Origin: Acidobacteria bacterium UBA7540 | GTDB taxonomy: Bacteria > Acidobacteriota > Terriglobia > UBA7540 | Direction of reading: 5' to 3' | DNA: 64,000 nt | Assembly: GCA_002478145.1 (NCBI GenBank) | Contig: DLMI01000018.1 | Location: 64,033 to 128,032, forward strand | Shown here: positions 1 through 64,000 of the stretch, one piece after another | Position numbering within the stretch: position 1 is the stretch's first letter | Layout: each line of letters starts with the position of its first letter | Translations under genes and position numbers: made by a program | Notes under the pieces: model-generated | What the model was told of the DNA's origin: nothing | The model's database searches: none | What the model saw: only the letters and a program-made list of their open reading frames with translations

Positions 1-60
1 AGCTTGGGACACAGAAAAGCACATCAGAATCATGCGGGAAGCCCGGAGGGGGCGAGCGTA

Positions 61-1002
61 ATGGCGATGTTGCTGCTTGATCACCCTTGGCCGATAACAG
101 AAGCCGTCCCCCAAAGGATGGAGGCCGCCGGGGTCCTAGAAGACTTTGATCGCATGTTCAAGGAGCGGGAATCTCTAACCCCTGTCCCTTTTATCAACCT
201 CGAACAATATTCAAGTCTGTGTAGAGAGTTAGATAAGGATGAGGTCTCCCGTTCGTATGGGAGCTACTTTATTCGACTCGTTGAGGCTTACGTTCGCTGG
301 AATGAAGACGGCGGGAATTCCATCGCGTCACCCGATCCGGAGCCAAGTGGCATTCCCTTGCCACACACATGGAAGAAAGCACTGCGAGAGGCAATGACGG
401 ACCTACGAGATTGGCGTAATCCGCAGATTGTCGTTCCTAAGAAACGTCTCGAATGCTGGGAGCGCAAACCGGAAGTTGCTATTGCAATTGACGGCAACCC
501 CGCTGGAAGCCGTGTACTGGCTGTGCTTGAAGAGTACGATCTGCATCCATATGCAGTTTCAGATTTCGACCCGTGGGATCTGCAGCGTTGTCATCTTCCC
601 GCCACAGACAGTCGGGTGGGAAAACACCCATGCCGCGTGCCTAAGCACCCAGCGCTTGAGAACGTCCCACTTGATGAGCTTGACGTGAAACTCCAAGAGC
701 TTCGTAGAAAAGGCTGGCACTATCTAATTGGTGGCGTGGACAAGTACTATTACATTCCTCCCGACGACTGGCACTTGGCAGCCGTTGGAAAGGAAGATTG
801 GAGAAAAAACTGCAAGACGTTTCCGCGAAGTGAGGCGGGCGGTGGTCAAGGGACAGGCCCAGTAGACCATTGGGGAAGGGTGTGGATCTGGGACCGAACC
901 GGAAAAAGACATTGGGATGTCCAATTCCCCGTAAGGAACCCAGAGGACAAACCTGACTATGTTGTCATAAATCACGAGGGCGATCTGATACGCGATCCTT
1001 AG
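61..1002 (+). CDS. Hypothetical protein with toxin-like C-terminal segment
   Basis: I do not recognise this 313-residue protein. The start is the ATG at 61, chosen because a strong Shine-Dalgarno (GGAGGGGG, 45-52) lies 8 bases upstream; the frame is open to the window edge. The N-terminal two thirds are acidic and Trp-rich with no recognisable domain. The last ~48 residues (266-313) contain HWGRVW, KRHWDVQ and YVVINHEG, a pattern of short aromatic beta strands like small C-terminal toxin or nuclease domains of polymorphic toxins; this is a weak resemblance only. No signal peptide or membrane segment is seen. It converges on the ubiquitin-like operon and overlaps the end of the ThiF gene by 4 bases, so it is a neighbour and not a co-transcribed member. 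Confidence 0.6.
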   Translation: MAMLLLDHPWPITEAVPQRMEAAGVLEDFDRMFKERESLTPVPFINLEQYSSLCRELDKDEVSRSYGSYFIRLVEAYVRWNEDGGNSIASPDPEPSGIPLPHTWKKALREAMTDLRDWRNPQIVVPKKRLECWERKPEVAIAIDGNPAGSRVLAVLEEYDLHPYAVSDFDPWDLQRCHLPATDSRVGKHPCRVPKHPALENVPLDELDVKLQELRRKGWHYLIGGVDKYYYIPPDDWHLAAVGKEDWRKNCKTFPRSEAGGGQGTGPVDHWGRVWIWDRTGKRHWDVQFPVRNPEDKPDYVVINHEGDLIRDP

Positions 1003-2474
1003 GGGAGCGTGTTCTTCCATTTTTCCCGGTAGACGGTCTGATAAACTTCGTCTCCGCAGATGCAGCCGGGTTCACGCGGCCTAGGCTTCCGCCACATCGC
1101 AGGAGGGGGGCGCAGTACATCGTCCCAAGACACCAATGCCTCGGGCTGGGAGAGGGGCGCCAGCTCCGGGCGAGTTCGCTTTAAGAGTTCAGCCGCCATC
1201 AGAATACCAGCTAATGCAGACTGATGGGCGAGAGGAACTGTTTCGACGCGGCCAACTCCCGTGACATCAAGCGCGACGGCTCCGCAGACCACGTCAGTGT
1301 ACAGCTCGCCGAGTGGTTTACCCCGCCAAGGAGCAAGCCTCGCTTCGTCCACTCCCAGGGCACGAGCAGCTTGGCTCAGATCGTCGTCGGAAAGCGGCTT
1401 TCGAGTAACCCACAGGGCGGTTGCTCGATCCAAGGGTAATCCGAGTGCCCTGGCTGCTTGCTCCGTCGCTGAGGGCCCCTTCCCATGTGGATGATAAAGG
1501 CAAGCCAAACACGCCGCCTCGTTTGAAAAAACGTGCCAGGAGACCCCAAGCGCTCCTTCGCCGGTCCACCCATTGACCACCAGCCTGGGAAGCAGTGCCT
1601 GGGCTGATCGGCGAGCATCCACGTTATCGACCGATATGCAGATTGTCGGAATGTCAATGCGGCCTCGCTTTGCCGCAAACTCCTCCAGGGTGGCTTGGCA
1701 AGCTTCAGTCGATAGTCGAGTTCCGCGAAGCGGCCGCTCCGCCAATGCCACTTTCGATTGTGATACGTCTGCGAGTGTCCCCAGCACATATCGCTGTAAG
1801 TTGAAAAGCGTTAAATCTTCAGCATCGACAAACCACAGCCGTCCTTCGGTTTTTGAATCGCGCGCCAATCCCCACACTGCGGCATTGCCCACCGCGCCGA
1901 CGCCCACGAAAACTACATCACCGAACCTACCAGGCGTGAGTTCGAGGCTGCCGCCGGCTTCGGGGCCGAAATCGAGCAGGGACAAGGAAATGTCACGTTC
2001 TGGGGCAGACTTCAAGAATATGCGGCGGAACAGCTCGGCACACGCGAGCGCAGCGGCGGCTCCGGCAGCGTAGGGGTTCGCAGCGCCTCCCCGGCGTGGG
2101 CGCGAATGGTGGATGCGAGCAACCCAACCACTGGCAGATGGATAGATAGCGCCGTCGAACCTCCCGGATCCCACGGCGATGGTCGTGGTGTCCGGCGCGT
2201 CTTCGGCCAGCTCAATGTTTGGGTTGATGTTTGTGGCCAGGTCACGGAGGGCCGAGAAGTGAGGCTCCGGTGCCGAAATCGCAAGCCGTGGATAAAGGCG
2301 AGCGAGGAGATTTGTTGTCAGCTCTGCGATCCAGACTTCATTCGCACTCGGCCGTGGTCCGCATCGAACGCCGACGGAACAACTTTCTAACAAGCCAATA
2401 AGGGACTCGCGCGAAACCGATAGGTGTCCACCCAATGCTCCATAAACGCGCTCAAAAAAGGGTGCGAGAGCCAC
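999..2474 (-). CDS. ThiF/E1-like ubiquitin-activating family enzyme
   Basis: This 491-residue protein is an E1-like adenylyltransferase. The ThiF/MoeB Rossmann core starts near residue 186, with the nucleotide-binding loop GVGAVGN (191-197) and an acidic strand end at FVDAEDL (215-221). Two cysteine pairs, CLAC (322-325) and CIC (471-473), fit the structural zinc site of ThiF/MoeB enzymes. C397 in DVVCGAV is a possible catalytic cysteine. The ~180-residue N-terminal extension is not recognised. The likely role is to adenylate the C-terminal glycine of the small ubiquitin-like protein encoded two genes upstream. The GTG start directly follows the TGA of the CEHH gene, so translation is probably coupled. 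No JAB-type peptidase is adjacent. Confidence 0.8.
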   Translation of the reverse strand: MALAPFFERVYGALGGHLSVSRESLIGLLESCSVGVRCGPRPSANEVWIAELTTNLLARLYPRLAISAPEPHFSALRDLATNINPNIELAEDAPDTTTIAVGSGRFDGAIYPSASGWVARIHHSRPRRGGAANPYAAGAAAALACAELFRRIFLKSAPERDISLSLLDFGPEAGGSLELTPGRFGDVVFVGVGAVGNAAVWGLARDSKTEGRLWFVDAEDLTLFNLQRYVLGTLADVSQSKVALAERPLRGTRLSTEACQATLEEFAAKRGRIDIPTICISVDNVDARRSAQALLPRLVVNGWTGEGALGVSWHVFSNEAACLACLYHPHGKGPSATEQAARALGLPLDRATALWVTRKPLSDDDLSQAARALGVDEARLAPWRGKPLGELYTDVVCGAVALDVTGVGRVETVPLAHQSALAGILMAAELLKRTRPELAPLSQPEALVSWDDVLRPPPAMWRKPRPREPGCICGDEVYQTVYREKWKNTLP

Positions 2475-3101
2475 TCAGACCTTCTCCTCGCTGATCCACT
2501 GCACCTGCACCTGATTCGGCTGCATGATCACTAGAGGGTGAACCAGATCGATGCTGACTCGCCATATCGACATCGCGATCGAGAACAGGTTCATTTCCCC
2601 TCGATAGAGGAGCCAGTCGTCGCCAGAATGTTGCGGATGCTCGTGGTACTCCCTGATTCCGCGAATGCAAAGGAAGGGCTTGTGTGTGCTTGGGTGATCG
2701 TCAAGGAGAACCACGTGCACCTTTCGGTCCGCCTCAAATTCGAGGGCCCGAAACATCGTTGGGTACGGCAGGAGGTTATCGTTCCACGGGTCCCGAAACT
2801 CCAGCGATGGAGCCCGCAAGTCATAGTCCGTGAGATCAAGATGGGCCTTGAAAGCACTTCCCGCAAGGCTGGGAACCTGCACCATCATCAGTTGCACCTG
2901 GGGTAATAGGATGCTGCCAGCCTGGGTCATCGGAACTCCCGCTTGCATTGGGTGACGAGGCACAAAGAGCAGATCCACATACGGGTAGGATGTTGAACTG
3001 AGCATCACTATCCCTCGCGACTCAAGCGTGGGCCTTTGATTGACGAGGACACCCACCTCGCGGTCGAACTTCAGCCGATTCACTTCTGGATCTACTCTCA
3101 T
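2475..3101 (-). CDS. CEHH-motif predicted metal-binding protein (E2 position of Ubl operon)
   Basis: This 208-residue protein sits between the ubiquitin-like protein and the E1-like gene. The ATG at 3101 was chosen because it overlaps the Ubl stop codon (ATGA). Near the C-terminus it has C145, E151, H155 and H158 in the spacing C-x5-E-x3-H-x2-H, which matches the CEHH signature of a predicted metal-binding family known from bacterial ubiquitin-like operons. An HP pair (136-137) just before the cysteine recalls the HPN region of E2 enzymes. It may accept or transfer the activated Ubl. That role is inferred from gene order and the single conserved Cys. No signal peptide or membrane segment is seen. 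Confidence 0.7.
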   Translation of the reverse strand: MRVDPEVNRLKFDREVGVLVNQRPTLESRGIVMLSSTSYPYVDLLFVPRHPMQAGVPMTQAGSILLPQVQLMMVQVPSLAGSAFKAHLDLTDYDLRAPSLEFRDPWNDNLLPYPTMFRALEFEADRKVHVVLLDDHPSTHKPFLCIRGIREYHEHPQHSGDDWLLYRGEMNLFSIAMSIWRVSIDLVHPLVIMQPNQVQVQWISEEKV

Positions 3102-3376
3102 AGCCGCCCGATACCACCCCCAGCGCCAACTCGTAGACTTAGGAAGAGCCGAGCGCCATTTTTCAGACCGAGATGCTCGATAGTGCGGCCCATCTCGAGC
3201 AGGACGCCATTGGAATCTCGCACCTCCCACTCGTCAGGGGGACGACCTGTATTGCCGCTCTCGCGAAGTGCTCGCTCAACAGCATGTCGGAGCGTTGCAT
3301 CATCGCTCGCCTCGACGGAAAAGTTCTCACCGTTGATTATGAAAATCAGTTTGACCCTGTGTTCGTGCTCTGCCAC
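3098..3376 (-). CDS. Small ubiquitin-like beta-grasp protein (DUF2604-like)
   Basis: The protein has 92 residues. A longer in-frame reading exists, but the GTG at 3376 is preferred because a near-perfect Shine-Dalgarno (AGGAAGGAG) lies 7 bases before it, and the beta-grasp fold then starts at once with RVKLIFIING. The pattern of strand, strand, helix (TLRHAVERALRES) and later strands ending in ARLFLSLRV is that of a ubiquitin-like domain. The C-terminus is GAGGGIGRL, so a di- or tri-glycine lies five or more residues from the end and would need trimming, or the tail differs from classic Ubls. It overlaps the next gene by 4 bases. Family assignment is from memory of bacterial Ubl operons. Confidence 0.7.
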   Translation of the reverse strand: MAEHEHRVKLIFIINGENFSVEASDDATLRHAVERALRESGNTGRPPDEWEVRDSNGVLLEMGRTIEHLGLKNGARLFLSLRVGAGGGIGRL

Positions 3377-3383
3377 CTCGGAA

Positions 3384-3392
3384 CTCCTTCCT
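3384..3392 (-). promoter_or_regulatory. Ribosome binding site fixing the Ubl start
   Basis: On the minus strand the sequence reads AGGAAGGAG, 7 bases upstream of the GTG at 3376. No comparable site precedes the longer ATG start at 3487. This decides the start of the ubiquitin-like gene. Confidence 0.7.
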
Positions 3393-3650
3393 GATTTCAA
3401 TCCAACTTGCTGACTTAAGGCAAAACCTCCGGAGGTCGGGCCGCTATGCTTTTCATCATCATTAATTATCGGCCGGTAGCTGCTCATTATGCAATGGATG
3501 GGCACAAAAGTGGTGAGAAAAAAGCGAGCAAGTCCGGAAAGGCCCCTGGTTCGCGGCAGCCCCAGCGGGGCGAAAGAAAAGGTTTCGACGCGGGAACTCT
3601 CCCCCGTTCTGCCGCCCCTTACGGGGCTCGGGCGCGGTCGGGGGCTGATT

Positions 3651-3712
3651 TTCCCACGGCGCGCGCCGTGGGCTACGGTCTTTCGCCCGTCGGCTGACGG
3701 GCTGGCGGGTGG
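3651..3712. repeat. REP-like palindromic repeat (CCCACGGC family)
   Basis: The core CCCACGGCGCGCGCCGTGGG is followed by a second hairpin built on CCCGTC/GACGGG. Related copies occur at about 7465-7525 (inverted) and 7655-7715. All are intergenic, as expected for REP-type elements. Confidence 0.55.
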
Positions 3713-3918
3713 CGAATTCATGGTGACGCAAGCGACCTCTCGCAATTGGGTTAGAATGCGCTGGTGCCCCGGAAACGGCTCTGCAGCGCGCCATGATCGC
3801 ATACATGCCGAACGGCGGCATGTATGCGCCCCCGCCGCGTAGACCAGATCATCCTTTGATCCTTCATGACGGTGCACCTCTTTCCCCGACGAAGCGATTT
3901 CTGCAAATCTCGGGGGAG

Positions 3919-4026
3919 TGGGTCAATTTGATGTAGAGGCGGCTTTACGCCGCCACTTGGCGAGGTAAACTCGCCGCCAGGAAATGGCGAGGTAAACTCG
4001 CCGCTACAGCATCAAATTGATCCACC
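3919..4026. repeat. Compound inverted repeat upstream of the TssB-TssC fusion
   Basis: The outer arms are GTCAATTTGATGTAG (3922-3936) and CTACAGCATCAAATTGA (4004-4020); they are complementary apart from a three-base insertion. Inside are GGCGGC hairpins and two direct copies of TGGCGAGGTAAACTCGCCGC, each itself palindromic. It lies just upstream of a possible promoter and may end transcription or be a mobile REP-like element. Confidence 0.6.
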
Positions 4027-4044
4027 ACCAATCTTGGAGGGGTC

Positions 4045-4073
4045 TTGGTTGCGCGTAACAATTGGCGTACAAT
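4045..4073 (+). promoter_or_regulatory. Possible sigma70 promoter for the accessory T6SS cluster
   Basis: TTGGTT (4045-4050) and TACAAT (4068-4073) are separated by 17 bases. The -10 is good and the -35 only fair. It would give a leader of about 55 bases before the ATG at 4137. Confidence 0.35.
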
Positions 4074-4136
4074 CTCCTCGGTGGGCAAGTCCGCCAAGTT
4101 AGGGCCACCCATTACTTCCACAAGCAGGAGCAACCC

Positions 4137-5705
4137 ATGCCGAGCCGCCATTCATTTGGTGAGATTCATCTTGATGTGACTGCGGGTCGTGAGCAGCCAC
4201 TAGTCACGCCGGGCTCCGAGACCCCTTTTCGAATCGCTATTCTCGGGGACTTCAGCGGGCGCACAAATCGAGGTTTGTCTGAAAGTGGGGGTGCCCTCGC
4301 GAGCCGGCGTCCCCAGATGATCGATCGCGACAATTTTGACTCTGTGCTGGCAAGAATTGCGCCTCGGCTTGAACTGGCTCCAGGGGGAGAGGATGCCTTC
4401 CGCATCTCATTGAAGTTTGGTGATCTGGACGATTTTCATCCTGACAGGCTCTTTGAGCAGGTTCAAATGTTCCAGAAGTTGCGGGAGACGCGGCAAAAAC
4501 TCAGCGACCCGGCGACATTCGCCAAAACGGCTTCGGAACTGGGTCTTGTAGGGAAGCAACCCTCGTCACAAATCGCCCCTGCAGCGCCTGCGCACCGAGT
4601 CTCCGGGGCGGATATACAGCGGGTGGTTGCGGGTAGCCTTCTGGATGAAACGATCGAAGCAACCGAGGGCAGGGCAGCAGAAGAGTATCCCTCCAAGCCT
4701 GCCGACGAATGGACCACCTTGTTAAATAAGATTGTCGCTCCCCATGTGGTCGCCAAAGCGGACCCTCGCCAGGCAGAACTGGTTGCCCTGATAGATAAAG
4801 CCACCAGCGCCCAGATGGCGGCTTTGTTGCATGCTCCCGACTTCCAAGCGCTCGAAGCTGCGTGGCGCGCCGTGTTCTTTCTGGTTCGAAATATCGAAAC
4901 GGATACTCAGCTTAAGTTATTTCTGATCGATGTCTCGAAAGAAGAACTTGCCCAGGACCTGTTGGCATCCAGCGATTTGAGCTCGACGGGAATCTACAAA
5001 TTGCTCGTGGAGAAGACAGTGGGTACGCCCGGGGCGGAACCGTGGGCCGTTATGGCAGGGAATTTCAATTTCGGCCCTACCTTGAAAGATGCCGAACTGC
5101 TTGGTCGGATGGCGAAAGTGGCCGCCGGGGCCGGCACCCCATTCATTGCCGGCGGGAGTCCGCGCCTACTGGGTTGCGACTCAGTCCTCGACTTGCCTGA
5201 TCCGCGGCAATGGAAGATTCAGATGTCCGAGGAGGCTGCCGCCTCCTGGCAAGCATTGAGGACCTCACGCGAAGCTCGTTTTGTTGGATTGGGACTTCCC
5301 CGTTTTCTTTTGCGGCTACCCTATGGGAAGGATACCGAACCCGCTGAACTCTTTCAGTTCGAAGAGATGCCTGATCCCGCCGCCCATGAGAACTACTTGT
5401 GGTGCAATTCAGCTTTTGCCTGTGCTTTATTGCTGGCGCAGTCTTTTGCAGAGCAGGGGTGGGAACTACGGCCAGGCACGATTTCGGAAATAAGCGGACT
5501 GCCCATCTATATCCACACGGTGGAAGGCGAGCTCAGGAACCTGCCTTGCGCCGAGGTTTTGTTGACGCAGACGGCAGCGGAGAAAATGATGGAAAAGGGT
5601 TTCATGCCGCTTGCCTCGTTAAAGGATCAGCCGACGGTCCGGCTGGTGCGATTCCAGGCAATTGCCGAGCCTCTCAGTGCTTTGGCCGGACGCTGGAGAG
5701 CCTGA
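4137..5705 (+). CDS. TssB-TssC fusion-like sheath paralogue, C-terminally short
   Basis: The protein has 522 residues from the ATG at 4137, which has AGGAG 6 bases upstream. Residues ~30-130 match the small sheath subunit TssB/VipA (FRIAILGDFSGR, MIDRDNFDSVLARI, FGDLDDFHPDRLF). Residues ~195-522 match the large subunit TssC/VipB (FQALEAAWRAVFFLV, WAVMAGNFNFG, RFLLRLPYGKDTEP, YLWCNSAFACALLL). Compared with the full TssC at 11967, it ends at GFMPL and lacks the last ~125 residues, which in TssC carry the C-terminal sheath-to-sheath region. An Ala/Pro linker (~145-155) joins the halves. It is probably a specialised or regulatory sheath-like subunit and not a standard sheath protomer. It is the first gene of the accessory cluster. 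Confidence 0.85.
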   Translation: MPSRHSFGEIHLDVTAGREQPLVTPGSETPFRIAILGDFSGRTNRGLSESGGALASRRPQMIDRDNFDSVLARIAPRLELAPGGEDAFRISLKFGDLDDFHPDRLFEQVQMFQKLRETRQKLSDPATFAKTASELGLVGKQPSSQIAPAAPAHRVSGADIQRVVAGSLLDETIEATEGRAAEEYPSKPADEWTTLLNKIVAPHVVAKADPRQAELVALIDKATSAQMAALLHAPDFQALEAAWRAVFFLVRNIETDTQLKLFLIDVSKEELAQDLLASSDLSSTGIYKLLVEKTVGTPGAEPWAVMAGNFNFGPTLKDAELLGRMAKVAAGAGTPFIAGGSPRLLGCDSVLDLPDPRQWKIQMSEEAAASWQALRTSREARFVGLGLPRFLLRLPYGKDTEPAELFQFEEMPDPAAHENYLWCNSAFACALLLAQSFAEQGWELRPGTISEISGLPIYIHTVEGELRNLPCAEVLLTQTAAEKMMEKGFMPLASLKDQPTVRLVRFQAIAEPLSALAGRWRA

Positions 5706-5724
5706 GGCGGTGATTGGCGGCAGT

Positions 5725-7305
5725 ATGACAAAACCCGAGTTGACCCCTTACGATGAAATTGCCTACCCGACATTTCCCATTTCATACACACATCCTGATC
5801 GCCTGGCGACCGTAGCGACGCACTTCGGCATGAGGCCTGCGCCTGTCGAGCGATGCCGAGTGCTGGAGTTGGGGTGTTCCGCTGGGGCCAACTTGTTGTC
5901 CATGGCAGTCATGCTGCCGGAAAGTGAATTTGTCGGAGTCGATTTGGCAGGAAGACCGATTGCCCAGGGAAAGGCCAGGGTGGAGGCTCTTGGGCTGAAG
6001 AATCTTGCTTTCCGACAGATTGACCTGCTCGATATGGCCCCGGACTACGGCAAGTTCGATTACATCATCGTGCATGGTCTCTATGCGTGGGTTCCGCCGG
6101 GGGTTCGTGATCAGATCCTGGCCATCTGCAAAGGCAGCCTGCAACCGCAGGGAATTGCCTATGTCAGTTACAACACATTTCCAGGGTGTTATTCACGGGT
6201 AATGATCCGTGAGATGATGCTCTTCCACAATCGGGATTTCCATGATCCGCAGCAGCAGATGCAGCAGGCCATCACCTTGCTCAAGCTGCTGGCAAATTCG
6301 CGCGTGGGACCCGACAACTATACGAAACTGCTCCAGGAGGAGTTTGAGCGAACGTCCAAGCGGTCAAGAGAAGGTCTTTACCATGACGAGTTGGCAGAAG
6401 TCTTCCGGCCCGTCTATTTCCACCAATTCATGGAGCACGCTCAACGCCATGAACTCCAGTTCCTGGGGGAAGCCGACTTTTTCGAGATGCACACAGGAGG
6501 CCTCACGCCCCAGGCGAAAGAAGTGCTCGATAAGATTTCCGATGACATCATTTTGAGGGAACAGTACCTGGACTTCATGCGCGGCCGGGCCTTCCGGAAA
6601 ACGCTTTTGTGCCACAAAGATGTGCGGCTCGACCGCTCGGGGAAATCCGTCTCAGTCAGGTCATATTACGTTTCGTCTCAAGCGCGGCCGAACTCACCAG
6701 CTCCGGACTTTTCTCCGGGAGCAGAAGAGACTTTTCGTAGTGGCAGCGGAGTAGAACTTATTACCGCCAACCCGTTGGCGCGCGCCCTGCTCTGGTACTT
6801 GATCGAGTCACAACCACAGCGAATTGCTTGTGAAAAGCTCCTGACCGAAGTCGAGTCTCGGGCCCGCCAAAGGCTGGGTTTTGTTCCGAAACCCGATCAG
6901 GATTTCGCCTCTGACCTTTTGGATTTCGTATGGCAGACATACTCGGCTGGACTGCTCGATCTGCACGTCTACGTTCCGCCTTTCGCGACGAAGGTCAGCG
7001 AAAGGCCTGTGGCAAGCCCCCTGGCTCGATTAGAGGCTCGAGACAGCGATGTCATAACGACACTGCACCACAGAAGCTTGCGTCTAGGTGATGCGCTGCA
7101 AAGAGGATTGGTTATGCTCATGGACGGCACCCGCGACCACGATGCTCTGAGAAAAGATCTTCTCCAGCTTTTCGAGTCAGGGGCTCTAACGCTGCTTGAC
7201 GGTGACAAACCAGTTAGTGACATGCAGACGGTGGAGAAAAGGATTGCCGCTGAGACCGAGGACGTGTTGGGGAGCCTCGCGCGCCTGGCTGTACTGATGG
7301 AGTGA
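5725..7305 (+). CDS. SAM-dependent methyltransferase with methyltransferase-regulatory domain
   Basis: This protein has 526 residues. Motif I of a class I methyltransferase is clear (VLELGCSAGAN, 46-56), followed by an acidic motif II end (FVGVDLAGRPI). A central segment (~210-310) resembles the methyltransferase regulatory domain found after such domains, with LYHDELAEVFRPVYFHQF. The C-terminal ~200 residues form a further helical region with no assigned function. It begins 19 bases after the TssB-TssC fusion on the same strand, so the two are probably co-transcribed. The substrate is unknown. The T6SS link rests only on position. The ATG at 5725 was chosen because the upstream in-frame start would lie inside the previous gene. 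Confidence 0.8.
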   Translation: MTKPELTPYDEIAYPTFPISYTHPDRLATVATHFGMRPAPVERCRVLELGCSAGANLLSMAVMLPESEFVGVDLAGRPIAQGKARVEALGLKNLAFRQIDLLDMAPDYGKFDYIIVHGLYAWVPPGVRDQILAICKGSLQPQGIAYVSYNTFPGCYSRVMIREMMLFHNRDFHDPQQQMQQAITLLKLLANSRVGPDNYTKLLQEEFERTSKRSREGLYHDELAEVFRPVYFHQFMEHAQRHELQFLGEADFFEMHTGGLTPQAKEVLDKISDDIILREQYLDFMRGRAFRKTLLCHKDVRLDRSGKSVSVRSYYVSSQARPNSPAPDFSPGAEETFRSGSGVELITANPLARALLWYLIESQPQRIACEKLLTEVESRARQRLGFVPKPDQDFASDLLDFVWQTYSAGLLDLHVYVPPFATKVSERPVASPLARLEARDSDVITTLHHRSLRLGDALQRGLVMLMDGTRDHDALRKDLLQLFESGALTLLDGDKPVSDMQTVEKRIAAETEDVLGSLARLAVLME

Positions 7306-7845
7306 GTGTCAGTCGGGGGTAATGGCAGCAGTGGTTTTTTGAACTTGTCAAACAGCGCGCCTGATGGCCGCAACCAAAAGGGGATTCTTTGTGTCCTCCG
7401 TGCCTCTCAAGCTCTAACCCGGCGCAGGCTTTGGCCCCAAGCTAAGACGCAGTGGTTGTTCCCTCGTCCCCCGATTAGCCCGCGCAGCGGGCGGCATATC
7501 GTAGCCCACGACGCGAGCCGTGGGGAAGGAGGGCCGCTGGAAAAGGGCCAAGCCCCGCAAGGGGCGACAGAAGGGCAGCGCAGATTCCTGCCCTCTGTTC
7601 CCTGCATGGCGATGTCGCCCCTGCCGGGGCTAAGAAGTCTTATCGCATGCCCTTTATCCCACGGCTGTCGCCGTGGGCCACATGATGTCGGCCCTGACGG
7701 GCCTATGCGGGTTCGAGGAAATCTTCGCGGGGTGGCAAGGGCGGCAAACTAGTGGGGCAGCGCGGCCCATCGCCGTAACCAACCGCATCTTGTAGGGCCG
7801 AACGGCGTTCGGCCCTCGGGCGAGCGCCGCTCGCCCCTACTACAG
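7306..7845. other. Intergenic region with REP-like repeats
   Basis: No gene is supported. The plus-strand open frame here runs through repeats and has no start signal. Two members of the CCCACGGC palindrome family are present (about 7465-7525 inverted, and 7655-7715), with further GGGGC/GCCCC hairpins near 7550-7640. The sequence just before 7858 (ACTACAGCAGGAGGTCAATTTG) shares words with the repeat at 3919-4026. Confidence 0.5.
7465..7525 (-). repeat. REP-like palindromic repeat (CCCACGGC family, inverted copy)
   Basis: Read on the minus strand it is CCCACGGCTCGCGTCGTGGG followed by CTACGATATGCCGCCCGC, closely matching the element at 3651-3712. Confidence 0.5.
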
Positions 7846-7846
7846 C

Positions 7847-7852
7847 AGGAGG
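7847..7852 (+). promoter_or_regulatory. Ribosome binding site supporting a TTG start
   Basis: A perfect AGGAGG lies 5 bases before the TTG at 7858. The next in-frame ATG at 7897 has no such site, so the TTG start is preferred. Caution: this stretch also resembles the end of a nearby repeat. Confidence 0.5.
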
Positions 7853-7857
7853 TCAAT

Positions 7858-9492
7858 TTGGGGATACGACAGGAAGGGCCGGCAGGCGCCTCAGCCATGC
7901 GATTGCGGCTCGAACAATCGCCACATTTCGCCTTTTTGCGCGATTTTCTGCGCAGCTCGGAATTCAACGAGAAGTCAATTTGTTGCCGGGTGGGTATGGC
8001 AGGTCTCAATGAATTCTTCTCCAATGACCGAGCGCGGGTAACTCTTTCGGGCGAATCGGATGGGCTGGGCTTCTTGATCCGCCTGTTCCTGATGGGAGAG
8101 CCGCTCGGGGTAAAGGCCTTGGAATCCGTGATCCCGGCACGCGCATTGGAAGCTATGAGAGATCTGGGCTTGCTGATTGAAGACTCTGCGGACCACGCGC
8201 GAGTATGTGCCAGTGTGGCGCTCTATCCTGTGGGGCGGTTATTCATTGTTTCGGATCGATGGACTACGCCGGAGGGCAACGCCCCTGATTTGCCAGATGA
8301 TTTTGTTTTTCCGGCGATTACGGCAAACACCTCGCAGTTCATGGCGACTTTGCCGCGGGATCCTTGCGAGAGTTTCCTCGAACTTTGTTCAGGCACAGGC
8401 GTGGCGGCGTTGGAGGCCGCACGGCACGCGAACCACGGATGGGCAGTTGATATTACCGAGCGGTGTACGCAGATGGCGGAATTCAACCGCCTGCTCAATG
8501 GGCTAAACAACCTCACGACGATCCAGGGAGACCTTTATGAATGCCTCGGCGACCTGACGTTTGACCGTATCGTCGCCCATCCACCCTATATGCCCGTGCT
8601 GAACCGTGCCCAGATTTTTTACGATGGAGGCTCGGACGGAGAACAGGTGACGCGCCGCATCGTGATGGGGCTACCCCGCTACCTGCGACCGGGTGGGTGC
8701 TTCTATTGTCTGGCGCAGGGATCGGACCGCGAAGGCGCGCCTTTCGAGCAGCGTGTAAGGGCTTGGCTGGGCGAAGAACAATCGGAATTTGATGTCATGG
8801 TCATTATTAGGCAGCCGCAAGACCCTAATGATGCGGCAATGCAGTATGCCGTGAAATCAAAGGGAGGTGGCCAGGCAGCCCATGAAATGAGAGAAGCGTT
8901 GAGGGGTCTCGGCATACAATTGATGGTTTACGGATGGATGATCATCCAGAGAAGGGAAGATGCCCGTCCGGTCTTCACCACCCGGAGAACCGTTGGCCCG
9001 AATACGGGGCAGAAGGAGATTGATTGGCTCCTGAAGTGGGAAACCGCTGCTGTAAAACCTGAGTTTATTGAGATACTCGCTGAAACGCACCCCGTCGTCG
9101 CCCCTTCCCTTGAACTTCACGCAGTCCACCGGATGAAGGAGGGGGATTTGGCGCCTGAGCAGTTCTCGTTGCACACTGAGTATCCTTTCAGTGTGGACTG
9201 TCGAGTGCAGCCCTGGGTGGGGTTCCTGCTCCCGCAATGCGACGGGAAATTGACGGTGCGGCAACTCCTTGAGTTTTGCAAGCAGCACAATTTTGTCCAC
9301 CCTGAGACGCCGCTGGCAGAGTTTGCCAGGCTGGTCATGGTTTTTATATCGGGAGGATTCCTTGAGGTGGAAGAGTTCAAATTGCCTGTGAGCGCAGTAG
9401 ACGGCGGGCAGAAAGAAGAAAGCAATTCAAAATTCAAAACTCAAGATTGGGTTAGCCCTGTTTCTTCCATGGACGGAGAAATGCTTTCTTGA
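7858..9492 (+). CDS. HemK/PrmC-like class I methyltransferase
   Basis: The protein has 544 residues. The N-terminal ~120 residues look like a winged-helix or helical region. Motif I is ELCSGTGVAALEAA (175-188), and the HemK-type catalytic loop is HPPYMP (241-246), a variant of the N/DPPY motif of N-methyltransferases acting on glutamine, asparagine or adenine. The lost Asn/Asp before PPY (here His) is notable and may alter chemistry. The C-terminal ~150 residues resemble the helical segment of the previous methyltransferase only in general character. It lies between the other methyltransferase and the LysM protein, all on one strand. The substrate is unknown; a protein of the secretion apparatus is one possibility. 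Confidence 0.75.
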   Translation: MGIRQEGPAGASAMRLRLEQSPHFAFLRDFLRSSEFNEKSICCRVGMAGLNEFFSNDRARVTLSGESDGLGFLIRLFLMGEPLGVKALESVIPARALEAMRDLGLLIEDSADHARVCASVALYPVGRLFIVSDRWTTPEGNAPDLPDDFVFPAITANTSQFMATLPRDPCESFLELCSGTGVAALEAARHANHGWAVDITERCTQMAEFNRLLNGLNNLTTIQGDLYECLGDLTFDRIVAHPPYMPVLNRAQIFYDGGSDGEQVTRRIVMGLPRYLRPGGCFYCLAQGSDREGAPFEQRVRAWLGEEQSEFDVMVIIRQPQDPNDAAMQYAVKSKGGGQAAHEMREALRGLGIQLMVYGWMIIQRREDARPVFTTRRTVGPNTGQKEIDWLLKWETAAVKPEFIEILAETHPVVAPSLELHAVHRMKEGDLAPEQFSLHTEYPFSVDCRVQPWVGFLLPQCDGKLTVRQLLEFCKQHNFVHPETPLAEFARLVMVFISGGFLEVEEFKLPVSAVDGGQKEESNSKFKTQDWVSPVSSMDGEMLS

Positions 9493-9964
9493 ACTCACGT
9501 TTGATCTAACCCACGTTTTTCGGCGTATTGGGGCCGATTTCTCGTTGGATCTTCTTGACGATTTTCCTCCAAGTTATCATTTCAGAGTTTAATCAATCAT
9601 CAACCGGCCCAGGTTAGATTCTCACCGCCAAACACTGGGATTTCCTGAGCCTCTTCTTGCCTGATAAAGTCAACACTCTGGTCGGTGCTTTTGGGCACCC
9701 GGACAAGAACGATGGCCGCTGGACGGACGACCATACTAGGAGTTACAAGGGCGGACCCAACGGAATCGGCGGCCCTGGGTATGTGGAGCCCGTTCCGGCG
9801 TGCGCAGTCAATTTTCTGCGAAAGGTCGACGAAAATAAAAAAAGCGCCAGCTGAGGCAGTTGGGTCTATACTAATGGGAACGTGGGTTCCAAAATGGAAA
9901 TCCTGACCCTTAGGGCTGAAACGGAAAGGCGCAAAGATTCACTTTTATCTCGGGAGGGTAATTG
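9493..9964. other. Intergenic region with a possible gene fragment
   Basis: Apart from the unstarted open frame at 9618-9854 nothing gene-like is seen. A Shine-Dalgarno for the next gene (GGGAGGG, 9952-9958) closes the stretch. Confidence 0.4.
9618..9854 (+). pseudogene. Possible 5'-truncated gene fragment
   Basis: An open frame reads LTAKHWDFLSLFLPDKVNTL, then GAFGHPDKNDGRWTDDH, then a Gly/Pro stretch and VNFLRKVDENKK before a stop. The composition is protein-like. It has no ATG or GTG start and no ribosome binding site; a stop lies directly upstream at 9615. It is best read as the remnant of a larger gene, perhaps linked to the following T6SS-associated protein. I do not recognise the family. 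Confidence 0.25.
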
Positions 9965-10849
9965 ATGCCCAGTTCCATGCTGATTCACGATCGCCGCTTG
10001 GCGGGAAATCCCCCCGGGGACATGGCGGACAATACGTACGAAGTAGATGAGAACATTCCCATCACGCACGCCCTCGGGTGGATCGCCGAGTATTCCCGGC
10101 GTAGTGGCGGCTTAAGCGATCTCTACGTAATGTGCCACGGTTACGAAGGAACTCTCGACTTACGGCACCTCACGTGCGTTAATGAGGAGCATGGCGGTTT
10201 CGGTCTGCAGCTCTGTGACGAAGGACTCAGCCTGGCCAATGCCACGCTGACGGCGGTCTTGAGAGGCAAGGTCACGAAAATCACGATCTTCTCCTGCGCC
10301 ACCGCCGACACCGCGCCCTACAACAAGGACACCGAGGCGGATGGCATGCGCTTCTGCGGCGAAATTGCGCTCTGGACCAGAGCGGAAGTGATCGCCGCCG
10401 TGGAGACACAGAAATACAACAGGCGTCGCACCATCTGGCAATGGCTCACATTCTCCAACCGGGCGGGCGCCATCGATTTCGGCGCATGGGAGGGGCCGGT
10501 GTACAGCTTCACGCCGGCCGATCCAGGCGGGCGCAAGATTCTCTCTTCCCCCAAAGGCGAGACGAATTTCCTTCAGGTGCCGGAGACAGCCATTACCGGT
10601 GGGTTCACGGTCGAGGTGCGCGCCGGCGACCCGGACAAGTCCTCCCTGTCCGGCATCGCCAAGGCCCAGTATGGCGACTTCAACCTGTGGCCGCTCATCT
10701 TCGATCTCAACAAGGGCAAGATCGGGCCCAATCCGAACCGGATAGGGCCGGGAGCGAAGCTGCTGCTTCTGCCGATCGACCGTTACACGCCTGCCGAACT
10801 CGCCGATGCTCGCAGACGCGCTCCGGCCTGGAGCAAATATCCGCATTGA
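9965..10849 (+). CDS. CHAT/caspase-like dyad protein with C-terminal LysM domain
   Basis: The protein has 294 residues; the ATG at 9965 has GGGAGGG 6 bases upstream. Residues ~30-150 form a caspase-hemoglobinase-like fold candidate. LSDLYVMCHGYEG carries H58, and KITIFSCATA carries C111, spaced as in CHAT/caspase-like His-Cys dyads; a conserved-looking GMRFCGEIALWT follows. Residues ~213-271 are a LysM-type domain (FTVEVRAGDPDKSSLSGIA, PNPNRIGPGAKLLLLP). No signal peptide is visible, so export would have to be by another route such as T6SS, or the protein acts inside the cell. It stands just before the main T6SS operon. It could be a LysM-bearing effector or an assembly factor; the assignment of the dyad is from motif shape only. 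Confidence 0.7.
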   Translation: MPSSMLIHDRRLAGNPPGDMADNTYEVDENIPITHALGWIAEYSRRSGGLSDLYVMCHGYEGTLDLRHLTCVNEEHGGFGLQLCDEGLSLANATLTAVLRGKVTKITIFSCATADTAPYNKDTEADGMRFCGEIALWTRAEVIAAVETQKYNRRRTIWQWLTFSNRAGAIDFGAWEGPVYSFTPADPGGRKILSSPKGETNFLQVPETAITGGFTVEVRAGDPDKSSLSGIAKAQYGDFNLWPLIFDLNKGKIGPNPNRIGPGAKLLLLPIDRYTPAELADARRRAPAWSKYPH

Positions 10850-11350
10850 TATGCCAAATACTTCTCGCCGCGGATACGCCGCCGGGAGGAACCCCACTAG
10901 CGCAAGATGCCTGCCGGTTCGGCCCGGCCGGATCACCTTCGTGCACGAGGCCAGCGCGGCTGGGCGGCGAGGTTTGCCGCCAACAAGCTCAATGCCTCCC
11001 GTAGCTTCCTCGCTATGGATCAAACCCTCAGTCGGCCGGCGCGCGTGAACTGCCGAGTCAATCAGCTTCGACCACGGAATGGATTCACTGAGCGACGCAG
11101 CTTGCGCCGGGCAAGGAAAAGTTTGCCAACTGCCGAGTGGTCTTGGCAGCCCTCATCGGCGCCCCCTTTTCGGAGAGAGTACAGTGAGGCTGATAAACGC
11201 TCGATCCTACACGTTTTTAACTATCTCGTGTTTTTTCAATGGGTTTGGAGACTTCCTGGATAAGACTTCTCCTCTGTTATCACAAGTTGCCCATATCACA
11301 CCAAGAGAGATCGCGACTTTCTAAGGAAATTGTAGCCCCCTGTTTTTGCA
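10850..11350. other. Intergenic region before the main T6SS operon
   Basis: Short open frames here lack ribosome binding sites and recognisable domains. AT content rises from about 11190 towards the promoter. No further structure was identified. Confidence 0.4.
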
Positions 11351-11379
11351 TTGACAAACGTTCCGCGATTTGCTACAAA
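11351..11379 (+). promoter_or_regulatory. Sigma70-type promoter of the main T6SS operon
   Basis: TTGACA (11351-11356, perfect -35) and TACAAA (11374-11379) are separated by exactly 17 bases. Transcription would begin near 11386, giving a ~50-base leader to tssB. It is the best promoter match found in the window. Confidence 0.6.
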
Positions 11380-11437
11380 GGCTGTGGGTTCCGGACTTAA
11401 CACCACAATAAATTTGAATTTTCGGAAGGAGTGCCCC

Positions 11438-11974
11438 ATGGCACAGAGCGTGCAAAAGAAGCTTGAAAGGGTACGTCCTCCACGTGTCCACGTTACGTAC
11501 GACGTGGAAACCGGAGGCGCCATAGAAATTAAAGAGCTCCCATTTGTGATGGGAGTTATGGGTGATTTTTCAGGTCAACCCGTAGATCCTCTACCCCGGT
11601 TAAAAGACCGGAGGTTCGTAGAAGTAACCCCCGATAATTTCGACAACGTGCTGGAAAGCATGAAACCTCATCTGGCATTCTCGGTGGAAAACAAGCTCAG
11701 CGAGGATCCCGATGCAGGACAATTGAAGGTCAGTCTCGATTTCAAGAATATGGATGACTTCGCGCCGGAGAACGTGGCCAAGCAGGTCAAACCTCTGCGC
11801 GAACTGCTTGACCTGCGCAGCCGCCTCAACGATCTAAAAGGCACGTTGCAGACGAACGAGAAGCTGGATGAAGTTCTGCTGGAGGCGGTTAGTAACACGG
11901 AGAAGTTGAACAAGTTGAGGGCGGAACTGGGCGGAAAGAAGGAGGAGAAAGAAAAGGAGGGGTCAAATGGCTAA
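11438..11974 (+). CDS. tssB: T6SS contractile sheath small subunit TssB (VipA)
   Basis: This 178-residue protein is a complete TssB. FVMGVMGDFSGQP and RRFVEVTPDNFDNVLESMKP are hallmark segments, and the C-terminal half is charged and helical, ending in a Lys/Glu-rich tail (GGKKEEKEKEGSNG). The ATG at 11438 is preceded by GGAAGGAG with a 5-base spacer. It overlaps tssC by 8 bases, so the two sheath subunits are probably translated together. TssB and TssC interlock to form the cytoplasmic contractile sheath around the Hcp tube. Confidence 0.95.
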   Translation: MAQSVQKKLERVRPPRVHVTYDVETGGAIEIKELPFVMGVMGDFSGQPVDPLPRLKDRRFVEVTPDNFDNVLESMKPHLAFSVENKLSEDPDAGQLKVSLDFKNMDDFAPENVAKQVKPLRELLDLRSRLNDLKGTLQTNEKLDEVLLEAVSNTEKLNKLRAELGGKKEEKEKEGSNG

Positions 11975-13460
11975 AGAAGAAAGGGCAAAGGCGCCTGCAC
12001 AGGCGGCGGAGCAGGTCGCGGAAAAGGGATTGCTGGATCAAATTGTTGAGGCCGGCAGGGTGGGAACAGACGTTGCCACCCGTGAGCGGGGCAAAAGCCT
12101 GGTGAAAGAATTCATCAGTCAGGTGCTGGAAGGGGAGGTCACCGTTTCGAAAGATGTGGAGGCGATGATTAATGCCCGAGTGGCGCAGATTGACCACCTG
12201 CTCTCCATCCAACTCAATGAGATCTTGCACTATCCCCAGTTTCAAAAACTCGAGGCAACCTGGCGCGGGTTAAAGTACCTCATCAGCCAAAGCGAGACCA
12301 GCGTCATGCTTAAGATTCGCATTATGAATGTTTCGAAGAAAGAGCTTCTGCGCGATCTACAGCGGGCTCCTGAATTCGATCAAAGCGCGCTGTTCAAGAA
12401 GGTATACGAAGAAGAGTTCGGGATTTTCGGCGGAGATCCTTTTGCCGCTTTGATCGGTGATTACGAGTTCAGCAAGAGCCCGGAGGATCTGGAACTCCTG
12501 GAAAAGGTCTCTCAGGTTGCTGGGGCGGCGCACGCGCCATTCCTGACGGCTGCTTCCTCACAACTACTGAATATGGAGAGTTTTACGCAATTGGATCAGC
12601 CGCGGGACATCGGAAAGATTTTTGATACCACCGAGTACGCCAAGTGGAAGTCGTTCCGCCAGAGCGACGATGCCCGTTATGTCGGGCTTTGCGTGCCACA
12701 CGTCCTGATGCGTCTTCCTTACGGTAGGGATACGGTCCCTGTGGACGCCTTCACTTACGAAGAGGGCGTGGATGGGACCGATCACACCAAGTACCTGTGG
12801 GGCAATGCAGCGTATGCCATGGGAGCGCGGTTGACGAATGCCTTCGCCTTGTATGGGTGGTGCGCGGCAATCCGGGGAGTGGAAGGCGGAGGTCTGGTGG
12901 AAGGGCTGCCCGCACATACTTTCCGAACGGACGAAGGGGACGTGGCGCTGAAGTGCCCCACCGAAATTGCCATTACGGACCGACGTGAGAAGGAACTGGC
13001 GGACCAGGGGCTGGTCCCCTTGGTGCATTGCAAGGGCACAGACAAGGCCGCGTTCTTCAGCGTGCAATCCGCAAATAAGCCCAAGTTGTACGACAGCGAT
13101 GCGGCCAACGCCAATGCTCGGCTCTCCGCGCAGTTGCCCTACATCATGGCCACGTGCAGGTTCGCCCATTACCTGAAGGCCATGATGCGGGATAAGATCG
13201 GCAGCTTCACTTCCCGCGACGAAATCCAGATGTTCCTCAACCGCTGGATTGCGCAATACGTGACCAGTGACGACACAGCAACCCAAGCGACGAAGGCGAA
13301 GTACCCATTACGGGAAGCGCGCATCGATGTGGAAGAGGTGAAGGGCAAGCCCGGCGTGTACCGCGCGGTGGCCTTCCTTCGCCCGCACTTCCAGCTCGAC
13401 GAGCTTACGGTTTCGCTGCGGTTGGTAGCATCGTTGCCGCAGTCTGCCGCCAGAGCTTAG
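11967..13460 (+). CDS. tssC: T6SS contractile sheath large subunit TssC (VipB)
   Basis: The protein has 497 residues, the usual TssC length. Diagnostic stretches are HYPQFQKLEATWRGLKYLI, FAALIGDYEFS, VLMRLPYGRDTVPVDAF and YLWGNAAYAMG. The C-terminal part, NRWIAQYVTSDD to LRLVASLPQSA, contains the region missing from the fusion paralogue at 4137. It forms the outer layer of the contractile sheath, and ClpV disassembles it after firing. It overlaps tssB by 8 bases and is followed by hcp after 83 bases. Confidence 0.95.
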   Translation: MAKEERAKAPAQAAEQVAEKGLLDQIVEAGRVGTDVATRERGKSLVKEFISQVLEGEVTVSKDVEAMINARVAQIDHLLSIQLNEILHYPQFQKLEATWRGLKYLISQSETSVMLKIRIMNVSKKELLRDLQRAPEFDQSALFKKVYEEEFGIFGGDPFAALIGDYEFSKSPEDLELLEKVSQVAGAAHAPFLTAASSQLLNMESFTQLDQPRDIGKIFDTTEYAKWKSFRQSDDARYVGLCVPHVLMRLPYGRDTVPVDAFTYEEGVDGTDHTKYLWGNAAYAMGARLTNAFALYGWCAAIRGVEGGGLVEGLPAHTFRTDEGDVALKCPTEIAITDRREKELADQGLVPLVHCKGTDKAAFFSVQSANKPKLYDSDAANANARLSAQLPYIMATCRFAHYLKAMMRDKIGSFTSRDEIQMFLNRWIAQYVTSDDTATQATKAKYPLREARIDVEEVKGKPGVYRAVAFLRPHFQLDELTVSLRLVASLPQSAARA

Positions 13461-13543
13461 TTACTTAGCGGCTTGGGGCGGACTTCGAGCACGAGTCCGC
13501 CTCGCGTTCTCTGGAAAATCCAAATTCTACGAGGAGAGAAGAT

Positions 13544-14032
13544 ATGGCAATCGAATACCATCTGAAAATTGGCAACGTTAAGGGTGAGAGCGGCGCCACG
13601 AAACACAAGGACGAAATTGAAGTCTTGTCCTGGAGTTGGGGGGCATCCAACCCGACAAACATCAGCGGCTCAGGTATGAGCGCGGGAAAGGTCTCGATGT
13701 CCGATCTCAGCTTTACAAAGAAAGTGGACAAGGCGAGCCCCAAGCTCCTGGAGCTTTGCGTCACCGGTAAACACGTGGACGACGCAACGCTTTATTGCAG
13801 CAAGCAGACCGGCGGGAAGACTCCCGATGACTTCCTTACCATCAAGTTGAAGGAAGTCTACGTTTCGAGCTTCCACGTCGGCGGCTCGGAGGGCGAGGAT
13901 GTGGGCACGGAGTCGCTCTCGATTACCTACGGTCAGATCGATTACGATTACAAGGAGCAGAAGCCGGACGGAACGCTGACCTCGGCGGGGAACGTTCAAT
14001 ACAATCTCATTAAGAGGGAGCAAACGGCATAG
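13544..14032 (+). CDS. hcp: T6SS tube protein Hcp (TssD)
   Basis: This 162-residue Hcp forms the hexameric rings stacked inside the sheath and is secreted. It has the typical start MAIEYHLKIGNVKGES, the KDEIEVLSWSWGASN strand pair, the SPKLLELCVTGKHVDDATL helix region, and a YDYKEQKPDG C-terminal strand. No effector extension is present. GAGGAGAG lies just upstream of the ATG. The 83-base gap after tssC may allow separate regulation, because Hcp is usually needed in excess. Confidence 0.95.
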   Translation: MAIEYHLKIGNVKGESGATKHKDEIEVLSWSWGASNPTNISGSGMSAGKVSMSDLSFTKKVDKASPKLLELCVTGKHVDDATLYCSKQTGGKTPDDFLTIKLKEVYVSSFHVGGSEGEDVGTESLSITYGQIDYDYKEQKPDGTLTSAGNVQYNLIKREQTA

Positions 14033-14070
14033 TCCAGGGGCTGGCCCCGGAGTATTGCTCCCGAGGTAAT

Positions 14071-14796
14071 ATGGAAAACGCGAATCAACTCTTTCAGGCC
14101 GGAAGGCTCAAAGAGGCTGTGCAGGCATTGAGCGCCGAGCTGCGAAAAAACCCCTCAGACACCAGACGCCGTACCTTCCTCTTTGAGTTGCTCTGCTTTT
14201 CGGGAGAGTATGGACGGGCAGAGAAACAACTGGACGTGCTGGCGGAAGCCGGCCCAAACAGCGAAATCGGGGCACTGCTCTACCGCAGTGCCCTTCAAGC
14301 TGAAAGGACGCGCCAGGATCTCTTTCAAAAGAAGGAGAAGCCTTCCGGAGGGACATCCTCTGGCGCGGAAACCATCACCGGTACGCTAAACGGCAAGCCC
14401 TTCCAGACGATTACGGACGCCGATCCGCGGATTGGACCTCGCCTGGAGGTTTTTGCCGCCGGGAACTATCTCTGGCTCAATTTTGAACATTTGGCTTCAA
14501 TCCAAATTCCGCAGCCACGCCGACTTCGAGACCTGATCTGGACTCCTGCTGTGGTTCGGGTTGGACCTGCCTTGAAAAGCACCGAGCTTGGGGAGGTCTT
14601 GTTGCCGGTCTTATCCCCATTCGCGTGGCAACATTCGGATGATGCGGTTCGCCTTGGCCGTATGACGCTTTGGGAAGAAGGCGAGTCGGGCGAGGCGGTC
14701 CCGGTCGGTCAGAAGATGTTGCTCGTGGATGGCGAGGAATTCCCGCTGCTCGACATCCGCCAACTGGAATTCAATTTACCTCAGGCTGCGGCATAG
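14071..14796 (+). CDS. tagJ: ImpE/TagJ family T6SS accessory protein
   Basis: The protein has 241 residues. A TPR-like N-terminus (residues 1-60: LFQAGRLKEAVQALSAELRK, then LLCFSGEYGRAEKQL) is followed by the ImpE domain (GKPFQTITDADPRIGPRLEV, YLWLNFEHLASI, RRLRDLIWTPAVV). TagJ proteins bind the N-terminus of TssB in some T6SS and help ClpV-mediated sheath recycling. It lies between hcp and tssA, 6 bases before tssA, the typical place for this gene. The start has GAGG a few bases upstream. Confidence 0.85.
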   Translation: MENANQLFQAGRLKEAVQALSAELRKNPSDTRRRTFLFELLCFSGEYGRAEKQLDVLAEAGPNSEIGALLYRSALQAERTRQDLFQKKEKPSGGTSSGAETITGTLNGKPFQTITDADPRIGPRLEVFAAGNYLWLNFEHLASIQIPQPRRLRDLIWTPAVVRVGPALKSTELGEVLLPVLSPFAWQHSDDAVRLGRMTLWEEGESGEAVPVGQKMLLVDGEEFPLLDIRQLEFNLPQAAA

Positions 14797-14802
14797 GTCA
14801 GA

Positions 14803-16614
14803 ATGCCTCTACCGGATAACCTACTCAATCCGATCCCAGGTGAGAATCCCAGCGGGGAAGACCTCCGCTACACGCCCATTTACGATCAGATCAAGGAAGC
14901 CCGCCGGGAAGAGGAAGAGTCTGAACAGGGCGATTGGAAATTCGAGATCAAGAAGGCGGACTACCCTCTGGTTGTAAAGCTGGCCGCTGAAGCCATCGCC
15001 ACCAAGAGTAAAGATTTGCAGCTTGCCGCGTGGCTTACGGACGCTTTGCTTCGGACGGAAGGATTCGGCGGTCTGAAACAGGGTTTAGAACTGTTGCGCG
15101 GTCTACTCGGGACCTTCTGGGAAACCTTGTACCCCCAACTCGAGGATGGCGACGCGGAGTTGAGGGCGACGCCGCTGGAATGGGTCGGCTCAAGTCTGAT
15201 TCTTCCCCTTCAAATGGCTCCCGTCAACAAGGCCAGACACGGTTGGCTGGAGTACACCGAGTCCAGAAAAATCGGCTATGAAGAACAGGCCGACACCGAG
15301 GAGAAGAAAGCTGCCCGGACAAAGGCCCTCGGACAGGGGAAGATAGCGCCTGAAGACTTCGACAAGTCCTTCAACGAAACTCCAAAAGCTTTTTACGTCA
15401 GTACGGAAGCTGTCCTCGACGAGTGCAACGCGACGCTCCAGGCTCTGGATTCTTTTTGCCGGGAGAAGTTTGGTGATGTCTCACCAAGCTTCGGGGGACT
15501 AAAGAAGGGCCTCGAGACGGTTCGCCACAGCGTGCATCTGCTCCTTCAGAAAAAGAGGGAGACCGAGCCGGATGCCGTCGAGGTTCAAGCGGAGGGCGCG
15601 GGTGCTGAGGGGCCGGCCGCCGCCGGGGAGACGGTTGGGCGAGCTGCCGCAGGGGCGGCAGGAATTCTAATACCGCTGGCAGATAAGGAGCCTGCCGGAC
15701 GCCGGGAGGCTATTGCCAGTGTGGCGCGTGCCGCAGCGGCTCTTCGGAAGCTGGACCCTTACAGCCCAGGCCCTTACCTGATGATGAGGGGCTTACGATG
15801 GGGTGAGCTTCGAGGAGCGTTCCACACATCCGACATGACTTTGCTCGAAGGTCCGCCTACGGAGCTTCGGCAGCACATCAAGAAACTGGCGATTGAAGGG
15901 AAATGGAACGAACTCCTGGAAGCGGCGGAGAATGCAATGTCGCTTCCGTGCAGCCGAGGCTGGCTCGATTTGCAGCGCTTCGTGGTCGATGCCTGTGTGG
16001 GACTGGGAAGCGAATACGCGGCGATTGCTATGGCCATCCGTTCAGAACTGAAGGCATTACTGCACGACCAGCCGCAGATCCTGGAGACCAACTTGCTGGA
16101 CGACACTCCGGCTGCGAACAGTGAGACTCAGGCGTGGTTGAAAGAGCTGCTGGCCGAACCGGGGGCGCCATCACCTGATGCCACTTCCCCGGAATACCGG
16201 ATCGTGGAGAATTATTCTGCCCCTGGATGGCACAGGAAGTTTGTTGACAGCTACGATTTGGCCCGTGAGGCTCTGCGCGCCGGACAGGCGGAAAAGGCCA
16301 TTGACTTAATGCAGCAAGAGGTCGAAAGGCAACTTTCAGGGAGAGGTCAGTTCTTGCGTAAGATGCAACTGGTCGAGGTCTGCATCTCTGCCGGGAAGAG
16401 CCAAATTGCCCAGCCGATTATTGAGGACTTGGCCTCCCTGATTGAGAACAATCATTTGGAAGGCTGGGAGGATCGGGAAGTTGTAGCCAAAGCGCTGGTA
16501 ATGATTCTGAAGAACAGCCAAAGGGTACAGGCGGATGAAGCGGAAAAGCTCCGGCTTTTTGAAAAGGTCGCCCGTCTTGATCCCGTCCAGGCTATTTCCT
16601 GTCTTGAAACCTAA
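14803..16614 (+). CDS. tssA: T6SS cap/baseplate protein TssA
   Basis: The protein has 603 residues. The N-terminal ImpA domain begins with LLNPIPGENPSGEDLRY and continues through FWETLYPQLEDGD. A Glu/Ala-rich linker (~255-295) separates it from a long C-terminal helical domain (~300-603) of the VasJ type. TssA organises baseplate and tail assembly and may cap the growing sheath. The stop codon overlaps the tssE start (TAATG), so translation is coupled. Confidence 0.9.
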   Translation: MPLPDNLLNPIPGENPSGEDLRYTPIYDQIKEARREEEESEQGDWKFEIKKADYPLVVKLAAEAIATKSKDLQLAAWLTDALLRTEGFGGLKQGLELLRGLLGTFWETLYPQLEDGDAELRATPLEWVGSSLILPLQMAPVNKARHGWLEYTESRKIGYEEQADTEEKKAARTKALGQGKIAPEDFDKSFNETPKAFYVSTEAVLDECNATLQALDSFCREKFGDVSPSFGGLKKGLETVRHSVHLLLQKKRETEPDAVEVQAEGAGAEGPAAAGETVGRAAAGAAGILIPLADKEPAGRREAIASVARAAAALRKLDPYSPGPYLMMRGLRWGELRGAFHTSDMTLLEGPPTELRQHIKKLAIEGKWNELLEAAENAMSLPCSRGWLDLQRFVVDACVGLGSEYAAIAMAIRSELKALLHDQPQILETNLLDDTPAANSETQAWLKELLAEPGAPSPDATSPEYRIVENYSAPGWHRKFVDSYDLAREALRAGQAEKAIDLMQQEVERQLSGRGQFLRKMQLVEVCISAGKSQIAQPIIEDLASLIENNHLEGWEDREVVAKALVMILKNSQRVQADEAEKLRLFEKVARLDPVQAISCLET

Positions 16615-17099
16615 TGCCGACAACAGAAAGGGAAGGCCCAGTTACATTGTCGGTGCTTGATCGACTCATCGATCAGGAGCCGGAGCGCAAGCTGGAGCCT
16701 CCTCTTACGAGAGCTCGATCCTTGCGTGAGTTGAAGGCCGCGCTCCGGCGCGACTTGGAATGGCTACTCAATACCCGGCGGACGATCGAAGAATCCCCGG
16801 CGTCTCTCAAGGAGTTGGAACGCTCCCTTTATAACTACGGGCTGCCCGACGTTTCGAGCCTCTATCTTCGATCATCCAACGACCAGGGTACCCTGCTCAA
16901 AGCGATCAGGGTAGCGATCAATTACTTTGAGCCCAGGCTTCTGAATATCAAGGTGACGCTGGAACCGGCGGCCGACGATACGCGCGTCATCCGCTTCAGC
17001 ATTGAAGGATTGCTGCGCATGGATCCTGCTCCCGAGCATGTTTTCTTTGATACCATGCTGGAACCAATGAGCGGCCAATACCAGGTGAAGGGTTCGTAG
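16614..17099 (+). CDS. tssE: T6SS baseplate wedge protein TssE (gp25-like)
   Basis: This 161-residue protein has the GPW/gp25 layout. An N-terminal helix (SVLDRLIDQEP) leads to RRDLEWLLNTRR, a segment conserved in TssE, then ELERSLYNYGLPDV and IRVAINYFEPRLLNIKV. It begins within the tssA stop codon and is followed 1 base later by tssF. TssE links the sheath to the baseplate wedge. Confidence 0.92.
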   Translation: MPTTEREGPVTLSVLDRLIDQEPERKLEPPLTRARSLRELKAALRRDLEWLLNTRRTIEESPASLKELERSLYNYGLPDVSSLYLRSSNDQGTLLKAIRVAINYFEPRLLNIKVTLEPAADDTRVIRFSIEGLLRMDPAPEHVFFDTMLEPMSGQYQVKGS

Positions 17100-17100
17100 A

Positions 17101-18939
17101 ATGCGCGATGATCTTCTGGAATATTACGAGAGTGAACTTAGCTTCCTCCGGCAGATGGGAGCGGAGTTTGCCGAGAAGCATCCCAAAATTGCGGCGCGCC
17201 TGCAATTGGATGCCAACCGTTGTGACGACCCGCATGTCGAGAGGCTGCTCGAGGGTTTTGCATTCCTCGCTGCCCGCGTTCACCTGAAAATCGACGATGA
17301 GTTTCCCCAGATCACGGAGGGGTTGCTCAGCGTTCTCTACCCTCATTTTCTCAGGCCCATCCCTTCGATGACGGTGACGGAGTTCCATCTGGATCCCGAG
17401 CAGGGTAAGCTCACCACCGGCTTGAAGATTCCCCGCGGCTCGATGATCTATTCGCGGCCCGTGGAGGGAGTGCCCTGCAAATTTCGCACGGGCTACGACG
17501 TGACCCTCTGGCCCATTGAGGTTGCCGACGCGAAGTGGTTGACCCCTGACAAGCTGAATCCTCCCTTGCGCGCCCCGGAGGCGGTTGCGGCCTTGCGGCT
17601 GGAACTTCGCTGCCTTTCCGATGTCAGCTTTGACAAACTCCAACTCCAGTCGTTGCGCTTCTTCCTGAATGGTGAAGGAGATATTGTACAAACTCTCTAC
17701 GAATTGCTCTGCAACAATTGCACGCAAATCGTGCTGAGAGACCCTAAAAACAGCCGCAAGCCTCCGGTCACACTGCCCGTGGACTCTTTGCGGCCCATGG
17801 GGTTCTCCGAAGAGGAATCCATGCTGCCGTACCCCCGGAGGTCCTTTGTGGGTTACAGGCTTCTTCAGGAGTACTTTTCGCTGCCAGAGAAATTCTTCTT
17901 TTTTGAACTCCAGGGGCTGGATCGACTAGCGCAAGCGGGCATGGGCGGACGCGCCGAGATCATATTTCTCATTGCGCCCTTCGAGGTCAACCACCGGCAG
18001 CAAAGATTGGAAGTTGGTGTCAATGCCAAAACGATCCGTTTGGGATGCTCTCCGGTCATCAATTTGTTTCCTCAAACGGCGGAACCAATCCTGTTGACCC
18101 AAAGCCGCTCGGAGTACCCTATCGTGCCGGATGCGCGGCGCAGGAATGCCACGGAGATTTTTTCGGTAGATGAGGTCCTCAGTTCGAATCCCCAGACCCA
18201 TGAGATTACTTATTACCAGCCTTTCTATGCTTACCGGCACCGGACTTTAAAGGACAAGAGTCAAACCTTCTGGCACACCACGCGTCGGCCCTCGAAGAGG
18301 AAGGGTGATGAAGGCTCGGAAGTGTACCTGCACTTGGTCAACCTCTCCTCGCGGGCTTCCTTGCCTGATGCTGAGACCATAACTGTCCGGTGCACGTGCA
18401 CCAATCGTGACATCCTGGCGCGCTTGCCATTTGGGAACGAAAGTGGCGATTTCGAAGTCGAGGGACTTGGATCTATCAAGGGCTCGGTGGCCCTGCGCAA
18501 GCCCACCGCAACCGTTCGGCCCCCGATGGGGAGGGGCGCGCTCTGGCGCCTTATTTCGCACCTGGCCTTGAACTACCTTTCCATCGTGGAGGAAGGGAAG
18601 GAGGCGTTCCAGGAAATCCTCCGCCTGTACAACTTCTCGGATTCTGTTGACCTTGAAAAACAAGTCGGGGGAATCGTGCGCCTGGATAGCCAGCGTCACT
18701 TCGCGCGCATCATTTCGGAAAATGGCATATCCTTCGCGAGAGGGACACGGGTTCAGATGGAGTTCGACGAGGACGACTTCGTGGGTGGAGGAGTGTTCCT
18801 ATTTACCGCGGTGATTGAACGTTTCCTGGCGTTGTACGCATCGCTCAATAGCTTCAGCCAGCTTGTCGTCAAGACGCGCCAGCGGAGGGAGGTGTTGAAA
18901 GAATGGCCACCCCGAGCCGGCCAAGCGATCTTGATGTAA
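17101..18939 (+). CDS. tssF: T6SS baseplate protein TssF
   Basis: This 612-residue TssF has the standard start (LLEYYESELSFLRQMGAEFA, then EKHPKIAARL) and DPHVERLLEGFAFLAARVHL. The central region has RPMGFSEEESMLPYPRRSF and LPEKFFFFELQGL, and the C-terminal third includes LWRLISHLALNYLSI. The length is normal for the family. It starts 1 base after tssE and overlaps tssG by 37 bases, so the wedge proteins are tightly coupled. Confidence 0.95.
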   Translation: MRDDLLEYYESELSFLRQMGAEFAEKHPKIAARLQLDANRCDDPHVERLLEGFAFLAARVHLKIDDEFPQITEGLLSVLYPHFLRPIPSMTVTEFHLDPEQGKLTTGLKIPRGSMIYSRPVEGVPCKFRTGYDVTLWPIEVADAKWLTPDKLNPPLRAPEAVAALRLELRCLSDVSFDKLQLQSLRFFLNGEGDIVQTLYELLCNNCTQIVLRDPKNSRKPPVTLPVDSLRPMGFSEEESMLPYPRRSFVGYRLLQEYFSLPEKFFFFELQGLDRLAQAGMGGRAEIIFLIAPFEVNHRQQRLEVGVNAKTIRLGCSPVINLFPQTAEPILLTQSRSEYPIVPDARRRNATEIFSVDEVLSSNPQTHEITYYQPFYAYRHRTLKDKSQTFWHTTRRPSKRKGDEGSEVYLHLVNLSSRASLPDAETITVRCTCTNRDILARLPFGNESGDFEVEGLGSIKGSVALRKPTATVRPPMGRGALWRLISHLALNYLSIVEEGKEAFQEILRLYNFSDSVDLEKQVGGIVRLDSQRHFARIISENGISFARGTRVQMEFDEDDFVGGGVFLFTAVIERFLALYASLNSFSQLVVKTRQRREVLKEWPPRAGQAILM

Positions 18940-19991
18940 GCAAGTCGCCGTTGGAAGAGCAGCTCCGCAACGAGCCTTATCTCTTCGAGTTTTTCCAGGC
19001 CGTGCGCCTGCTGGAGCGCTTCCTCCCCGACAAGGTGGGGGTGGGCAAGTTCGCTCCGCCCTCGGCGGAAGTGGCCCGCTTCCAGGCTAATTCCACACTT
19101 GCCTTTCCGGCCAGCGAGATTCAGGCCCTGACCTGGCCAGAGAAGGGCCCCGTGAAAATGAAAGTCAACTTCATGGGGTTGACTGGGCCGGAAGGCGTGC
19201 TGCCGGCCAATTATACGGTCTTGTTGGTGGAAAGGGCGCGGGCGGGCGATTCCTCGGCAGTCGATTTATTCGACACTTTCAATCACCGGATCATCTCCCT
19301 TTTCTTTCAGGCCTGGGAAAAATACCGCTTCTGGATCGCCTATGAGCGCGGCGAGCGCGACCAGTTTTCACATCACCTGCTGGATTTGATAGGCCTCGGC
19401 ACCCCCGCCCTGCAGGATCGGCAGGTGGTGGCGGATGACTCTCTGCTTTATTATTCGGGTCTGCTGGCGCAGCATCCGCGCTCTGCGGTGGCGCTCGAAC
19501 AGATTTTGAATGACTACTTCGAAGTCCCGGTTGAGGTGGAACAATTCGCGGGTGGCTGGTACCGGCTTGATACCAATACCCAATGCTGCCTCGAAGGCAG
19601 GAGCCGTTATTCCGAACAACTGGGAGTGGGCGCGGTCGTGGGCGATGAGGTCTGGGACCAGACAGCACGCGTCCGCATAAAAATCGGGCCCTTGTCGCTG
19701 GCCCAGTACAAGGAATTCTTGCCCACGGGTTTGGCCTTCGAGCCGTTACGCGTGCTGACGCGCTTCTTTTCGAATGACGAGTTTGATTTTGAAATTCAGC
19801 TTGTCTTGAACCGTCATGAGGTCCCGCGTTGTGAACTTGGCGCCGACGTGGAAACTGCGCCTAGACTGGGCTGGACTACCTGGGGCAAAACCAAAGAGAT
19901 GACGAGAGAGGTTGCAGACACTATATTGCAACTTTGGGAGACAAATGCATATGGCATTGAACCTAAAATCGTTAATCGGAAAGCTAAATGA
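18903..19991 (+). CDS. tssG: T6SS baseplate protein TssG
   Basis: The protein has 362 residues. It has the family signatures FEFFQAVRLLER, VKVNFMGLTGPEGVLPANYT and FFQAWEKYRFW. The ATG lies inside tssF with GGAGG nearby upstream. The last ~40 bases overlap the start of clpV. TssG joins TssF, TssE and TssK in the baseplate wedge. Confidence 0.94.
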   Translation: MATPSRPSDLDVSKSPLEEQLRNEPYLFEFFQAVRLLERFLPDKVGVGKFAPPSAEVARFQANSTLAFPASEIQALTWPEKGPVKMKVNFMGLTGPEGVLPANYTVLLVERARAGDSSAVDLFDTFNHRIISLFFQAWEKYRFWIAYERGERDQFSHHLLDLIGLGTPALQDRQVVADDSLLYYSGLLAQHPRSAVALEQILNDYFEVPVEVEQFAGGWYRLDTNTQCCLEGRSRYSEQLGVGAVVGDEVWDQTARVRIKIGPLSLAQYKEFLPTGLAFEPLRVLTRFFSNDEFDFEIQLVLNRHEVPRCELGADVETAPRLGWTTWGKTKEMTREVADTILQLWETNAYGIEPKIVNRKAK

Positions 19992-22713
19992 GTTAACGCG
20001 CAACGCACTTGAGTCGGCCGCCGGCTTGTGCTTGTCCCGGACGCACTACGATATCGAGGTGGAGCATTATCTGCTGAAGCTTTTGGAGCAGGCGGAGGGC
20101 GACTTTGCTCGCATCACCCGACATTTCGGCGTCGACAAGTCCCGGCTCTCCACCGAGTTGAACTGGAGTCTGGACAAGCTCAAGACCGGCAATGCTCGGA
20201 CCCCTGCCCTAAGCCCTTCCGTGGTGAAAATGATGACAGAGGCGTGGACCATCGGGTCTATCGATTACAGCGCCGGGCAGGTCCGGACCGGTTTCACCAT
20301 CCTCGCCCTTACCACCAACGATGAGCTGCGCAGGCTGGGCCGTGAGATAAGCAAGGAGTTTCAGAAAGTCGACGGTGATGTTCTACGCAAAGACTTCCTC
20401 TCGATTGTGGAAGGCTCTGCCGAACAAATGGCGACAAGTGTGGCGGCGCCAGCCGGCGCTCCCGGCGGACCCCGGCCCGCAGGCGCCGGCAAGACGGTAA
20501 ATCTCGATCAATTTACCATCAACCTCACCGAGAATGCGAAGGCCGGCAAGATTGATCCGGTACTCGGAAGAGATATGGAAATTCGGCAGATCATTGACAT
20601 CCTGATGCGCCGCCGGCAGAACAATCCCATTCTCACCGGCGAGGCTGGGGTGGGAAAGACCGCGGTCGTGGAAGGCTTCGCCCTGCGGGTCGCCAAAGGC
20701 GATGTGCCGCCCCCGCTTCGTAATGTCATGATTCGCTCTCTCGATCTGGCCCTTTTGCAGGCGGGCGCGGGCATCAAGGGTGAATTTGAGAATCGGTTGA
20801 AAGGATTGATCGAGGAGGTCAAGGCTTCGCCGATTCCCATCATCCTCTTCATCGATGAGGCCCACACCATGATCGGCGCGGGTGGCCAGGCCGGCCAGAA
20901 TGACGCCGCAAACCTGCTAAAACCCGCCCTGGCTCGCGGCGAATTGAGGACCATCGCTGCCACAACGTGGTCCGAGTACAAGAAGTATTTTGAAAAGGAC
21001 GCGGCCCTGGCGCGACGTTTCCAGGTCGTCAAGGTGGAAGAGCCCATCGAAACCCAATGCGCGGTAATGTTGCGGGGAATAATTCCTGCCCTCGAGAAAC
21101 ATCATAAGGTCCGCATTCTCGACGAGGGCTTGGTTGCAGCCGTGAAGTTCTCGCATCGCTACCTGGCTGGCCGCCAGCTTCCCGACAAGGCTGTAAGCGT
21201 TCTGGATACCGCTTGTGCGCGCCTTGCACTCGGCCAGAGTGCTATGCCTCCCGCCATCGAGGATGCTACCCGCCAATTGGACGACTTGGAAGTCCAGCAA
21301 CGAATCCTGGAACGTGAGAGTGCCCTCGGCGCAGACCACACGGAACGCCTGGAACAGATTGCAAAACAGAGGGCGGAGGTTGAGGGCTGCCTGAAAACGC
21401 TCCGCGAACGGTGGACCAAAGAGCACGAACTGGTGTCGAAGATCCGGGAGCTGCGCGCCCAGGTCGAGGCGGCGGTTTCCGGCGACGGCCATGGTGCGGC
21501 GTCTACGGCCAAACCTGCACCGGAGAGTGCTGCTCCAGCCTCCCCAACCGCTGCGGCTAAGCCTCCGGCCGGAGCTGCCGCTCCGGCCCCCGCGACCGCT
21601 GCCACCGAACCTGCCCCGGCTCGCGACCCAGAGGCTTTGCGAGCGGAACTCGCGAAATTGGACGCGGAACTGGCAGCATTACAGGGCGAAACGCCGATGA
21701 TGAGGGTGGCTGTCGACGCCCAAATTGTGAGCGAGGTGATCTCCGCGTGGACAGGAATTCCGGTGGGCAAGATGCTCAAAGATGAGATTTCGACAGTCCT
21801 GACGCTCAGTGCTCACCTCGGAAAACGGGTGATTGGCCAAACCCATGCCCTGGATATCATCGGCCAGCGGATTCAGACCTCGCGGGCCAGTCTGGATGAT
21901 CCCAATAGGCCGATCGGGGTCTTCATGCTTATCGGGCCGAGCGGCGTGGGTAAGACGGAAACCGCGCTGGCCCTTGCGGATCTGCTTTACGGGGGAGAGC
22001 ATAACCTGATCACAATTAATATGTCCGAGTTTCAGGAGCCGCACACCGTTTCGACTTTGAAAGGCTCGCCTCCCGGATACGTCGGCTATGGTGAGGGTGG
22101 GGTGTTGACTGAAGCTGTCCGCCGCCGGCCGTATTCAGTCGTCTTGCTGGATGAGGTGGAGAAGGCGCACCCCGATGTCCTCGAGCTTTTCTATCAGGTG
22201 TTCGACAAAGGCATGATGGAAGATGGCGAGGGTCGCGAAATCGACTTCAAGAATACCATCATCATACTGACCACCAATGCTTTAACGGACCGAATGATGA
22301 AGCTCTGTGCTGATCCGGAGACCATGCCAAGCCCTGAGGGCGTTGTAAAGGCGCTGAAGCCGGATCTGAATAAGACCTTCAAACCGGCATTTCTGGGCCG
22401 TATGGTGGTGATCCCTTACTACCCGATCCGCGATGAATCGCTGAAACAGATCGTGGTCTTGAAGCTGGGGAAGATCCAGCGGCGTATACAGGAAAACCAT
22501 AAGATCCAGCTTACCTATGACCCGAGCTTGGTCGATGCGGTGGCCAGCCGCTGCACTGAAGTCGAGAGCGGGGCTCGAAATGTGGACAATATTCTCACTA
22601 ACACGTTGCTCCCGGATATCTCGCAGCAGTTGTTGGGACGCATGTCGGAAGGCGAGAAGATAAGCGCCCTTCACGTGGGCGTCGGCCCGGATGGCGCGTT
22701 TGTGTACAACTAA
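19951..22713 (+). CDS. clpV: T6SS sheath-recycling AAA+ ATPase ClpV (TssH)
   Basis: The protein has 920 residues from the ATG at 19951; an ATG at 19945 is an equal alternative because GGGAG at 19936-19940 could serve either. It has an N-terminal Clp repeat domain, then a first AAA+ module with Walker A GEAGVGKT (230-237) and Walker B ILFIDEAH, and a second with GPSGVGKT (662-669) and VLLDEVEKAH. It pulls contracted TssBC sheaths apart for reuse. An unusual Ala/Pro-rich insert (~511-557) sits in the middle-domain region where ClpB-type coiled coils normally run. Overlaps tssG by ~40 bases. Confidence 0.95.
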   Translation: MALNLKSLIGKLNELTRNALESAAGLCLSRTHYDIEVEHYLLKLLEQAEGDFARITRHFGVDKSRLSTELNWSLDKLKTGNARTPALSPSVVKMMTEAWTIGSIDYSAGQVRTGFTILALTTNDELRRLGREISKEFQKVDGDVLRKDFLSIVEGSAEQMATSVAAPAGAPGGPRPAGAGKTVNLDQFTINLTENAKAGKIDPVLGRDMEIRQIIDILMRRRQNNPILTGEAGVGKTAVVEGFALRVAKGDVPPPLRNVMIRSLDLALLQAGAGIKGEFENRLKGLIEEVKASPIPIILFIDEAHTMIGAGGQAGQNDAANLLKPALARGELRTIAATTWSEYKKYFEKDAALARRFQVVKVEEPIETQCAVMLRGIIPALEKHHKVRILDEGLVAAVKFSHRYLAGRQLPDKAVSVLDTACARLALGQSAMPPAIEDATRQLDDLEVQQRILERESALGADHTERLEQIAKQRAEVEGCLKTLRERWTKEHELVSKIRELRAQVEAAVSGDGHGAASTAKPAPESAAPASPTAAAKPPAGAAAPAPATAATEPAPARDPEALRAELAKLDAELAALQGETPMMRVAVDAQIVSEVISAWTGIPVGKMLKDEISTVLTLSAHLGKRVIGQTHALDIIGQRIQTSRASLDDPNRPIGVFMLIGPSGVGKTETALALADLLYGGEHNLITINMSEFQEPHTVSTLKGSPPGYVGYGEGGVLTEAVRRRPYSVVLLDEVEKAHPDVLELFYQVFDKGMMEDGEGREIDFKNTIIILTTNALTDRMMKLCADPETMPSPEGVVKALKPDLNKTFKPAFLGRMVVIPYYPIRDESLKQIVVLKLGKIQRRIQENHKIQLTYDPSLVDAVASRCTEVESGARNVDNILTNTLLPDISQQLLGRMSEGEKISALHVGVGPDGAFVYN

Positions 22714-22749
22714 AACGTGTGAGGATGAACGGCGAGGGAGAGTCAATCT

Positions 22750-24597
22750 ATGAGCAATTACACTCAAGATGGTGGGCTGTTTAAGATCGACACTCCGCTG
22801 GGGAAAGATGTCTTGCTGCTGAGAGGTTTCAAGGGCACAGAAAGCGTCTCGCGCCTCTTCAGGTTTGAGCTCGACCTCCTGTCCGAGAACTCCGCAATAT
22901 CTTTTCCAGATATCATCGGCAAGAACGTGACCATCTCTTTGAAACAACCCGATGAATCCTATCGGTACATCAATGGCGTCATCAGCCGCTTTGCACAGCA
23001 TGCGACTGAAGAACAGTTTACGTCGTACAGTGCCGAAATGGTGCCCTGGCTTTGGCTTCTGACCCTAAATGTGGATTGTCGCATTTTCAAAAACAAGACC
23101 ATTCCCGATATCATCACCGAGGTGTTCAACGATCTGGGTTTCAATGACTACACGAACTCACTGCAAAGTTCTTATGATCCGCGAGAGTATTGTGTCCAAT
23201 ACCGGGAGTCGAGCTTTAACTTTGTTTCCCGGTTGATGGAAGAATACGGAATTTTCTACTTTTTCAAGCACCAGCAGGGGAAACACACACTGGTGATGGC
23301 GGACTCTCCAACCGCCCACAGTTCCTGTCCCGGGCAAAGCAGTGTTCGCTATATGACAGTTTCGGGGGGCCCCCAAGAGGATGTCATAACCGGGTGGCAA
23401 ATCGAACAGGAACTGCGCACTGGGAAATACTCTCATACGGACTACAATTTTCAAACACCAAGTACCAGTTTAATAGCCAGCGAGCCCACCGTTTATGAGG
23501 TCGGAGGAAACAGCAAATTCGAGATCTACCATTACTCTGGAGAGCATTTGACCAAGGGCGCTGGACAGTCTCTGAGCAAAATTCGCATGCAGGAGGAAGA
23601 AGCTCAACACATTGTTGCGCATGGAACGAGCCACTGCCGTATGTTTGTCAGCGGCTGTAAGTTTACCTTGGAAGAGCATCCTCGCAAGGACATGAATACC
23701 GATTACGTCCTGACGGAGATACAACACACCGCCGTGACCGACGCCTTCCCTTCGTCGGGAAATCCAGAAGGGGAGTCTTACTCTAATGCCTTCACGTGCA
23801 TTCCTCTTTCAGTTCCTTTCCGCCCTTTGCGCGTCACCGGGCGGCCCAAGATCAACAGCCTCCAGCCCGCAATTGTCATTGGCCCGAGCGGTGAAGAGAT
23901 CTCCACGGATCAATTTGGACGGGTTCAGGTTATGTTCCCCTGGGACGCGGACACGCGCGGAACCGGCACGGCTTGGTGCCGCGTCTCGCAGGTTTGGGCC
24001 GGCAATAACTGGGGAGCGATGTTTCTTCCCCGGATTGGCCAGGAGGTCCTCGTCGACTTCATGGAAGGCAAACCCGACTTGCCTGTTGTTGTCGGTCGGG
24101 TGTACAACGCCGAACAGATGCCGCCGTGGCCCCTGCCAGACAGACAAAACCTCAGCGGCTTCCGGTCCCATAGCACCAAGGGAGGAGGAGAGCACAACGC
24201 CAATGTTCTGGCTTTCGACGATACGATAGGCGATGAGGTTTTCTATATGCGCGCCGAAAAGGACATGGCACGGCGCGTGGAAAACGATGACGACCTCGAC
24301 GTGTTTAATGATCAGACCATTACGATCGCCCGAAATCGTACGGAGTCGGTGCTTGCAGGCAACGAGACGATTAACATTAAGCAGGGCAATCGCGCCGTAA
24401 CCGTCAGTCAGGGCAACGATTCCCTGGAGGTCAGCATGGGAAGCCAAACCACCACGGCCATGCAGTCAATCACACTTAAGGTGGGCCCGAGCAGCATTGT
24501 GCTTACCCCGACGGGAGTGACCATCAAAGGCCCGATGATCGATATCGAAGCTGACGGGATTCTGACGTTGAAGGGTGGACTTACAATGATCAACTAG
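22750..24597 (+). CDS. vgrG: T6SS spike protein VgrG (TssI)
   Basis: This 615-residue VgrG has the gp27-like N-terminus (FKGTESVSRLFRFELDLLS), the CVQYRESSFNFVSRLMEEYG segment, the gp5 OB-fold entry QFGRVQVMFPWD, and WAGNNWGAMFLPRIGQEVLV. A C-terminal beta-helix needle follows (TLKVGPSSIVLTPTGVTIKG). It ends soon after the needle, so no extra effector domain is fused. The following DUF6931-like and PAAR genes probably encode an adaptor and tip for it. GGGAGAG precedes the ATG. Confidence 0.95.
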   Translation: MSNYTQDGGLFKIDTPLGKDVLLLRGFKGTESVSRLFRFELDLLSENSAISFPDIIGKNVTISLKQPDESYRYINGVISRFAQHATEEQFTSYSAEMVPWLWLLTLNVDCRIFKNKTIPDIITEVFNDLGFNDYTNSLQSSYDPREYCVQYRESSFNFVSRLMEEYGIFYFFKHQQGKHTLVMADSPTAHSSCPGQSSVRYMTVSGGPQEDVITGWQIEQELRTGKYSHTDYNFQTPSTSLIASEPTVYEVGGNSKFEIYHYSGEHLTKGAGQSLSKIRMQEEEAQHIVAHGTSHCRMFVSGCKFTLEEHPRKDMNTDYVLTEIQHTAVTDAFPSSGNPEGESYSNAFTCIPLSVPFRPLRVTGRPKINSLQPAIVIGPSGEEISTDQFGRVQVMFPWDADTRGTGTAWCRVSQVWAGNNWGAMFLPRIGQEVLVDFMEGKPDLPVVVGRVYNAEQMPPWPLPDRQNLSGFRSHSTKGGGEHNANVLAFDDTIGDEVFYMRAEKDMARRVENDDDLDVFNDQTITIARNRTESVLAGNETINIKQGNRAVTVSQGNDSLEVSMGSQTTTAMQSITLKVGPSSIVLTPTGVTIKGPMIDIEADGILTLKGGLTMIN

Positions 24598-24701
24598 TGC
24601 GTCATGAGGCATGCCAGAAGCCCTAACTCCGGCGATAGAACCGAGAGGCGCCAATTTGGTCAGTTGTTAAGTAAAGTCAACGAGGAGAGGAAGTTGGCAT
24701 C

Positions 24702-25289
24702 ATGGACAACGCTGAGCCAGCCACAAAATCGGGGACAACCTTAAGAGACCTCTGTGAGCGGGCCGAGCTCAAGGAGGATGCCAAGGCATTGCTGAAAGAC
24801 GAGCATACGCCGCGGCAGTTTCTCGAGCTTCTTATTGCGAAGGAGCTTTTCCTGGATGCTATCCGATTCCTTGCCTATGCCCTTCCAAAAAGAGAGGCAG
24901 TGGGGTGGGGATGCCTTTGTGTGCGCCATAGCCTCGGGACAGAGGATGCGTCAAAGATCTCGGAAGCCCATATGGCAGTGGAGAAATGGGTATCCAATCC
25001 TGATGAGCCGAATCGCCGGGCTGCCAAGATTGCGGTTGATAAAGAGGGATTGAAGAACCCTTCAGCCTCTCTGGCACTGGCGGCATTCTTCAGCGGGGGC
25101 AGTATCGCACCGGCGAATCTCGCGCCCGTCGCCCCCGCGGACCATTTAACGCCGCAGTTTGTGGCTGGGGCGATAATTATCTCGGCGGTCAAAAACCAGC
25201 CGGAGAAAGCGCCTGAAAAGTATCGCGTCTTTCTGCAAAAGGGTATGGCGTTGATGGCCAGGATGCAGTCAGGTCCTAAGCCCGTCTGA
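24702..25289 (+). CDS. T6SS-associated protein, DUF6931-like
   Basis: The protein has 195 residues between vgrG and the PAAR gene. It is helical and Ala-rich: FLELLIAKELFLDAIRFLAY, RREAVGWGCLCVRH-like segment with two cysteines, then HMAVEKWVSNPDEPNRRAA and a C-terminal FLQKGMALMARMQ. Families of this shape and place are known in T6SS loci without an assigned function; the DUF6931 name is from memory. A role as chaperone or adaptor loading the PAAR tip or a cargo onto VgrG is inferred from gene order only. Confidence 0.65.
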   Translation: MDNAEPATKSGTTLRDLCERAELKEDAKALLKDEHTPRQFLELLIAKELFLDAIRFLAYALPKREAVGWGCLCVRHSLGTEDASKISEAHMAVEKWVSNPDEPNRRAAKIAVDKEGLKNPSASLALAAFFSGGSIAPANLAPVAPADHLTPQFVAGAIIISAVKNQPEKAPEKYRVFLQKGMALMARMQSGPKPV

Positions 25290-25308
25290 TTGAACTGGGA
25301 GGCGAATA

Positions 25309-25599
25309 ATGGGAATGCCTGCTGCCAGGGTAAGTGATACGCACGTATGCCCCATGGTGACCGGAGTTGTGCCTCACGTCGGCGGTCCCATTCTTCCACC
25401 TTGTTGCCTGACAGTCCTCACCGGGAGCCTGCCTCAGGCCCGCGTGACTGACTTGGCGACTTGCGTTGGCCCGCCCGATATGATTGTTTTGGGGTCATTC
25501 ACTGTCCTGGTAGGTGGAATACCCGCTGCCCGTCTCGGTGACTCGACGGCTCACGGTGGCGCCATTGTGCAAGGCCTTCCAACCGTGCTGATTGGGTAG
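25309..25599 (+). CDS. PAAR-domain spike tip protein
   Basis: This 96-residue protein is a stand-alone PAAR domain. It begins MPAARVSDTHVCPM and contains HVGGPI, ARVTDLATCVGPPDMI, VLVGGIPAARLGDSTAHGG and a final LPTVLIG. Conserved His and Cys residues would bind the zinc at the cone tip. There is no effector extension. It sharpens the VgrG spike. It has GGGAGG 7 bases upstream and is the last gene of the core operon before a 536-base gap. Confidence 0.93.
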   Translation: MGMPAARVSDTHVCPMVTGVVPHVGGPILPPCCLTVLTGSLPQARVTDLATCVGPPDMIVLGSFTVLVGGIPAARLGDSTAHGGAIVQGLPTVLIG

Positions 25600-26135
25600 G
25601 CATCACGAGCTGGCTCTTTCCCCACGTCCTGGCATCTGTTCGTCCCGCATTTTTCGGCGCATATCCTGGCACATGTCCTTGTTTCCAACTCCGGGAAGTG
25701 GTAAGATTTGGTCATCGAGCTGATAACAAAAGAGGGGAAAAGTGCGCCGTATGGTGCCTCCCACCACGAATTCCGGTCCTTGCAAGGGATGGGAGCTGGA
25801 TTTCGAAGCGAGGCTTGCGGCCTGTTGGCAGGAACAAACGGGGTGCAGGAGTTTTCCCTCGTTGACTAGGCAACCCATTCGGGCACTGGAAATGCGTTGA
25901 TGGAGGAGGGCCAGGCTCAGACCTTTCTTGAGCGGTGCGGCGCTTTTACATTTGTACTTCCTCGCCTCTGCATCGAAACGCGGGGGGCGTCTGATCTCAC
26001 AGCCAAGCTTGGAGACGTGACGATCACCGAAGTGGAAGAACCTTCTTCGACCGGGACATATGCGGGAAAAACCACCAAAGTGGGCGACGCCGTGCGGAAT
26101 TCTCAATAACGGAATCTGGTCGCAGGAGGCGAGCC
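25600..26135. other. Intergenic region with only doubtful small frames
   Basis: Two short open frames (about 25713-25871 from a TTG, and 25900-26109 from an ATG) have protein-like composition but no clear ribosome binding site and no recognised family. The boundary between the core operon and the kinase gene lies here. AGGAGG at the right end belongs to the next gene. Confidence 0.4.
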
Positions 26136-27932
26136 ATGAGTTTTCAAGTTGGCGACAAGGTTGGGGACTATCAGATCATCGGCGTATTAGGCGCGGGCGG
26201 CATGGGAAGGGTATACAAAGTCAAGAATGTGATATCCGACCGCATCGACGCGATGAAAGTTCTGCTCCCGGACCTTGCCCACGAGCCTGATCTGGCCGAC
26301 CGCTTTGTCCGCGAAATCAAAGTGCTGGCGAGTCTGAATCATCCCAACATTGCCGGGCTCCACACTGCTTTTCGCTTGGAAAATCAACTTCTGATGGTCA
26401 TGGAGTTTGTGGAGGGGATTACGCTTGAGGACAAACTGAGAAACGGGCCGTTTCCCCTCCATGATGCGATCGATTATGTCTCCCAAGCGCTATCCGCGCT
26501 CGGGTATGCGCACTCGCATGGAGTCATTCATCGGGACATCAAGCCTGCCAATATGATGCTGACTCCTGAAAACGTCATAAAGCTGATGGACTTTGGGATT
26601 GCGAAAACGAAGACTGATCGCAAGCTGACCATGACCGGCACGACCTTGGGTTCGCTTTACTACATGCCTCCCGAGCAGGTCCAGGGCACTGACCTCGACC
26701 CCCGATCGGATCTCTACTCGGTTGGCGTGTCGCTCTATGAGATGGTGACTGGATCTCGCCCCTTCAAAGGCAATAGTGATTACGACCTGATGGTGGCCCA
26801 GTTGCAGAAAGCTCCCTTGCCCCCGATCGATATTCAACCCGGATTGCCCAAAGCACTGAATGACATCATCATGATTTCGCTTGAGAAGGACCCGGCAAGA
26901 CGTTTCCAATCGGCGGAAGCCTTCCGTTTCGCATTGCAGAGTGTAAAGGGTGGGCTCACCAGCTTACCCATTGCATCTGCCCAGGCTGTTATGCCAGGCT
27001 TGGCTGGACAGCCTGCCACGCCGAGCGCGGCGCTTTCCGCGACAGGCGTTTTAGGGGCGTATCCTGGCCAACTGGCCGGTGCGCAACTCCAGCCTACGAA
27101 ACCGTCCCAAGCTGCCATGCCGCCGTCTCAACCTCAAGTGGTTCCGCCTCCGGCAACCTCCAGGAGCTATCGCGGCCTTTACATGACCGTAGGGGTACTG
27201 GTCGCGTTTGTTGTGGTCGCGCTGGGGGCAATGCAGTTGCCGCGCCTGTTCAAAGCAAAGGCTGGAGGAGCCGAGCAGGCTGCGCAGCCGCCCGAGAAAA
27301 GCACAGAGATGCCAAAAATGACGCCACAGGAGGAGGGCTTGCCGAAGGCTGGGAACAGCCTTCCTTCAAGTGCAGAAAGCCCCAATGGACCTGAGGTGGG
27401 CGGGCCAGGAGCGCCGGCCGCGCCAGCCTTAACCGCTCCCCCGGCGGACCACAATCTCCCAACTGCGACTGCACAGGCCACGGTGCCATCGCCCCCGCAT
27501 CCGACTCCTAGGGGTGTGGCTCGTCCGGCGCCAGCTATCAGCCATCCGCCCACGCTTTGGCTTGACCCCGCCGGTCGCCTCTTGGTTGCGCTGAGTTCGG
27601 TCAGTCCCAAGCCGGACGGAAGTTTTCAATTCCACGGGACATTGTTGCTTCCGGTCGCTCAGCCTGGACCGATTCCTCTCGACCGAGGCGCGGAGGTCAT
27701 CGGGGTAGGATCGAGGAGCCAAGGCCGGACCTCGCTCGCAGTTACGGACCTGGTTATTCAGGGAGTCCGCTACACATTGAAGGATGGACGCGGCATAATG
27801 AGCGCCCACACGCCGGGAGCCGGAGGACGGGTGGATTTTAGCCGCAGCCAGCTTCTCGATATGTGGCCTACGGCTACTGCGGTTTATGAGAAGGCGTCCG
27901 ACCAGACGGGACGACCGGAGTCTCAGAAATAA
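26136..27932 (+). CDS. Membrane Ser/Thr protein kinase, T6SS-linked
   Basis: The protein has 598 residues. An intact Hanks-type kinase domain spans ~11-275, with glycine loop GAGGMGRV (19-26), K41 in AMKVL, HRDIKPANM (132-140) and DFGIAK (152-157). A Pro/Ala-rich juxtamembrane region leads to one membrane span (~347-369). A long Pro-rich linker follows, then a C-terminal domain (~475-585) with strands such as LWLDPAGRLLVALS and LVIQGVRYTLKDGRG, on the outer side of the membrane. AGGAGG precedes the ATG. It follows the PAAR gene and is a candidate PpkA-type kinase controlling T6SS firing. No FHA target is seen nearby. Confidence 0.88.
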   Translation: MSFQVGDKVGDYQIIGVLGAGGMGRVYKVKNVISDRIDAMKVLLPDLAHEPDLADRFVREIKVLASLNHPNIAGLHTAFRLENQLLMVMEFVEGITLEDKLRNGPFPLHDAIDYVSQALSALGYAHSHGVIHRDIKPANMMLTPENVIKLMDFGIAKTKTDRKLTMTGTTLGSLYYMPPEQVQGTDLDPRSDLYSVGVSLYEMVTGSRPFKGNSDYDLMVAQLQKAPLPPIDIQPGLPKALNDIIMISLEKDPARRFQSAEAFRFALQSVKGGLTSLPIASAQAVMPGLAGQPATPSAALSATGVLGAYPGQLAGAQLQPTKPSQAAMPPSQPQVVPPPATSRSYRGLYMTVGVLVAFVVVALGAMQLPRLFKAKAGGAEQAAQPPEKSTEMPKMTPQEEGLPKAGNSLPSSAESPNGPEVGGPGAPAAPALTAPPADHNLPTATAQATVPSPPHPTPRGVARPAPAISHPPTLWLDPAGRLLVALSSVSPKPDGSFQFHGTLLLPVAQPGPIPLDRGAEVIGVGSRSQGRTSLAVTDLVIQGVRYTLKDGRGIMSAHTPGAGGRVDFSRSQLLDMWPTATAVYEKASDQTGRPESQK

Positions 27933-28045
27933 GAAGTCCACTACTATCAGCATGATATTATGGAATTTCTAATTCAATTACGTTTTGGCCAGTGAAGTCG
28001 TAAAGAAATGACTCAGACGAACAAGAGATCATGAGGAGGTTAAAC

Positions 28046-29608
28046 ATGCCAAACAAAAGGATCCTGAAAAACTCGGTGGTACTTTTGGTCCTGCTAATCT
28101 TTTCTGCGTTCGCTTGGGGCGACCAGAAGAAGACCAGCGCGCCGGCCAAACCCGCCCCGCAAGTGAAAGCTGCCCCGGCACCCAAGTCGGCGCCGAGCCG
28201 ACCTGCCCCGGGACTTAACAGACCTGCCACAGGGATGGGCAACAAACCCATCACAGGGCTGGGCAACAGACCCGCCACAGGGCTGGGCAACAGACCCGCC
28301 ACGGGGCTGGGCAACAGACCCGCCACGGGGATGGGCAACAGACCCGCTACGGGGATGGGCAATAGACCCGCCACAGGGATGGGCAGGAACCTCAGCGCAG
28401 GGGGTGGCATGGGGCATCCCGGTTCCAGACCCACCACCAGAACCTTCACCGATCGCTCCGGACACCCCGCCAGCGCCACTTTTCGCTCCGGCGGGCGGGT
28501 GGCAACGATCCATGCCAATGGGATGGCGATCAATCATGGACTTCGCGGTGGGCGAACCATCGTGGCCGAGCGCAATGGCCGCACCATCGTGAGCACGGGG
28601 CGCCGCGGGGGCTACGTGCAGCGTCCATACTTCAACCGCGGCGGCAGGGCGTATTATCAGCGGACCTACGTGGTCGGCGGGCGCTCTTATGCACGGGTCT
28701 ACCGTGGGTACGATTACCGCGGCGTGCGTTACTATGGCTACGCACCGGGCTACTACTACCATCCGGGCTTTTACGGTTGGGCCTACAATCCGTGGGTGGC
28801 GCCGGTTTACTACGGGCCGGCAGCCTGGGGCTGGGCTGGCACGCCCTGGTTTGGGGTCTACGGCGCCTACTTTACGCCGTATCCCGTGTACGCCAACGCT
28901 TCGCTATGGCTCACAGACTACCTGATCGCGGCTAATCTGCAGGCTGCGTACCAGGCCAGACTCGACGCCAATGCGGCCGCGGGCGGCGGGGCGGGCCAGG
29001 CGCCAGCCGACGAATCCGGAGCGCCGCCCTCCGGCGGTCCGGCGGCCAGCAACCAGACCCCACTGAGTCCGCAAGTGAAACAGATGATCGCGGACGAGGT
29101 GCAACAGCAACTCGCGGCCGAAAAGGCCGCGGCTGGCAATCCCCAAGCCGCACCGAGCAGCGCTCAAGTGCCGGACGCGCTGAATCCGGCCGAGCGTGTT
29201 TTCGTGGTGGCGACCAATCTCGACGTCACGGCGCCCGCGAGCGGCCAGGAATGCAGCCTGACTCCTGGTGACGTGGTGATGCGGCTCGCGGACACCCCGG
29301 ACGATAACCAGAACGTTACCGCCAGCATCCAGAGCAGCAAGAGGGGGGATTGCGCCACCGGCCAGACCGTGGCGATCGGCGTCCAGGACCTCCAGGAAAT
29401 GCACAATCAGTTCCGGGAACAGCTTGATTCCGGACTGAAGACGCTGGCCGACAAGGGCGGCACGGGCGGTCTGCCGAAGGCTCCCGACACCGCTACGACG
29501 AACGGAGAGGTTCCACCGCCGACGCCGGACTCTGCGGCAGCGGACCAACTCCAGACGCAGCAGCAGCAGGCCGATCAAACTGAGGCGCAGGCCGCGCAGA
29601 ACTATCAG
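28046..29608 (+). CDS. Exported protein with 8-residue repeats and Tyr/Gly-rich region
   Basis: The protein has about 520 residues; the ATG at 28046 has AGGAGG 6 bases upstream. A signal peptide is likely (MPNKRILKNSVVLLVLLIFS, cleavage near residue 25). Residues 58-113 are seven copies of an eight-residue unit (consensus NRPATGMG), then come RxGR-rich segments and a Tyr/Gly/Trp-rich region (GYYYHPGFYGWAYNPW). The C-terminal half is Ala/Gln-rich and includes a beta-rich part with a pair of Cys residues. No function is assigned; it may be an envelope-associated protein. A terminator follows the gene. Confidence 0.75.
28217..28384 (+). repeat. Seven in-frame 24-bp tandem repeats
   Basis: Seven units of 24 bases (consensus AACAGACCCGCCACGGGGAT plus GGGC) run without gaps and encode NRPATG-[ML]-G. 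The units differ at one to five bases, mainly at silent positions and at ATG/CTG. This is a coding minisatellite, prone to copy-number change. Confidence 0.85.
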
Positions 29609-29696
29609 TAACCTGGCAGTAGTCTGGCAGCGGCCTGGACCTTCCTTGCTCGCCGAGCGGCATGTGGATGAGGAAGCAGGTCCACTGTTCGCATAC

Positions 29697-29729
29697 GGGG
29701 AGCGGCCACGCCGCCGGCGCTCCCCTTTT
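29697..29729 (+). terminator. Rho-independent terminator
   Basis: GGGGAGCG (29697-29704) pairs with CGCTCCCC (29718-29725), followed directly by TTTT. It lies ~85 bases after the stop of the preceding exported-protein gene and before the ribosome binding site of the next. Confidence 0.7.
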
Positions 29730-29802
29730 CCGGTCGACCACGCGCCCCGCGCGAGCATCGCGCGGAGGTTTGAGGTACCAATCTCTCAAGGAGGACATAA
29801 CC

Positions 29803-30663
29803 ATGCAACGGAAACTTGACACGACCATTTCAGTAATCTCCTTGCTTGTCACGGCGTTGATTCCGCATTCCCTCGCTGCCGGACAAGGGGCCGCTCCGCC
29901 TTCGTTGCAGGAGCAGCTTCAGGCGCAGTACAAGCTGGTGAAAATGGGCTCCGACTCCAACGGTCCCACGGTGCTCGAGGAGGGTACGGTACTCGCCATT
30001 CAGAAGGGCGGGATCCTGGGGGTGCCGTCGGGGAGCCCCAAACCCTGTCCGTCAAAATATGAGAATGCCAGCCTCAAACCCCCGAGCGGTTGGTGCACGA
30101 CGGGAAGGGGCGAAGGGGGGAAACACGGCTTCGGCATCCTGAAGAGCCACATCCCGGGCGCCAGTAGCGTGCCCGATTCCAAGACCAACACATCAGACAC
30201 ACGATATTTCAAGGTAGGAGAGAAGGTGTACCCCTCGATCATCGCCGTCGACGTGAAGAATGAGAAAATCTCGTTTGGCGTTGTGGCCTGCGACACCTGC
30301 AACCAGACCGATCCGCCCACGTACTACAAGTCCGAGGTGGACTTCCAGTTTGCTAAGGGATACCTGGAGACGGCCGACGTCTCGAAAGTCGAAGATACCA
30401 TTGGCGAGGTCTTCGCGATCGACACCTCGAATTCCGGAACCGAAGCTCAGCAGCCCGCGGCCCAGCCGGAGCAGCCCGCGCAGGCACAGCCGGCCCCGGC
30501 GCAGGCACCGCCCGCGTCAATCCAGTTGGGACAAACAATCGATGAGGTGGTCGCCATTCTTGGCCAGCCGGAGAAGATGGTCAATCTGGGGTCAAAGCAA
30601 ATCTACGTTTACAAAGACCTGAAAGTCACCTTCGTTAAGGGCAAGGTCTCGGATGTCCAATAA
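29803..30663 (+). CDS. Exported protein with SmpA/OmlA-like C-terminus
   Basis: The protein has 286 residues from the ATG at 29803, preceded by AAGGAGG. A signal peptide is seen (ISVISLLVTALIPHSLAA, cleavage near 26). The central part (~30-205) has VKMGSDSNGPTVLEEGTVLA and a CDTC pair and is not recognised. An Ala/Pro/Gln linker leads to the last ~50 residues, IQLGQTIDEVVAILGQPEKM to VTFVKGKVSDVQ, the beta-alpha-beta pattern of SmpA/BamE-like small lipoprotein domains. It is probably periplasmic. It lies between two kinase genes, but a direct link is not shown. Confidence 0.7.
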   Translation: MQRKLDTTISVISLLVTALIPHSLAAGQGAAPPSLQEQLQAQYKLVKMGSDSNGPTVLEEGTVLAIQKGGILGVPSGSPKPCPSKYENASLKPPSGWCTTGRGEGGKHGFGILKSHIPGASSVPDSKTNTSDTRYFKVGEKVYPSIIAVDVKNEKISFGVVACDTCNQTDPPTYYKSEVDFQFAKGYLETADVSKVEDTIGEVFAIDTSNSGTEAQQPAAQPEQPAQAQPAPAQAPPASIQLGQTIDEVVAILGQPEKMVNLGSKQIYVYKDLKVTFVKGKVSDVQ

Positions 30664-30780
30664 GGTCCGCCTCGGGGCGGGCGGTGCGGGCTACTGCTGC
30701 CCGCTTCTCTCAGGCTGCCTGATAGTTCGCGAGATGATGGCTTTTCACTTCGTCCTGACATTCCAGCGTCGCTGAGCTGC

Positions 30781-30903
30781 ATGGAACAGTATACGGGCCA
30801 AGCTGACGCAGCACTTAAAGCTCGTTCCCCTGAGGCCGCCAAGAAGTATATGGATCTGGCGGAGCGAGAAATCGAGAAGCTGGAGAAGTTCTTGGGAAGA
30901 TAG
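30781..30903 (+). pseudogene. Possible small protein or gene tail
   Basis: An ATG opens a 40-codon frame reading MEQYTGQADAALKARSPEAA and then a Lys/Glu-rich amphipathic helix ending KLEKFLGR. The composition is strongly protein-like. There is no ribosome binding site, and the frame stays open far upstream of the ATG. It resembles the C-terminal tail of a helical protein. It may be a remnant or a very small gene. Confidence 0.3.
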
Positions 30904-30907
30904 GGGC

Positions 30908-31079
30908 GCTTTGGAGTGCGGCAGCTTGCTGCCGCTTTTGCGTCTCGAGCTTGCTCGAGCGGCTGCTGTAGCGCTGACCCCGCATCCCGGGGTCAGCAGG
31001 ATGGGAAAGCAAGAGAATGCCGACCCCGCCTTGCGGGGTCGGCGCTACAAAGCGGCAGCAAGCTGCCGCACTCCAAAGC
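30908..31079. repeat. 172-bp element with perfect 31-bp terminal inverted repeats
   Basis: The arm at 30908-30938 is an exact reverse complement of 31049-31079, and each arm is itself palindromic (GGCAGCTTGCTGCC). Inside are two more hairpins built on GACCCCG/CGGGGTC. No coding capacity is present. The architecture matches the elements at 39975-40082, 57885-58034 and 59892-60065 and suggests a MITE- or REP-doublet-like element. Confidence 0.8.
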
Positions 31080-31181
31080 CCGCCTAGGCGGGCAGAGCAG
31101 ACTGAGATCCACAATTCTTTGTCGATGTGGGTCCCGCAAGCGCCTAACGGGTAATGGGTTTCTTGTGCGGGGTAACGAAAA

Positions 31182-34100
31182 ATGGACACTCCAACGATTA
31201 TTAAAGGGCGATATCAGATAAACGAGATCCTCGGCAAGGGCGGAATGGGAGTGGTCTACAAGGCCTTCGATTCCGTCTTGCGGCGCGATGTGGCCATCAA
31301 GACCTTGCTGGATGTCTCCGATCCGGAGGCTCTGCAACTCTTCCACCGTGAATACGAAGTTCTTGCCCACATCAACCATCCCAACATTGTTGAGATCATC
31401 GACATCGGTGAGTTTGTAGTCGAAGGGGCCGAGAGACCCTACTTCATCATGCCGCTGCTGCCGGGATTTTCGTTGGGCCAGTTGATCAAGACGGCCAGCC
31501 ATCGCTTGACAGTGGAACGTGCGGTCGACATCATTTCTCAAACTTGCCGGGGACTGCACGCCGCACATGAAAAGGGACTCATCCACCGCGACATCAAGCC
31601 GACCAACATCATCGTGTTGGAAGATGATTCGGTGAAGATTATCGACTTCGGAATGGCGCATGTGGCGGACAGTCACTCGCGCACGGGCTTGAAGGGCACG
31701 TTGCTTTACATGTCGCCGGAACAAGTCGAGATGAAGCCTCCTTCCCCTCTTTCCGACATCTTCTCGCTGGGGGTTGTGGCCTTTGAGACTCTGACCCGAC
31801 GCCGGCCATTTGAAGGTGCATCGGACCGCGACATTTTCCAGGCCATTCTCCACCACATTCCGCCGCCTGCCTCGGATCTCAACCCCATGGTCAGCCCCAG
31901 CGTGGCAAGAGTCATCCATAAGGCTATGGCGAAACAGCCGTATCACCGTTTCCCCAACGCGCGCGACTTTGCCGACACCCTGCAGCGGGCTCTGCGCAAT
32001 GAACCCATTGAGATTTTCGACCCCTCAAAAATCCGGCCGCGGCTCGAGCGTGCGATGAAGGCCTTCGAGCAGGCGGACCACCAATTTGCCGCTGAAATAC
32101 TGGGAGAGCTCGAGGCGGAAGGAAATATCGACCATGACATGACGGTGCTTCGTCTCAAAGTCGATCAGGCCCTGCGCCAGAAGCGTATTCAGCAACTCCT
32201 GGAAAGCGCCCGAACACGCCTGGAGGGACAGGAGTACCCGTTGGCCTTGCAGAAGGTGCAGGAAGCATTGGAGCTGGATGCAACCCACGCCGGCGCGCTG
32301 AGCCTGAAGAGCGAAATCGAGGAGGAGAGGAGTGCGGGCAAGATCGAGGATTGGCTTAATCTTGCCCGCCAACACTTGACCAACCATGCCTATGGTCACG
32401 CCCGTGAAGCGCTGAAGAATGCTCGGCAACTGAAACCCAAGGACAGCCGTGTGGCCCAACTCTTGAACGACGTCGATTGGCAGGAGCAGGAGTACCAGCG
32501 CATTCACGTCGAAAAACACCAGCTTTACCAGGCGGCGGTCGAGGCCTGGAGCCGCGGTGAAGTCAGTGCGGCGCTCAGCAAGCTGCAGCACGTACTGGAA
32601 TTGGACCAGCGTGCCCCGGACACCTCTGCGCCCGAAAGGGCTGCGTCTTACCAGTCGCTCTACAACCAGGTGCGGTCCGAGCATGACGCCATGAACAGTG
32701 CTTACGGAGAGGCCCGAAAATTGCTTGAGGAAGCCAAGTTTTCTGCGGCTCTCTCGGTTTGTGACCAATATCTCGCCAAGTACCCAGGGCACGCGCTGTT
32801 TCAGGCGATGAAGTTTGACATCGAGGAGAAGCAACGACAGGAACTCTCCACACGCATTGCGGAGGTTGACCGGCGTGTCGAGGCTGAGCCCAACCTCGAC
32901 AAGCGATTTGACATCCTCAAAGAGGCGCTCGAACTCAATCCGCGCGAGCCCCACTTTGAGCGCGCCCTCCGCTTCACGCGTGAGAAGCGCGATCTGGTTA
33001 ACTCCATCGTGGCCAAGGCGCGCCTGCACGAGGAGCGCGGACAGTTCACCGACGCCGTGGCTCAATGGGAGATACTGCGGACCATTTACAGTCCATACCC
33101 GGGATTGAGCTTCGAGATCGACCGCCTTGGCAAGCGGCGTGAACAACAGGTTCGAGGGGAGGCCAGGGCACGTTGGGTGAAGCAGATTGACCAGCACATG
33201 GCCGCAGGGGACTACGACCGGGCGCTTGATTTGCTGCGCCAGGCAGGAAAAGAATTCCCCGATGATGCCGAGCTTGCAGAACTCGAGAAGCTGATCCAAC
33301 AAGGGAAAGAGCGAGGGGGTGAGGCCCTGCGCGCGCTCGCGGAGGGCCAGGAGATGCTGGCTGCGGGGCGCTTTGAGGAAGGGTTAGAGGCTTTGCGCAA
33401 AGCTCATCGCCAGGATGAGCGCAGTTCGGATGTACAACGAGCTCTTCTGGATGCGCTGGTGGAACGGGCGCGGACCGTTTTGGAGACTGACTGGCGCGCT
33501 GCCGAGCCCCTGCTGCAAGAGGCCTTAGATCTTGATCCCGGCCACAGTCTTGCCAAGAGTCTGCGAACACTCGCCCAGGACCGTAAGAAGGAAGAGTTTA
33601 TTCAACTTTGCGTCGCGCAAGCGCGGCGTGCCCAGGCCCGAGGGGACATCGGTGCAGCTCTTACGCAGGTCCAGGAAGGGATGAGTTCATATGCCACTGA
33701 TCCACGCCTGTCGCAACTTTACACGACGTTGAGCACGGAACAAGAGGAAACGCGGCGCCGTCAGGCGCGCCGCCACGACCTTGACGAATTGCACCGGCTT
33801 GATAATGAAGCGGCTTCGGCTTCGGCTCTCGACTTACTGAGATCGGCGGCAGGAAAGATTCAGGCGATCTCTGCCCCCTACGAGGGGGATACTGAGTTCC
33901 AATCAGCAGTATCAAGTGCCATTCGCCGTGTTTCCACCCGGATTGAAGCCCTGGAGGCAGCGAAAGCTATGCCGCCCATCCCGCTTCCAAGTGCTCCGCC
34001 GGCTGCAACTTCCGCTGGCCAGGGAATTCCGCAGATAAGCCAGCCGCCTTCGCGTGCTTCCATTCCCCGAAGTGAGCCGGAATCTCTGTGGGGACAGCGT

Positions 34101-35915
34101 ACTGGAATTCCGCAGCAACCTGCGCCTGCAAGTCCTGAATCCGGTGCCGACATTCTTAGCTTGGCTAGCGGAGTCGTTGGCGCCGTGCCCTCTGCCGGAG
34201 GTGTAGTTCCCCGAGCACCAACTGTGACCATGCCCCCACCCCCCGCCCCCGGAACGCTCCCAATGCAGCCTGTGCCGCCGGAACCAGTGCCTCCGCAGGA
34301 GGTGTCGGCCCGCCCACCAGCAGGCAAGAAGATTCTCTGGATTGCAACTGGAGTAGCCGTGTTAGTTGTCGTGGTGGCTGCGGCTCTGCTTGTGCCCCGC
34401 TTGCTCAAGAAACAGCCTGCTTCAGGAGGGGCCGCGAGCGGCGTTACGGCAAATCTAACGCCAACTCCGCCCCCGGTGCTGCCGCCACAACTGGCAGGAT
34501 TAAGGGTTTACACGGACTTGGAAAACGCGAAGGTGACGCTTGATGGGACCGAAGTGGGCGCACTGGAGGGAGGGCAATTCAACCTGGACAACCTACCCGA
34601 TGGACAACATGCGCTGGAGATAGGTGATGGTACCTCTCAGGCGAAGATTTCTGTTGCGAGCCCGCACGATTCTATGCCAGTCGTTCAGGGGCCTCTTGAA
34701 GCGAAAAACCTCAAGGTGATCGTGGTTACCAATGGCCCACAGCAGGGCCAAGTAGTGCTGAGCTATGGCCCCGTGCAAGCTTCGATGGACGGCAAGGAGA
34801 TGGGCACGATCGGCTCCGCCCCGCTGGAGCTTCCTAATCTCTTGCCTGGAACTCACGATTTGGTCTTGGGCACAGGAAAGGACGAAAGAAAAGTGAGCTT
34901 TCAGGTGGGTACCACGCCGGCCCTGACGGTTTTCCTGAGTGCCGACCGGAATGTCGGCAATCTGCTGATTGTAACGGGTGAGGACGGTGCGACCGTCCTC
35001 TTGAACGGGAGGAAATACCCGCGCACGACGAGGCACGGCGAGCTCGTGATTGCCAACCTTGAACCGAAGCGATACACGGTGGCGGTGGTCAAAGATGGGT
35101 TCCAGAAGGCGGCTCAACAGGAGGTCAATATTCAAAAAGGTCAGGTGGAGAAATTGGTCTTCGCGCTCCAACCTGCTCCCACAGTGGCCTCGTTGGTTAT
35201 CGCCGGGGCGACACCCTTGGCGGAAGTCCTGCTAGACGGGAAGTCCCTGGGCAGAATTCAACAGGATGGCAGTTTCAGCGCGGCTAATGTCCAACCGGGG
35301 CCGCATACCATTGAACTGAAGAAGGACACGTTCAAGCCTAAGGGTTTGCAGAGGCAGTTCGTAGCAGGGGGAAGTGTGCACTTGACTGCTAATGAAGTTG
35401 CCCTGGAAAGCGCCGCGGCGCATCCCAACCCCGCCTTGGCCCCTCCTAAGCTGATCGTGCAGACGGTTCCGGGGGCACAGGTCAGCATGGACGGTCGGGC
35501 CGTTGGCCAGACGGATTCCAAAGGGCGTTTGGAAATCACCCAGGCTTCTACCGGTGACCATACCGTGGAGGTCGCAGCAAAGCCTTACAACAATTTCAAG
35601 GAAAAGGTCACCCTTTCCACCGGCCATGTTTTGACCATCACGCCAAGTCTGCTGGCTTCCATGCCCGTCGAGCACAAACACGTGGTGGGAAGTTGCAACG
35701 GAATTCTCCTCGTCGGGTCAGGCAGGATTCAGTACCAAGCGAGTAGCGGGAAGGACTCGTTTGACTATCCCATTGCCGCGGTCAAGAAGGCAGGCTCCGC
35801 AGATTCTGGGAAGGGGTTTTATCTCGAGATTACCGGCGCCAAGCGCTATGTCTTCCACGCTCCTGCAGCCGCAGAAGACTTGCAGATTCTTCAGAATGCC
35901 CTGCCCAAGCAGTGA
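31182..35915 (+). CDS. Giant Ser/Thr kinase with TPR-like and PEGA repeats
   Basis: The protein has 1577 residues. The kinase domain (~11-270) is intact: GKGGMGVVY (18-26), K40, HRDIKPTNI (135-143), DFGMAH (155-160). Residues ~285-930 are helical and TPR-like, with repeated basic/acidic amphipathic units. A Pro-rich stretch precedes one membrane span (~1050-1070). Outside lie several PEGA-type beta domains from ~1100 to ~1490, recognisable by VTLDGTEVG, ASMDGKEMG, VLLNGRKY, VLLDGKSLG and VSMDGRAVG. The last ~80 residues (GILLVGSGRIQYQA onward) look like a small PH-like barrel. This is probably an envelope sensor kinase. It is the fourth gene after the T6SS core on the same strand. Confidence 0.88.
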   Translation: MDTPTIIKGRYQINEILGKGGMGVVYKAFDSVLRRDVAIKTLLDVSDPEALQLFHREYEVLAHINHPNIVEIIDIGEFVVEGAERPYFIMPLLPGFSLGQLIKTASHRLTVERAVDIISQTCRGLHAAHEKGLIHRDIKPTNIIVLEDDSVKIIDFGMAHVADSHSRTGLKGTLLYMSPEQVEMKPPSPLSDIFSLGVVAFETLTRRRPFEGASDRDIFQAILHHIPPPASDLNPMVSPSVARVIHKAMAKQPYHRFPNARDFADTLQRALRNEPIEIFDPSKIRPRLERAMKAFEQADHQFAAEILGELEAEGNIDHDMTVLRLKVDQALRQKRIQQLLESARTRLEGQEYPLALQKVQEALELDATHAGALSLKSEIEEERSAGKIEDWLNLARQHLTNHAYGHAREALKNARQLKPKDSRVAQLLNDVDWQEQEYQRIHVEKHQLYQAAVEAWSRGEVSAALSKLQHVLELDQRAPDTSAPERAASYQSLYNQVRSEHDAMNSAYGEARKLLEEAKFSAALSVCDQYLAKYPGHALFQAMKFDIEEKQRQELSTRIAEVDRRVEAEPNLDKRFDILKEALELNPREPHFERALRFTREKRDLVNSIVAKARLHEERGQFTDAVAQWEILRTIYSPYPGLSFEIDRLGKRREQQVRGEARARWVKQIDQHMAAGDYDRALDLLRQAGKEFPDDAELAELEKLIQQGKERGGEALRALAEGQEMLAAGRFEEGLEALRKAHRQDERSSDVQRALLDALVERARTVLETDWRAAEPLLQEALDLDPGHSLAKSLRTLAQDRKKEEFIQLCVAQARRAQARGDIGAALTQVQEGMSSYATDPRLSQLYTTLSTEQEETRRRQARRHDLDELHRLDNEAASASALDLLRSAAGKIQAISAPYEGDTEFQSAVSSAIRRVSTRIEALEAAKAMPPIPLPSAPPAATSAGQGIPQISQPPSRASIPRSEPESLWGQRTGIPQQPAPASPESGADILSLASGVVGAVPSAGGVVPRAPTVTMPPPPAPGTLPMQPVPPEPVPPQEVSARPPAGKKILWIATGVAVLVVVVAAALLVPRLLKKQPASGGAASGVTANLTPTPPPVLPPQLAGLRVYTDLENAKVTLDGTEVGALEGGQFNLDNLPDGQHALEIGDGTSQAKISVASPHDSMPVVQGPLEAKNLKVIVVTNGPQQGQVVLSYGPVQASMDGKEMGTIGSAPLELPNLLPGTHDLVLGTGKDERKVSFQVGTTPALTVFLSADRNVGNLLIVTGEDGATVLLNGRKYPRTTRHGELVIANLEPKRYTVAVVKDGFQKAAQQEVNIQKGQVEKLVFALQPAPTVASLVIAGATPLAEVLLDGKSLGRIQQDGSFSAANVQPGPHTIELKKDTFKPKGLQRQFVAGGSVHLTANEVALESAAAHPNPALAPPKLIVQTVPGAQVSMDGRAVGQTDSKGRLEITQASTGDHTVEVAAKPYNNFKEKVTLSTGHVLTITPSLLASMPVEHKHVVGSCNGILLVGSGRIQYQASSGKDSFDYPIAAVKKAGSADSGKGFYLEITGAKRYVFHAPAAAEDLQILQNALPKQ

Positions 35916-36269
35916 CAGAAAGAGTCCGCCTTGTTGCACAATGCAAAGAGCGGATCACAAGCCCCAGCGGACACGGACAAGCCGCTACTCGCTGCCTACA
36001 TCGAGCACCCCCGGTCTGTCATCCTGACACGTGGCGCCGGGACAGCTCCGTGCGCAAGCGGGAATCCAGCTTGGCTGCCACGGTCGGTTCGGTCGCCTCG
36101 GCGACAATGAACTGTGGGTTGGCCCGAACCTCGAAGATGATCGAGGGCGTAATAGTGCTTTAGCGTAGACACCCGGACATTATATCCTCTGGGTCGCATA
36201 CATCCCGACAAAAACCGTCGGGACGCACGCGCCACCCGCGGGCGGAGAGCATGAATGGCAAACAATTGT
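35916..36269. other. Convergent intergenic region
   Basis: It lies between the giant kinase (plus) and the TPR kinase (minus). The only structure seen is the palindrome at 36191-36238. No gene is supported. Confidence 0.5.
36191..36238. repeat. REP-like palindrome (GCATACATCCCGAC family)
   Basis: CGCATACATCCCGACA is followed by CCGTCGGGACGCACGCGCC, an imperfect hairpin. A near-identical copy lies in reverse orientation at 48971-49027, and a diverged one at 3796-3838. All are intergenic. Confidence 0.65.
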
Positions 36270-39023
36270 TCAGAAGCGAGTCTGCGCTTCGTTTTCGAGT
36301 AGCTTGCGGATGTTCGGCTTCACGCTTCCTGGCAGCAGGGCCGGCAGCAGCGCCAGGCCTTCTTTTGCTGTTGTGCGGCTCTTCTCCATCTGGCCGGAGG
36401 CCCGATAGGCCTGGGCCAGGGTCAACTGCATGGAAGGCGTCTTTCCATGGCTCATCGCTACCTCGCGCTCGGCGCATGAGATGGCAAACTGCGGATTTCT
36501 GAGGGAGATCGGCTCTACCGTCAAGAAGGCATTTGCCGCCTGGTCGAGAACCATCGGGGAAGCCTGATCCTTCTCGGCCGTCTCCTTCAGGGCGGCGAGG
36601 CCTCTCCTCGATAACTCGTCTGAAGCTCCCCGGGTGTGCAGGATTCTTCTGATGGCGCCGATTCGCACCTGGATGAAGCCAAGGAACGACTCGCAGACAT
36701 CGTTGGCCGGATCCTGTTTCAGCAGCCGCTCAAGGTCGGCGGCGGCCTGCACGAGCTTCTTCTCCGCAACGACTAGGTTCACGCGGCGATCGCCGGCCTT
36801 CGCAGCCAGAACCGGATCGGCTGCATCCTCATAGCTCTTTGCTTCATCGTCCAGTACGGTTGCTACGTCGAAAAGAGCGCGGAAATCCTTCGGGTCCTGG
36901 GCGGCAATACGCTGGCTGATCTCAAGGGCTTGCTCGAAGAGCGGGACCGCCTGTGCATACGCTCCCAGTCGCTCGAGGGCGTTTGCCAGCTTGCGCAGCA
37001 GCATGGCGCGCAACCGCACGATAGGAAGGCTATCTTGCTCTGATCTGGGCAACGCATCGGCGCTCTGCAAGGCAGCCTGAAACTCCTTGAGCGCCTCCGC
37101 TGGATCGGTCGTCATCTCCACGCTGCCGATCTTCATCCGATTGATCGCAAGACCCCGTTTAGCACGCAAGAAATTCGGATCGACGCTGAGGGCGCGATCA
37201 TCCAGCGCCAGAGACTGGCGATAGGCGGCGACCGCCCCAGTAGAATCTGCCAGACTGGCTGTGCCGCTTTGACCCAGCTCGTCGCCAAGGGTGCCATAGG
37301 CGGAAGAAACCTCGTAGATCAGCGCGGCAGATGCATGGGGGTCCGCGGCCAATGCGTCAAAGCTCTTCATAGCCTCCCTCATGACGGAAACCGCCTCCGG
37401 CGTTTTGCCGGTTTGCCACAGAATCTCGCTGCGCGATTGCTCGACGAGGGCAAGCGCCCGGATCGCTTCGCGGTCCTTGGAATCGGAGGCTGCGAGCGGC
37501 GCGGCGATGGCGAGAGCCTTACCGAGGCTGACAAACGCACCCGCGGGATCGCCCAGATTCTGGTCGTAGGCATTGCCTTGAATATTCCCCAGCCGTGTAT
37601 ACGCATCAACCAGATCGAGCTGGGTCTGGCGGTCGCCCTGTGCGTCCTTGGCCATGCGGTCCAGGTGTTCGAGCACGCGCGTGACCAGCAGCTTCTGTAC
37701 GCCCGTGGAGCCGGGCAGTTGTTTGATCGCCTCATCCAATTCGGAGAGCAGGCTGTTGCTCAACTGGCGCAGGTCCGCGGAGCGCGCCTCGGCCTGGCGC
37801 CGCTCCTCATTGGCCACTCTGGCCTGCCACAACACGCCTGCAACGCCCGCAACCAGTGTGGCGGCCAGCAGTGCCGCTGCCGTTAGGCCCCACCGGTGGC
37901 GGCGGATGAACTTGCTGGCTCGATACCGAAGCGTGCCGCGGCGCGCCGCAACCGGCAGCCCGTCAAGGTAGGCACGAACATCGGAGGCGAGTTGCTCGGT
38001 GGTGAGATAACGCTCTTGGGGTTCCTTGCGTAGAGCCTTCAGCAGGATCGCCTCCAGATCGGCATCGAGCCGTCTGTGGGAGCCCGCTGCTTGAGCCGGC
38101 TTGCGAGGAGGTTCTTCGCAGATCACGCGCAGCATCTCTGCTGTAGTAAGTTCCTTGAGTTCATAGGGCAGCGTTCCAGTCAGCAGAAGATACAACAGAA
38201 CGCCGAGCGAGTAGGTGTCCGATGCAGTGGTGATGGGATTGCCTAACACCTGTTCCGGGCTGGCGTACTGCGGAGTAAAGGACAGATATCCTTCACGTGT
38301 AAGTTTGCTGGCCGGCCCGGCGAGAGACGGAGAGAGCAGTTTGGCCGTTCCAAAGTCCAGCAATCGGGGAGTGCTGTCTTCGGCCACCAGGATGTTATCC
38401 GGCTTTAAGTCGCGGTGGACTACGAAGTGCTGGTGGGCAAACTGCAAGGCTTCGCAGACGCGCATGAACAGCGCGAGTCGTTGGGGCACAGAAAGACGCT
38501 GCTTTTCACAGAAGCGATCGATGGCAACTCCATCCACATACTCCATCACCAGATAGAGATCGCCATTATGGGTAACGCCGCCATCCAGCAGGCGGGCAAT
38601 GAAGGGATGTTGCAGCTCAGCCAGAATCTGCCGTTCCTGACGAAATCTCTCCCGGAAGAGGTCGGTCGCAAGGGGCAGGTCAATCAATTTGATGGCGACC
38701 TTCTGCTCGAACTGTCCATCGGCGCGATGCGCCAGATAGACGGCGCCCATGCCGCCGCGTCCCAACAGGCGATCCAGCAAGAAGGGACCGATCTGCTTTA
38801 ATTCGGATAGGGCCTCTCGGCCAGTTTCTGGTTCCACCCGGCGGGATGCCGTCAGTTGCTCTTCCGCCTTGTAGGCATCGAGCAGCGAGCGCACCTCGGC
38901 TGCGAGTTCCCGGTCCCCGTTGCACCGGGTCTCAATCAATTCCGTCCGAGCTTCATCGGGTGCGGCGAGAGCCTCGTGGAAGATCGCCTCAATCCGCAGG
39001 AACCTTTCCGTCGTTTGGTTCAT
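36270..39023 (-). CDS. Ser/Thr protein kinase with membrane span and TPR-like C-terminus
   Basis: The protein has 917 residues from the ATG at 39023. A ~80-residue helical N-terminus precedes the kinase domain: GRGGMGAVY (88-96), K112 in VAIKL, HRDLKPDNI (203-211), DFGTAK (223-228). One membrane span lies near 378-398 (LTAAALLAATLVAGVAGVLW), followed by ~500 residues of TPR-like helices (e.g. AYTRLGNIQGNAYDQNLGDP). This layout is common in Acidobacteriota, where such kinases sit next to an ECF sigma factor gene, as here (170 bases downstream of it). It points away from the T6SS genes and is probably a separate signalling unit. Confidence 0.88.
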   Translation of the reverse strand: MNQTTERFLRIEAIFHEALAAPDEARTELIETRCNGDRELAAEVRSLLDAYKAEEQLTASRRVEPETGREALSELKQIGPFLLDRLLGRGGMGAVYLAHRADGQFEQKVAIKLIDLPLATDLFRERFRQERQILAELQHPFIARLLDGGVTHNGDLYLVMEYVDGVAIDRFCEKQRLSVPQRLALFMRVCEALQFAHQHFVVHRDLKPDNILVAEDSTPRLLDFGTAKLLSPSLAGPASKLTREGYLSFTPQYASPEQVLGNPITTASDTYSLGVLLYLLLTGTLPYELKELTTAEMLRVICEEPPRKPAQAAGSHRRLDADLEAILLKALRKEPQERYLTTEQLASDVRAYLDGLPVAARRGTLRYRASKFIRRHRWGLTAAALLAATLVAGVAGVLWQARVANEERRQAEARSADLRQLSNSLLSELDEAIKQLPGSTGVQKLLVTRVLEHLDRMAKDAQGDRQTQLDLVDAYTRLGNIQGNAYDQNLGDPAGAFVSLGKALAIAAPLAASDSKDREAIRALALVEQSRSEILWQTGKTPEAVSVMREAMKSFDALAADPHASAALIYEVSSAYGTLGDELGQSGTASLADSTGAVAAYRQSLALDDRALSVDPNFLRAKRGLAINRMKIGSVEMTTDPAEALKEFQAALQSADALPRSEQDSLPIVRLRAMLLRKLANALERLGAYAQAVPLFEQALEISQRIAAQDPKDFRALFDVATVLDDEAKSYEDAADPVLAAKAGDRRVNLVVAEKKLVQAAADLERLLKQDPANDVCESFLGFIQVRIGAIRRILHTRGASDELSRRGLAALKETAEKDQASPMVLDQAANAFLTVEPISLRNPQFAISCAEREVAMSHGKTPSMQLTLAQAYRASGQMEKSRTTAKEGLALLPALLPGSVKPNIRKLLENEAQTRF

Positions 39024-39106
39024 CTGAGCGACAACCCCGTGTGAGGTTTGTAACCCTAATATCAGACTGCGTGGGGCGGGGCCAAAGTGAATCACAGTCT
39101 CACTGC

Positions 39107-39297
39107 ATCGTCGACCAAGCCTGGGTGGATGCGCCGGTACAGCCAGCTTTTAGTCAATCTCAAGTCGCGATCGACGGTGGACTCGGACCTGCATCAGGCT
39201 GAATCCTCGACGATGCCCGGGTGGATGCGCCGGTACAGCCAGCTTTTAGTGAATCTCAGGTCGCGATCGACGGTGGACTTGGATACGTGCATCAGGT
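39107..39297. repeat. 97-bp tandem duplication covering the sigma factor 3' end
   Basis: Two copies with a 97-base period lie at about 39120-39199 and 39217-39297. They share long runs such as GTGGATGCGCCGGTACAGCC and GTCGCGATCGACGGTGGACT with few differences. The second copy is coding (C-terminal helix-turn-helix of the sigma factor); the first lies behind its stop codon. Confidence 0.85.
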
Positions 39298-39778
39298 CCG
39301 CTGTTTCCTCGGCAGTGCAACCAAGAAAGTAGCGCAATTCGACGAGTTGGACCTTGTAGGCATCGAGCGCGCCCAGTTCGTCTAACGCGTGGTCCAGGTC
39401 CAGCAGTTCCGGGCTGCCGATATTGACCCACAAGAGGTCGTCGCTGAGAGGGATGCGATCATAGCCGCCGCCCCGCATCTGGGCTTGGCTTTCGCGCGCG
39501 TGGTCGATCAGGATCATACGCATTACCTTGGCGGCGAAGGTGTAGAAATGCTGGCGGTCGTCCCATGCGGCCTTCTTCTGGTTCAAAAGACGGAGGTAAA
39601 GCTCGTGGACCAGGGCCGTTGCCTGAAGAACGTCTGGATTGCGCTCTCGGCGAATATAGGCCGCGGCCACCTCCCGAAGGTGGGGGTAGACGAGCGGCAT
39701 CAGTTCCTCAAAGGCTGACGGATCGCCGTCCTTCCACTTTGCCAAAAGTAGAGTGATTTCTCCCCTGGCAGGCTGCAC
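39194..39778 (-). CDS. ECF-family RNA polymerase sigma factor
   Basis: This 194-residue protein belongs to the ECF sigma group often paired with Ser/Thr kinases. Region 2 includes LMPLVYPHLREVAAAYIRRE and QHFYTFAAKVMRMILIDHAR; region 4 includes VELRYFLGCTAEETADLMHV and STVDRDLRFTKSWLYRR as the recognition helix. The GTG start at 39778 has GGAGG 5 bases upstream. It is followed by the TPR kinase gene on the same strand. The 3' end is duplicated behind the stop codon in a 97-base tandem repeat. Confidence 0.88.
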   Translation of the reverse strand: MQPARGEITLLLAKWKDGDPSAFEELMPLVYPHLREVAAAYIRRERNPDVLQATALVHELYLRLLNQKKAAWDDRQHFYTFAAKVMRMILIDHARESQAQMRGGGYDRIPLSDDLLWVNIGSPELLDLDHALDELGALDAYKVQLVELRYFLGCTAEETADLMHVSKSTVDRDLRFTKSWLYRRIHPGIVEDSA

Positions 39779-39797
39779 AATCCCCTCCGCGCGCTAC

Positions 39798-39934
39798 GCC
39801 TGAATCGCCCCCACTGCCAGCCTACCACTTTTTCCTCTGTTTTCACATCCTCTTGGATAGGCCCTTCCCCTAAGCAATTCACATTTGCAAAAAAATTGAG
39901 TCATTTTCCCTCTCCTTTACGCAGTCTGGGTGGA
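39798..39934 (+). repeat. Duplicated leader segment, copy 1
   Basis: It shares CCCCCACTGCCAGCCTACCA, CTCTGTTTTCACATCCTC and GGATAGGCC with copy 2 at 44412-44545, with scattered substitutions and small indels. Each copy lies upstream of a large surface lipoprotein gene. Confidence 0.75.
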
Positions 39935-39974
39935 GTTGAGAAGCGGAGTTCGTGGAGAGGAAGACCCCAGGTTT

Positions 39975-40082
39975 GTCATTCCGAGCGCGGCGAGGAATCC
40001 CGCTCTGATGCTCTTCTTCAGGCTAGGCCTCCTCAAGCTCCGGCCAGCGCAGAGCGAGATTCCTCGCCGCGCTCGGAATGAC
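39975..40082. repeat. 108-bp element with perfect 25-bp terminal inverted repeats
   Basis: The arm beginning GTCATTCCGAGCGCGGCGAG (39975-39999) is the exact reverse complement of 40058-40082. The spacer has no coding potential. Same general design as the elements at 30908, 57885 and 59892. Confidence 0.75.
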
Positions 40083-40138
40083 ATGGGGTAGGTCTTGCAA
40101 AAGGCCCTAACCGTTGATGTCCAGGAGGCAACGTAATC

Positions 40139-43100
40139 ATGAAAAAACTTATCTTGATGTTTTCAGTCTTATCGTTCTTATGCGGATGCGGCGGGGGCGA
40201 ACAATCTAAATCTGTCATCTCTGTCATCTCTGTTTCTCTCACTCCGTCGGCTCAGACAAACATCGATCAGGGGCAAACCTTGAATTTCACTGCCCAGGTG
40301 GCGAACGACTCCAGCGGCGCAGGGGTGACTTGGAGCATGTCCGGGACGTCGTGCAGCGGAACCGCTTGCGGGACCTTCTCCAACCAGACAACGAGCGCGG
40401 TGACTTACAACGCTCCGGCATCCGTTTCAGGAAGTATGACGGTGACGATTCTAGCAACCTCTGTTACCGACACAACAAAATCGATGTCCTCGACCGTGGT
40501 GGTGACGCCGCCGCCGAGCATTACGACGACATCGCTCGCCAGCGGCACCGTAGGCACAGCCTACAGTGCCACTTTGCAGGCCAGCGGCGGCGCGGGCACG
40601 CTCACCTGGAGCTTGGCCTCCGGCTCAACGCTGCCTGCGGGCCTTTCCTTGAGCAGTTCGGGAGCGATTTCCGGCACGCCCACCACACCGGCGACTACGT
40701 CCTTCACGGTGAAGGTAACCGATTCGTCGGGTGGGCAGCCCGGGCCGGTTTCGGCGACACAACAGCTCAGCCTCACGATCAAGCCCGCCCAGTTGATTAT
40801 CACCACAACTTCGTTGTCCAACGGAGTTGTGGGTACCGCTTACAACGCTTCGCTGACGTCTTCGGGCGGCACCGGAGCCATCAGTTGGAGCGTGACCAGC
40901 GGAAGTCTGCCGGCGGGACTCAATTTAAGCGGTTCAGCCATTTCCGGCACGCCCACGGCTGCGGGCACAGTGCCTTTCACCGTCACGGCCACAGATTCAG
41001 GCACCCCTCCGCAGACCGTGAACCAGCCACTGAGCATCACCATCAATCCCCAACTGGCCATCACCACCACGACCCTGCCCAACGGCGTGGTCAGCGCCCC
41101 ATATAGCGCCAGCCTACAGTCCAGCGGCGGCGTGGGAACCATCACCTGGAGCGTAACCAGCGGCACTTTGCCGGCGGGATTGTCCATGAGTGGCGCGGGC
41201 GCGATCTCCGGCACACCGACTGCGGGGGGGACTTCGAATTTTACGGTGACCGCCAAGGATTCAGGCACTCCGCAGCAGGCCGTGCAGCAAGCGCTCAGTA
41301 TTACGATCACCACGGGGTTGTCAATCACCACCACAACCTTGCCCAACGGCACCGTCAATTCGGCTTACAGCCTCACACTACAGAGCGCCGGAGGCACAGG
41401 AACGATTACCTGGAGCGTTTCACAGGGTAATTTGCCGGCCGGGTTAAATCTGAGCACTTCGGGTACGATTTCCGGAACGCCGACGACAGCGGGGGCAGCG
41501 AATTTCACCGTATCTGCTACTGATTCCAGCAGCCCGCCACAGACCAAAACTCAGGCGCTCAGCATCACGGTGAATCCCGTGTTGAGCATCACGACGACCA
41601 GCTTGCCCAGCGGCACCCTGGCGACCTCGTACGGCCAGAGCATCGCGACCAGCGGCGGCACCCTGCCCATCACCTGGAGCATATCGAGCGGCAGCTTGCC
41701 GGCGGGGCTGACGCTGGCAAGCGGCGCCAAGGGCGTGGGCGTCATTTCCGGCACACCCACAGCGTATGGCAGCTACACCTTCACGGTCACCGCGACGGAC
41801 TCGAGCACTCCCCCGCAGAGTGCAAATCAGCAGTTCACCATCGTCATCAATAACGTGCCGCTAACCATCACCACCACCAGCTTGCCCAACGGTACGATGA
41901 ATACGTCTTACAGTGCGCCGCTGCAAGCTTCCGGTGGCACGCAATCGTATACCTGGACCGTGGCGGCCGGCACGCTGCCAACGGGGTTGTCACTGAACAA
42001 TTCCGGGGGGACGTGGGCACTTTCCGGCACGCCCACCGCAGCGGGCACCTTCAACTTCACACTCCAGGTTGCCGATTCCAGCACCCCGCCTCAAACCCAA
42101 ACCCAGGCTTTCAGCGTCACCATCACCGCCGTCTTAGCCATCGCCACCACGACTTTACCGCAGGCCTGGACGGATGTTGCCTATGACCAGATTATTCAGA
42201 CGAACAATGGTGGCAAGCTGCCGATCACTTGGAGCATCACCACCGGCACGTTGCCTCCGGGGTACACACTGCAAAGCACTGCGAGCGGTTCGGGACTCAT
42301 CACCGGCACTTACACCACCTACCCCACAATCGGCTACTATAACTTTACGGTAAAAGCCACCGACTCGAGCAGCCCGCCAGAGACCGCGACCCAGCCGCTG
42401 ACGATACTTGCCCAGGGCGCGCCTGTATACCTGTCCATCGTCACCGCCACGTTACCGAACGGGACAGTGAATACGGCTTACAACGTGCCACTCCTAGCCA
42501 CTGGCGGTATACCGCCTTATACCTGGACCGTAACGAGCGGGTCGACCTTGCCCTCTTGGGTGACACTGAGCGGTTCCGGCACGTCATGGTCACTTTCCGG
42601 GACGCCCACGGCGGCGGCTACCTCGAACTTTTCGCTCACGGTGAGCGATTCGGAGTCGCCACCCGCGACTGCGACTGCAGCACTGAGCCTGGCGATTGTG
42701 GCACCGCAGGTTTGCAGCACAGGAAACGAGTCGGCGCTCAAAGGCCAGTACGCCTTCAGCCTGGGTGGTGATGGCACCTCGGGTTTTCTGGCTGCGATCG
42801 GCTCCTTTACGGCGGACGGCAGCGGACACATCACCGCCGGCACAGTCGATGCCAACGGTGACACAAATAGCACCGGCAACGGCTTGGGCTACCAATCCGG
42901 CAACATCATCGCCGGCAGCAGCTCCTACACGCTGGGTTCAGACAACCGCGGATGCGCGACCATCACAACTTCCTTCTACACCTTCATCACCCGCTTCGCG
43001 ATTCAGCCGAACCCGGCAGGTAATACGCAAGGCACGATCGAGGAGTGGGACGCGGGTACGGAGCCCTATATCGCCTCCGGTCGCATCTACCAACAGAGCT

Positions 43101-44146
43101 TCCCCGCGGCCGTGCCCGATGGCGTCTGGGTGTACTCGGAGAGCGGCTCCCCGTCTGGATTCCGAACTACTCTCGTAGGGACTAGAACGGCCAGTGGCGG
43201 TCTCATTACGGCCGGCGAGTATGACTTCGGTGGCGAGGGGGGCCAAACCTACCAAGGCCTCATCGGCACTTACACAACCCCAGACCCGACCACGGGCCGA
43301 TTGACAATCGCTACCACCGCCAACGGCGAAACCGTAACCCGCGTGGCCTACCAGGTGTCGGGCACGCAACAAATCGAAATGACCGCGTCTCCAGACGACC
43401 AAGACGTCTCCCAAACCGCATACATTCTGTTGGGAACTGCACGACTCCAGAGTGGAGCCTTAACCTTGTCTGGCAACATGGTCTACTACGCGGTAGGGTA
43501 CCAGGGCGGAGCGTTCGCGTACGTGACCTTTGCTACCATTAACGCCAATTCCGGCACATCCAGCTATACGGGAAACGACTACGAGGATTCCGGCGGGCAG
43601 TGGGGGATATCGACACCCGGCAATCCCACCTGCGCTTACACCACCGACTCCTACGGCAGGGTTGCCACGAGCGGTACGAATTGCGGGATCTTCAACTATT
43701 ACGGTCCGTGGAGTTACCCACCGATCTTTTACCTGACTGGCCCGAATACGGGCTTCCTGCTCGGAATAGACCCGTCAGTTTCACTCGGGGTGCTCGCCCC
43801 GCAGTCGGCCACGGCGATTACCCCGGGCACTTACACCTTTGGCACGTCTGAGGTGGTCATCCAGGACGTCTACGAAACGATGATAGGGAGTGGCACTCTC
43901 GCCAGCAGCGGCAACTTCACGGGCACGGGCGATAGCACGTCAACGGGTTATTTTAGCACGGCCCAGCAAGGCGATGAATCGATCAGCACCACCCTGACCG
44001 TGAATTCCGACGGGACCTTCAGCGCTTCGGACTATCCGGGGCTCGTCGTGGGCGTGATCATGTCCGGTTCACAGTTCATCAAGATCGACGGCCCATACAG
44101 CCCGGCGAACACGCTGCTGATCTTCAACACCATACCCACGCCGTAG
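40139..44146 (+). CDS. Large Ig-repeat surface lipoprotein
   Basis: The protein has 1335 residues. It starts with a lipoprotein signal (MKKLILMFSVLSFLCGC; lipobox LCGC with C17). An N-terminal Ig-like domain (~30-125) is followed by about eight tandem He_PIG-type domains of ~80-95 residues. Each carries a motif like ITTTSLPNG and, later, LPAGLSL and ISGTPT. The C-terminal ~480 residues (from NESALKGQYAF) form a beta-rich domain with paired short-range Cys and repeated SGTITAG-like elements. This domain is shared with the next lipoprotein. It is probably a surface adhesin or cell-envelope protein. A terminator hairpin follows at 44166. Confidence 0.85.
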   Translation: MKKLILMFSVLSFLCGCGGGEQSKSVISVISVSLTPSAQTNIDQGQTLNFTAQVANDSSGAGVTWSMSGTSCSGTACGTFSNQTTSAVTYNAPASVSGSMTVTILATSVTDTTKSMSSTVVVTPPPSITTTSLASGTVGTAYSATLQASGGAGTLTWSLASGSTLPAGLSLSSSGAISGTPTTPATTSFTVKVTDSSGGQPGPVSATQQLSLTIKPAQLIITTTSLSNGVVGTAYNASLTSSGGTGAISWSVTSGSLPAGLNLSGSAISGTPTAAGTVPFTVTATDSGTPPQTVNQPLSITINPQLAITTTTLPNGVVSAPYSASLQSSGGVGTITWSVTSGTLPAGLSMSGAGAISGTPTAGGTSNFTVTAKDSGTPQQAVQQALSITITTGLSITTTTLPNGTVNSAYSLTLQSAGGTGTITWSVSQGNLPAGLNLSTSGTISGTPTTAGAANFTVSATDSSSPPQTKTQALSITVNPVLSITTTSLPSGTLATSYGQSIATSGGTLPITWSISSGSLPAGLTLASGAKGVGVISGTPTAYGSYTFTVTATDSSTPPQSANQQFTIVINNVPLTITTTSLPNGTMNTSYSAPLQASGGTQSYTWTVAAGTLPTGLSLNNSGGTWALSGTPTAAGTFNFTLQVADSSTPPQTQTQAFSVTITAVLAIATTTLPQAWTDVAYDQIIQTNNGGKLPITWSITTGTLPPGYTLQSTASGSGLITGTYTTYPTIGYYNFTVKATDSSSPPETATQPLTILAQGAPVYLSIVTATLPNGTVNTAYNVPLLATGGIPPYTWTVTSGSTLPSWVTLSGSGTSWSLSGTPTAAATSNFSLTVSDSESPPATATAALSLAIVAPQVCSTGNESALKGQYAFSLGGDGTSGFLAAIGSFTADGSGHITAGTVDANGDTNSTGNGLGYQSGNIIAGSSSYTLGSDNRGCATITTSFYTFITRFAIQPNPAGNTQGTIEEWDAGTEPYIASGRIYQQSFPAAVPDGVWVYSESGSPSGFRTTLVGTRTASGGLITAGEYDFGGEGGQTYQGLIGTYTTPDPTTGRLTIATTANGETVTRVAYQVSGTQQIEMTASPDDQDVSQTAYILLGTARLQSGALTLSGNMVYYAVGYQGGAFAYVTFATINANSGTSSYTGNDYEDSGGQWGISTPGNPTCAYTTDSYGRVATSGTNCGIFNYYGPWSYPPIFYLTGPNTGFLLGIDPSVSLGVLAPQSATAITPGTYTFGTSEVVIQDVYETMIGSGTLASSGNFTGTGDSTSTGYFSTAQQGDESISTTLTVNSDGTFSASDYPGLVVGVIMSGSQFIKIDGPYSPANTLLIFNTIPTP

Positions 44147-44165
44147 GTGTTAACTTCGAGGAATT

Positions 44166-44197
44166 GGGCCTTGCCTGTCAGCCGGCGGGCAAGGCCC
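44166..44197 (+). terminator. Terminator-like hairpin
   Basis: GGGCCTTGCC (44166-44175) pairs with GGCAAGGCCC (44188-44197), 20 bases after the lipoprotein stop. The same hairpin design recurs after the next lipoprotein. There is only a weak T tract. Confidence 0.6.
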
Positions 44198-44411
44198 TTC
44201 TGGCGAATAACCGGATTGAACTTGCGCCGAGAAGCAGCTATCCGTATATTGGCCGCTCAATCGCGCAGGCAGAGTTTGGATTGCTGTTCAAGTTTCACAT
44301 TTTATGAAAGTCATGCTTAGCAGGAGGCATGCACTGAATAGACTCAGAGTGGTGGTTTTGATGTCGCTTACCTTCGTGGTGGTCGTGCGGCTTGTACCGG
44401 CGCGCGCGGAG

Positions 44412-44545
44412 CGCCTGAATAGCCCCCACTGCCAGCCTACCACTTTTCCCTCTGTTTTCACATCCTCTGGATAGGCCTTTCCCACACGCAATTCGCATCC
44501 GCAAATAAATGAGGCATTTTCCTTCTGCTTTGCGCTGTCTGAGTG
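44412..44545 (+). repeat. Duplicated leader segment, copy 2
   Basis: Counterpart of 39798-39934. It ends ~40 bases before the start of the second Ig-repeat lipoprotein. Confidence 0.75.
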
Positions 44546-44585
44546 AACTGGCAAACAGAAATCTGTCCCTACGGAGGAGAAGCAA

Positions 44586-47500
44586 ATGCTCAAGAAAGGG
44601 TTAAATTACGCGCAGAATCTGCTTCGCATTTATTTCAATCCAACGGAGGAATCCTTGATGCCAACCGAATCGAAGCGAAAATCAGCTTTGATGGGAGTCG
44701 GATCGATCATACCGGGCCTGCCCGGTACAGTTTGTGTTTTGGGAATCAGCTTGAGCCTGCTGATGGTGATGGTGGGTTGTGGTGGTGGAACGACGAAAAC
44801 GACGCCCCCTGCAGTGGCGGTTTCCATTACCACGCCCACGAGCGCGCAGATCGTACCTGTGAATGGAACCTTGGCGATTACTGCCGCCGTGGCTAACACG
44901 ACCAATACCGCCGTTACCTGGACCGTGAACGGCGTCACCAATGGCAACTCGGCGTACGGGACCATCTCGGGTTCGGGCTTGACCGTGACTTATAACGCGC
45001 CGCCTACCGTGCCTGGGACGGCCACGTTCAACATTACGGCGACCAGCCAGGCGGATTCCACCAAGTCGGCTTCGGTGAGTGTAACCATTTCGGCCGGAGT
45101 GGCGGTCTCCATGACCACCCCGACCGGCCCGCAGAATTTGGTGGTCAGTTCAACCTTGGGCTTTACCGCCTCGGTGACCGGAACCTCCAACACGGGCGTC
45201 ACCTGGACCGTGAACGGCATCACCAACGGCAACGCGACGTACGGGACCATCACGGGTACGGGCTTGACCGTGACTTATACCGCGCCGGCTGCCATGCCGT
45301 CGCCGGCCACGTTTAACGTTACGGCCACCAGCGTGGCGGATACCACCAAGTCAGCCTCGGTGAGTGTAACCATTTTGCCCCCAGTGGCGGTCTCCATTGT
45401 CACGCCCACCAACTTAACGCAGAACATAGCGGTGAACGGAACCTTGGCGATTACTGCCGCCGTCGCTAACACGTCCAATACCGCCGTTACCTGGACCGTG
45501 AACGGCATCACCAACGGCAACGCGACGTACGGGACCATCTCGGGTACGGGCTTGACCGTGACTTATACCGCGCCGGCTGCCGTGCCGTCGCCGGCCACGT
45601 TTAACGTTTCGGCCACCAGCGTGGCCGATAACACCAAGTCAGCTTCGGTGAGTGTAACTATTTTGCCCGGAGTGGTGGTCTCCATCACCACCCCGACCGG
45701 CGCGCAGAGCTTGGCGGTCAATGCGACCTTGGGCATCACCGCGTCCGTAACGGGAACCGCCAACACGGGCGTCACCTGGACGGTAAATGGCGTTACCAAC
45801 GGCAACGCAACATACGGGACCATCTCGGGTTCGGGCTTGTCCGTGACATATGACGCGCCTGCTGCCGTGCCGTCGCCGGCCACGTTTAATGTTACGGCCA
45901 CCAGCGTGGCGGACACCACCAAGTCAGCTTCGGTGAGTGTCACGATTACGCCTCCTCCCGCCGTGGCGGTCTCCATTACCAGCCCCACCAACTTAACGCA
46001 GAGCGTAGTGGTGAACGGAACCTTGGCGATTACTGCCGCGGTGGCTAACACGTCCAATACCGCCGTTACCTGGACCGTGAACGGCGTTACCAACGGCAAC
46101 GCGACGTACGGGACCATCGCGGGTTCGGGCTTGTCCGTGACCTATGACGCGCCGGCTGCCGTGCCGTCGCCGGCCACGTTCAACGTTACGGCGACCAGCG
46201 TGGCGGATAACACCAAGTCGGCTTCGGTCAGCGTAACGATCGTGGCGATCGGGGCTTGCACGGACACCGGGAGCGAGTCGCTCCTCAGCGGCCAATACGC
46301 CTTCATCCTGAGTGGATATACCGCGGAGTCGAGCTTCCTAGCTGCGGTCGGTTCCTTCACGGCCGATGGCACAGGCAAGATCACTGCGGGGGTAGTCGAT
46401 AGCAATGGTGCCCTCGTCCAATCTGGCGCCAGCATCGATCCTACTCAGAGCTCCTACTCGGTGGGTTCGAACCACCTTGGCTGCGCCACCATCGTAACGA
46501 GCTCGGGCACCTTCACCACAAGGCTCTCCGTCGGCGGTATCACTTCGGGTGTGGCGACAGCGGGCCGCCTGGTCGAGTGGGATAATGCCACCAACATCAA
46601 CTATCTCACCGCGGTGGGTCAGATCCTGAAACAGACCGTTCCCACCAACCTGCCCAGCGGCAATTATGTTTACCAGAACACCGGCGTCTATGGAAGTTCA
46701 AGTCAATACCGCACCGGTGTTGTAGGGATGATAACCATCGAGGCCGGTACCAGCGGCGGTACCGTTACGGGCGGCGAATATGACGTCAACGTGGAGGGTG
46801 TCATCAACGATGGTAATGGTCTCTCCACACCTTACTCAGGCGGTACCGGCACCTACACCGCCCCCGACCCGACGACCGGCCGGTTTACCGTCGCGATAAC
46901 GGGGAACAGCGTGGGCTACCTGGTGTCCGGTTCGCAATTCCTGGAAATGTCGACGGATGCCCTAGCCAGCGACACTGCGGTTCTGGTCGGCATGGGGCAA
47001 CTCCAGAGCGGATCCTTATCCTTAACCACTGGCAGCAATCTAGTCTATTATGTGACGGGGACGGAGAGCGCCGAGCTTGGACTCATCAACGTCACTGGAT
47101 CCACCAGCTTTACGGCCAACTATTACGAGGATGTAGCGGGCGGGCCGGAAAGTCCTCAAGCTCCGGCCTGTACCTACGCCACCGACACCTATGGCCGGGT
47201 GGTAACCAGCGGCGCCACTTGCACAATGTATCTAACTACCTATAAAACAATGTACCCTCCGGTTTTCTACCTAACCGGCCCCAACACGGGTGTCATGCTC
47301 GGAACGGGCGCCGGTGTTTATGTTGGCCAGGTCGAACCGCAGGTGGCCCCGAGCGGCAGCTTCTCCGCCACCTCTCTCTCAGGCACTTTTTATGATGGCG
47401 ATAGTGAGGTGGTCAACGAAGCCGTAAGCGCCGAAATGATAGACGTAGAGGTGTTAACGTTCAACGGTAGCGGCGGCGTCGATATAATCGGTGACTATAT

Positions 47501-47702
47501 TGGTGGCTATATCGGAACCTCAGTCAACCAGGAGGCCGATCAGACCAATAACACCTCGCTCGGAACGGTGAATTCCAATGGTACCTTCAGCACCAATTCT
47601 ACCTACGGGCAGATCAATGCCATCATGATCTCCACTACCAAGGTCGTGGATATCGACAATGCCACACAGCCTTACCCCATCATTTCGGTGGTCAAGCAAT
47701 AG
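44586..47702 (+). CDS. Second Ig-repeat surface lipoprotein with near-identical domains
   Basis: The protein has 1038 residues from the ATG at 44586 (GGAGGAG 6 bases upstream). An in-frame ATG at 44658, also with GGAGG upstream, gives a more usual signal length, so the start is uncertain. The lipobox is MVGC. Five Ig-like domains of ~92 residues follow (~78-550), each with TAVTWTVNG or TGVTWTVNG, NGNATYGTI, and a KSASVSVTI ending; they alternate in two subtypes (A-B-A-B-A). The C-terminal ~480 residues (ESLLSGQYAFIL onward) are homologous to those of the preceding lipoprotein. It is probably a surface adhesin-type paralogue. Confidence 0.85.
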   Translation: MLKKGLNYAQNLLRIYFNPTEESLMPTESKRKSALMGVGSIIPGLPGTVCVLGISLSLLMVMVGCGGGTTKTTPPAVAVSITTPTSAQIVPVNGTLAITAAVANTTNTAVTWTVNGVTNGNSAYGTISGSGLTVTYNAPPTVPGTATFNITATSQADSTKSASVSVTISAGVAVSMTTPTGPQNLVVSSTLGFTASVTGTSNTGVTWTVNGITNGNATYGTITGTGLTVTYTAPAAMPSPATFNVTATSVADTTKSASVSVTILPPVAVSIVTPTNLTQNIAVNGTLAITAAVANTSNTAVTWTVNGITNGNATYGTISGTGLTVTYTAPAAVPSPATFNVSATSVADNTKSASVSVTILPGVVVSITTPTGAQSLAVNATLGITASVTGTANTGVTWTVNGVTNGNATYGTISGSGLSVTYDAPAAVPSPATFNVTATSVADTTKSASVSVTITPPPAVAVSITSPTNLTQSVVVNGTLAITAAVANTSNTAVTWTVNGVTNGNATYGTIAGSGLSVTYDAPAAVPSPATFNVTATSVADNTKSASVSVTIVAIGACTDTGSESLLSGQYAFILSGYTAESSFLAAVGSFTADGTGKITAGVVDSNGALVQSGASIDPTQSSYSVGSNHLGCATIVTSSGTFTTRLSVGGITSGVATAGRLVEWDNATNINYLTAVGQILKQTVPTNLPSGNYVYQNTGVYGSSSQYRTGVVGMITIEAGTSGGTVTGGEYDVNVEGVINDGNGLSTPYSGGTGTYTAPDPTTGRFTVAITGNSVGYLVSGSQFLEMSTDALASDTAVLVGMGQLQSGSLSLTTGSNLVYYVTGTESAELGLINVTGSTSFTANYYEDVAGGPESPQAPACTYATDTYGRVVTSGATCTMYLTTYKTMYPPVFYLTGPNTGVMLGTGAGVYVGQVEPQVAPSGSFSATSLSGTFYDGDSEVVNEAVSAEMIDVEVLTFNGSGGVDIIGDYIGGYIGTSVNQEADQTNNTSLGTVNSNGTFSTNSTYGQINAIMISTTKVVDIDNATQPYPIISVVKQ

Positions 47703-47720
47703 CAGTTAACTTCGCGGGAA

Positions 47721-47750
47721 AGGGCCTTGCCGCTTCGGCGGCAAGGCCCT
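47721..47750 (+). terminator. Perfect 13-bp hairpin with TTCG loop
   Basis: AGGGCCTTGCCGC (47721-47733), loop TTCG, GCGGCAAGGCCCT (47738-47750). It lies 18 bases after the lipoprotein stop and is followed by TCT. It is a very stable terminator-like structure, equivalent to the one at 44166. Confidence 0.75.
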
Positions 47751-47972
47751 TCTGGCAACGGTGGCCAGATGAGATTGAACTTGCGTCGAGAAGCGGCTGG
47801 TTGTATGTTAGCAGCCGCACCGCGCAGCCGGAGTAAGAATCAATATTCGAGTTTGCATTCTTTGAAAGAATTACTTACCAGGAGGCATGCAATGAATAGA
47901 CTGAAAGTGGCGGCTTCGACGTTAATGCTATACTGCTCACTAGATTCCGAACCTAGGGAAAGGAGCGCTCCC

Positions 47973-48575
47973 ATGCGTAACAATGTTTTGAGTGGCGTCA
48001 CAGCGTTTTGCCTCAGGGGAGCTTGCAGGTCACTCGCAAGCTTTCTGCTCGCATTCAGTGCGATGGCATTTCTCTTCACCGGGCCCATCTCCGTTGCACA
48101 GGATTCCAAAACTATCTCCGAACTGCCCGCGCCATCCAGCGGCAAAGCCATCGTCTGTATCTACCGCACGTACAGATTCACCGGTTCGTCCTCACACGAC
48201 GAGATTTTTGTCAACGGCAAACATCTCGGCAAACTCCTCAGCAGCGAGTACGAATTCACGGAAGTGCCGCCGGGGACTGTTGTGATTTCCGGATTCCCCA
48301 AGGAGTACTACGGAAGCGTCATCATGTCCGCCATGGCGGCCGCCAATCAAGCCAGGCAGAAAGAAAACGAGCGGGCCCGGTTTGAGGCGGAGGCGGGCAA
48401 AACCTATTACTTCAAATGGACCGCCGGAGTCGCGGCAACTGGGATCAAGGTCACGCCTGAGGATCCCGAGAAGGGAGCCAAAGAGATACGCAAACTCCAT
48501 CTCTCCAAGCCCCCTGACGACAAGGAAGAAGCGAAACCCGGAACGAAAGACGCCGACAAACCGCCAGCGAACTAA
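47973..48575 (+). CDS. DUF2846-like exported protein
   Basis: The protein has 200 residues from the ATG at 47973 (AAGGAG upstream). A signal peptide is present (SFLLAFSAMAFLFTGPISVA). The mature part has KAIVCIYRTYRF, HDEIFVNGKHLGKLLS and FTEVPPGTVVISG, the pattern of DUF2846/PEGA-related small envelope domains, then KTYYFKWTAGVAATGIKV. A charged tail (DDKEEAKPGTKDADKPPAN) ends it. An alternative in-frame ATG at 47892 also has AGGAGG upstream, but it adds a second hydrophobic leader (MNRLKVAASTLMLYCSL) that looks like a duplicated remnant. The function is unknown. Confidence 0.7.
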   Translation: MRNNVLSGVTAFCLRGACRSLASFLLAFSAMAFLFTGPISVAQDSKTISELPAPSSGKAIVCIYRTYRFTGSSSHDEIFVNGKHLGKLLSSEYEFTEVPPGTVVISGFPKEYYGSVIMSAMAAANQARQKENERARFEAEAGKTYYFKWTAGVAATGIKVTPEDPEKGAKEIRKLHLSKPPDDKEEAKPGTKDADKPPAN

Positions 48576-48646
48576 CATCGCTCCGGCTGATTGTGAGCTA
48601 TCGGTGAACGTGCGTGACCTGATTGCGTTGATAGCGTCGGTCTGAG

Positions 48647-48946
48647 GTTACCGACAAGTCCTCAACTGCGGCCCGTGTCTATACTCTGGACGGTGAAGTC
48701 CTGGAGTGGCACAAAGGCAACACGGCGGAACGGATGCTCATCGCCGCCGGTTCGGTGGCGGGACGCGAAAACGCCAAGATCCACTTCTGGCTGACGGACA
48801 AAGATGGGAAGACGGTCTTCGAGACAACCGACGTTATCCGGTCACTCTGGATGCGCAACAAGAAGATGAAATCAACCGGGATGCTCGCGCGACCGTTCAG
48901 GGAGAAAGTCGCTGAGCGCTTGAAAGAGGCGAAGCTGGCGACCTAG
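48647..48946 (+). pseudogene. 5'-truncated gene remnant (DUF4410-like?)
   Basis: The frame from 48647 reads YTLDGEVLEWHKGNTAERML, IAAGSVAGRENAKIHFWLTD, KDGKTVFETTD and ends REKVAERLKEAKLAT. This pattern (small-residue turn, then alternating strands, then a C-terminal helix) resembles the C-terminal part of exported DUF4410-type proteins. No signal peptide or ribosome binding site precedes it, and an in-frame stop lies at 48632. An ATG at 48734 would give only 70 residues. A truncated remnant is the best reading. Confidence 0.4.
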
Positions 48947-48970
48947 GGTGTCCCAGTACAATAGTTGGGG

Positions 48971-49027
48971 CGGGCGGGGTGGCGCATACGTCCCGACGGT
49001 TCTTGTCGGGATGTATGCGAACACCCG
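48971..49027. repeat. REP-like palindrome (GCATACATCCCGAC family, inverted copy)
   Basis: GGCGCATACGTCCCGACGG and CTTGTCGGGATGTATGCG form the arms. On the minus strand it nearly matches the element at 36191-36238. Confidence 0.65.
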
Positions 49028-49234
49028 TAGACATTCCGTCCCTTGACAGGCGGCGGGTGTCATGATAGCCTATGTGTGTGAGCAACTTTGTTGACGTATC
49101 ACGCCTCGCTCTCTTGTTTCGCATAGTGGCGAGCCATGGCCCTCATGGGCGCCCCAGCATCACTCGCTCAATTGTCCTGCAGCTCAACAAAGCCTACCAA
49201 CCTTGAAAGGAATTCTTTTTTTTGACGGAGCAAT

Positions 49235-49348
49235 GCGGGAATGTCATTGAAAACAAAGTACCGCTGTGGAAAACCCCGGGGAGAAGCGGGAATGTCTATG
49301 AAAACACAGGAGATAGGAGCAGAAAGCGGGAATGTCATTGAAAAGAAA
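49235..49348 (+). repeat. Three short direct repeats (GCGGGAATGTCATTGAAAA)
   Basis: Copies start at 49235, 49286 and 49326, about 50 and 40 bases apart; the middle one reads TCTATG for TCATTG. There is no coding potential between them. Multiple copies of a ~20-base word near an end are typical of transposase-binding sites at the ends of some insertion sequences, so this may be an IS remnant. Confidence 0.6.
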
Positions 49349-49533
49349 GGAGGTAGGTCGTAGGTGAGGAAGGGCAGGATTCAGGAGCCAGGAGGCAGAA
49401 TGAAGGGCACCTGCTCTCCGCCGACTGCCTTCGGCTCACTGCCGACTGCCTAGCGGGGCAATGAGAACTCGGTCTTTGGGTTACGGCTAAGGGCCGCGCT
49501 GTTGGACTCCAGTCACTCGTGGCTCTGTGCCCA

Positions 49534-52500
49534 TTACCTGGCCACGCTCGAAACGCACTGCATCGTGGAAAGATAACCCTTTTGCAGAATGGGTGGGGCG
49601 CCCAGCGTGTCCAGGTCAAATTGCACCGTCACAGGCTTGCCGCTGGGAGCGGTAACGGGCCTTCCGCCCGCGACGCGCAGCACCCACTCAATGTTGTAAG
49701 TGGTCCCGGTTTGCTGCCACCTGTCAGCATCGGCAAAGAAGTGGAAGACTCCCCAGGTTCCATCGTAGCTCGGGAATCCCAATTCCGACCCACCTGAGAT
49801 CTTCACCGTCAGGCTAACGCCCTGTGAGGTGGTGCCCGGCCACATAAACTGCTTGAATGCTGCGTTTCCGCCTTTGTAAGTCATGGCCTGGCCGTCGATG
49901 TTCATGGTCAGGCTGCCGACGCTCTCAGTCGGATGGGGGCGAAGCGCGTACTTGAATTGGATCTGCCCGGGTCCACCCGTGTAGAGAGCCCGCTGAAGGC
50001 TCATGGCCCGGTTGAAGAAGCTGAGGAATGCGGGATTTACCTGCTGATTGCCTGCGGGGTTTGGAGCATACCCAACCCCCTGAGGAAGCAGAAGGTTCTT
50101 CAGCGAGGCATTGTAGAACTGAGAGAGCGCGCCGTTGGCGGGATCAAAAAACGCTGCAAGTTCCTGCGGCGAGGCGTCCACGGTGGCCTTGGCGTTAAAG
50201 GGAAACTTGGCTGCCAGAGGGCTCATTTGCGCGCACAAGCCTGCGCCACTCACCGGCCCGGGGCGCAAGACCGCTGAGACCCAGGCGATGGGAGCAAGCA
50301 GCAGATTCTGAACCGTCCCGTCCACATGCGCTTCTTGGTCGATTTTGAATCCCTGGCCAATCTGCCGGGCAGCTTGCTGCGCCATCGAGGCAGGGCTCAT
50401 GCACTGCTGTTTCGCAGCCTCCTTCTGCTCGGCGGGGCTATTGTTGACCTGGTCCAAACAGGCCTGGATTCCACTCAGACCGGAAACGTACTGGGAATTT
50501 TGGGGGCCGATATATTGGTCCTGGCAATTTGGTGAAACCACGACCTGGACAGGTTGGAAAGCTTTTGCGATGTCCGGCTGGTCAACGGCCGTATTCTGGG
50601 CTGCGGTGCAGAACAGAGCTAGCAGGGGAGACTGATTGCTCGAAGTCTTTGCGAGCTTTTGCGAGGCGTCGGGGAGGCTGTTGTAACGGACTACGTTCGC
50701 GCTCTTCAAGAATGCGCGCCATTGAGTGATATAGTCCTGCTGGTATCGAACTTGGAGGTCCTGTGCGAGCTTTGCGGTGTCCACATTCTGGGCACTCCCC
50801 GGGCCTAGTACCCACTCTTCTCCACTGAAATACCTGGGCAGATTCTTGAAGGCGTCCTGCATGAAGGCCCAGCCGGCTTTGGTAAAGGCGCCTTCCACTT
50901 CCTTTCCGTCAATGACGACTTCCGCAGAGCCGGGGAACTTGCGGTTAAAATTGATCGAGGGGTCGGCTTTTGAGGCTTCCGCCAGCATGAAGCGATATAC
51001 GCGCTCAGCGCCTGAGAACTGTGAGAGGTAATTGCGAGCGCGCGCCACCGCGAGCGTGTCGTTCTCGGATGAATAGGGATTCGCCTCCTTGAGTTGGTCG
51101 CTATAGAAATCGAACTGTTTCTGTGCCAATTGCACCCGATCCGGGTCAATGTCCCGGCCCGCAGCCCAGGCCTTCAGGAGCACGGGGGAGAGGAACAGGC
51201 GGGTGCTCTTGTCGTGATTGGAGGTTGTAATCAGATAAGCTTTCAGAGTGTCGTACACCGGGCCGTACTGATCGTTTGGGCCAGGTGTGCCGGGAAGGGC
51301 AGAGAGCGTCTGCACAAGGGTGGCTTGCGTCTGTCCAAAGAGAAGCTTCCGGAAGTGTTGAAAATAGATCTTTCGGACATCCGGGTAAAGCGAACTTCCA
51401 GTGTATAAGCCCCAGCGCATCCCGAATGGCGCGCCCTCCCGTTCGTACTGGGCCAGAGTCTCAACCGACTGACGGAGGGTCTCAAGCCGGTTGAGGGCAT
51501 CGAGGGAGGGGAGTTGCTGGGCCGTCAGTTGAACATTCGAAATCCCCTGAGCGGCATTCAGCACCTGCGATTCCAGGTTCTTGTTCTCAACGAACGAAAC
51601 AATGAAACCAACAATGAAAATGAGCAGGAGCCCCGTCGCCGCGGCCAGCAGCACCCTTCTCCATAGGCTCGTCTTGGTGCTGGAAGCGCTCGCGGTGAGG
51701 GCGGATGTATCTTTCAGAAGGATGTCATTAAAAAAATGGGGGAGGAAGGTCCACTGCGCCACTCGGCGGCTCTCGCCCTTTTCCTCAGCCATGGCCGGTC
51801 GGGCAGGCTGGGCGGCGAGCTTCTGGACGTCGAATAACCCTGTGGCGCGGAGCGCCCCTTTGCCAGCAGCGGGATGAGTGAGCGGTTCGTCTCTTACCAG
51901 AGTGGGCGCGGGCGCACTAATGACAATGGGGCGAACTCCGCTGAAGTAGAAGCCGCGAAGGAACGGCCCGGTTCGCAACTGGCTAGGCCGGCAGAGGTCC
52001 ACGAGCAACTGGACAAGCAGGGGCCGGAGTTTCCGGAATTCCCGTGGAAACTCGTATACGGAGGGGCGCTTGGTCGGGTCATATTCCCTCGGAAGGTACA
52101 TGAGACGCTTTTCGGCCAGGGAATAGAAGAGATTATCGAAGGCGGCCGAGACTCGAGCCGTTTCCTGCTCGGCGTAGACTTCCCCGGCGTAGGAGACCAT
52201 GGGCAGCGTGGCGCCCATGACCAGAGTCGCCTCTTCGTTGGTCAAATTGCGAACGTAATCCTGGAAGAATTGCAGTCGGTCGGCTCGCGTGAAGAGGACG
52301 TAAACCGGAAGGCTGATTCCCAGGAACTGAGAAATCTCGCGCAGCCGGGTGCGGAGCCGGTCGCTACTGGCGCCCATGGCTTCCGCCGCACCTGGTTTCA
52401 TGAAGCTTTCACAGTCAACGCAAACCAAGGCCGCGCGCGGCGCCTGCGTTCCCTTGCCAAACACCGAATGCAGCCGGCCGGGAGCAAGCTTCTTCACGAG

Positions 52501-53019
52501 CTTTGCCCATCTAGCAGGTTCAGAGAGGAGTTGGCCGCCCGCCTCGGCAAAGATAGACTGGCGCGTGAACCAAAGGTTCGCAGCCCGGGTGGGAATCGGG
52601 ACCTTGTCCTGCCCGGTATGCCCGGCCAGCAACTCAGGGTCGAGACCTGAGTGCAGAACCACGCTGGTTTTTGCCGAGCCGCTTTCACCCACAACGAAGA
52701 ACACCGGCAGATTGCCGATCCTCGCATTGCGGCCAAGTTGGGAGCCCTGGAGGCGGGACTCGGCTTCGCGAATCAGGACCTCGATTTCACCAGTCCCGCC
52801 GCTTGCCCCTTGGGCCATTTCCGCAGCGCGTTCTTTGTCCCGTACCCTGAGCCACCACACGATGGTGATGAACGCCGCAATACCGATCAGGGCCAGGACG
52901 ATGCGCAGTATCCAAAGGCTGTTCCCCTGCAAGTGCAGCCAGGAGGCGATAAACCAGGATAGGACCAGCCAGACAATAAGCGCCAAAGCGGCAATCCAAT
53001 ACTTTAAGGTGTTATTCAC
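49534..53019 (-). CDS. tssM: T6SS membrane-complex protein TssM (IcmF)
   Basis: The protein has 1161 residues. It has two N-terminal membrane spans (~7-27 and ~38-57), a cytoplasmic NTPase-like domain with Walker A GESGSAKT (111-118), a third span near 456-476, and a long periplasmic part with an IcmF C-terminal beta domain (SLTMNIDGQAMTYKGG, WPGTTSQGVSLTVKISGG, WGVFHFFADADRW). TssM spans the inner membrane and links the baseplate to the outer membrane; the Walker motif is intact here. It starts 9 bases after tssL on the minus strand, opposite to the main T6SS operon. Confidence 0.95.
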   Translation of the reverse strand: MNNTLKYWIAALALIVWLVLSWFIASWLHLQGNSLWILRIVLALIGIAAFITIVWWLRVRDKERAAEMAQGASGGTGEIEVLIREAESRLQGSQLGRNARIGNLPVFFVVGESGSAKTSVVLHSGLDPELLAGHTGQDKVPIPTRAANLWFTRQSIFAEAGGQLLSEPARWAKLVKKLAPGRLHSVFGKGTQAPRAALVCVDCESFMKPGAAEAMGASSDRLRTRLREISQFLGISLPVYVLFTRADRLQFFQDYVRNLTNEEATLVMGATLPMVSYAGEVYAEQETARVSAAFDNLFYSLAEKRLMYLPREYDPTKRPSVYEFPREFRKLRPLLVQLLVDLCRPSQLRTGPFLRGFYFSGVRPIVISAPAPTLVRDEPLTHPAAGKGALRATGLFDVQKLAAQPARPAMAEEKGESRRVAQWTFLPHFFNDILLKDTSALTASASSTKTSLWRRVLLAAATGLLLIFIVGFIVSFVENKNLESQVLNAAQGISNVQLTAQQLPSLDALNRLETLRQSVETLAQYEREGAPFGMRWGLYTGSSLYPDVRKIYFQHFRKLLFGQTQATLVQTLSALPGTPGPNDQYGPVYDTLKAYLITTSNHDKSTRLFLSPVLLKAWAAGRDIDPDRVQLAQKQFDFYSDQLKEANPYSSENDTLAVARARNYLSQFSGAERVYRFMLAEASKADPSINFNRKFPGSAEVVIDGKEVEGAFTKAGWAFMQDAFKNLPRYFSGEEWVLGPGSAQNVDTAKLAQDLQVRYQQDYITQWRAFLKSANVVRYNSLPDASQKLAKTSSNQSPLLALFCTAAQNTAVDQPDIAKAFQPVQVVVSPNCQDQYIGPQNSQYVSGLSGIQACLDQVNNSPAEQKEAAKQQCMSPASMAQQAARQIGQGFKIDQEAHVDGTVQNLLLAPIAWVSAVLRPGPVSGAGLCAQMSPLAAKFPFNAKATVDASPQELAAFFDPANGALSQFYNASLKNLLLPQGVGYAPNPAGNQQVNPAFLSFFNRAMSLQRALYTGGPGQIQFKYALRPHPTESVGSLTMNIDGQAMTYKGGNAAFKQFMWPGTTSQGVSLTVKISGGSELGFPSYDGTWGVFHFFADADRWQQTGTTYNIEWVLRVAGGRPVTAPSGKPVTVQFDLDTLGAPPILQKGYLSTMQCVSSVAR

Positions 53020-53028
53020 GGCAACTCC

Positions 53029-53811
53029 CTACTGTGTTGTGATGGAGGCTGTGGAGTGCAAACCGGATGCGCCCGACATCAAGGCGAACTTGAAGCCGAC
53101 AAACAATAACAGAGCCAGAAGAAGAAACCCCACCGCCCCGAAGGCCAGCCTGCGCACCCAAGGGTCGTAGGCCCTTGGCCGCACCGCATCCCGTGGAGGC
53201 GACCAGTTCGGTGACAGCGGGCGTACTCCTCCACGAATGCGCTGCATCTTATCCGCTATCGCCTCCAACACTGCATGTATGCCCTCTTGGCCGCTGAGGC
53301 TGTAACGGCCGCGGTACCCCAGCAGGAGACACAGGGCAAAGACCTCCAGCGTATCGGCGAGCTGGGGGGAATCGCTACGGGCAAGAAGGCGGTCAATGCA
53401 CTGAAAGAAAATCTCTCCTGCTGTATGCCCGCCGAACAATTCCTCCTGCAAGGGCATACGAGGCCAATCGGCGAAGACAGGATTATTGGAGTTGAGAATA
53501 GACTCGTCCAGGAACGCCACGATGGCAAACGTGGCTAGCCGGGTGTCTTCAACGGGATAGCCTTTTGACGTAGCCTCCGACTCGGCCGCGCTAATCCCTG
53601 CCTTCATCTGCTTGCGGAATGCGCCTGCATCCGTGGCGGCCTGGCGATTTGAGCGGAGGCGCGTAATTGCCGTCAGAACCTCCTGATAAATCAGGGCCAG
53701 GTTTTCACGGCCTTGCGCCGGGGAAGAGCCGGGGCTTTGAGGAATTGCTGCTTGGGACGGATATACACCCACTTTGGACCTCTTATGGAGAGCTGTAAAA
53801 TACGGCGACAT
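53029..53811 (-). CDS. tssL: T6SS inner-membrane protein TssL (DotU)
   Basis: The protein has 260 residues with the DotU fold: ATFAIVAFLDESILNS, WPRMPLQEELFGGHTAGEIF and LCLLLGYRGRYSLSG. A single C-terminal membrane anchor lies at ~222-244 (LAFGAVGFLLLALLLFVGF). There is no peptidoglycan-binding OmpA extension. GGAGAATGA precedes the ATG. It sits between tssK and tssM, all on the minus strand, and forms the membrane complex with TssM. Confidence 0.94.
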   Translation of the reverse strand: MSPYFTALHKRSKVGVYPSQAAIPQSPGSSPAQGRENLALIYQEVLTAITRLRSNRQAATDAGAFRKQMKAGISAAESEATSKGYPVEDTRLATFAIVAFLDESILNSNNPVFADWPRMPLQEELFGGHTAGEIFFQCIDRLLARSDSPQLADTLEVFALCLLLGYRGRYSLSGQEGIHAVLEAIADKMQRIRGGVRPLSPNWSPPRDAVRPRAYDPWVRRLAFGAVGFLLLALLLFVGFKFALMSGASGLHSTASITTQ

Positions 53812-53901
53812 TCATTCTCCATAGTGTCGCTCTGTGAGCGGCGAACAACGCCGGTCGCAGACCGGGGCTATAAGAGAAATCGTCGCACCATCTTGCCAAC
53901 C

Positions 53902-55260
53902 TCATTGGTTTTCCAAGACGACCAGGAGTTCGACCTGCGGGCTGGGGATGTCTCCCGGAATGTAAATCCCGACGCGGCGGGTTTGAACAATATGATCCCA
54001 GCAAGGACCCGTCCTGCTGATGGCGAAGTATTGACTTTCCACTCGCGCGGATACCGCCGAGGGAGGTACGGACATGTGCGTGAGCGCCATGCCAGGCAGT
54101 GCTCTTTTGACCAGTTGTGGCACAAACTGAGCGGAACAAACTTTGACCAGTTGTATCGTCCTGGTAATCACTTCTGCGTCACCGATGGCCGAGTGAACGG
54201 AGAGGAGCCAGCGGGCCCGGTCCAAGCAGCGTTGATCGGTGACATCGCCCTCGTAGAAGTAATTGGCGACGGAGCGGAGCGGAATGGGAATGCAATTCGA
54301 CGGCGCCAGCAACTCGAGGTGCGCCCGGATGTGCCTTTCGATGTCTGCAAAGCACTTGTCGAGTGCGAGGTGATTGTAAAGTGGAAGATTCGAGGGGTGG
54401 GAGTCCAAGGCGAAAGTGCAAAGCGCACCCCCCAGTCGGAGGAGCTCTGTGAAGAGCTCGGCAGGGTGCCCGCTTTGTGAAACGAACATATGACGCAGCG
54501 GGCCCAGACTGGAGTTTATGGCGTGCAGGAACCAGAAGCGGCTGACCTCTTGAGCCGAAAGCCCCGTCTGAAACTTCCCGCGCCCCCGATTATCAAGGGA
54601 AACCGTCGCGCTCTTCTCCTGAAGAATGTCGATCAGGCGGCGGGTCATCATCATCAGTGTTTGACTGGCGCTGATCTGGAGGCAGGGCGGGATGAAGCCT
54701 TCGTCGTAAACGTAGTTGCCCGATCCGTCTCTTTTGATGCGTCCGATCGGCAAGGTCTGCAATTCCCCGGCATCCTCCGTATCCAGGAGCAGTCGTATGT
54801 TCTTTCGTCCCAGTTTGAGCGGCTTCTCATCCAGGCCGGTATTCTCATCAGGAAGGATTTTTTCTTCGGCAATATACCTCGTCCGCCCTTTGTCTTGCTC
54901 ATCGGGAAAAGAGCAATTCGCAGCCCCAAGCCTGTGTGGCGGGACCGTCAGGAGCACCGTCAGGTTCTCGCGAATGGGCGGGAAAAGGTCGCTAATATTG
55001 CGCGGCGAGGGAACGGGATCACTCTCCGGAATATTGAAGGTGAGCCCGTCCTGAAAAATGCCGCGTGCATGCACTAGGGCTACCGTGCCGTTGCGAAGAG
55101 CTTCCCCATCCAGTTCGAGCCCGACCAGTCCATAGGGCTCAAACCATAAGTTCGAGATCTCGAAATGCGTGACTTCTTCGAAAAAGCGACCCTGCACTTG
55201 AAAGTGGTGCGGCCCCAGATACATGCCCTCCGACCACACAACCTTGGAAAGTTGCTTCAT
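53902..55260 (-). CDS. tssK: T6SS baseplate protein TssK, copy 1
   Basis: The protein has 452 residues, the normal length. The N-terminus KVVWSEGMYLGPHHFQVQGR, the central LMMMTRRLIDILQEKS region and the C-terminal ALPGMALTHMSVPPSAVSAR and WDHIVQTRRVGIYIPGDIP match TssK. TssK trimers connect the TssEFG wedge to TssL and TssM. The gene heads the minus-strand set tssK-tssL-tssM. It diverges from the proline-rich repeat protein at 55758. A second, clearly different TssK lies at 58217. Confidence 0.94.
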   Translation of the reverse strand: MKQLSKVVWSEGMYLGPHHFQVQGRFFEEVTHFEISNLWFEPYGLVGLELDGEALRNGTVALVHARGIFQDGLTFNIPESDPVPSPRNISDLFPPIRENLTVLLTVPPHRLGAANCSFPDEQDKGRTRYIAEEKILPDENTGLDEKPLKLGRKNIRLLLDTEDAGELQTLPIGRIKRDGSGNYVYDEGFIPPCLQISASQTLMMMTRRLIDILQEKSATVSLDNRGRGKFQTGLSAQEVSRFWFLHAINSSLGPLRHMFVSQSGHPAELFTELLRLGGALCTFALDSHPSNLPLYNHLALDKCFADIERHIRAHLELLAPSNCIPIPLRSVANYFYEGDVTDQRCLDRARWLLSVHSAIGDAEVITRTIQLVKVCSAQFVPQLVKRALPGMALTHMSVPPSAVSARVESQYFAISRTGPCWDHIVQTRRVGIYIPGDIPSPQVELLVVLENQ

Positions 55261-55702
55261 AGAGTTGATCCGATAGCTCTAAGATTTCCTTTATCTTTGC
55301 CTGCCGCAGCCCAAACGACTACCTAAAGTCTTCTCCGCTGCTTTGCGGGTTCGTTTCCTCAAGCCCGAGTGGCAGCCCCGTTTCGAGACCATCAATCACC
55401 GTTCCTCGTGGCAGGAGGAACGGAGTGCCGCCTGGAGGTGAGCATAACATAAATTAAGCTTGGCTTCATGCTGGCTGCAACGTTAATATTACAACATCTC
55501 AGGTCAAGGCAGAACTCTTTCGCGATTGCGTGCCCATGATGCAGGAGATGCGGATCACAATTCTGACTCATGAATTGGCCCCTTCCGTTTCCTTACGGCT
55601 TGCAGCCAACTCCTTACTGCCTTCCGTTCTTGAAGAGCTGCAAGTCTCCTGCCACCTTGCCCCTGAAACCTGACACCTGTCTTTTCGGCGGAGTTGCTAA
55701 GG
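55261..55702. other. Divergent regulatory region between tssK and the repeat protein
   Basis: No gene is supported. A hairpin or operator-like inverted repeat lies at 55399-55423: CCGTTCCT, 9-base spacer, AGGAACGG. AT-rich DNA follows from 55440. The rightward promoter is at 55703-55731. Confidence 0.5.
55399..55423. promoter_or_regulatory. Inverted repeat in the tssK leader region
   Basis: CCGTTCCT (55399-55406) and AGGAACGG (55416-55423) are perfect 8-base arms with a 9-base spacer. It lies 139 bases upstream of the tssK start. It could be an operator or an mRNA hairpin; no known regulator site is recognised. Confidence 0.35.
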
Positions 55703-55731
55703 TTGTACAACTAATTTCATGATAATATAAA
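55703..55731 (+). promoter_or_regulatory. Sigma70-type promoter of the repeat-protein gene
   Basis: TTGTAC (55703-55708) and TATAAA (55726-55731) are 17 bases apart. The -10 matches at five of six positions. The start codon at 55758 lies 27 bases beyond the -10. Confidence 0.5.
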
Positions 55732-55757
55732 TATCAAACGAAGATGGTGGATCAGCC

Positions 55758-57734
55758 ATGGATTTTCAGGGAAGATACCAGATTCTGGAAATGCTGAGTG
55801 ACGGGGAAGCGAGGACCTTCAAGGCGCTCCAGACTTCGTCCGGCCGCATCGTACTCCTACACCAACTTTGGGAGGAGCGGACTCCTCCCAATCAGCCTGA
55901 TTTGGCCTCACTGGTTTTCGGGTTCCTCCGACGCGCGACTGCCGAAGAAATGAAGAGTTTGGTCGACATGGGCGAAGAGGCGAACCGCGTGTTCGTCGTG
56001 ACCGAGGATCTGCCTGAGTGTCAGGACCTTCGACAATGGCTCCAATCAGCGCCAGGGACGCTGGGAACGGCAGGGAAGGCGAGTGTGCCCAAATCTGCTC
56101 CAAGTGGTGATTCCAGCGCAATCGCAGCAACCAGGGGCTTGGTCTCGCACGCAAGGCAAGAGGATTTGGCTTCGCCTGGACCCACGCAGCTTTTCACAAC
56201 CCCGAAAGTTATTGCCGACCAGACGTTATCTGCATCTGAAGAAAAACCTGCGAGCACCCCGACAACACATCCAGAACCTGCCGTTGAACCGGGGACTTTT
56301 GCGAGCCCTGCCAAACTCGCGGGAGACTTAGGAGGGCTCTCAGAAGGCGAGGTTTTGAAGGCAGCGGAGCCCCCAGTTGCGCCACCTCCACCCTCGAGGG
56401 AAAGGGGTGAGGTCAGCGAGTTCACAAGGGCCTTCTTCGGCAAGGACATGCCGGCGCCGAAGGCGGCTAGGCCCGTTTCCTCCCCACCTGAAAAGCCGAG
56501 CGCACCCCCAGCCCGGACCGCGGAAAAGCCTCCCGACCGCCAGCTTCCGGCTGGCTTCGAAGTGGTTTTCGAGAGCCGCAAACAGCAGCCTCGCGTTCCC
56601 GCACCGCCGGCACGTAAGGAGCCTCTACCGCCTCCGCCCCCCGCGCCGGGTCGTGAGGAAGGGGCGCCGGGAGAATTTACACGAATCTTCTATGGTCGGG
56701 ACGAATCGAAGGGCATACCACCCAGCCCTGAACCCGCCGCCGAGAGAACGCGCTTGCCTTCTCTAGCCCCTGCCCAACCATCTCAATCCGAGGGTTCTCG
56801 GGAATTCACGAGACTCTTCAAGGCTGCGCATGTGAAGGAGCCGCCACCTGCTGCGCCCTCTGTCGAGGCCAAGCCGACCCGTGAGCGTCCGCCTCAATCT
56901 CCCCCACCTCCACCCTCTGCCGTGGAATCTGAAGGTCCGGGTGAGTTCACGCGAATGTTCCACGCTGGCCCGCAGCCGACCCGGCCAGCGGGACCTTCGA
57001 TCCCCACCAGTTCGCCCAGGCCGCTGGTTCCATTGTCCGGTTCCTCGAGCCAGCAAGGTCCCGGGGAATTGACGCAATTGATTCAGGGGTACCAGCCGCA
57101 GAAGAGTGGACCGACACTTCCAGTGGTCCAGCGACCCGAACCAGTGGCCCCGCCTCCGCCCCCGGCGGCCGATAAAGCAAAACCTGGCGCATTCACCCTG
57201 ATCTTCCAGCGGCCGTCTGAACCGACAACCCCGCCGCCTCCTGCTGTACTGTCACCACCGGTTGTACAAACTCCACCGACTGCCCCGCAATCACCCGAGG
57301 AGGATGAGTACATGCGCATGTTTGAGCTTCCCGGTGGAGGTGCAGGCGCGCCACCGCAGGGTGCTCCGCAGGCGCCACCTCCGGCAGTACCACAACCGGC
57401 CGCAGGGCGTGCCGCGCCGGTGATCCCCATGGTGTCTGTTTCGCCTCCTGTGGCTCCCAGCATGCCCTACGTTCAACCACCTGTGGTGCCTCAGCCGCAA
57501 CCATACCAGATACCCGCCCCGCAGTTTCAACAGCCTGCCGTGCCTTCCCCATTCGTTACGCCTCCACAACCTGTGATGCCGCAGATGCAGCCGATGGCCG
57601 TTCCCGTGCCCGTGGCGCCTCAGGTAGCGCCCCCCCAAAGCGGCAAGAGCAAATTCCTTGTACCGCTCATCATTTTGGGAGGACTGTTCTTGATTGCGGT
57701 GGTATTGATTCTTTTCTTTGCTCTTAAACACTAG
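55758..57734 (+). CDS. Tail-anchored proline-rich protein with degenerate kinase N-lobe and EFTRxF repeats
   Basis: The protein has 658 residues. Residues ~5-97 read like the N-lobe of a Hanks kinase (GRYQILEML, TFKALQTSSGRIVLLHQL, VFVVTEDLPECQDLRQWL). The glycine loop is lost (SDGEART), the catalytic Lys is replaced (LLHQL), and no C-lobe follows, so it cannot be an active kinase. The rest is Pro-rich and probably disordered. It carries seven spaced motifs: EFTRAF (221), EFTRIF (306), EFTRLF (349), EFTRMF (396), ELTQLI (437), AFTLIF (478), EYMRMF (517). A single C-terminal membrane span (~632-656) leaves two residues outside, a tail anchor. It diverges from tssK copy 1 and converges on copy 2. 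A scaffold role in the T6SS membrane or baseplate region is inferred. Confidence 0.8.
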   Translation: MDFQGRYQILEMLSDGEARTFKALQTSSGRIVLLHQLWEERTPPNQPDLASLVFGFLRRATAEEMKSLVDMGEEANRVFVVTEDLPECQDLRQWLQSAPGTLGTAGKASVPKSAPSGDSSAIAATRGLVSHARQEDLASPGPTQLFTTPKVIADQTLSASEEKPASTPTTHPEPAVEPGTFASPAKLAGDLGGLSEGEVLKAAEPPVAPPPPSRERGEVSEFTRAFFGKDMPAPKAARPVSSPPEKPSAPPARTAEKPPDRQLPAGFEVVFESRKQQPRVPAPPARKEPLPPPPPAPGREEGAPGEFTRIFYGRDESKGIPPSPEPAAERTRLPSLAPAQPSQSEGSREFTRLFKAAHVKEPPPAAPSVEAKPTRERPPQSPPPPPSAVESEGPGEFTRMFHAGPQPTRPAGPSIPTSSPRPLVPLSGSSSQQGPGELTQLIQGYQPQKSGPTLPVVQRPEPVAPPPPPAADKAKPGAFTLIFQRPSEPTTPPPPAVLSPPVVQTPPTAPQSPEEDEYMRMFELPGGGAGAPPQGAPQAPPPAVPQPAAGRAAPVIPMVSVSPPVAPSMPYVQPPVVPQPQPYQIPAPQFQQPAVPSPFVTPPQPVMPQMQPMAVPVPVAPQVAPPQSGKSKFLVPLIILGGLFLIAVVLILFFALKH

Positions 57735-58216
57735 CCAAACGGATTTGAAATTCTCCGCCCTCCTGAGGCAGTCGAGGGTCGAGAGTCGAAAGTCGAAAAG
57801 CGCGATACCGCGAGAATGTGTGCGACAACCCGCGCAGAGTTTGGCGGTAAGGATTTAACCCGCATTTCTCACCACGGGTCCGGAAGGGCGGGGCTTCAGC
57901 CCCGCCGTCACAAGGCCTTCCTGATTATTGCAGTGTCCCGTGCCCCGCGCAGTCCCGCAGGCGCGGGACTGCGCGGGGCACGGGACCAACAGAGGGGGAG
58001 AGCCGCGATTTCGGCGGGGCTGAAGCCCCGCCCTTTCGGCAGTCCCCTAAGAGCGTCCAAACGTGGTGACAAATCCGGGCTAACTGGCCAAGGGCTCCGG
58101 CCTTTATATCCTGGCGGCGAGAAGCCAGGAGAGTGATCTCAGCCGTCAGCCCTCAGCAAGAGCACCCCATTCTTGTAACTGAAAGCTGATGGCTGACGGC
58201 TGCCTTAACGGCAGAA
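57735..58216. other. Intergenic region with large perfect palindromes
   Basis: It holds the nested element at 57885-58034 and a smaller inverted repeat, CAGCCGTCAGCCCTCAGC (58140-58157) against GCTGATGGCTGACGGCTG (58185-58202). No gene is supported. Confidence 0.6.
57885..58034. repeat. 150-bp element with nested perfect inverted repeats
   Basis: The outer arms (57885-57907 and 58012-58034) are exact 23-base reverse complements and each is palindromic (GGCGGGGCTTCAGCCCCGCC). The inner stem (57935-57958 and 57963-57986) is a perfect 24 bp with a 4-base loop. It would extrude or transcribe into an extremely stable cruciform or hairpin. No coding capacity. Confidence 0.85.
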
Positions 58217-59572
58217 TCACTCGGCTTGAGGCAGGAGAATGATGAGTTCGAGCTGCGGGTTCGCAATCTCGCCGGGAACATATGCGGCGAAGTTTCGAGC
58301 ACGCCCCACGGCATCCCAGCAAACTCCGGCCTGATTCAGGCTGAAATATTGATAGTTCATCTTAATGGGAATCGAGCCCGGAGGAGAAGGGACGTGCGTT
58401 AATTGTAAGCCGGGAAGAGCCTGGCGAATGAGTGTTTCAATATGCGTGGCGGAACAAACCTTGACGAGTTGAGGCACCCTCTTGAGAAGGTCTGCCTCGC
58501 TCAAGTCCGCACTGATGGCCAAGTACATGCGCGTATTCACGAGGTATTTGTCGTTCGCAAGCGCCGTGGAATAAATTGAGGGCTGGGTGAGTTTTAATGG
58601 CAATGAAACGAAGTTGCTGGGCACAACCGTCTCGAGGAGCGTCCGCAGCTTCTCGTCGAGGTCGGAAAAGCAGGCGCCCAGGTTATCGTGGTCGTAAAGG
58701 GGGAGATCGCGAGGCTGTAACGTGGTCGAAAAGGTTGTGAGCGATGCCGCCAGGGCAAGCATCGTTGTGTACAAACCCTCCGGATGGCCTTTCTTGGATT
58801 CAAAAATGTGGCGCATGATGGGGAAATAGCTGTTTGCCGTATAAAGCAGCCAGAAGTTGGCAATGTCAGACGCCGTAAAATCCGCCAGGCTCTGGTTCTT
58901 CTGCCTGCGCGTTCCCGAAAGGGTGCTGCCCTTGGCAGCCAGGATCTCAACCAGCCGGCGCAAAATCGCCACCAGATACTCGCTCGCCGAGATATCGAGC
59001 AACGGTGGAATAAACAGCGGATCTAACTGGTAAGTGCCGGCCGCGGTCTTTTTCACACGAGCCATACGCAAACAAGTACTGCCCTGAAGGGGTTCTCCCT
59101 CCACAAGTAGCCGCAGGTTCTTCCTGGCAATTTGAACTGGTCTTTCCGCCAGTCCGGTGTTCTCGTCGCGCGTGAGAGCAATTTCGGCTTGGTAGCGAGT
59201 ATCTCCATTTTTCTGCGCCACGGAAACATTGAAGCCGCGATCATGGTACTGAGGAACTGCAAGGAAGACCTCAAGGGCACTCTGATCGGGACCAAAGGAC
59301 TGCTCAATCGGCCTTGCTCCCGGGGCGGCATCCGAGTCAGGAATCTCAAATGCCAAGCCATCGGGAAACAGCCCCACCGCGCGCGAAAGCGATAAGCTGC
59401 CGGCGGAAAGAGCCTCATGGTCAATCTGCAGCTCTGCAAAGCCCCAGGGGCAGAACTTCAAGGCACTTAACTTGAACTCCAAAACATTTTCGAAAAATCG
59501 GTCCTGGAGTTGCAGATGCTGGGGCGTGAGGAAGGTCCCCTTGGCCCAGATCACCGGTTGGAGTCGCCTCAT
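58217..59572 (-). CDS. tssK: T6SS baseplate protein TssK, copy 2
   Basis: The protein has 451 residues from the ATG at 59572. TssK features are present along its full length: QPVIWAKGTFLTPQHLQLQD at the start, SASEYLVAILRRLVEILAAK, and VPQLVKVCSATHIETLIRQA, then LPGLQLTHVPSPPGSIPIKM near the end. It differs from copy 1 at most positions outside these motifs, so it is an old paralogue and not a recent duplication. It is transcribed on its own on the minus strand. It could serve an alternative baseplate or an accessory complex. No frameshift or truncation is seen. Confidence 0.9.
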   Translation of the reverse strand: MRRLQPVIWAKGTFLTPQHLQLQDRFFENVLEFKLSALKFCPWGFAELQIDHEALSAGSLSLSRAVGLFPDGLAFEIPDSDAAPGARPIEQSFGPDQSALEVFLAVPQYHDRGFNVSVAQKNGDTRYQAEIALTRDENTGLAERPVQIARKNLRLLVEGEPLQGSTCLRMARVKKTAAGTYQLDPLFIPPLLDISASEYLVAILRRLVEILAAKGSTLSGTRRQKNQSLADFTASDIANFWLLYTANSYFPIMRHIFESKKGHPEGLYTTMLALAASLTTFSTTLQPRDLPLYDHDNLGACFSDLDEKLRTLLETVVPSNFVSLPLKLTQPSIYSTALANDKYLVNTRMYLAISADLSEADLLKRVPQLVKVCSATHIETLIRQALPGLQLTHVPSPPGSIPIKMNYQYFSLNQAGVCWDAVGRARNFAAYVPGEIANPQLELIILLPQAE

Positions 59573-60398
59573 ACAGTACCAAGCTAGCAAGAGTTTGCAA
59601 TCAAAGTCAAACAGGAAATCGGCGGGGCGCCTGCTTCGGACGGCGCCGCTTTCGGAGCGAAATTGTCAGCGGTCCCGCCCGGGCGAGTCAGCTTTCAGCG
59701 CTCAGCTATCCCGCCGTGGCGAGTCAGCTTTCCGCGTCCCAGAAAACGGGTCTGGGTGCAGGGAAGTTTTGGATTTTGAATTCCGAGTACTGAGCATGCA
59801 TAGCCGAAAACGGCTATCCGTGATGTCAGAAACGGCCTGCCGCGAGGTGAGACCGAAGGGTAGGTTTTTCGTGCCCTGCAAGGGCACAAGATAGTAGCCG
59901 GGGGCAACGCCCCCGGAAGGCGCCACGATCGTTCCCCGACCCTGGAGGGGTCGTATTACCCTGAGCCGCGGGACGCAAGACCGGCGTGACGCCACCCGAA
60001 TTCGACCCTTTCAGGGTCGGACCTTGTTGGGGGCGCGTTTTCCGGGGGCGTTGCCCCCGGCTACTGTATCGATCCCCTCCGGGGATCAAGGATGGACAGT
60101 GGCGAGGACGTTCTGCGGGCGCAAAAACCAGGTAAAGCGCCTTCCGGTTCGCTCGGCCTGAATTGCTCAACTGAAACGACTAGTCCATCGAGTTTCTGGA
60201 GAGTTGCCTCTTCGCTTCTCACCGCAGCCTCCTGTCTTCTGACTTTTCCACGTGACTCGCCACTACTCTTGTCAGTCAATCGTACTAGGGAGTGCTCACA
60301 AAGGCTTGCAATTTCCAAGGTATCGTATAAACTGTAATTGTTCAGGGTCCTCCGTGAGTGAAAATTGAGGTTTTTGCGGTAGAGAGGGAATCGTAGGC
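59573..60398. other. Long intergenic region with inverted-repeat element
   Basis: It contains the element at 59892-60065 and two copies of GCGAGTCAGCTTT near 59682 and 59718. The remaining open frames are short, without ribosome binding sites. It separates tssK copy 2 from the phosphatase chimera. Confidence 0.5.
59892..60065. repeat. 174-bp element with perfect 26-bp terminal inverted repeats
   Basis: The arm at 59892-59917 (AGTAGCCGGGGGCAACGCCC and six more) is the exact reverse complement of 60040-60065. Each arm is itself palindromic. Inner hairpins use CGACCCT/AGGGTCG words. Same architecture as the elements at 30908, 39975 and 57885. Confidence 0.85.
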
Positions 60399-62990
60399 GT
60401 GGCGTTCTACTCCCCCCAACCCACCTCTGAGAACATCCAAGACGATGCAGGTGTCCGCCTTTGCGCTCATGTCGCCCCGCTCAACGATACGGGCCAAAAG
60501 CGGAAGAACAATGAAGACAGTCATCTGATCTTTCCGTTGGATGACAGTGTTGCCCCGCAAAACGGAGAGGAAAACGTCTTAGGATTGTCCCCTCCGGGTT
60601 TGCTGCTGGCCGTGGCAGACGGAATGGGCGGCCACATTGCAGGCGAGGTGGCAAGCCGGATGTGCGTTGAGAACCTGGCGAAGGAGATGACGGCGCAGTT
60701 CCTCGTGGCGGGAGCGACGGCGCCCGATTTGTCAGTGGCGCTCCGGAAGGCGGTCGAGGCGGCTCACCAGGGCGTTTATACCCACTCACAGCAGCATGCG
60801 CAAGGCTCGACCATGGGGACTACGTTGACTGCGGCGGTCTTGAATGGGAGTCGGGCTACCGTTGCGCAGGTCGGTGATTCTCGCGCTTATCTATTTCGTG
60901 GTGGGAGCCTGATTCTCTTAACGCAAGACCAGACCATTGGCAATTTGCTCCGCAGCCGCGGCGAAGATTCCGACCGTGTAAGCAGCCAGATCAAGGAAAT
61001 GCTAACGCAAGCCGTCGGCGCGCAGCCGGACATCGAAGTCATCATGAGCGCTGTCGACTTGGAGCCTGGCGATGTACTGTTGTTGTGCAGTGATGGCCTC
61101 TATAAGGCTGTTTCGGCATCTGGCATGGTGGAGCCTGAAGATCTTGCAATGGGCGTGATCTGGCCACTCCAAGGAGAACCGGCCGCTAAGCCGAAACCAG
61201 GGCTCAAGCCGAAGCCCAGGTCGATGCGCATGGCCCCGAAAGGGCTTTGGAGCGAGCCGCTGCTAACCGGCACGGTCCAACCGAACGCCTACCCTGCCAA
61301 GTGGGGGCCGAGCTTCACCTACGCCGATTGCTTCCACGATTATGTTGTTTACCCGACAGGTACGGCGGGCACTTCAGGCGCAGCAAGCATCTTCGCCTTC
61401 TACACTCTTTATACTAATTGCCCCAGCCAGGTGATTCCGTCCATCTATTGGGCCTTTAACACGGGCGGCACGGTATCAACTTCTCCAATAATCTCCTTAG
61501 ACGGCTCACAGGTAGCGTTCATTCAGCAGGTTAGCGGCGATTCAACAACAGCAAGCCTCGTTCTCCTGAAGCCGTTTTTAACGGTCCAGGGAAACATTTC
61601 TGACAACTCTGAGACTCTCACTGTTACGTCGGGAACCGTCACCTCGGCGGATGTAGGTATGCTGATTCTCGGTCAAGGCATAGGCCCTGGCACCACCGTC
61701 ACCGACGTCAGCGGGGACGGTTCCACCATTACAATGTCAGAGGGGGCCGCGAACGACATGACCGGAGTAACGCTCGCCTTAGCAGAGCCTGGGACGCTCA
61801 GCTCGCCTTGGTCCCTTACGAGTCAGGCGTCGGGCGCCGCTTATCAGGCCTGTGCGGCCCCTTGCATGCTCACCCTGCCCTTTTCCGGCGCCGTCAACGA
61901 CACGCTCTCAGCGCCGTTCTATGATTACACCAACGATGCGCTTTATGTCGGCGACGACAGCGGCAATCTTCACATGTTCACAGAGGTCTTTAATGGGACC
62001 CCAAGCGAGGTGACGACAAGCTCTTGGCCCGTTAGTCTGGGCGGTAAGGGCCTCGCGTCCCCTGTGTACGACCCCGTCTCTGGGAACGTTTTTGTGGGTG
62101 ACGTGGCAGGTTACCTTTATTCCGTGAGCTCAGCCGGGTCAGTTGCTAAGTCGGCCAATCTGGGGGATGTTATTATCGACGGCCCACTGGTTGATTCCTC
62201 TGCGGGGACGGTCTACGCCTTTGTCACCACAAATAACGATGCCAGTGGTCAGCCCGCCATTCCCGGTTATAACGCCGTGTTTCAATTTGCTACCAACTTC
62301 TCCAGCGGCAGCAACGGCAACGGGACCGCAACAGGCACAGAACTGGGGGCAGGCGGCGCGGGATATTATCTTCAATCAGGTACCTTCGACAATGTGTACT
62401 ACCTGACGTCGGGTTCCGCAGGGAACCTTTGGGTAGCAGGAAACACCGGCGCGACGGCCGGTCCAGGGAAGCTGTACCGGATACCAATCTCCATTTCTGG
62501 CATGGGGACCCCCGGTGTAGCCGTTGCGAGCCTCACCGGTAGCAGCCTACCTTCGTGGTCATCTCCCCTTGTCGAGTTCTGCAACAACGGTAAGAACCCG
62601 TGCAGCACCGACGGAACGAATACCATAGGGGGGGGAATAGACTATCTTTTCTTCAGCGTTAACAGTGGGGATTTAACAGTTACGAATAAATGTACCAACG
62701 GCGCTGGAAACGGCTGCGTTTTGGCCTATGATATTACCACTCCATCGAGCCCCGCCCTCTCCGGCAGCTTGAATGTTACAAATGTTGGTTCTAATGGCTG
62801 TTGGGCGACGGGTGGGTTGGTGATCGACAATTCCGATGACTACCAGCCGGCTAACCAAAACCAGGTTTACTTCATAGGTTTAAATGGCAACACCGCAGGT
62901 GGTCCTGGTGGTCCCACTAGTAAGGCCTGCACGAGCGTTAGTGGAAAAACCACTCTGGCCTGGCAGGCGTCGCAATCGGATTTACAATGA
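60399..62990 (+). CDS. PP2C-type phosphatase domain fused to a beta-propeller fragment (chimera)
   Basis: The protein has 863 residues from a GTG. Residues ~22-243 are a PP2C/Stp1-like Ser/Thr phosphatase: RKNNEDSHL, VADGMGGHIAGEVAS (D74), TMGTTLTAAV, QVGDSRAYLFR, LLLCSDGLYKAV (D232). The final PP2C segment with its metal-binding Asp (GG-x-DN) is missing. After ~250 the sequence changes to a beta-rich secreted-type protein (WSEPLLTGTVQPNAYPAKWG, ISLDGSQVAFIQQVSG, FYDYTNDALYVGDDSGNLHM) typical of exported propeller proteins of soil bacteria, but without a signal peptide. The join lies near 61130-61210. Either a genomic deletion or an assembly join produced it. The phosphatase is probably impaired. 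Confidence 0.75.
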   Translation: MAFYSPQPTSENIQDDAGVRLCAHVAPLNDTGQKRKNNEDSHLIFPLDDSVAPQNGEENVLGLSPPGLLLAVADGMGGHIAGEVASRMCVENLAKEMTAQFLVAGATAPDLSVALRKAVEAAHQGVYTHSQQHAQGSTMGTTLTAAVLNGSRATVAQVGDSRAYLFRGGSLILLTQDQTIGNLLRSRGEDSDRVSSQIKEMLTQAVGAQPDIEVIMSAVDLEPGDVLLLCSDGLYKAVSASGMVEPEDLAMGVIWPLQGEPAAKPKPGLKPKPRSMRMAPKGLWSEPLLTGTVQPNAYPAKWGPSFTYADCFHDYVVYPTGTAGTSGAASIFAFYTLYTNCPSQVIPSIYWAFNTGGTVSTSPIISLDGSQVAFIQQVSGDSTTASLVLLKPFLTVQGNISDNSETLTVTSGTVTSADVGMLILGQGIGPGTTVTDVSGDGSTITMSEGAANDMTGVTLALAEPGTLSSPWSLTSQASGAAYQACAAPCMLTLPFSGAVNDTLSAPFYDYTNDALYVGDDSGNLHMFTEVFNGTPSEVTTSSWPVSLGGKGLASPVYDPVSGNVFVGDVAGYLYSVSSAGSVAKSANLGDVIIDGPLVDSSAGTVYAFVTTNNDASGQPAIPGYNAVFQFATNFSSGSNGNGTATGTELGAGGAGYYLQSGTFDNVYYLTSGSAGNLWVAGNTGATAGPGKLYRIPISISGMGTPGVAVASLTGSSLPSWSSPLVEFCNNGKNPCSTDGTNTIGGGIDYLFFSVNSGDLTVTNKCTNGAGNGCVLAYDITTPSSPALSGSLNVTNVGSNGCWATGGLVIDNSDDYQPANQNQVYFIGLNGNTAGGPGGPTSKACTSVSGKTTLAWQASQSDLQ

Positions 62991-63177
62991 GAGTGAGGAC
63001 CTGCGGAGCCGGAACATTGAACAACCCGCCCTGCGCTTAGGTTCGAGGAACCGGCAGGAGGTCAGGAGTGTGGCCCGATCCACGCTTCGCCATGCGGTGC
63101 CTCGGTCACCTGTCCAAACCAACAGAAACAAGGTTGCAACGAGCCAATCAGAACCGACCAATCGGCTACCGCATAGA

Positions 63178-63318
63178 GTGGAGGCGGGGCGTACCCCCAA
63201 GCGGCCCTACCAGAAGCCGGCGGTGCGCCACGAGCAGGTCTTTGAAACCAGGGCGCTGACCTGTGGGAAGGTGAACACCACGCAAGGATCGTGCAGATTA
63301 AGTAGAAAGAATTTATGA
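63178..63318 (+). CDS. Small Cys-containing peptide, precursor-like
   Basis: The frame encodes about 46 residues from a GTG at 63178: RPYQKPAVRHEQVFETRALT, then CGKVNTTQGSC and a basic end RLSRKNL. The pattern Y-x-K-P-x-V-R in a leader, followed by a Cys-bearing core, recalls short acidobacterial precursor-like peptides. Its stop overlaps the ATG of the next gene (ATGA), so the two are translationally coupled. The start is uncertain: a GTG at 63070 with AGGAGG nine bases upstream would give 82 residues. The function is unknown; a ribosomally made, processed peptide is one possibility. Confidence 0.45.
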   Translation: MEAGRTPKRPYQKPAVRHEQVFETRALTCGKVNTTQGSCRLSRKNL

Positions 63319-63590
63319 GCAAAGCGGTCACAGCTTGCGGTAGCACACCCCGGCAAACGCTGGGATGTGATTTGGCAGCGAAGGTGCTCTGCTCCTCGGG
63401 GAGACTGCGCCTGCGAGCCACCGGAGCCAGCATGCCGCCCGCCGTCTGGCCGGGCGATGTCCTTTCCGTGTGCAGGGGCAGTGCCAACCAGGCGCTTCCG
63501 GGCGGTATCAGATTGTTTGCCCGGCAAGGGCGCCTGTTCGCCCACCGAGTGGTCCAGAGGACAACCCACCTATTTTCACAAGCAGCTTGA
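63315..63590 (+). pseudogene. Truncated S24/S26 (signal-peptidase-like) protein
   Basis: Ninety-one residues. RLRLRATGASMPPAVWPGDV carries the Ser of the SM motif of S24/S26 peptidases, and RLFAHRVVQR matches the strand that follows. The conserved continuation with the catalytic Lys region and the rest of the fold is cut off after HRVV and replaced by QRTTHLFSQAA and a stop. The start is supported by the 4-base overlap with the upstream peptide gene. It is probably a 3' deletion or frameshift, with the aminotransferase start only 12 bases later. Confidence 0.6.
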
Positions 63591-63602
63591 CATCACCGTT
63601 AC

Positions 63603-64000
63603 ATGAGCTTCTTTGACAATTACGCACGGCATGTGAGCCGTCCCTACGTTGACTTCCTCCGTCGTTTTGGAATGGACTTTGAGGCAAGCCGTGCGAGTGG
63701 GGCTGTGGTGGAGGACCGCAGCGGCCGGAAATACATCGACTGCATCGGTGGCTACGGGAATTTGAATGTCGGCCATAACCACCCTCACGTGATCGAAGCG
63801 ATGGTACGCGCTTTGGAAGCTGGCCGACCTTTTGGCTGGCCGTTTATTTCGCAAGCCCACTGCCAATTGGCGGAAAGGCTGGCTGAACTGGCGCCGGGCG
63901 GGCTTGACTGCTGCCTGATCGTCAATAGCGGCGCGGAAGCTGTCGATAGTGCTCTCAAGCTGGCCCGACTCGCCACCGGGCGATCGGGCGTCATCTGTTG
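63603..64000 (+). CDS. Class III aminotransferase (partial, runs off the window)
   Basis: The first ~132 residues of a PLP-dependent class III aminotransferase are visible: MSFFDNYARHVSRPYVDFL, DRSGRKYIDCIGGYGNLNVG, HNHPHVIEAM, and NSGAEAVDSALKLARLATGR, where the NSGAEAV loop binds the PLP phosphate. The catalytic Lys lies beyond the window. The substrate cannot be told; the opening is like ornithine/acetylornithine or putrescine aminotransferases. No clear ribosome binding site precedes the ATG, which stands 12 bases after the truncated S24/S26 frame. Confidence 0.85.
   Translation, partial: MSFFDNYARHVSRPYVDFLRRFGMDFEASRASGAVVEDRSGRKYIDCIGGYGNLNVGHNHPHVIEAMVRALEAGRPFGWPFISQAHCQLAERLAELAPGGLDCCLIVNSGAEAVDSALKLARLATGRSGVIC

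Follow-up and report, generated by a model that had tools for sequence, protein, structure and literature searches.

Two questions about the type VI secretion system (T6SS), by what means its baseplate locates the membrane complex and stays attached to it and what starts assembly, form the background to a gene lying between two tssK genes in the DNA analysed here, a 64,000-nucleotide acidobacterial stretch referred to throughout as the window. An earlier note on this DNA had proposed that the gene product, hereafter the array protein, carries a docking or phospho-Thr array that gathers a partner such as TssK at the membrane.

Results

Architecture of the array protein

The array protein is encoded by the open reading frame at 55758..57734 (+), which specifies 658 residues and is identical to P0001 of the homologue set described below. 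Its existence, and the N-lobe lacking Lys and C-lobe, Pro-rich arm, seven motifs and C-terminal anchor described by the earlier note, were all confirmed from sequence and AF2 prediction. Residues 1-97 (55758..56048, +) form a kinase-like N-lobe in the AF2 model (block pLDDT 87-97) and in structure matches, with His35, invariant in 37/37 homologues, at the place where kinases carry the catalytic Lys. The fold stops after a helix at residues 91-97, these 97 residues being the only folded part, and the kinase C-lobe is absent, as is a complete kinase domain with HRD and DFG; Pfam searches with the array protein gave neither a kinase nor an FHA match. The lobe is followed by a disordered Pro-rich arm (residues 98-633, 56049..57656, +; AF2 pLDDT mostly <60) of about 530 disordered residues, Pro making up 24% of residues 98-630. 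No helices are present inside the arm in the AF2 monomer, a result with which folding upon binding is compatible. A single terminal TM helix is predicted by AF2 (residues 634-657, 57657..57728, +), and would hold the protein in the inner membrane with the arm probably on the cytoplasmic side.

Seven motif copies are distributed along the arm, all on the + strand. Motifs 1 to 4 (EFTRAF, residues 221-226, 56418..56435; EFTRIF, residues 306-311, 56673..56690; EFTRLF, residues 349-354, 56802..56819; EFTRMF, residues 396-401, 56943..56960) were recognized by motif scan and conservation. Motifs 5 and 6, both relaxed (ELTQLI, residues 437-442, 57066..57083; AFTLIF, residues 478-483, 57189..57206), and motif 7 (EYMRMF, residues 517-522, 57306..57323) were recognized by conservation; in motif 7 Met replaces Thr, at a position 92% uniform across 37 close orthologues. 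A GFEVVF element at residues 266-271 (56553..56570, +) is retained as GFEMVF in motif-poor paralogues.

Conservation of the motif copies

Across the 37 close orthologues, a set that contains the array protein itself, conservation was 0.87 in the motif windows, 0.86 in the lobe and 0.87 in the TM helix, against 0.68 in the filler, and seven windows placed at random never reached the motif value in 5000 draws. The motif is therefore kept and the filler less so, one of two comparisons on which the earlier note had staked its proposal. In shuffled arms EFTR.F arose in 3 of 20,000 shuffles, never in more than one copy, and with a matrix trained on this same family 6.6-6.8 motif matches were found per protein compared with 0.00-0.05 in shuffles, over five thresholds. 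The search for the motif in homologues from other acidobacterial T6SS loci, which that note had also suggested, recovered further arrays, among them the 73 array ORFs described below.

The motif core can be written (F/A)-T-x-(hydrophobic)-(F/hydrophobic). With its own position masked, Thr was found in 95.4% of 435 copies from lobe-bearing ORFs and in 96.7% of 123 copies from ORFs without a lobe match, and Ser in 0.9% and 1.6%, respectively. After the Thr, the most constant positions are the F directly before it and position +3, which is hydrophobic. At the position two before the Thr the acidic residue varies, being E in 77% of copies in lobe-bearing ORFs, and E in 42% and D in 7% where there is no lobe match. 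Both sets of ORFs were selected for at least four copies, and on that basis copy number had a median of 8 (range 4-20, n=55) with the lobe and 7 (5-13, n=19) without a lobe match, at a median spacing of 40 and 43.5. Short conserved motifs within disordered, poorly conserved linkers are characteristic of multivalent docking (SLiM) arrays, whose copies would bind a common partner.

An acidobacterial family with lobe-less members

The array protein belongs to an unnamed acidobacterial family. A homologue search produced 78 proteins including P0001, of which 67 combine the lobe with three or more motif matches and a hydrophobic end, seven lack the hydrophobic end and four have fewer than three motif matches. 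With the motif region of the distant member P0072 as query, 118 new identifiers were obtained among the best 120 of 130 matches; 110 of these have lobe, hydrophobic end and array, four have lobe and array with an unclear end, three have end and array but no lobe, and the remaining one, P0168, has six motif copies and neither lobe nor end. No Pfam family was found for the distant members P0072 and P0074. The diverse A1 profile was unsuited to scanning contigs, for which a closer set, A2, was used.

In P0168 (521 aa) the six PGEFT[RQ]-type copies lie between a zinc-ribbon/weak TIR-like N-terminus, below Pfam cut-offs, and a C-terminal part, and by its sequence the motif appears to be used outside the array-protein family.

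When a lobe-less ORF (L155) served as query, 38 proteins were found; every one has an array and a hydrophobic end, and a lobe match was obtained for none. Among the fetched loci 19 array ORFs had no lobe match, although true losses number fewer than 19 because several ORFs run into a contig end (e.g. L063, L068, L094, L117 and L119). Complete open frames starting without a lobe were seen in L062, L142, L145, L147, L152, L154 and L155, a lobe past a frameshift being possible. Some relatives without the kinase lobe thus retain array and TM anchor, indicating that the core of the array protein lies elsewhere than in its kinase-like lobe.

Linkage to T6SS genes

In the window the array gene stands head-to-head with a tssK1-tssL-tssM series. 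Its divergent neighbour tssK1 (53902..55260, -; TIGR03353, 354 bits; synteny) lies across an intergenic region given by the coordinates 55261..55757, and is accompanied by tssL (DotU/TssL, 53029..53811, -; TIGR03349) and tssM (IcmF, 49534..53019, -; TIGR03348). The convergent neighbour tssK2 (58217..59590, -; TIGR03353, 404 bits), taken by its co-occurrence as marker of the variant, encodes a protein that matches solved TssK over residues 13-453 (441 residues). Elsewhere in the window, a single ORF at 4062-5705 matches the sheath proteins VipA (first part) and VipB (second part), alongside separate tssB and tssC at 11351-13460, and similar fused-match ORFs recur near TssK2 in other genomes. 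E2-like/ThiF, metal-binding CEHH and DUF2604 ORFs stand in a row at 999-3877, by our reading a ubiquitin-like conjugation set.

A window-like arrangement was also present in L001, L004, L008, L059, L061, L062 and many further loci. Array ORFs were counted where at least four motif matches, two of them strong, were found, giving 73 after removal of a duplicate (L076) and with a gene split over two contigs counted as two. A divergent tssK1 lies within 3 kb upstream of 55 of the 73, or 56 with L141, where tssK1 overlaps an extension of the open frame; a convergent tssK2 lies downstream of 46; and for 15 none of the queried genes was seen upstream, often because the sequence ends there. Within 8 kb of 69 of the 73 there is a tssK, tssL or tssM, a linkage that is partly by construction because most loci were fetched by TssK2. 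Among eight loci found by the array protein itself, TssK adjoins in six, L006 is at a contig end and L003 shows no TssK beside the array. Seventeen of 20 regions found by the array protein in genomes lacking it near TssK2 adjoin tssK1, tssL or tssM, the other three being L198, L205 and L209; together with L003 these are the arrays without tssK, tssL or tssM within 8 kb, and in G003 TssK2 is located approximately 18 kb away on the same contig. Two short frames, L069:8349-8969 (206 aa) and L249:4398-5447 (350 residues), have a lobe, a hydrophobic end and three motifs, and no T6SS gene was seen close to either. Homologues mostly outside T6SS loci, which the earlier note held would speak against its proposal, were the opposite of what was observed, the fairer measure being the TssK2-positive share of carriers given below. 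Linkage to tss genes is conserved, as for a T6SS accessory component.

Co-occurrence with TssK2

In a phylum sample of 396 genomes, TssK was detected in 58 (E <= 1e-15) and a close TssK2 (at least 55% identity) in seven of the 58. Six genomes matched A1, all among these seven, and the seventh, G257, carries a lobe-less form; with three candidates scored per genome and the G257 array found by reading the locus, 6/396 is an undercount. In a class sample of 399 genomes TssK2 was present in 91 (E <= 1e-135). Among these 91, 78 yielded a family member, and two or more motif copies were present in 76 of the 78, counts that are uncorrected for kinship. Nine of the 78 were read directly (G001, G002, G004, G006, G007, G008, G179, G257 and G360), 46 came from a motif scan beside TssK2 (G597 and G664 with the lobe and two copies only), and 22 of the remaining 36 genomes were identified by profile, to which G713 is added. 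G511 (L195) and G703 (L212), both among the 78, had about one motif copy in the ORF read, and G416 and G728 had six and five motif matches. G500 was left out, its genome match (E 6e-6) covering the kinase-like part only. No family member was found in 13 of the 91 TssK2 genomes (G444, G548, G552, G660, G604, G418, G462, G500, G748, G449, G454, G600 and G680), several of which have short TssK2 contigs, G600 being uncertain with the best 20 of 34 candidates scored; in G444 and G548 tssK1 and tssK2 are close together and the array between them is absent.

In 51 genomes where TssK occurs and TssK2 does not, neither of two profiles, A1 and A3, detected a family member; A3 did match G257, G360 and G713. 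Reading of 24 of these 51 TssK-only loci with the motif matrix revealed no array; a 1520-aa ORF in L218 gave four weak matches and none strong. Class genomes matching A1 (E <= 1e-8, three candidates each) numbered 66 of 399, of which 60 were TssK2-positive, compared with 91 of 399 overall. The six without TssK2 at the strict threshold were G443, G471, G571, G612, G701 and G712, and three of these were read, showing one copy (L248), three (L249) and one (L250, 1004-aa ORF). The array protein travels with T6SSs that have two TssK paralogues, in counts where kinship is uncorrected.

TssK paralogues and motif-poor loci

In a tree of 26 of 68 TssK1, 26 of 98 TssK2 and 24 ordinary TssK sequences, the TssK1 rows formed their own clade and TssK2 was not one clade under midpoint rooting. 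Domain-wise TssK conservation yielded no clear docking site. In five loci read, the array gene faces tssL-tssM with no adjoining tssK, and in four of the five roughly a single copy of the array motif is left. One GEYTRM-like copy, along with the lobe and the hydrophobic end, remains in L195, L245 and L246, and one strong copy in L212; L211 is the exception, with five copies kept. Three of these four motif-poor loci appear closely related to one another, and further second copies (e.g. in G546, G532 and G603) lie outside the comparison. Near-loss of the array where no tssK adjoins points, weakly, to TssK as its partner. For the earlier proposal of a partner such as TssK the support is thus circumstantial, coming from co-occurrence with a second TssK and from these four loci.

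Kinases, phosphatase and FHA domains

Three Ser/Thr kinase genes are present in the window, at 26136..27932 (+; Pkinase), 31182..35915 (+; with PEGA/TPR) and 36270..39095 (-; with TPR), all recognized in a domain search that also identified a PP2C-like phosphatase ORF at 60399..62990 (+). The NCBIfam match of this ORF ends at profile position 196/232 and is followed by approximately 600 residues of other sequence; its relative in L001 has 284 aa. With the window kinases as queries and limited flanks, a kinase match lay within 10 kb of 23 of the 73 array ORFs and was not found for the other 50 within the sequence available.

Whole-genome searches of 20 genomes gave no FHA match even at E <= 5 in three, all array-bearing (G567, G711 and G360, with 3, 9 and at least 8 motif matches), in which kinases are present, with a kinase lying approximately 11-24 kb from TssK2. 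An FHA match lay within 15 kb of TssK2 in two of the 20 genomes, a distance that is meaningful only where both share a contig. In G418 tssK2 is directly preceded by an ORF (L122:1760-2998) in which an FHA match is combined with a Pro-rich stretch and a further C-terminal part, and which follows an ORF that looks to us like PAAR; no array was found in G418. Since three array-bearing genomes gave no FHA match, an FHA reader is not general, and an obligatory one is ruled out by this search. Of the earlier note's proposal, the motif array, its C-terminal anchor and their association with a T6SS hold up, and a phospho-Thr array read by FHA is weakened as a general mechanism.

Discussion

Array, anchor helix, disorder, conservation, gene linkage and TssK2 co-occurrence come from sequence and prediction. 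Our preferred reading, to which we give an even chance of being right, is that the array protein is a membrane-tethered multivalent docking scaffold, accessory to the two-TssK acidobacterial T6SS variant. The C-terminal helix would anchor it in the inner membrane and the disordered cytoplasmic arm would display the short Thr-centred docking motif many times over; each copy would bind weakly, and jointly the copies could gather a multimeric partner next to TssL-TssM, retain it and favour assembly there. A tethered arm with many weak sites suits the capture of a multimeric target such as TssK trimers, and the most likely partner would be trimeric TssK, TssK2 first; another variant-specific gene could provide the partner instead. 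Docking may be switched by the locus kinases and PP2C through the near-invariant Thr. Partner identity, avidity and phospho-control are what we infer in this scheme. In the solved baseplate wedge TssK is present as two trimers, and attachment to the membrane complex is ascribed to the TssK head (PMC6300606). A tentative extension, which we think will more probably fail than hold, is that TssK1 and TssK2 fill the two trimer positions per wedge, TssK1 heads docking TssL-TssM and the array catching TssK2 heads, so that the array-TssK2 link would be a second baseplate-membrane linkage through multivalent Thr-centred peptides; no precedent for a second, peptide-based linkage was found in the literature searched.

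It is rather unlikely, in our estimation, that the copies act as a phospho-Thr array whose Thr is phosphorylated by one of the locus kinases and then bound, as pT-x-x-F, by an FHA protein, a mechanism known from other T6SSs as the threonine phosphorylation pathway. A preference for pThr and recognition of position +3 are typical of FHA domains, and the motif offers an almost invariant Thr, replaced by Ser in 1-2% of masked copies, and a hydrophobic residue at +3. Kinases are present in the window and approximately 11-24 kb from TssK2 in the three genomes without an FHA match, an FHA ORF directly precedes tssK2 in G418, and in Agrobacterium Fha binding to phospho-Thr14 of TssL is reported to activate secretion (PMC3953482). 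This reading is, however, at odds with the three array-bearing genomes in which no FHA match was found, with the scarcity of FHA near TssK2 (two of 20 genomes, and G418 without an array found) and with an acidic residue two before the Thr in only about half of the copies from ORFs without a lobe match. That the N-lobe instead pairs with locus kinases, which the array, as a substrate with many sites, would titrate or localise, is improbable: the N-lobe fold, the kinase matches near 23 array ORFs and the Acidovorax membrane kinase whose condensates are reported to recruit T6SS parts (PMC12607579) would all fit, but the lobe is missing in relatives that keep the array and 50 of the 73 array ORFs have no kinase match within 10 kb in the sequence available.

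A general adaptor, whose motif binds a housekeeping partner and of which T6SS loci are merely frequent users, would account for arrays with no T6SS gene seen nearby (L198, L205, L209, L249 and L069) and for the six copies of P0168 in a zinc-ribbon/weak TIR-like setting without a TM end. It sits poorly with the absence of the family from all 51 TssK-only genomes and with TssK2 in 60 of 66 carriers, genomes without any TssK being covered through the phylum (396) and class (399) samples with three candidates scored each, and we regard it as distinctly improbable. The Pro-rich filler and variable copy number might suggest a non-functional low-complexity repeat expansion, yet motif columns are conserved far above filler and Thr is retained in 95-97% of masked copies, making this extremely improbable.

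Under the preferred scaffold reading, a phylum common in soil seems to equip its two-TssK machine with a multivalent tether dedicated to it, and peptide-binding and copy-number tests are direct, since the motif is a short repeat that some paralogous loci naturally have and others have nearly lost. No name or family was found for the array protein, and no description of it or of the motif EFTRMF among the titles listed on acidobacterial T6SS or tssK1/tssK2 paralogues, in a search that covered few subscription journals, and we rate the array protein as a candidate new accessory component of the T6SS on its sequence.

Among known proteins, both array-gene neighbours are TssK by sequence, as in the solved structures (5m30, 6gj3), here with two paralogues per locus. 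The array protein shares the kinase N-lobe fold with pseudokinases such as CASK by structure match, but unlike these two-lobed proteins lacks a C-lobe, and has His, invariant in 37, at the Lys position. It shares a predicted TM anchor with PpkA-type T6SS kinases but not their complete kinase domain with HRD/DFG, and the FHA domain of the Fha/TagH scaffold has no Pfam match in it. With Agrobacterium TssL (PMC3953482) it has in common a Thr-centred site on an inner-membrane T6SS protein, the difference being that TssL is a core subunit with one such site, whereas here many copies form an array on a protein of its own, with no FHA match in three of 20 genomes. Condensate-forming membrane scaffolds are reported for PpkA-Fha of Acidovorax citrulli, and the PpkA-Fha-TssW axis (PMC12607579) resembles the array protein as an inner-membrane, kinase-related, proposed recruiter of T6SS components; the array protein differs in having an N-lobe without catalytic parts, no FHA domain, a repeated motif and lobe-less forms.
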